Origin: a virus
Direction: 5' to 3' (one strand)
Virus record (IMG/VR): IMGVR_UViG_3300020463_000148
Span: 1 to 22,786 of that record
DNA: 22,786 nt
Below, one piece after another: positions 1 through 22,786 of the stretch. The translations under genes were made by a program, and so were the position numbers. Below the pieces are notes generated by a model. The model saw only the letters and a program-made list of their open reading frames with translations, was not told the DNA's origin and did no database searches. Positions within the stretch are counted from its first letter, which is position 1, and each line of letters begins with the position of its first letter.

Positions 1-3000
1 GCCGTTCCTGCAATTTTTCCTTGTGCAGGATCAATGTAATCAATATATTCTGTAACTTGATTTGTATTTTTATTGTATAAACTAATACCTTTGAATTTAC
101 TTAGGTCAACTAATGCTCTTGAAGATCTAATTTTTTCCCATAATTTAGTATTAGGAGTTGTTCTATAATCTAATATAGTTCCTCTACTGTTATTGTCATC
201 TCTTTTGTAAGAAGGTATACCAACATAAATGTGGTTACCGTTAATAAACATTGTCTTACCAAAGTATAATGCTTTGCTATCTGCAAATTGTAACTTATCT
301 GCATACACATATCTATTACCTAATAGTTCGTATACAAAAACTTCACCTGTGTCAATTAATGATGTATTGAACAATGTAGTTCCATTGTCAAAGTTTGTTG
401 TGCCGCCGTCAAATTCTGTAATGCTTGTAAGGTCACCACCTGCTGAATGTACTGCAAGTCTATCAGTTCCGTACTTAACAACAGTACCAAACTTCTCATT
501 TGCAATTCCTTTAGGTCCAGTTAGGTGTTGTACCATTTGGAATGTACCGTTGATGCTTTCGTAAATGAATACTGTGCCTTGGTTTACATATTGATTGCTA
601 TATTTAGGAGCACCTACTGCAACAAATCTACCATCATTGGAAACTGTTACAGAACTTCCAAAGCCAATGTCTGCCGCATAAGCATCAATTACTTGACTAA
701 ACAGGAAGTGTCCTAATACTTTTCTGTAAATTGCTAACTTCGGTGTATTAATGGAACTATCTATAGCATCTCCATACTTAACAATAGTTGCTAATACTTC
801 TCCATCACTGCTAATTCCGTATTCTGTACCAAACTCATATAAGTTATTGTTTTGAATTGCACTATCGTCGCCAATAATAAATCCTGTGTCATTTGGTAAG
901 TAACCATTTAGGTCAAGACCTTCTGTAACTACTGTCCAATTTGATTCATTCCATGCATTTGCAATAATATTTGTTTGTGCTTGATAAATTAATCCAAGGT
1001 ATTTTACGTATTCGCCTTGCTTGTATGTTACAGTTGTACTAAAATCGCCTTTGTAATCTACATCTTGTCCTAAAATCCAACCTTTAGTTGTGTCATATTT
1101 TATAACATTAATTCTACCTGGTTGATTAAACGTTCCGTTACCTTTGCTTAACAAGTATGCAGTATAAGTTCCATCGTTGTGTGTAACCATTTCAACTTTT
1201 GCGCCTAAGTGTCTACTGCTTTGTGCGTCAGGCATAATATAGACATTGTGTAAGTTGTAGAAGTTACTTGTATTTCTTTCGTAAATTGCGTATGCACCTT
1301 GTCTTGTTAATGCACTTGCAACACCAATATTGTTTGCAGTAATATTGTAAACTCTTTCCCAATCATTATTAGTATTACTTGGTGGATTTGCATCTCTTGC
1401 GATTCCTGACTGTTCTACGCTGTCATAAATCCAGTATTCAAATCCTTGTAATGTTCTTGTTGAGCCCGTTGTTAAGTTTGTTCCTCTGTCTATAACAACA
1501 ATCGGCCCTGCTGTATCTGATTCTAAATGTCTTGTGTTGATTGTACCAACAAGTCTTACAACGCCTGCGCCTTGTGAACCACCGTTAATACTTAAACTTG
1601 AAATATCATTGTTCTGTGAACCAAACTTCCAAGTACCGTTAACATTTTTAACCCATACTCTTAAAGTATTAAACAGTTTTTCTACTCCTGCAACTTCTGC
1701 TGTTGCAAGTGTGTCGTTATCTTGTACTGTATCTCCAACAATAGGAATAAAAGGGTTACCGTAATTAGGATTGTAATCAGCATCGCCTGGTGTAGGTGAA
1801 CCTCTATCGTCAAACGCTGTAAGATTTACTTCAATCCAGCCATTCCAAAGATCATCAATAGTGTGTTCTGTTCTGTTTAGATAGTCGTGTGTTATTTCAG
1901 GACTTATTACACCTGGGTCTTGAATTAAATTATCAGCAGTTGCATATTCACTAAAGTAAAAATTAAATGTATTTCCTACTACAAGACTGCTTGTTAAAGT
2001 TGCTGGTGCTCTAAATACCCATTTGTCAGAAAGTACATTACCACTATCACCTAAGAATGATAAAGTTTCAATGTAACTTGTTACTGTAGGATTCTGATCT
2101 GTTAAATTATCCTGAATTCTTAATGCATTTTCATAATATTTTACGCTACGTGATACACCTGTTTTAATAATGTCTTGAATAACAAGATATGGTTTAGTTT
2201 CAATAGTAACTGTTGAAGTAAAACTTGCACTTGGTCCAGCAATTTGCCACCAACCACCTAAGTAATTCTCGTCTTGTTGTACTGCTCTTTCAAATACACC
2301 TATTTGAATATCACCAACAAATAATGTACCTGTTGTTTCAAACAATCCGTTTGCATCTTTAACATAAATTAAACTTCTATTATCACCTGTAGTATGTACC
2401 TTAGTAACAACTGCAACTGCTGTTGCACTACTAACTGTTTCTCCTACACTTGGAATAGCCTGTGTATTATCAATTAATAATATATCATCAATTTTTTCTA
2501 TAATAGCATGTTCACCATCGAAGTATGTCTTAGTCATTGATGGATCATTATTGAAAGGTGTTACGCCGCCTGGATATCTTGTGTTAATGTTATTCCATAA
2601 TAACTGTAACTTGTCACCTACTTCTGTTCCGGCATACTGTGTTTTAGGTGCTCTGATCAATACATGGTCTGTAAGTTCTTCAGGGAAAGTAAAATTACCT
2701 CTTAATATAAAGTGTAAGTTGCTGTATGCATTATTTTGTCTTGTACTGACAAGTGCTTGTACATGAGAGTTAAATGTTTGATATTCTAAATCTGGATCTT
2801 GTGGCTCAACTGTAGTTTTTGCTTTCCAGTATTGATTAGTATATTTTACAATGTCGTTTTGTGTGTAAGTTGAAGCACTATTAAAGTCTCCTTTATAGAA
2901 AGACTTAACATTTGAAGCATAAGGTATACCAACAATTAACCATTTACCGTCTGTTGATATATTTGTGCTTTGACCAAAACTGTTTTCACCACTGCCCATA

Positions 3001-6000
3001 AAGCCTGTAGGGCAATCAAGTATTTGTGACTGTACAGCATTAAGATTTTCTGATGCTCTAAAGTAAATGTCTACTCTACCGTTTGCAGTTTCATCTGGCA
3101 CACCGATTGGAATAATGCTGTTAGTTGCATTTGCACTAATGCTTGTTCCAAAGTTATTAGTATCACTGCCTAATATACCGGAAATACTGTTACTGAAAGA
3201 CTGTTGTTTTAAAGAGTATTTGTTTTTGTTTTCTACAACTGCCCATCTATTGTTTTCATCATGGTCAACCCAAACTCTTTCGTTGTTGCTAACGTTGTCT
3301 CTTGTAACTTTTGTATTAACATCACTAAGATTATCAACCCTTACACTAATTAAGTGTGTAATGAATGCTGAAATCTCTGGTAAATCAGTTTGTTCTCCAG
3401 AAGTTGTAGCATAGATTGTATTAAGACTTGTTCTCTGTACTTTGTAAAACTTATCAGTATCACCTGTACCAAGTACACTAATAATATCACCTTTAACAAA
3501 CGAAGGTGCTTTACCTGTTGTAATTTCTATCATACCCGAACTGTCCGAGTTTACAATAGCACTTACTTTAAATGATGTTTCTGTTTGACGTAAAATATCC
3601 CATGTTTGTGACTTTTTAGCAACCCAAATATATTTTCCTACATCAATTGTATTAGGATCAAGTGCAAGTATGTCATCATAGTTTGTAACTTTGAAATCAA
3701 TGTCTGCTTCTGCAACATAACCCGCTGTCTTAATGTATGAATTATCTTCCGCAATATATTTTGTTGGGAAAGGAGCATGATTATAATCTGCTGGTTTGCT
3801 GTAAGCATCTGATGGTACATATCTGTAAACAAGATCTGTTGCTAAAGGATCAATGTTTTGTACCAACTGGAATGGTTGTGGACTTAATCTAAATTTACCT
3901 TCGTCAAGTTTATACTCAACTTCTTCAAAGCCTCCATTGGCTCCATATTGTCCAACCTTAAATGCCCATTCTTCAAAAAATTCTAAACTTGAATTTTCTG
4001 TATTAGATAATGCATCAAATAATTTCTTTAATGAATTAGTTGTGCCTTTATCTTGAATATATCCTTGATAAAATTTATACTGTGAAACATCATCATTAAT
4101 AATGTTTTCTAAATACTTACGTTTCTGATAACCTGTTAAGTGTTGTGCAATACGTTGCTGTTCGCTATCAAAGTTATCTGTGTCTAAGTCATAAAAGTCT
4201 GCAAACTGATTTGATTTGTAATCTAAGTTTGGTATAAGTTCTGATTTAGGCTTTTCAGGTAATTTGTACCAATCTTTCTCGTTAAAGTTTGCACTACCTT
4301 GAATTTTATATTTTGCACTATAATAAAAAGTTTTATACTGTACAACATCAGCAATATCATAATCTTTATTTTCTTGCCAATCTTTTACCGTAACACCATC
4401 GTAAGTAAATCCTGGAATATGTAAACCACCATTCCAGTCTGTAGTTCTGTAACCTAATATTTTAATTCTTGCTTGTCTATACCCAGGTGCTGGATTATAA
4501 ATTGTATCATTGAATACTGTTTTATTATCAAGTAGACAAACATGCTCTTTTTGTACAAGCGGTAATTTTAAAAAGTATATTCCATCAGCAGTATTTTTAA
4601 GTTGTAAGCCAAAATTATTTTGACTACTACGTAACGTGTTTGTAAATTCTTCTTTAAGTTTTTGACCGTCTGCTTTTAATAATGTGTAATCATAAAAGTT
4701 GTCAAAGATATTATCAACTACTGCATAATCTCTGCTAAAGTTTAAATTAATAGCACTTGGAGAAAGTGTTAACAATGCGCCTTCGCTCCAGTTTTGTGTA
4801 GTCCAGAATAAAAATTCTCTTGCACTTAATTCCCAGTTCTCAATAGTTTCAAGTTCTCTGTTGAATGCACTAAAGTCAAACCCTTGTTTAATTAAATATT
4901 GTTCATAACCTAACAAAAAGTCAATAACTTCTTGTGTAGTTCTTAACATTGTACCGTAATTTAGTTTGGAAGTAGTTGATTCAAACTCTCTTCTAAGGAT
5001 ACCTTCTCTGCCTCCTTCAATTGGTAACTCTGCAAGTTTAATAAAGTTGTCATCTGTAATAGTTGCAAATATTCCTGTGGTCTTTACACGGTAGAAACTT
5101 GAACCAGTACGTATAATTTGTCCTTCGACATATCGTTCACCTGGTGTCCACTCTAAGAAGTTTTCACTAACACCCCCTACATTAACAACTGGATCAGCGG
5201 CACGTTCAATGTAATTGAAATAATCAAAGTAAGGTTTGCTTTTGTCATAACCTTTAACAACAAATCCTGCTGGACGTTTTTCAACAATTACACCACTGTA
5301 AGAAACTGTGTCAATTGGTGAACTTGTGTTTAAAAATACTTTATAGTTTTCATCTGGAATAAAAACGTTGCCTTGGTTATTAGGTGTTCTTGAATCAAGT
5401 AATAATCTAAACTTATCTTTTGTAGTAAATCCGCCAACTTTAAATCCAAGTTGTACTTCAAGTTTTTTAACACTGTCACTATATTCTTTGTTTAGTTTTG
5501 TTACATCTGCATTAATATAGTTGAAAATATAATTAACAAGACCTGCTGTAGTTATACGTGTAGTATCTTCTACTGTATTAGGGAATATAATATTCTTTGG
5601 TTCTAAACGTTTATTGTTTTCTGAGTAAACAATTCCGCCTGCTGGATTACGTATAATTCTTGCTCTGTCAAAACCTACACCAATTACCTTAGCAGGTTGA
5701 TGAATTAGATATGCAATCAATAATGCAAAAGGCCATTCAGAACTTCTACGCCATGCTGTTTCAACTGGTGATTCATCACCAAACACAAATGAGTTATTTG
5801 TTTCAGGTACAATAAGGCCTTGTGCATATCCGCTGTCATATGGACTTATTAAATTACCTTGTGTGTTAACAGGAATATATCTTGTTAAATCTTTTCTTTT
5901 GTAATTTGTTCTATATCTAATAGGCTTGTTAGGCTCACGCACTAAACCTTTTTCAAGGTCTCCCCAAAGAATTAAGTTTTCTTTAGTGTATGGTGCTGGA

Positions 6001-9000
6001 CCATAAACTGTTTCCCACCAAGTTGGCTGATCAATGTAACCTAAAACTTTCCATGGTGTTGTATGCGGAGTATCTGTGCCTAAATATCTATTATAAATTC
6101 CTCTCCAGAATCCTGGCAAAGGCAATCCATCTGGATCAGCAAGTTTAGAATAGTTCCAAGTAAATGGATCTGCTCTGTTATAGAATGAAACATCTGTGTA
6201 GTCAGGATCACCTGCAATACTTAACCATTCAACAAAGTCAGTAATAGTAACGTTCTCTGAATCTTCTCTTGTAAATCCTGTATCTCTTGAAGGGTGTCCA
6301 AGGAAAGCATCAATATCAAATATTGTAGAATCGTAAGTTACTTTAACATTATTGTAGATTCTTTTTTCAATCTCTAAAATAATATCATCTCTATAATCAT
6401 TGTACGCTTTAATAACACTGCCGTCGTGTCCTTTAATAAGCACACGTGGTTCTTGATATGTGTTGTCAGTAAATTTTATTGGCTTGTGTAAAGGATACAA
6501 ACCTAACTTTGTTGGTGTAGGTGGAATATACGAAGCATCTGTTGATTCGTATTCGTAAATTGTAATTGTATCGTCTACAGCAAGAACATAATCGTTAGCA
6601 ATTTGTATAAAGCCTTCGCTTGTAAATGTATAATCTTGTCCGTGTAATAATTGTACACCATTGTGATATACATAAACTGCATTAGCACTAATAGTTGATA
6701 GTGTAAAAAGAGTTGTTAAACTGTAAAACTTATTACCAACATCTGTAACAACAAAATCACGTTTAGTATTAGCACCCGAACCTATCATATCTGTCCAGTA
6801 AAATGCTGTTTGTTTTGATTTTTCAGACTGCCATTTTTCAATCACTTTGTCTGCTAAGAATGGTGCTGTACCGTCAACACCTAAATTATCTGCAATGTCA
6901 ACAACTGCTCTTTTAAATTTTGCATATTCTTTTCTTGCAAATCTTAATGCTTTTACAATGTTGTATTCTTTGTTTGTAATATGATATGATGCTAAAGGTA
7001 TTGCACCAGAGTGTTGTACAAATTTTGTACCAAGTTTTGCAAGTCCACCTAAGTTACGTAAATTGCTTGGTCCTGGAAAACTTCCTGTAAATCCTGTAAC
7101 ATTAGAAATAATTGTTTGCACATGATCTGTTACTTCACCGTATGTAAAGTCAGCAATGTTTTCATTCAATGGGTTATTTTGTAAGTTAATTGGAAACTCA
7201 TATTTTCCATTTGCATTTTTATCTGCTTCACTTGTACAATGTAAAATTAGAATGTCGTCATTTTTTAAATCTGTTGTAAATCTTACGTATGCAATGCCAT
7301 TAATTCTATTCAATGTCCATGCTGTTTGTCTTACGTTGTTTACAAAAACTTTTACATCTAACTGATTTAAGTCACCGCTTCTGTCATATACATCAACTGC
7401 AAAGTCATTCTTTTGTCCAGATACAATGTACTGTCTAATAACTTTTTGTTTACTGTCAGTATCTACTTTCTCCCAACCACTTACACTTGTATAAGTGTTA
7501 AGTCCTGTATATTTTCTTAAAGTTGCTGAATCAGTTTTTACTGTATAGTCTTTATTATTAAGTTGATAATTAAATGAATCAGTTAATAAGTCAAAGTTAA
7601 AAACAATGTCTCCACTATTTTCGATGTTTCTATAACTTAAAGGAAAACCTAATACTGTATCATTAGTACCGTTACCTTGTTTATAACTAAACAAATCAGT
7701 ACCCGTAAATGTGTTTGATGTATAAGTGTCAAAACTTACATCAGTAATATCATAAAGATTAAATTTAGGTTTCTGATTTGCTTTTGTTTTATCTTGTGCT
7801 TTGATCCATTTAGATCCGTTGTACCAATAAATCTTACCCGAGTTTACTGTACCACCTGTAACTAATACTGTTTGATCTGTTAATGGATCTGTATCAGTTT
7901 CATCTTGTAATGCAACTTGTCTTACACCGTTGTGTGTGATAAATTTTACTTTGTAAATTCTACCATTGACTCTTATGTCTGGATCTGCTGTGAATAATAC
8001 ACGAAGGCCTTCAGTAAGTTCAACACCATCAATGTTGTAACCTGTGCTACCTTCAATGGTGCTAAAAACATCAACAGTAAAATCATCAATTAGATCAACA
8101 TTTACTTTTTTCTCACTACCAAAGTTATATAGACGCAATCCTGAATTAAATTCAATAATAGGTCTTGAAGCACGTTGTAATTGATCTATTGAAACTTCTG
8201 TGCCATTTGCTAACGCTGTTTTTTCAATAGTGTCTTTGTGGAACCAACGATTGTGTCTACTCCATTGGTTGCCGTCAATACTTGCTCTATTGATTGTAAT
8301 GTAATCTTGTTCTTTAGGATAATTTAGTGCTTGTCCAAATGGTAACTTATCAAAGTTTTCTGTATCGAATGGTACAAATATATTTGAACTGTATGCTCCT
8401 GTGATCTCAAGATCGGCTTTGTTGATTAATTGTATTGATTCGCCAACACCTTCAACATACCAATATCCTTCTGAATATTTTGCTGGTGTAACATCACCTA
8501 AAAATTCTACTAACATACCATTGGATAAATCAGTGTCAGTTCTTGTTGTGTAAGTTACTTTTTGTAGAATTTCTTTTTCTACATCAATTTCTGTATTTTC
8601 TAATATATTATAAAGTGTAACTAAACCTGATGTGTTTACGTCATTTTGACTGATATAAAATAATGTATCTGGTGCATCAAGTGGCACTGTAAATTTAAGT
8701 GTGCCTTTTTCTACATACACTGTTGCTGATTCTACACCGTCGGTATAAATTGTAGAGATATTATCTCCGTCCTTGAATCCAGTTATACCGCCTTCGACAG
8801 GCTCTACTATGTAATCACCTGTGTCATAGCCATCGGTGTCATATAATTCTGCTTCAAACTTACCAGATGCCAACACACCTTCAACTGTCTCAGTTATAAT
8901 CGCTTGTCCTGGAGTAAATGCTCTATTAGTCGCAAAAGCAATAGGGTGTCCAGGGGTATCAATCTCGAATATGTAAGTTTGACCTTTGTAAAGTTTTAGG

Positions 9001-9587
9001 GTAGGATTTTGTGTTAAACCTGTTGGGGTAAATTTATACGCTACGTTGTCATCATTTTCCTCCAAGGATACTTTAAATGTAGAAACTATTTCTTTGTTTT
9101 GACCAAAGATAGGTAATACTTGTGGTCCTGATGGTAACCAATAGTATTCTCTAAAGTTTACAAACTTGTCCCAATCAACGTGTGGTTGCCACGCATAATA
9201 TTCCTGTGCGTTTATTTTACTATGATTAGGAGTTTTATTACCAAACGCCCTTAGTTGGTTAATATAATCATTATAGTCTTTGTAGAAATCAACATTGTCT
9301 GAGTCATCTTTTAAAACAACTGCTGGTTCTACTTGATAGTCTTCTCTTTGTTTTGTAACATCTGCAACATAGTTGTCCTCTGCCGTTAACGCCTTTGCAT
9401 CTCTACGACCATAATATGAATTAAGTTTTTCAACTTCTCCTGGATTCATTAATTGATCCAGAGTACTTGTTAAGAACTTTTTATTTGCAGGCGTTCTGAA
9501 ATATTTAGGTAAGTGGCTTAAACTTGTTCTGTTCTCGTCCTCGCCTGGACCAATTGGAAGATCATTCTGGTCGTTATCATACGCCAT
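1..9587 (-). CDS. Giant virion structural protein, probable baseplate wedge protein in the gp7 position (partial, C-terminus off the left edge)
   Basis: The minus-strand frame is open from the ATG at 9587 to the left edge, giving 3195 codons and no stop. The start is backed by a GGAGGT ribosome site five bases upstream, and the ATG shares one base with the gp6 stop (TAATG). The N-terminal part contains a VDWDKFVNFREYYWLPSGP segment that I recall from large virion proteins of T4-like cyanophages. Its place directly after gp6 matches T4 gene 7, whose product (1032 residues) is the central wedge protein. Visible modules are four CBM5/12-like aromatic motifs (near residues 1475-1518, 1735-1780, 2230-2266 and 2841-2890) and FG-GAP propeller blades (near 2145-2225 and 2916-3128). 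The last readable segment, YIDYIDPAQGKIAGT, also recalls the cyanophage giant proteins. The virion-structural call is firm. Equating it with gp7 rests mainly on gene order. Confidence 0.8.
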   Translation of the reverse strand, partial: MAYDNDQNDLPIGPGEDENRTSLSHLPKYFRTPANKKFLTSTLDQLMNPGEVEKLNSYYGRRDAKALTAEDNYVADVTKQREDYQVEPAVVLKDDSDNVDFYKDYNDYINQLRAFGNKTPNHSKINAQEYYAWQPHVDWDKFVNFREYYWLPSGPQVLPIFGQNKEIVSTFKVSLEENDDNVAYKFTPTGLTQNPTLKLYKGQTYIFEIDTPGHPIAFATNRAFTPGQAIITETVEGVLASGKFEAELYDTDGYDTGDYIVEPVEGGITGFKDGDNISTIYTDGVESATVYVEKGTLKFTVPLDAPDTLFYISQNDVNTSGLVTLYNILENTEIDVEKEILQKVTYTTRTDTDLSNGMLVEFLGDVTPAKYSEGYWYVEGVGESIQLINKADLEITGAYSSNIFVPFDTENFDKLPFGQALNYPKEQDYITINRASIDGNQWSRHNRWFHKDTIEKTALANGTEVSIDQLQRASRPIIEFNSGLRLYNFGSEKKVNVDLIDDFTVDVFSTIEGSTGYNIDGVELTEGLRVLFTADPDIRVNGRIYKVKFITHNGVRQVALQDETDTDPLTDQTVLVTGGTVNSGKIYWYNGSKWIKAQDKTKANQKPKFNLYDITDVSFDTYTSNTFTGTDLFSYKQGNGTNDTVLGFPLSYRNIENSGDIVFNFDLLTDSFNYQLNNKDYTVKTDSATLRKYTGLNTYTSVSGWEKVDTDSKQKVIRQYIVSGQKNDFAVDVYDRSGDLNQLDVKVFVNNVRQTAWTLNRINGIAYVRFTTDLKNDDILILHCTSEADKNANGKYEFPINLQNNPLNENIADFTYGEVTDHVQTIISNVTGFTGSFPGPSNLRNLGGLAKLGTKFVQHSGAIPLASYHITNKEYNIVKALRFARKEYAKFKRAVVDIADNLGVDGTAPFLADKVIEKWQSEKSKQTAFYWTDMIGSGANTKRDFVVTDVGNKFYSLTTLFTLSTISANAVYVYHNGVQLLHGQDYTFTSEGFIQIANDYVLAVDDTITIYEYESTDASYIPPTPTKLGLYPLHKPIKFTDNTYQEPRVLIKGHDGSVIKAYNDYRDDIILEIEKRIYNNVKVTYDSTIFDIDAFLGHPSRDTGFTREDSENVTITDFVEWLSIAGDPDYTDVSFYNRADPFTWNYSKLADPDGLPLPGFWRGIYNRYLGTDTPHTTPWKVLGYIDQPTWWETVYGPAPYTKENLILWGDLEKGLVREPNKPIRYRTNYKRKDLTRYIPVNTQGNLISPYDSGYAQGLIVPETNNSFVFGDESPVETAWRRSSEWPFALLIAYLIHQPAKVIGVGFDRARIIRNPAGGIVYSENNKRLEPKNIIFPNTVEDTTRITTAGLVNYIFNYINADVTKLNKEYSDSVKKLEVQLGFKVGGFTTKDKFRLLLDSRTPNNQGNVFIPDENYKVFLNTSSPIDTVSYSGVIVEKRPAGFVVKGYDKSKPYFDYFNYIERAADPVVNVGGVSENFLEWTPGERYVEGQIIRTGSSFYRVKTTGIFATITDDNFIKLAELPIEGGREGILRREFESTTSKLNYGTMLRTTQEVIDFLLGYEQYLIKQGFDFSAFNRELETIENWELSAREFLFWTTQNWSEGALLTLSPSAINLNFSRDYAVVDNIFDNFYDYTLLKADGQKLKEEFTNTLRSSQNNFGLQLKNTADGIYFLKLPLVQKEHVCLLDNKTVFNDTIYNPAPGYRQARIKILGYRTTDWNGGLHIPGFTYDGVTVKDWQENKDYDIADVVQYKTFYYSAKYKIQGSANFNEKDWYKLPEKPKSELIPNLDYKSNQFADFYDLDTDNFDSEQQRIAQHLTGYQKRKYLENIINDDVSQYKFYQGYIQDKGTTNSLKKLFDALSNTENSSLEFFEEWAFKVGQYGANGGFEEVEYKLDEGKFRLSPQPFQLVQNIDPLATDLVYRYVPSDAYSKPADYNHAPFPTKYIAEDNSYIKTAGYVAEADIDFKVTNYDDILALDPNTIDVGKYIWVAKKSQTWDILRQTETSFKVSAIVNSDSSGMIEITTGKAPSFVKGDIISVLGTGDTDKFYKVQRTSLNTIYATTSGEQTDLPEISAFITHLISVRVDNLSDVNTKVTRDNVSNNERVWVDHDENNRWAVVENKNKYSLKQQSFSNSISGILGSDTNNFGTSISANATNSIIPIGVPDETANGRVDIYFRASENLNAVQSQILDCPTGFMGSGENSFGQSTNISTDGKWLIVGIPYASNVKSFYKGDFNSASTYTQNDIVKYTNQYWKAKTTVEPQDPDLEYQTFNSHVQALVSTRQNNAYSNLHFILRGNFTFPEELTDHVLIRAPKTQYAGTEVGDKLQLLWNNINTRYPGGVTPFNNDPSMTKTYFDGEHAIIEKIDDILLIDNTQAIPSVGETVSSATAVAVVTKVHTTGDNRSLIYVKDANGLFETTGTLFVGDIQIGVFERAVQQDENYLGGWWQIAGPSASFTSTVTIETKPYLVIQDIIKTGVSRSVKYYENALRIQDNLTDQNPTVTSYIETLSFLGDSGNVLSDKWVFRAPATLTSSLVVGNTFNFYFSEYATADNLIQDPGVISPEITHDYLNRTEHTIDDLWNGWIEVNLTAFDDRGSPTPGDADYNPNYGNPFIPIVGDTVQDNDTLATAEVAGVEKLFNTLRVWVKNVNGTWKFGSQNNDISSLSINGGSQGAGVVRLVGTINTRHLESDTAGPIVVIDRGTNLTTGSTRTLQGFEYWIYDSVEQSGIARDANPPSNTNNDWERVYNITANNIGVASALTRQGAYAIYERNTSNFYNLHNVYIMPDAQSSRHLGAKVEMVTHNDGTYTAYLLSKGNGTFNQPGRINVIKYDTTKGWILGQDVDYKGDFSTTVTYKQGEYVKYLGLIYQAQTNIIANAWNESNWTVVTEGLDLNGYLPNDTGFIIGDDSAIQNNNLYEFGTEYGISSDGEVLATIVKYGDAIDSSINTPKLAIYRKVLGHFLFSQVIDAYAADIGFGSSVTVSNDGRFVAVGAPKYSNQYVNQGTVFIYESINGTFQMVQHLTGPKGIANEKFGTVVKYGTDRLAVHSAGGDLTSITEFDGGTTNFDNGTTLFNTSLIDTGEVFVYELLGNRYVYADKLQFADSKALYFGKTMFINGNHIYVGIPSYKRDDNNSRGTILDYRTTPNTKLWEKIRSSRALVDLSKFKGISLYNKNTNQVTEYIDYIDPAQGKIAGT

Positions 9588-12500
9588 TAGTAACCTCCAC
9601 TATAACCTGAACCTGAGTTACCTGAACTGCTTGAAGAACTTGAACTTGAAGAACTTGAACTTGATGAACTTGAACTCGATGAACTTGAACTTGTTGTTGA
9701 AACTGTATTTGCACTCGATGTAATCCCTGCATTTTCTGTTGTTGCTGTAGTTACTACAGAACCTGATGTTTTTAATCTCGATGCCGTAATGCTGTCAATA
9801 ATTTCAACATTATCTACTGTTGCACCACTAATAAAAATTTCATCATTTTCAGTTGAAATTTCGTATAAACTTCCGAATGCTTTTTCTGTTTGGTTTGGAA
9901 CCAATACAAGTGTTGTAATATCCGGTGCCAAAGAGTTAATAATATATGTAGACAGTTCTGTAAAACTAAACTTATCTCCAAAGTCCCAAAACTCTAAACT
10001 AAAAAATTCATTAATTGCTTGAATAATTCTTAACTTAATATCATTATCATTACTAATCACTTCTGGATTCTTAACAACTTTAAATGTTGCTTGTAAATCT
10101 GGCTCTGATTTATCGCCAAATAAAATTTTGTAATTAACTGGATGATAAATTACTTCATCACTAATTGATTTAATCTTATTAATTTCTGCACCAAAGTTCT
10201 GGAACAATTCGTCTGAACTTGGTGGTAAAGGTTTAGCAGGTATTGTATTTGCCAAGTATTGTCTAAATGACTTGTCATACGTTTTAGTTAACAAGTATGT
10301 GTCAACAATATTTGAACTACTTGGATCTAATCTATTATTCTCATCTGCACTGTGTACATATTGGAATACAAGTTTATCTCTGCCTTGATATGCTTTATAA
10401 CCTGTTTGTAATGTTAAGTTTGCATTTGCTTTGCTGTATACTTTAAATACATCTGCATCTGTAAAATAAAATATTGTACCATCATCATACTGTGATAATG
10501 CACCTGTTGATGTTTGTGATAAAAATGTTTTAATATTTTCTACATCAGCGTCTACATAATCATAATTTGTAGACTGGTTGTTTGAAATTCTTTCTTTTAA
10601 GAAAATATATTTTGTTAAAGGATTCGTATCCTGTGCAACAAACACATCAAACAAGTCTGGATTATCAACAACGCCATCGCCGTCACTGTCGAAGAAACCT
10701 ACTTCTACTTTTTTACTATTAATATATCCATCTTCATCTCTAAACTCTTTAGTAACTTGCCAAGGATAATCAACAGTTTCGGGTGAACTTGAATCCGGTT
10801 TCTTGTTGATTGACATAATGTTAATTTTATCTCTAACAACTTGTCCTGTTCTGCTATCATAAATTTTGTCTGTTTCATCAAAGTAAAACTTAACTTCTTG
10901 GTTACTTTCAAAAATGTATCTAACACCTCTGTAAGTAATAGTATATTTTTCACCGTCTGTTTCAAATAACATTAACCAACTTGAATCTAAGTTCTGTCCT
11001 GATACATCACCTGTCTTACCCATGTTAAATGGATTACCAATACTTAAATTGTTATTAAGAATTACACGCCATTCTCTATCTACAGTACTGTAACGTAAAC
11101 CAAATGTTTTGTAAGCAAAAATTTGATCAATCATTTGCGTTGTAACATCTGTTGTTAGGTTTGTTGCAAATTTAGGTTTGATCTCATCTAATATTGCGCC
11201 TGTTGGAACAACATCATTAAAGATAATAGGACCTTGTCCGTCCTCATAATTTTCAGTGCCTTTGTCATTTACTCTAATAACTTTAGTCCAAAGATATTTT
11301 ATTGCTTGTGGATGATCTGTATCACCGTCCATTAATGCATGACTGTTGTCTTTCATGAAATGTTTACCTGGAGGTGCAACAAATTTAACAATAGCGCCTG
11401 GCTCTAAGTATTTTAGTGTGCTACCAGTAAATGTACCTACTGTTAATTTAATATCTAATGTGTCTGAAATATAACCGCTGGAGTTATTAGTTTGTTTTGC
11501 AACCTGTGTCCAGTCTGCTTGTAAGTCTGCTGTTGATATTTTAGGAAACTGATTTAAGAAAAAGTTTTTAACTACACTGTCTGAAAGTAATGGTGTAACT
11601 ATGTTTTGAATCTTACCTTCTACATCTGTTTTTGTAGCAAAACTAAAACTAACTTTTTTATCAAATACATCTTTATAGATAACGCCATCGTTACCAAAGA
11701 TGTTTGTGCTTGAATATTTTCCTGTTGAATCAATTAAGTCAAAATATCTCGAAATACCTGAACTTGTTCTATTAATACTTTTTACTTTAACTACTTCTTG
11801 GCTAACTGATCTTGGTGCAACATTATAGTCCTCACCAGTAATCATTCTATTTTGTGTATAATATGTACTTGGAGCATTTTCTTTAATACTCTTATTAGTT
11901 TCAGGACCACTTGCATTATCAACTGTATATTTTAATGAAGAAACAAATGTAAATGTTTCTGCTGTTCCGGCTCTACTTGTATATGGTACACTAATTGTTA
12001 CGTTTGTTAAATCTTCAGGATTGATTGTAAACTTACTGCCAAGTCCTTTTCTAAAGTAACATCTAAAGTTTCCTTTAGGTAACGCACCAAATGTTCCGTC
12101 TGCAAATAGTAAACTAATTCTGTCATCAATACGTGATTGTACAGCATACAAGTTTCTGTTTGATTTGCTAACACTATTGTAGATAACATTATTACCTTCA
12201 ACTGCATCAACCTTAGTCCATAACTGTTGTTCGTTTCCGTTGCTGTCTAACTTGTAAAGCCAAACATCTGAATTATTAATGTTTGTTGTGTCAATAGCAA
12301 CTGCTTGATTAGTTGTAGGATTGTCAATGTTAAAATTACCTGTGTCCATTACACCTTGTCTAAAGTGTACAAAGTAACCTGAGTTTGAACTGCCTGCACC
12401 TTTACCATCTTCTCTATATAAAAATGCTAAACTGTTTCCTGGTAACGGATCTTCTTCAAAAATTTTGTCAGAGTCAATAGTTGAACTTGTTATTTCGAAT

Positions 12501-13132
12501 ACAATATTTTTTTCTCCTACGTTTTTATTAAAACTGTAGATAGGTAAGTTTGAATTTGATGCATTGAAACGATATTGCTCAGTTGTAATACCTGCAATAG
12601 TTTCTTTCTTTACTGGCTTACCTACAATGCTGGCTTCTGGTAATGCCGCATTTAGAATTTTTCTAAACTGTTCTGCCCAATCAGGATTTGAAGGGTCATT
12701 CCATAAAATAGTTTGTCCTGATAAGTTAACACCATTAGTGTCATTAATTTGTTCTGTAGTTTGTACACTTTCAAATTTTAATAATCCGTTTGCTGATTGA
12801 TTACGCTTTGGATTATAAGAAAGTAAACGTGCTAAACGTAATACGCTTTCTCTACGTTCTGCTAATTCGAGGAAGTTTTCACGTGCATTTAAGTCAATAC
12901 GGAATGCTATGTTTTGTCCAAGATATGCAATAAGATCAATTAGTGCAAGATACTCTGAACTTTCAATGTAATCGTTAAAGTCTTCAGGATAGTTTTCACG
13001 CAGATATGCGATCATAGTTCTACGTAAACTATCAAAATCATACGATTTGAAGTCCGCAGTTTTAAATGTTTGATATACTCGCTTCCAATCTTCTGCAAGT
13101 AATAATCTATTTTGTCTATCCGTTGTTGACAT
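9587..13132 (-). CDS. 6: Baseplate wedge subunit gp6 (baseplate J-like), enlarged, with poly-serine C-terminus
   Basis: This 1181-residue protein is read as gp6, which dimerises to form the iris-like ring joining baseplate wedges in T4-like phages. The N-terminus (residues 1-130, with DWKRVYQTFKTADFKSYDF, ESSEYLALIDLIAYLGQNIAF and RRESVLRLARLLSYNPKRN) is the typical gp6 opening. The C-terminal part around residues 985-1110 (ELFQNFGAEINKIKSISDEV, VNYKILFGDKSEPDLQATF) resembles the baseplate J core. T4 gp6 has 660 residues, so about 500 extra residues lie in the middle. Residues 815-826 form an EF-hand-like loop. The protein ends with 23 serines and a Gly/Ser/Tyr tail. The start has an AGAGGA site six bases upstream and its own late-promoter motif. 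It follows gp25, as expected for the wedge gene cluster, and overlaps the giant gene by one base. Confidence 0.93.
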   Translation of the reverse strand: MSTTDRQNRLLLAEDWKRVYQTFKTADFKSYDFDSLRRTMIAYLRENYPEDFNDYIESSEYLALIDLIAYLGQNIAFRIDLNARENFLELAERRESVLRLARLLSYNPKRNQSANGLLKFESVQTTEQINDTNGVNLSGQTILWNDPSNPDWAEQFRKILNAALPEASIVGKPVKKETIAGITTEQYRFNASNSNLPIYSFNKNVGEKNIVFEITSSTIDSDKIFEEDPLPGNSLAFLYREDGKGAGSSNSGYFVHFRQGVMDTGNFNIDNPTTNQAVAIDTTNINNSDVWLYKLDSNGNEQQLWTKVDAVEGNNVIYNSVSKSNRNLYAVQSRIDDRISLLFADGTFGALPKGNFRCYFRKGLGSKFTINPEDLTNVTISVPYTSRAGTAETFTFVSSLKYTVDNASGPETNKSIKENAPSTYYTQNRMITGEDYNVAPRSVSQEVVKVKSINRTSSGISRYFDLIDSTGKYSSTNIFGNDGVIYKDVFDKKVSFSFATKTDVEGKIQNIVTPLLSDSVVKNFFLNQFPKISTADLQADWTQVAKQTNNSSGYISDTLDIKLTVGTFTGSTLKYLEPGAIVKFVAPPGKHFMKDNSHALMDGDTDHPQAIKYLWTKVIRVNDKGTENYEDGQGPIIFNDVVPTGAILDEIKPKFATNLTTDVTTQMIDQIFAYKTFGLRYSTVDREWRVILNNNLSIGNPFNMGKTGDVSGQNLDSSWLMLFETDGEKYTITYRGVRYIFESNQEVKFYFDETDKIYDSRTGQVVRDKINIMSINKKPDSSSPETVDYPWQVTKEFRDEDGYINSKKVEVGFFDSDGDGVVDNPDLFDVFVAQDTNPLTKYIFLKERISNNQSTNYDYVDADVENIKTFLSQTSTGALSQYDDGTIFYFTDADVFKVYSKANANLTLQTGYKAYQGRDKLVFQYVHSADENNRLDPSSSNIVDTYLLTKTYDKSFRQYLANTIPAKPLPPSSDELFQNFGAEINKIKSISDEVIYHPVNYKILFGDKSEPDLQATFKVVKNPEVISNDNDIKLRIIQAINEFFSLEFWDFGDKFSFTELSTYIINSLAPDITTLVLVPNQTEKAFGSLYEISTENDEIFISGATVDNVEIIDSITASRLKTSGSVVTTATTENAGITSSANTVSTTSSSSSSSSSSSSSSSSSSSSSSSGNSGSGYSGGY
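9593..9598 (-). promoter_or_regulatory. Ribosome binding site of the giant structural gene
   Basis: GGAGGT lies five bases before the ATG at 9587, inside the last Gly-Gly-Tyr codons of gp6. It is the strongest Shine-Dalgarno sequence in the left block. With the one-base stop/start overlap it suggests efficient coupled translation of the giant gene, and it fixes this ATG as the start. Confidence 0.85.
9623..9691 (-). repeat. 15-bp in-frame tandem repeat encoding 23 consecutive serines in gp6
   Basis: Near the 3' end of gp6 the coding strand repeats a five-codon unit, AGT TCA AGT TCW TCR, four times. An AGC AGT TCA remnant follows. All 23 codons are serine, from two codon families (AGY and TCN). 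The unit is a multiple of three, so copy-number change would alter tract length without shifting the frame. Confidence 0.95.
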
Positions 13133-13138
13133 CTATTT

Positions 13139-13144
13139 TCCTCT
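13139..13144 (-). promoter_or_regulatory. Ribosome binding site of gp6
   Basis: AGAGGA lies six bases before the gp6 ATG at 13132. It would be near the 5' end of a transcript started from the late-promoter motif just upstream. Confidence 0.75.
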
Positions 13145-13151
13145 TACAATG

Positions 13152-13159
13152 TATTTATT
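13152..13159 (-). promoter_or_regulatory. Late promoter motif for gp6
   Basis: AATAAATA matches seven of eight bases of the T4 late promoter consensus TATAAATA. It lies in the 56-bp gap between gp25 and gp6, one of the few real intergenic gaps in the left block. A start about six bases downstream would give a leader of roughly 14 bases carrying the AGAGGA ribosome site. The same AATAAATAC string occurs before the first gene of the cluster. Confidence 0.65.
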
Positions 13160-13188
13160 TAAACGAGATATCTGAGCACTTAATTCTG

Positions 13189-13635
13189 TTACACGCCAAA
13201 GCCTGAGTTCTGATCGAATTCAAACTTTAGTTGTTCAGATATGTTGTATGGCAAGTACGTAAGTTCGCACTCAATTTGAATACCGCTTTCATACTGGTCA
13301 ACAACTATTGCAGATGCAGTTACTCTCGGATCACCGTTAATAATCTCTGTTACATTGTTTATAATTGCTGTTTTTAATGAATCAGTCATAGGCTCAAACA
13401 AAACGTCCCAAATAATTGTTCCAAACTCAGGATTTTCAAGTTTTTCGCCTTGTCTAATATGAAAGTGATTCAGTATATCTTGTTTAATCAAGCCAATGTC
13501 ATACAATGCATAAGAAGTATTGTCAGGATTGACTGTGCTAAGACCTTTATATGCTCTACCTTTTACAGGGGGTCTTTCTTTGACTCTTGATGCTACTTTA
13601 ACATTTCTTACTGTATTTTTTTCTAAACTGCTCAT
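13189..13635 (-). CDS. 25: Baseplate wedge subunit gp25
   Basis: This 148-residue protein belongs to the gp25/GPW family, whose T4 member has 132 residues. gp25 is part of the baseplate wedge, is related to the T6SS sheath initiator TssE, and helps start sheath polymerisation. Family features in order are a short basic N-terminus, YALYDIGLIKQDILNHFHIR, the strongly typical segment NPEFGTIIWDVLFEP (near residues 67-81), and an ECELTYLP strand near the C-terminus. It lies between gp5 and gp6. The ATG at 13635 is eight bases beyond the gp5 stop codon. A perfect TATAAATA late motif sits immediately upstream, and the only Shine-Dalgarno-like sequence (AAAGGTG) is 13 bases away. Confidence 0.93.
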   Translation of the reverse strand: MSSLEKNTVRNVKVASRVKERPPVKGRAYKGLSTVNPDNTSYALYDIGLIKQDILNHFHIRQGEKLENPEFGTIIWDVLFEPMTDSLKTAIINNVTEIINGDPRVTASAIVVDQYESGIQIECELTYLPYNISEQLKFEFDQNSGFGV

Positions 13636-13640
13636 ATTAA

Positions 13641-13648
13641 TATTTATA
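13641..13648 (-). promoter_or_regulatory. Perfect T4-type late promoter motif before gp25
   Basis: TATAAATA matches the T4 late consensus at all eight positions. It spans the stop codon of gp5 (TAA at 13646-13644) and ends five bases before the gp25 ATG. In T4 the motif occupies about -13 to -6, so transcription would start at or next to the A of the ATG. Chance occurrence in AT-rich DNA is possible, but its placement between two genes supports function. Confidence 0.7.
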
Positions 13649-15176
13649 CACCTTTCTTGAACGTATCTGGTGCTGTATCATAATCAAAAAGATCCGTTGG
13701 CATTGGTTGTTCATTGTTTCTATTTGTTCTAATAGGTTTGTACTCAAACGGGTCAACGTTTTCGTGATGTGGCCACGGCTCATGCTGTGGTAAGCGTCGA
13801 TGCAACGAAGTTGTAGCGGTAGCGGTAGCGCCGGGCACGACGTGTGTGTATAACGGAGTTACTGCGGTAGCGGTGGCCGCCTGCGGTCCATTCATATGGA
13901 TCTGTGGAGCAGTTTCTGTATGGTTGCCTCCACTGAGTATATCAGTAGTTCCGCCTGCTGTAAACTTGTTTGCTCCTATAGTGTTTACATCATAATCTAA
14001 CAGCGTTGTAACTTGATTGTTCATTGCAACGTATGTTGTCATGTTTGCATTAGTTTCAACTTGTATATCGTCTTTTGCTAACACGTTAAAGTTTCGTCCT
14101 GCATTTAGGTTAATGTCTCTATCCGCTGTCAGATTGAAATCGTTTTCAGTGTGCATACTAATACTGTCTTTTGAATACACATCAATTTTACCGTTAGCAG
14201 TCATTTCAATCCAACTATTGCCGCTACCGTGGTCTATGCGTATTAAATCTTCTGTGTTATGAAAAAGTATTTGGTGTCCTGTGCGTGTTCTAATACGCAT
14301 AAGTTCATTGTGTGGTAGTGTTACATCTCCACCCTTTTCACCCTTTTCAATATTGACATATTCTTTCTTTGTAGATTCCGCCGGACCTTTACGTAAAATT
14401 TTGTCATCTCCGTCGTCCATTACAAATGCACTGCCGCCAAGTCTATTGAAAGGTATCTGTGCCGCTGTACCTCCTGGTCCATATCCTGCTTTAGGACTGC
14501 CAGGACGCTTGTCATACGGTCCAGGTGTGTTTATACCAAACACCATGCTTGGCAGTTCACGCCTTGCACTGCTTGTTGTTAATGCTCTTGTACCGTCTGA
14601 GGCAAGTCCTGCCTTGTGCAGTAGATCCATCCATTCTTCATTGATAGGCTTTTTAAATTTTGTAGGGTCGTTACCTTTGTTGTCTGCGAGATTCTTTTTG
14701 TTAATTTCTCCAACTACAACTTTACCCGTGTTCTTTTTGGCTTCCTTGGCTCCTTCGCCCTTAGGACTGCCTGTAAAGAAAGTCGATGCAACCTTGTCTG
14801 GTACGTTTAGGTTAACATAGTTGTCAGGTATACAACCAATCCAGTAACCCATATTGGCCGCACCTTCCGCAAACACTATAAGTACTCTACTACCAACGTC
14901 CGGTGGTGTCATCCACATACCATAAGCGGATTGTGTGTATGCAAAGTCTGTGTTGGCACTGATGCCATTGACTGGAGTTTGTCCCCAGAATGGACTTGCA
15001 TAACTTACCTTGAACGTTTGTCCTTCACTGTCGTCATTGTTACCTGAAGTTCCTTTGAGAAGTTGTACTTCCAATGCACCCATATAGTTTGGATCAAGAT
15101 GGCCAACCACACGTCCAACGTATGGGCCCGAGTCCATTAATGCTTCTTGTCCTACTGTCCTTGATTCTTGTGCCAT
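13644..15176 (-). CDS. 5: Baseplate hub spike protein gp5-like, lacking a lysozyme domain
   Basis: This 510-residue protein resembles the gp5/VgrG spike that caps the tail tube and pierces the outer membrane. Residues about 15-130 look like the gp5 OB-fold (GRVVGHLDPNYMGALEVQ, then MWMTPPDVGSRVLIVFAEG and MGYWIGCIPD). Residues about 300-400 form a beta-helix of VgrG type with short repeated strands (DSISMHTENDFNLTADRD, INLNAGRNFNVLAKDD). T4 gp5 (575 residues) has a lysozyme domain between these parts. Here the middle is a Gly/Pro/Lys-rich linker with no visible lysozyme catalytic block. After the helix comes an Ala/Thr linker and a His-rich segment (RRLPQHEPWPHHE) near residues 462-475. The ATG directly abuts the upstream stop codon, with AGGA as ribosome site. 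Confidence 0.85.
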   Translation of the reverse strand: MAQESRTVGQEALMDSGPYVGRVVGHLDPNYMGALEVQLLKGTSGNNDDSEGQTFKVSYASPFWGQTPVNGISANTDFAYTQSAYGMWMTPPDVGSRVLIVFAEGAANMGYWIGCIPDNYVNLNVPDKVASTFFTGSPKGEGAKEAKKNTGKVVVGEINKKNLADNKGNDPTKFKKPINEEWMDLLHKAGLASDGTRALTTSSARRELPSMVFGINTPGPYDKRPGSPKAGYGPGGTAAQIPFNRLGGSAFVMDDGDDKILRKGPAESTKKEYVNIEKGEKGGDVTLPHNELMRIRTRTGHQILFHNTEDLIRIDHGSGNSWIEMTANGKIDVYSKDSISMHTENDFNLTADRDINLNAGRNFNVLAKDDIQVETNANMTTYVAMNNQVTTLLDYDVNTIGANKFTAGGTTDILSGGNHTETAPQIHMNGPQAATATAVTPLYTHVVPGATATATTSLHRRLPQHEPWPHHENVDPFEYKPIRTNRNNEQPMPTDLFDYDTAPDTFKKGV

Positions 15177-17648
15177 TTAAAATCCTATGTTTGCACCTTG
15201 TTTACGAGCCTGCATTCTTTCTTGAATGTCTCTTTGATTTTCTGCTTCTGCCATCTCTGCTTCGGTTGGTCTGTTGTTGTCGCCTGCTTGTTCTGCTTCA
15301 GTTTTTGTATCAGATTCTTTGTTTACGTCTGCTTTTTCAGTAACAATTTCTTGGTTGCCTTTTTCACCTGCTTGTGCTGTTGGCTTAGGTGATTGTTGCG
15401 GACGTCTTACAAGTTCAAGTACTTGTTTAAATTCACCCGAACTAAATTCGTTCTTAACACTAATTACCATATATAATCCGCTAAAGAAATCAACTGGCAC
15501 AGTATCATTAGGGAATCCCATGATACCATTGTCCCTATAATCTATTGGTGTTCTGAATAATACTTCAACATCTACTTCGCCGTATTGGTAATCTATCGTA
15601 CCGTCTGCATCAATGTTAATATATTGTGTGTTCTCTGAGTTGTAATTACCTACACCACTGTCAGCAATATAATAAGGATCTCCCATGATAGTCATGTCAA
15701 GTGTTAGTAAGTCAACGTCACTGTTTACGATTGCTTCATTAAATCTACGTGCAATCTCAACCTGCATGTCATCAAGACTGACCGCACCCGCCGCTTTGGC
15801 ATTATTCTTTTGTACTATTCCTGCTTTGTTATTAACCTGTGAATCGTTGTTTACTGCTGTTGCTTTAATCTTTTGCTCTGGATCCTCTCCTTCTTTAGAA
15901 CCATCTGCCAAGTTGTTCTTTGGCAGTGTACCTGGACTCATGCTTTTAAAGAATGTATTATCAAGATTAATTTCAAGATCCAATATATCTTCGTTTGCAC
16001 CACTGTAAATGTAGTTGTAACGTTTTACACATTGTTTCCTAAGTTCTCTAAGACCATATGGAGTTTCGTCTGGTGCAATAAATTTACTTTCGTGTACCAT
16101 GTATGGTAAAATTCTAAACACATAAATTCTTGGGGGTCTACCTAATTTCTTTTCTGTTTTTCTATCTGTAATATTAAAAACTTGTGTATCAATTTTAAAC
16201 CAAGGACGCAAACCTTTTTCGGCTGGCGCACTAATAATACTTCTACCGTAATCACTTAGGATTACAAGTTCTTCAATAATATCTTGTATTCTTGTTCCTT
16301 GAATAAATTTAATTGCACCAAGTCCTGGATCAATCTGTAATTGTCCGTTTGCTCTGTGCCAAACTTTTTTATCCTTGTCATATGTAAATGATGCATCGCC
16401 AAACGGCTGATTGTTTGAACCAAGTTTTTCAAGATTAAACATTTTTGAAAGTCCTATGTTATTACTTGCCTCTGGACCTGTTTGCTTTGCTCTAATTTCT
16501 TCGCCAAGTGCTGTTTGTGTAATTAAACTTTTAACTTTCTCAACCCATGCTTCAAATTCCGCTTTATCTACGTTGACATCTCCCATCGCGGCAACCTGTG
16601 CATATAGTTCGTCAAGATTTGCTTCTTGTGCCGCAGTTTTTCCTTTTGAACTTGTTGTTACACCTATTGCTTCTGAGTCATTGCCTGCATCGGTAGCACT
16701 TTGACCACCTTCGCCGCTACTGTTTAATTTTCCTTTACTTGCACGTTCTTTTGGAAATACGACAAAATATTGATCTGCTGTATAAACTTGTTTGTCTTGT
16801 GCTTTTTTACCTTCGTGTTTGTTAAGTTCGTTGGCTAAACTTTTTATGTTACTTTGTAACATTTCTTCTAATGTTCTACCCATTAGTGTAACATCAATTG
16901 GAATTTTTTGTGTTTCGTCAATTAATGCACCTTCGTTGTATGCAACACCTTCAACAACATAAGAACTTCCTCCTGCTGTTACACTTAAATCACTACCAAC
17001 AAGTTTGAATGGCATATTTTTAGATGCTTCAGGAACTGTGTAAACTTTTCCGGCGTCATCGTATCCTATAAAATCAATAGTAAGCAAGAACGGAGATTCT
17101 AAATAGTTTTCGTGTCCTGCTTGGTATGATGCCAGTTGCAATGTTTGTAAAAATAATCCCATGCTGTAAGGTTCTGTAATTTCAAGTCTAAAACCTACAG
17201 CATTAGTTGAACCTTTTTTACGTGTAGGTGCAATAATTGTTTCAATCTCTAATGCATTAATAAAGTATTCTGCTTTTTTATTTGCAGTTTCATATGCTGT
17301 TAAAACTTTTTTATCACCTAATCCGCCGCCACTTTGTAAAATAGCATACTGAGGTTTTTTAATTTTGTACGATTCATCAGGATTATTAAGTTCGTCATTG
17401 GTTAGTGCATACAAACCAATTCTGTAATTAAAACTTGAATAGTCTCTTAGTGAATTGTGTAATGGTAATTGTAAAGTTCTACCATCTGCTGTTCTTGCAG
17501 TGTATTTGTCTGCTGTGGCATAATTCTGTCTGTTATCCATTGCATCATTGTCGGGATTTGATGTCGCAGTATTTTGATTTTCTTTATCTTTATTAGTGTC
17601 TATTGATGAAGCGTTAGTATCAATGTTTGAATCTTGTATTAATTCCAT
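15177..17648 (-). CDS. Baseplate hub structural protein (probable gp27 equivalent)
   Basis: This 823-residue virion protein lies between a gp53-like gene and the gp5-like spike gene, where a hub protein holding the spike would be expected. Motifs such as FNYRIGLYALTNDELNNP and FLLTIDFIGYDDAGK recall the large hub or structural proteins of T4-like cyanophages. Ordered regions (about 60-290, 360-590 and 630-770) are separated by low-complexity linkers: an Asn/Asp/Thr-rich N-terminus (1-45), a Ser/Gly stretch (about 305-340), a Lys/Asn/Ala stretch (about 580-625), and a Glu/Lys/Gln-rich tail (about 770-823). T4 gp27 has only 391 residues. The match to gp27 is inferred from position and could be wrong. 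The ATG lies three bases after the upstream stop codon, with a GGGGA site nearby. Confidence 0.65.
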   Translation of the reverse strand: MELIQDSNIDTNASSIDTNKDKENQNTATSNPDNDAMDNRQNYATADKYTARTADGRTLQLPLHNSLRDYSSFNYRIGLYALTNDELNNPDESYKIKKPQYAILQSGGGLGDKKVLTAYETANKKAEYFINALEIETIIAPTRKKGSTNAVGFRLEITEPYSMGLFLQTLQLASYQAGHENYLESPFLLTIDFIGYDDAGKVYTVPEASKNMPFKLVGSDLSVTAGGSSYVVEGVAYNEGALIDETQKIPIDVTLMGRTLEEMLQSNIKSLANELNKHEGKKAQDKQVYTADQYFVVFPKERASKGKLNSSGEGGQSATDAGNDSEAIGVTTSSKGKTAAQEANLDELYAQVAAMGDVNVDKAEFEAWVEKVKSLITQTALGEEIRAKQTGPEASNNIGLSKMFNLEKLGSNNQPFGDASFTYDKDKKVWHRANGQLQIDPGLGAIKFIQGTRIQDIIEELVILSDYGRSIISAPAEKGLRPWFKIDTQVFNITDRKTEKKLGRPPRIYVFRILPYMVHESKFIAPDETPYGLRELRKQCVKRYNYIYSGANEDILDLEINLDNTFFKSMSPGTLPKNNLADGSKEGEDPEQKIKATAVNNDSQVNNKAGIVQKNNAKAAGAVSLDDMQVEIARRFNEAIVNSDVDLLTLDMTIMGDPYYIADSGVGNYNSENTQYINIDADGTIDYQYGEVDVEVLFRTPIDYRDNGIMGFPNDTVPVDFFSGLYMVISVKNEFSSGEFKQVLELVRRPQQSPKPTAQAGEKGNQEIVTEKADVNKESDTKTEAEQAGDNNRPTEAEMAEAENQRDIQERMQARKQGANIGF

Positions 17649-17651
17649 AGA

Positions 17652-17951
17652 TTAAATCCCCAACAACGAACGTAATCTACTACCCTTTGGAACACGTATC
17701 TCAGTACCAACTCTAAAATCAAATACTGGATCTTTTAATATGTCCATGTTACGTTGTGCGTACACCCACCATAACTTTGGATTACCATACATGTCGTATG
17801 CTAATAGGTCCGGACGTTGATGATACTGTGATTGTATTTCATAAACTTGATCATCTGGATCTGCTGGCACAGGTCTGATATTTAAAATATTTAAATATCC
17901 ACCATTTCTGTTGATTCCTGTTTTACCCCAAGGTGAACTTGTAACTGCCAT
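17652..17951 (-). CDS. 53: Baseplate wedge protein gp53-like (LysM-like motif)
   Basis: This 99-residue protein has the gp53/LysM-type signature YHQRPDLLAYDMYGNPKLWW, followed by VYAQRNMDILKDPVFDFRVGTEIRVP near residues 42-92. In T4-like phages gp53 joins neighbouring wedges around the hub. The T4 protein has 196 residues, so this form is short and is almost only the LysM-like part. A peptidoglycan-binding LysM role is possible but less likely in a baseplate operon. The ATG shares one base with the upstream stop codon (TAATG), and AAAGGA lies eight bases upstream. Confidence 0.75.
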   Translation of the reverse strand: MAVTSSPWGKTGINRNGGYLNILNIRPVPADPDDQVYEIQSQYHQRPDLLAYDMYGNPKLWWVYAQRNMDILKDPVFDFRVGTEIRVPKGSRLRSLLGI

Positions 17952-18790
17952 TAGATAAATCCTTTATTGTTTGAGCCAAGGTAGCCACCTTTAGCAAATT
18001 TGTCTAAACTAAATTTCTCAACAAGTGCTCTTGAGTAAATTGGTTGTATAGTTACTGTCATCTGACTCTCTGTTGGAACATATGATTTGTCTCCATCTGT
18101 TGAAGTAAACTCATCTCCACCATCATTAAACACTTCTCCTAATTTTGTCATGTCAACTGCAATGTAGTCAACATCAGTAGGCATATCAAGTGTAAAGTTT
18201 GTTACGATAACAGGAACTTGTTTGAACACATAATCTCCGTAACCATTTAATTTTACTACTGGTGGTGGAGCACCTTGATTAGAACCTTCCCCGTAAAACA
18301 TTTTTGTAATTGATCTCAAATAATGTAATGCACCAATCCAATACAAACCTTCTTGTGAATTTTGACAATAAAATTGACCCGTTAATGTCATTGCGTCCAC
18401 TTGTGAGTTCTGATACGCAAAGAACGGATAATTACTATGTACAGGGGTTATAGCACTATAAGATGCGGCATGACTCATAATAATTGTTGGCGTATATGGA
18501 AACGCAAGACCGCCTGTGTCAACTAACGGTTTAAGCAGTGAACTTTTTTGAAAAGAAGGAATGTTAGGAATACTTAATTTTACACGCCAATCTTTACCAT
18601 CTGGGTCTGATGCCCATTTAGCACTACTAACCGATATTTGGTCATCGGCTTCGCCATCAACTGGAATTGTACGCGAACGTATTCCTTTCATAAACCCTTC
18701 AGCAGAGTCCTTAAAACCTTGTACACTATCGCGAGCCAAGTTCACGGCTTTATCGACTATGTTTCCATCTTTCTTATTATCAATGCTCAT
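17951..18790 (-). CDS. Baseplate tail-tube cap protein, gp48-like (gp48/gp54 type)
   Basis: This 279-residue protein is the first gene of the leftward cluster. Its core (residues about 95-200: FPYTPTIIMSHAASY, HSNYPFFAYQNSQVD, GQFYCQNSQEGLYWIGALHY, VVKLNGYGDYVFKQVPVIVT) recalls the gp48 tail-tube cap of marine T4-like phages. That protein joins the baseplate hub to the tail tube, with a fold related to the tube protein. T4 gp48 has 364 residues and gp54 has 320. I cannot separate the two by eye, and only one such gene is in the window. The first 35 residues are charged and probably helical or disordered. The ATG at 18790 has an AGGA 12 bases upstream, which is a long spacing. Confidence 0.65.
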   Translation of the reverse strand: MSIDNKKDGNIVDKAVNLARDSVQGFKDSAEGFMKGIRSRTIPVDGEADDQISVSSAKWASDPDGKDWRVKLSIPNIPSFQKSSLLKPLVDTGGLAFPYTPTIIMSHAASYSAITPVHSNYPFFAYQNSQVDAMTLTGQFYCQNSQEGLYWIGALHYLRSITKMFYGEGSNQGAPPPVVKLNGYGDYVFKQVPVIVTNFTLDMPTDVDYIAVDMTKLGEVFNDGGDEFTSTDGDKSYVPTESQMTVTIQPIYSRALVEKFSLDKFAKGGYLGSNNKGFI

Positions 18791-18816
18791 AAAATTTTGG
18801 TGTCCTATATATAAAG

Positions 18817-18824
18817 TATTTATT
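18817..18824 (-). promoter_or_regulatory. Late promoter motif at the head of the baseplate operon
   Basis: AATAAATA (seven of eight bases of the T4 late consensus), followed by C as before gp6, lies 26 bases upstream of the first ATG of the leftward cluster. The expected leader is about 20 bases and includes AGGA. The two rightmost bases of the motif are also the first two bases of the -35 box of the divergent gp55 promoter. Confidence 0.65.
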
Positions 18825-18851
18825 GACTTTTTTATCAGAGTAGTTTATAAT
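18823..18851 (+). promoter_or_regulatory. Sigma70-like early promoter of gp55
   Basis: TTGACT at 18823-18828 and TATAAT at 18846-18851 are separated by exactly 17 bases, close to the ideal host housekeeping promoter. Transcription would start near 18858, a few bases before the gp55 Shine-Dalgarno sequence. The -35 and its following T-run match the promoter found before gp47. Confidence 0.85.
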
Positions 18852-18863
18852 AAGAGTACAAAT

Positions 18864-18868
18864 AGGAG
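18864..18868 (+). promoter_or_regulatory. Ribosome binding site deciding the TTG start of gp55
   Basis: AGGAG is six bases upstream of TTG at 18875. The next in-frame ATG is more than 90 codons downstream, beyond residues typical of the gp55 N-terminus, so the TTG is the likely start. Confidence 0.85.
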
Positions 18869-18874
18869 AATTCA

Positions 18875-19726
18875 TTGAAAAAAGTAAATTATTTAAACAA
18901 TAAGGACTTGTTAAAGGAAATACATAAGTCAAAAAGCACGTATTGTAGTTATACAGACGATACTTACGCTGACTTTGATATTATCTTGCCAAGTATTGAT
19001 AAAATTAACGTAAGAACTATAGCAGAAGCAAAGAGGAACAAAGCAAAGAAATTAGGTACAGCAGATTATGAAGCACGTAAGGCAAACGGTGAAAAAGTAA
19101 AACAAGCCGAGTGTGCTATTGATTATAGAAAAATTACAAAAGAAGAACTGGTCTTCCGTATTATGTCATTTGATCATATTCCAGAAGAAAAGGGTCGTAA
19201 AAAGAATCCAAAGACCGTAGCAGATACAAGAGTTAAATTAAACTTTCCACCATTCCAACATTACAAGTTTGACGAATTAGGAGAATTGCAATGTATAGGT
19301 AAATCACATTGGGAAGGTGGTATGTCTAACGGTAACTTTAGTTTGAAGCATGGCAAGACTACAGAAAAACTTGCTCGTATGTGGATGAAGTTATGTGATA
19401 GATATGCAACACGAGGTAATGTACGTGGTTACACATATAATGATGAGATGCGTGGACAGGCAATTTTACAATTAACACAGATTGGATTACAATTTGATGA
19501 AAGTAAATCACAGAATCCGTTTGCATATTATACTGCGGCAGTAACTAATTCATTTGTTAGAGTTATTAATATCGAAAAACGTAATCAAAATATTAGAGAT
19601 GATATTTTAGAAATGAACGATATGACTCCGTCCTTTACAAGACAGCAACAAGGACAATGGGAGAGACAAGTTGAAGACCAAAGAAAAGCAATGGCAAAGC
19701 AAGAAGCCGAAAAGGCATCCAAGTAA
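18875..19726 (+). CDS. 55: RNA polymerase sigma factor for late transcription, gp55
   Basis: This 283-residue protein is the phage sigma-like factor that directs host RNA polymerase to TATAAATA late promoters. Residues about 166-246 (LARMWMKLCDRYATRG, TYNDEMRGQAILQLTQIGLQF, NPFAYYTAAVTNSFVRVI) are the sigma region 2-like core that contacts the beta-prime coiled coil and the -10 element. T4 gp55 has 185 residues; the extra length is mainly an N-terminal extension that starts NYLNNKDLLKEIHKSK and includes FRIMSFDHIPEE, features I recall from marine T4-like phages. The start is TTG, chosen for its ribosome site. The C-terminus is charged (ending AKQEAEKASK), and I do not see the short hydrophobic/acidic clamp-binding tail known in T4. 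Targets in this window would be the late motifs of the leftward operon. Confidence 0.92.
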   Translation: MKKVNYLNNKDLLKEIHKSKSTYCSYTDDTYADFDIILPSIDKINVRTIAEAKRNKAKKLGTADYEARKANGEKVKQAECAIDYRKITKEELVFRIMSFDHIPEEKGRKKNPKTVADTRVKLNFPPFQHYKFDELGELQCIGKSHWEGGMSNGNFSLKHGKTTEKLARMWMKLCDRYATRGNVRGYTYNDEMRGQAILQLTQIGLQFDESKSQNPFAYYTAAVTNSFVRVINIEKRNQNIRDDILEMNDMTPSFTRQQQGQWERQVEDQRKAMAKQEAEKASK

Positions 19727-19736
19727 CCAATTAAGG

Positions 19737-19765
19737 TTGACTTTTCTTAACAAATGCAGTACAAT
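19737..19765 (+). promoter_or_regulatory. Sigma70-like early promoter of gp47-gp46
   Basis: TTGACT at 19737-19742 and TACAAT at 19760-19765 are 17 bases apart, in the 70-bp gap between gp55 and gp47. The -35 and the next bases (TTGACTTTTCT) almost repeat those before gp55 (TTGACTTTTTT), which suggests a common early promoter class. Confidence 0.8.
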
Positions 19766-19785
19766 ATGAAGAGCATAGTAATTAG

Positions 19786-19790
19786 AAGGA
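19786..19790 (+). promoter_or_regulatory. Ribosome binding site deciding the TTG start of gp47
   Basis: AAGGA is six bases upstream of TTG at 19797, the same spacing as for gp55. The next in-frame ATG is residue 48, which would remove the essential first metal-binding motif, so the TTG start is required. Confidence 0.85.
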
Positions 19791-19796
19791 TATATT

Positions 19797-20801
19797 TTGT
19801 TTAAAAAATGTGCAGTATTCACGGATATCCATTTTGGACTAAAGTCCAATTCAGTGGCTCATAATCAAGATTGTGAAGATTTTGTAGATTGGTATATTGC
19901 CAAGGCAAAAGAAGAAGGTTGTGAAACAGGCATCTTTATGGGTGACTGGCATCACAATAGAAATAGTCTAAACATTGTTACAATGGATTATTCAATCCGT
20001 TGTCTTGAAAAACTTGGTAAAGCATTTAAACAATTCTTTTACTTTCCAGGCAATCATGATCTATACTACAAAGACAAAAGAGATATCCAGAGTGTAGAAT
20101 TTGCAAAACACATCGACGGTGTAACTGTAATTGATGAAATTACAACAATCGAAGATAGCACAATGGTTCCGTGGCTTGTTGGTGAAGAATGGAAAAAGAT
20201 TCCTAAGATTAAAACAAAATATATGTTTGGACACTTTGAACTTCCAAACTTTTATATGAACGCAATGGTACAAATGCCTGATACAGGCGAATTACAATCT
20301 AAACATTTTGTACATCAAGAGTACGTGTTTAGCGGACACTTTCACAAAAGACAAACACAAGGTAATGTAACATATATCGGAAATGCGTTTCCGCACAACT
20401 ATGCAGATGCATGGGACGATAAACGTGGTATGATGATATTAGAACACGGCGGAGAGCCACAGTATCTTGACTGGGAAGATTGTCCTAAGTATAGAACAGT
20501 AAAACTGAGTCAACTAATTGATCAAAAAGATACACTATTAAAAAGTAAGATGTATCTTAGAGTTACACTTGATATTCCAATCAGTTATGAAGAAGCAAGT
20601 TTTATTAAAGAAGAATTTATGAGAAACTACAGTTGTAGAGAACTTACATTAATTCCAAGTCAACAAGATGACGAAATAAACAGCAATATCGATATTACAA
20701 AGTTTGAAAGTGTAGATCAAATTGTTGCAGAAGAAATTAATGCTATCGATTCCGACAACTATAATAAGCAAACGTTATTAAACATTTACAACGAGTTATA
20801 G
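19797..20801 (+). CDS. 47: Recombination endonuclease subunit gp47 (SbcD/Mre11-like)
   Basis: This 334-residue protein is the metallophosphoesterase nuclease subunit of the gp46/gp47 complex. The complex resects DNA ends for recombination-dependent replication and helps degrade host DNA. T4 gp47 has 339 residues. The Mre11 phosphoesterase motifs are complete: D10-I-H12, G49-D50-W-H52, G85-N86-H87-D88, G145-H146-F-E and G180-H181-F-H183. The start is TTG, and an early promoter lies upstream. One base separates its stop codon from the gp46 ATG, so the two subunits are probably translated together. Confidence 0.96.
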   Translation: MFKKCAVFTDIHFGLKSNSVAHNQDCEDFVDWYIAKAKEEGCETGIFMGDWHHNRNSLNIVTMDYSIRCLEKLGKAFKQFFYFPGNHDLYYKDKRDIQSVEFAKHIDGVTVIDEITTIEDSTMVPWLVGEEWKKIPKIKTKYMFGHFELPNFYMNAMVQMPDTGELQSKHFVHQEYVFSGHFHKRQTQGNVTYIGNAFPHNYADAWDDKRGMMILEHGGEPQYLDWEDCPKYRTVKLSQLIDQKDTLLKSKMYLRVTLDIPISYEEASFIKEEFMRNYSCRELTLIPSQQDDEINSNIDITKFESVDQIVAEEINAIDSDNYNKQTLLNIYNEL

Positions 20802-20802
20802 A

Positions 20803-22575
20803 ATGATACTAATTAAAGACCTAACAGTTAAGAACTTTATGAGTGTGGGTAATCAGACTCAAGCAGTTAACTTTAATAATAAACAATTAACCTTAGTCCT
20901 TGGAGAAAACTTGGATCAAGGTGGTGACGACAGTGGGTCACGTAACGGTACAGGTAAGACCACAATCATTAACGCATTGAGTTATGCGTTATATGGTGTG
21001 GCGCTAACAAACATTAGACGCAACAACCTTATTAACAAAACAAACGGAAAAGGTATGTTAGTTACTCTTAACTTTGAAAAGGCAGGAGTAAATTATAGAA
21101 TTGAAAGAGGTCGTGGTCCTAACTTGTTGAAGTTCTTTATTGACGAACAAGAACAAGAAATGGATGATCTTAGTCAAGGAGATAGTCGTAAGACCCAAGG
21201 AGACATTGGCGAACTATTACAAATGACTCACGAAATGTTTAAGCACTTGGTTGCTTTAAACACGTATACAGAACCTTTCTTAAGTCTAAAAGCAAACGAT
21301 CAACGTGCTATTATTGAGCAGTTACTTGGTATTACTATACTTTCTGAAAAAGCAGAAGAACTAAAAGTAAAACAAAAAGAAGTACGTGATGCAATCACAG
21401 AAGAAACTGCACGTATTAATGCTATACAAACAAGTAATGATAAGATAGGCGAAACTATTAACAGTTTGCAAATTAAAAGCAATGCTTGGAAAACACAGAA
21501 TGCAAAAGACTGTGATCGTTTACAAACAGGCATTGATGAATTAGAACATTTAGACATTGACGAAGAACTTGCTAATCATGAATTACTTTCTACATGGGAA
21601 GAACTTGATGCTTCAAGAAGAAACTTGACTAAGGAAAAAGCAACACTTGAAAGTGCATTAACACAAACCGATAGACAGGTTGCAAAAACAAGCAAAGAAC
21701 TTGAACACCTTGATGAAGCAACGTGTCATGCTTGTGGACAAGACTTGCCAGAAGAAAAAATCGACGAAATACAAAAAAAATTAGAAGAAGAATATGCTGA
21801 CACAATGTCCTACTTAATGGAGATTGATACAAAGTTTCAAAAGGTACAGGCTAAACTTTCTGAGTTAGGCGAAGAACAAACAAAACCAAATACGTTTTAT
21901 GAAACTGCAAAAGAAGCATATGAACATAGAAGTAATGTTGATAACTTAAAACAAGCACTAAAAACAAAAGAAACAGAATCAGATCCTTACGTTGATCAAA
22001 TTGAAGAATTAAAGAATAGTGCTATACAAGAAGTTAATTGGGATTCAGTTAATGATCTAACTTCTATGAAAGAACATCAAGATTTCTTATACAAACTATT
22101 GACAAACAAAGATAGTTTTATTCGAAAGAAAATTATCGAACAAAATCTTGCATATCTAAACAATAGACTAACAAATTACTTAGATAGAATTGGATTGCCA
22201 CACAGTGTTGTATTCCAAAACGATTTAACTGTACTAATTACACAACTTGGTCAAGACTTAGACTTTGACAACTTGAGTAGAGGTGAACGTAATAGACTTA
22301 TACTTGGTATGAGTTTTGCTTTCCGTGATGTGTGGGAAAGTTTATATCAAAATATTAACTTGATGTTCATTGATGAGTTGATTGACAGTGGTATGGATAC
22401 TGCTGGTGTTGAACAAAGTCTTGCAATACTTAAGAAAATGGGTAGAGAACGTAAAAAGAATATCTATCTGATATCGCACAAGGACGAATTGCAAGGTCGT
22501 GTACAGAACGTACTTAAGGTTGTAAAAGAAAACGGATTTACAAGTTACGCAAACGATGTTGATATTGTACAATGA
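20803..22575 (+). CDS. 46: Recombination endonuclease subunit gp46 (SbcC/Rad50-like ATPase)
   Basis: This 590-residue protein is the SMC/Rad50-type ATPase partner of gp47; the T4 version has 560 residues. Visible parts are a Walker A loop with N48-G-T-G-K52-T-T, a first coiled-coil arm (about 190-300), a zinc hook C308-H-A-C311 at the arm's tip, and a second arm (about 315-395). The ABC signature L491-S-R-G-E-R follows, then a Walker B (N-L-M-F-I-D524-E525) with its D-loop, and an H-loop (YLISHKDEL) near residue 555. All catalytic parts are intact. The arms are short compared with bacterial SbcC, as is normal for phage versions. Its stop codon overlaps the next start (ATGA). Confidence 0.97.
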   Translation: MILIKDLTVKNFMSVGNQTQAVNFNNKQLTLVLGENLDQGGDDSGSRNGTGKTTIINALSYALYGVALTNIRRNNLINKTNGKGMLVTLNFEKAGVNYRIERGRGPNLLKFFIDEQEQEMDDLSQGDSRKTQGDIGELLQMTHEMFKHLVALNTYTEPFLSLKANDQRAIIEQLLGITILSEKAEELKVKQKEVRDAITEETARINAIQTSNDKIGETINSLQIKSNAWKTQNAKDCDRLQTGIDELEHLDIDEELANHELLSTWEELDASRRNLTKEKATLESALTQTDRQVAKTSKELEHLDEATCHACGQDLPEEKIDEIQKKLEEEYADTMSYLMEIDTKFQKVQAKLSELGEEQTKPNTFYETAKEAYEHRSNVDNLKQALKTKETESDPYVDQIEELKNSAIQEVNWDSVNDLTSMKEHQDFLYKLLTNKDSFIRKKIIEQNLAYLNNRLTNYLDRIGLPHSVVFQNDLTVLITQLGQDLDFDNLSRGERNRLILGMSFAFRDVWESLYQNINLMFIDELIDSGMDTAGVEQSLAILKKMGRERKKNIYLISHKDELQGRVQNVLKVVKENGFTSYANDVDIVQ

Positions 22576-22786
22576 AGATTTGTATAATATATGGACATCA
22601 CAATACTAAAAGCAGTTTCAATGCGGCTATCAGAGATACCTTTATTGAAGAAGCAATAAGATGTGGGCATGAAATAGATTTAGTAAACTTGTTTGATGAA
22701 AAAGAACAATTACCATTTTATAATGCAGATATAAATCCACCACCACAATTAGTATTAGATTATAGAAAAAGACTAGAAAATAGTGA
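22572..22786 (+). CDS. Flavodoxin-fold NAD(P)H:quinone reductase-like protein (partial, C-terminus off the right edge)
   Basis: An open frame of 71 codons starts at the ATG at 22572, which overlaps the gp46 stop (ATGA), and runs to the right edge. The N-terminus MKICIIYGHHNTKSSFNAAI resembles the first strand and phosphate-binding loop of the Flavodoxin_2 family (MdaB, KefF and NQO1-type quinone reductases), whose usual form is a KxLIIYAHPxPxS motif followed by a helix. A second strand, HEIDLVNLF, follows. These enzymes use FMN or FAD to reduce quinones with NAD(P)H in the cytosol. It lies in the early recombination operon but is unrelated to it in function, so it may be a metabolic gene taken from a host. 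The family call rests on only the first part of the protein. Confidence 0.65.
   Translation, partial: MKICIIYGHHNTKSSFNAAIRDTFIEEAIRCGHEIDLVNLFDEKEQLPFYNADINPPPQLVLDYRKRLENS

Follow-up and report, generated by a model that had tools for sequence, protein, structure and literature searches.

An interlocked pair of predicted divergent promoters lies between a baseplate operon and a late sigma factor gene in the viral DNA analyzed here. We put at about 0.55 the probability that this pair, a two-part late promoter and a sigma-70 promoter serving the late sigma gene, works as an early/late switch. A host sigma-70-type promoter would make gp55 rightward, before the onset of late transcription, and polymerase carrying gp55 would then read the leftward late promoter into the tail and baseplate operon. 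This late promoter would have two parts, a TAAATA motif at -10 and an upstream element (UE) centered near -30. In the window and its close relatives the UE lies between the -35 and the -10 of gp55, with TAAATA against the -35. From the onset of late transcription, gp55-polymerase and a UE-reading protein would occupy the DNA of the gp55 promoter, and gp55 would switch off its own source as the tail genes come on.

The window is the whole stretch analyzed, i.e., positions 1-22,786 (22.8 kb) of the virus record IMGVR_UViG_3300020463_000148. Its leftward genes form a virion and baseplate run, and to the right of the junction come the gp55-like sigma gene and then gp47/gp46-like nuclease genes. 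The leftward structural gene and gp55 are 84 bp apart. From 17951-18790, the leftward order is gp53-like, an 823-aa structural protein, gp5-like, gp25-like, gp6-like, and a 3195-aa structural protein. The features of the junction at 18817-18851 and of its surroundings are as follows.

17951-18790, minus strand, virion structural protein gene, first of the leftward operon (phrog_12050 virion structural protein, E 7.6e-47)
18788-18790, minus strand, start codon of this gene (open reading frame 17951-18790)
18803-18806, minus strand, Shine-Dalgarno AGGA of the leftward gene, by direct sequence reading
18817-18824, minus strand, late promoter -10 motif AATAAATA, with core TAAATA at 18817-18822 (core in 79/79 junctions)
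18823-18828, plus strand, -35 box TTGACT of gp55 (TTGAC in 79/79 junctions)
18831-18849, minus strand, UE of the leftward late promoter, by similarity to the gp6 element
18846-18851, plus strand, gp55 promoter -10 hexamer TATAAT, with transcription predicted to begin near 18858
18864-18869, plus strand, Shine-Dalgarno AGGAGA of gp55, by direct sequence reading
18875-19726, plus strand, gp55-like late sigma gene (TTG start, 283 aa)

Positions 18817-18824 read TATTTATT on the plus strand and AATAAATA on the minus strand, and the predicted start of the leftward late promoter is at about 18810-18811. The spacer of the gp55 promoter is 17 bp, and the UE lies inside this spacer and over 4 bases of the -10. 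A preliminary description of this DNA had reported the minus-strand late motif, TTGACT, TATAAT, and the 17-bp spacing, and all four are as it stated; in the window itself the late motif and the -35 do share two bases (18823-18824). The profile matches of the leftward genes are to virion and baseplate proteins, in agreement with the baseplate operon that it proposed. Scoring assumed a sigma-70 consensus for the host. With this consensus, the gp55 site is one of two 11/12 matches within 15000-22786; weak matches are common, as the same interval holds 39 sigma-70-like sites versus 29.7 in shuffles. A second sigma-70-like site, TTGACT-17-TACAAT, stands at 19737-19765 before the gp47-like gene, and such a site occurs in 62/80 loci.

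The rightward gene is a homolog of the T4-type late sigma gp55 by sequence and by fold, which bears out its initial naming as a late sigma factor. Its product matches phrog_12791 (E 2.1e-79) and phrog_234 (E 2.7e-23), phmmer finds T4 gp55 (7d7c_F, E 5.7e-05), and Foldseek ranks T4 gp55 first with an rmsd of 1.9 over 89 columns, but with E 5.3e-03. The size and layout of T4 gp55 are not matched (283 aa versus 185 aa): the T4-gp55-like part is C-terminal and there are about 145 extra N-terminal residues. Residues 1-145 make a well-predicted domain that T4 gp55 lacks (block pLDDT 88-95 after residue 10), and these N-terminal residues have no confident match among solved structures (PDB).

Late motifs in the window are distinguished by where they lie. 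NATAAATA has three copies, all on the minus strand, versus 4.35 expected on that strand, so the count is not elevated. Each copy ends shortly upstream of a minus-strand gene start, 27 nt from that of the first structural gene, 20 nt from that of the gp6-like gene, and 6 nt from that of the gp25-like gene. In simulations of motif placement, two or more fell at 10-45 nt in 1/1000 and three fell at 5-45 nt in 0/1000. The placement of the motifs, rather than their number, is thus far from chance. The features at the two further motifs are the following.

9587-13132, minus strand, gp6-like gene (phrog_10646 baseplate wedge subunit)
13152-13159, minus strand, second late motif AATAAATA, ending 20 nt before the gp6-like start
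13167-13185, minus strand, UE of the gp6 late promoter, AATTAAGTGCTCAGATATC, matching the junction UE
13189-13635, minus strand, gp25-like gene
13641-13648, minus strand, third late motif TATAAATA, 6 nt before the gp25-like start

Because the gp25 motif is only 6 nt from the start, either its message would be nearly leaderless or the motif is not used for that start. TAAATA is equally near the gp25 start in many relatives, so that the late message may have no leader or a different start may be used. The C-terminal end of the gp6-like protein (9587-13132) is a long serine run.

The junction was compared among 80 loci retrieved with gp55 as query, the best 80 of 596 relatives. Two loci, L007 and L053, begin too near the gene to be read and were left out; the 78 readable ones and the window give 79 junctions. 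We call the relatives of the window the window's clade, and a second group of 48 loci the PA5oct-like clade; both names are coined here. The pattern TATTTA(G)?TTGAC-N18-TATAAT is matched by all 79 junctions, with 33 distinct cores, and the two -10 elements are 29-30 bp apart in all of them. In 63/79 an extra G makes the late octamer ACTAAATA, which abuts the -35 without shared bases (G-type); in the other 16/79 two bases are common to both boxes (G-less type). The overlap set out in the preliminary description thus stands in relatives as abutment, found in 79/79 junctions, but not as base sharing, a feature of a subclade (16/79), and the promoters of the PA5oct-like clade are apart. Strict base sharing is consequently rejected as a conserved property. 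In 76/79 junctions, 15-31 nt lie between the late motif and the leftward start codon, no start having been found in the other three; the leftward motif is of the gp55 type, as had been proposed, and has a leader of normal length. Among 53 distinct stretches, which were selected by the core pattern, the mean majority-base frequency is 0.50 and 0.52 in the leaders and 0.73 in the spacer. Of the 79 junctions, 3 have a rightward late motif for gp55, which there merges with the ribosome site. Locus L274 has a possible rightward late motif for gp55.

A pattern scan that was not seeded by gp55 gave at least 120 G-type and at least 119 G-less stretches, 80 of each being inspected. Among the matches listed, gp55 is immediately downstream in 68/80 G-type and 33/80 G-less cases, and three more G-type and one G-less incomplete loci look alike by eye. 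The remaining matches are located elsewhere, which means that the short pattern is no proof by itself. The abutment of the late motif on a sigma-70-like promoter at gp55 is correct and not due to chance.

The divergent pairing extends well beyond the window's clade. Both junction proteins retrieve the same 57 phage-collection records (lists compared by eye), which include PA5oct, RaK2, 121Q, CBB, GAP32, Munch, Atu_ph07, and Phosso. The junction was inspected in 11 of these 57 named records. There, the two genes are always divergent, with one extra gene between them in Phosso and Atu_ph07, and an intergenic leftward TAAATA is always present (its position is ambiguous in SCTP-2). No rightward late motif for gp55 occurs in these 11 phages, nor in 12 parsed PA5oct-like loci. 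The gap from TAAATA to the best -35 is 3-7 nt in RaK2, 121Q, Munch, GAP32, SNUABM_44, and XaC1, and the named RaK2-like phages keep TATTTA with a gp55 promoter that lacks a consensus -35. In the PA5oct-like clade, spacing was read in 43/48 loci (L262, L265, L266, L272, and L273 were excluded). There, the late motif is 42 nt from the first TTGAC in 29/43 and 34-78 nt in the other 14; the 42-nt distance represents 25 of 37 distinct sequences. The sequence between the promoters is conserved (25 distinct of 32 loci) and the leftward leader varies from 15 to 28 nt. This distance is 29 nt in PA5oct itself and 79 nt in Phosso. Since the PA5oct-like promoters are apart, tight overlap is neither universal nor needed for this type of phage: the divergent pairing is general, with tight abutment as a typical trait of the window's clade.

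In Atu_ph07, TATTTAGTTGAC and a UE-like part are kept and there is no TATAAT at 16-18 bp; its gp55, used as query, matches only itself. The gene between the structural gene and gp55 in Phosso (L082, 4243-4785) is annotated as adenylyltransferase, and it would thus be the first gene read from the leftward late promoter. The one at the same place in Atu_ph07 is unnamed.

The late promoters of the junction and of gp6 share the UE, a 19-bp element lying at the same distance from TAAATA in both. If TAAATA is taken as -11 to -6 (T4 numbering), the UE spans about -39 to -21. Over 35 distinct pairs, junction and gp6 UEs are identical at 11.46 of 19 positions at one register, versus 4.4-7.7 at twelve other offsets and 6.4 with shuffles (in the nine G-less pairs, the junction site was shifted by one base for comparison). 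With a matrix derived from gp6 sites, all 25 distinct G-type junction sites score 6.9-18.7, the 99.9% background quantile being 3.9-4.2. The UE scores at both gp6 and the junction in 7/7 contigs, i.e., six of the window's clade and a 335-kb contig. UE similarity within versus between genomes gives p=0.009 over the 35 pairs and p=0.30 inside the G clade.

The UE and the sigma-70 boxes can be told apart. On the opposite strand of junction sites, the sigma-70 match is 11-12 of 12 in 32/32, whereas the best match at gp6 sites is 6-10 (10 in 2/34), with 5-10 in shuffles. With no clear sigma-70 promoter opposite the gp6 sites, the UE does not arise as a by-product of that for gp55. As control, 38 distinct gp47 promoter stretches were taken from 62/80 loci of the same genomes: their boxes are present and their spacers variable by eye. 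The best UE score in gp47 stretches, at any offset, is at most 9.0, and 6.7 is reached in 4/38, whereas 41/41 junction stretches score 6.7 or more. The gp55 spacer is conserved beyond the needs of a sigma-70 promoter, unlike that of gp47. The UE was also considered as part of every sigma-70-type promoter, and this was rejected, as eight other TTGAC-N18-TATAAT sites in a 261-kb contig and the 38 gp47 stretches have no common spacer. The partial pattern TTGACN4TTAN11TATAAT recurs just 3′ of gp55 in 2/16 matches (placed by coordinates).

Elsewhere in the seven contigs the UE is rare. Among 727 TAAATA sites of the six contigs of the window's clade, 20 score above 4 with one-base slack, 12 of these being gp6 or the junction. 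At the exact register, six further sites score above 4 in the seven contigs: four of them precede tail genes (tail tube, baseplate hub, and tape measure in the 261-kb contig; tail tube in the 335-kb contig), and no gene was found for the other two. A slack of one or two bases adds eight sites, six before genes of unknown function and two without gene found; none of them precedes a known tail gene, so they give no support for a link to tails. In PA5oct, the 385-kb G017, and RaK2, there is no TAAATA within 110 nt of gp6. Most late promoters lack the UE, and it was rejected as a general late-promoter element: in four genomes with 38-47 late promoters apiece, no -30 column is conserved. In the leaders of a few other late genes, a UE-like TACGTAGTTAA or AAGTACGCACTTAA directly follows the late motif on its 3′ side:

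218068, plus strand, UE-like leader site in G001 (L180-L193 joined)
251545, minus strand, UE-like leader site in G001
28951, minus strand, UE-like leader site in G001
18329, minus strand, UE-like leader site in G003 (L194-L198 joined)

Because TAAATA abuts the gp55 promoter and the UE lies within it, occupancy of the late promoter should cover that of gp55. As only 29-30 bp separate the two -10 elements, a distance at which the footprints of divergent polymerases overlap, two polymerases should exclude each other. As geometry, this mutual exclusion is well supported. What we infer is the polymerase assigned to each promoter, the steric blocking of one polymerase by the other, the existence of a protein that binds the UE, and the feedback. 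To judge from the motifs, the near absence of a rightward late motif fits shut-off of gp55 and not its self-activation; gp55 being almost without a late promoter of its own, the loop would have no obvious positive arm. The serious rival is compaction, i.e., two real and selected promoters crowding a short gap and excluding each other without regulatory role, which we consider possible if somewhat unlikely. The 84-bp gap and the short leaders speak for it, as does the occurrence of the same promoters at other distances in other clades, and superposing two promoters of fixed length would by itself freeze the spacing seen in the window's clade. Yet compaction accounts poorly for the PA5oct-like promoters, which do not overlap and are still 42 nt apart in 29/43 with conserved sequence between them and a leader of 15-28 nt, nor does it account for the one-sided polarity that leaves gp55 almost without a late promoter.

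The early/late switch could further involve a putative phage protein reading the UE: since the UE doubles as the spacer of the late-sigma promoter, its binding at this one place would act on both sides, activating tail-assembly promoters and silencing gp55. This extension is tentative and we regard it as rather improbable; if true, the junction would be a molecular palimpsest, timing tail assembly and ending sigma supply together. About as doubtful, or slightly more so, is that the UE is instead the operator of a phage repressor holding the gp55 and tail promoters until a set time. Its location inside the gp55 promoter in the window's clade is a classic repressor position, and the UE-like leader sequences just 3′ of late motifs would suit an operator, but the fixed register to TAAATA near -30 at gp6 better suits contact with an activator or polymerase. 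Nor is the palindromic form enriched genome-wide at one mismatch (24 versus 24.6), although exact palindromic copies number 5 versus 1.2 expected. A palindromic operator was rejected, the consensus being dyad-like but the symmetry of sites 5.0 versus 4.8 in shuffles. It is very improbable that the minus-strand TAAATA is unused and that TATTTA is just an A/T-rich stretch flanking a strong sigma-70 promoter on its upstream side. In favor of this, TATTTATTGAC-N18-TATAAT occurs elsewhere in viral contigs (47/80 G-less among the matches listed). However, TATTTA persists in named RaK2-like phages, where gp55 has no consensus -35, is 34-78 nt away in the PA5oct-like clade, stands 15-31 nt before the leftward gene start in 76/79 junctions, and does not precede TTGAC at the gp47 promoters of the same genomes (by eye).

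The early/late switch, our preferred reading, has partial parallels in known systems. The T4 late promoter is described, in excerpts of the cited reports, as an 8-bp TATA box at the -10 site with no sequence conservation at -35 (PMC2988020), its motif TATAAATA lying at -13 to -6, with an Aeh1 variant CTAAATA from -12 (PMC1524935). The ACTAAATA form found here corresponds, by the same excerpt, to this Aeh1 variant (PMC1524935). The likeness to T4 includes the gp55 homolog and a -10 motif with a short leader before virion genes; the difference is that a few tail-gene late promoters here carry a conserved element near -30. Jointly, the late promoters of four genomes share no -35-region element, the junction and gp6 being exceptions. 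If real, the -30 element would break the T4-derived rule of a late promoter as a lone -10 box, and its presence at tail-gene late promoters would point to an unrecognized regulator of tail assembly.

In phi29, early and late promoters are divergent and close. There, as the consulted part of the source puts it, p4 represses the early A2b and A2c promoters and activates late A3 by one event (PMC4974454). The phi29 switch employs a DNA-binding protein with one polymerase, whereas here the late sigma would be the product of the promoter to be blocked, which, if real, gives giant T4-like phages a small feedback loop. In the MotA-dependent middle promoters of T4, a short activator box near -30 replaces the -35 contact. 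The UE resembles it as a short box centered near -30, but the MotA box pairs with a sigma-70 -10 and the UE with a late TAAATA. A MotA-type middle promoter is therefore rejected, the -10 beside the UE being TAAATA and not a sigma-70 TATAAT. Overlapping divergent promoters whose regulator controls its own promoter also form the Pc/Pr switch of pLS20, which in the excerpted report concerns plasmid conjugation and uses a repressor and DNA looping, without alternative sigma (PMC4207663).

For the related jumbo phage CBB, excerpts of the genome paper give an ATAAATA late motif predicted at 35 sites, such motifs having been published in silico for CBB and GAP32, and place the gp55 gene downstream of a sigma-70-like promoter (PMC5259590). 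This promoter class has TGAAACG as -35, and these excerpts describe no divergent overlap or -30 element; they also note a relative without gp33/gp45 homologs (PMC5259590). Genes with early plus late promoters have been described for RB49 and S-PM2. Among the titles and abstracts listed in literature searches, none mentions a divergent overlap at gp55 or a -30 late-promoter element, which is weak evidence, as most subscription journals were outside the scope. The divergent interlock and the -30 element may thus be new, within the known theme of divergent early/late promoter control.

Two of the contigs with this locus, L274 (335-kb) and L275 (153-kb), belong to one Neomarinimicrobiota metagenome-assembled genome and carry a near-identical phage region (6848/6849 bases); they probably represent a jumbo phage binned with its host.
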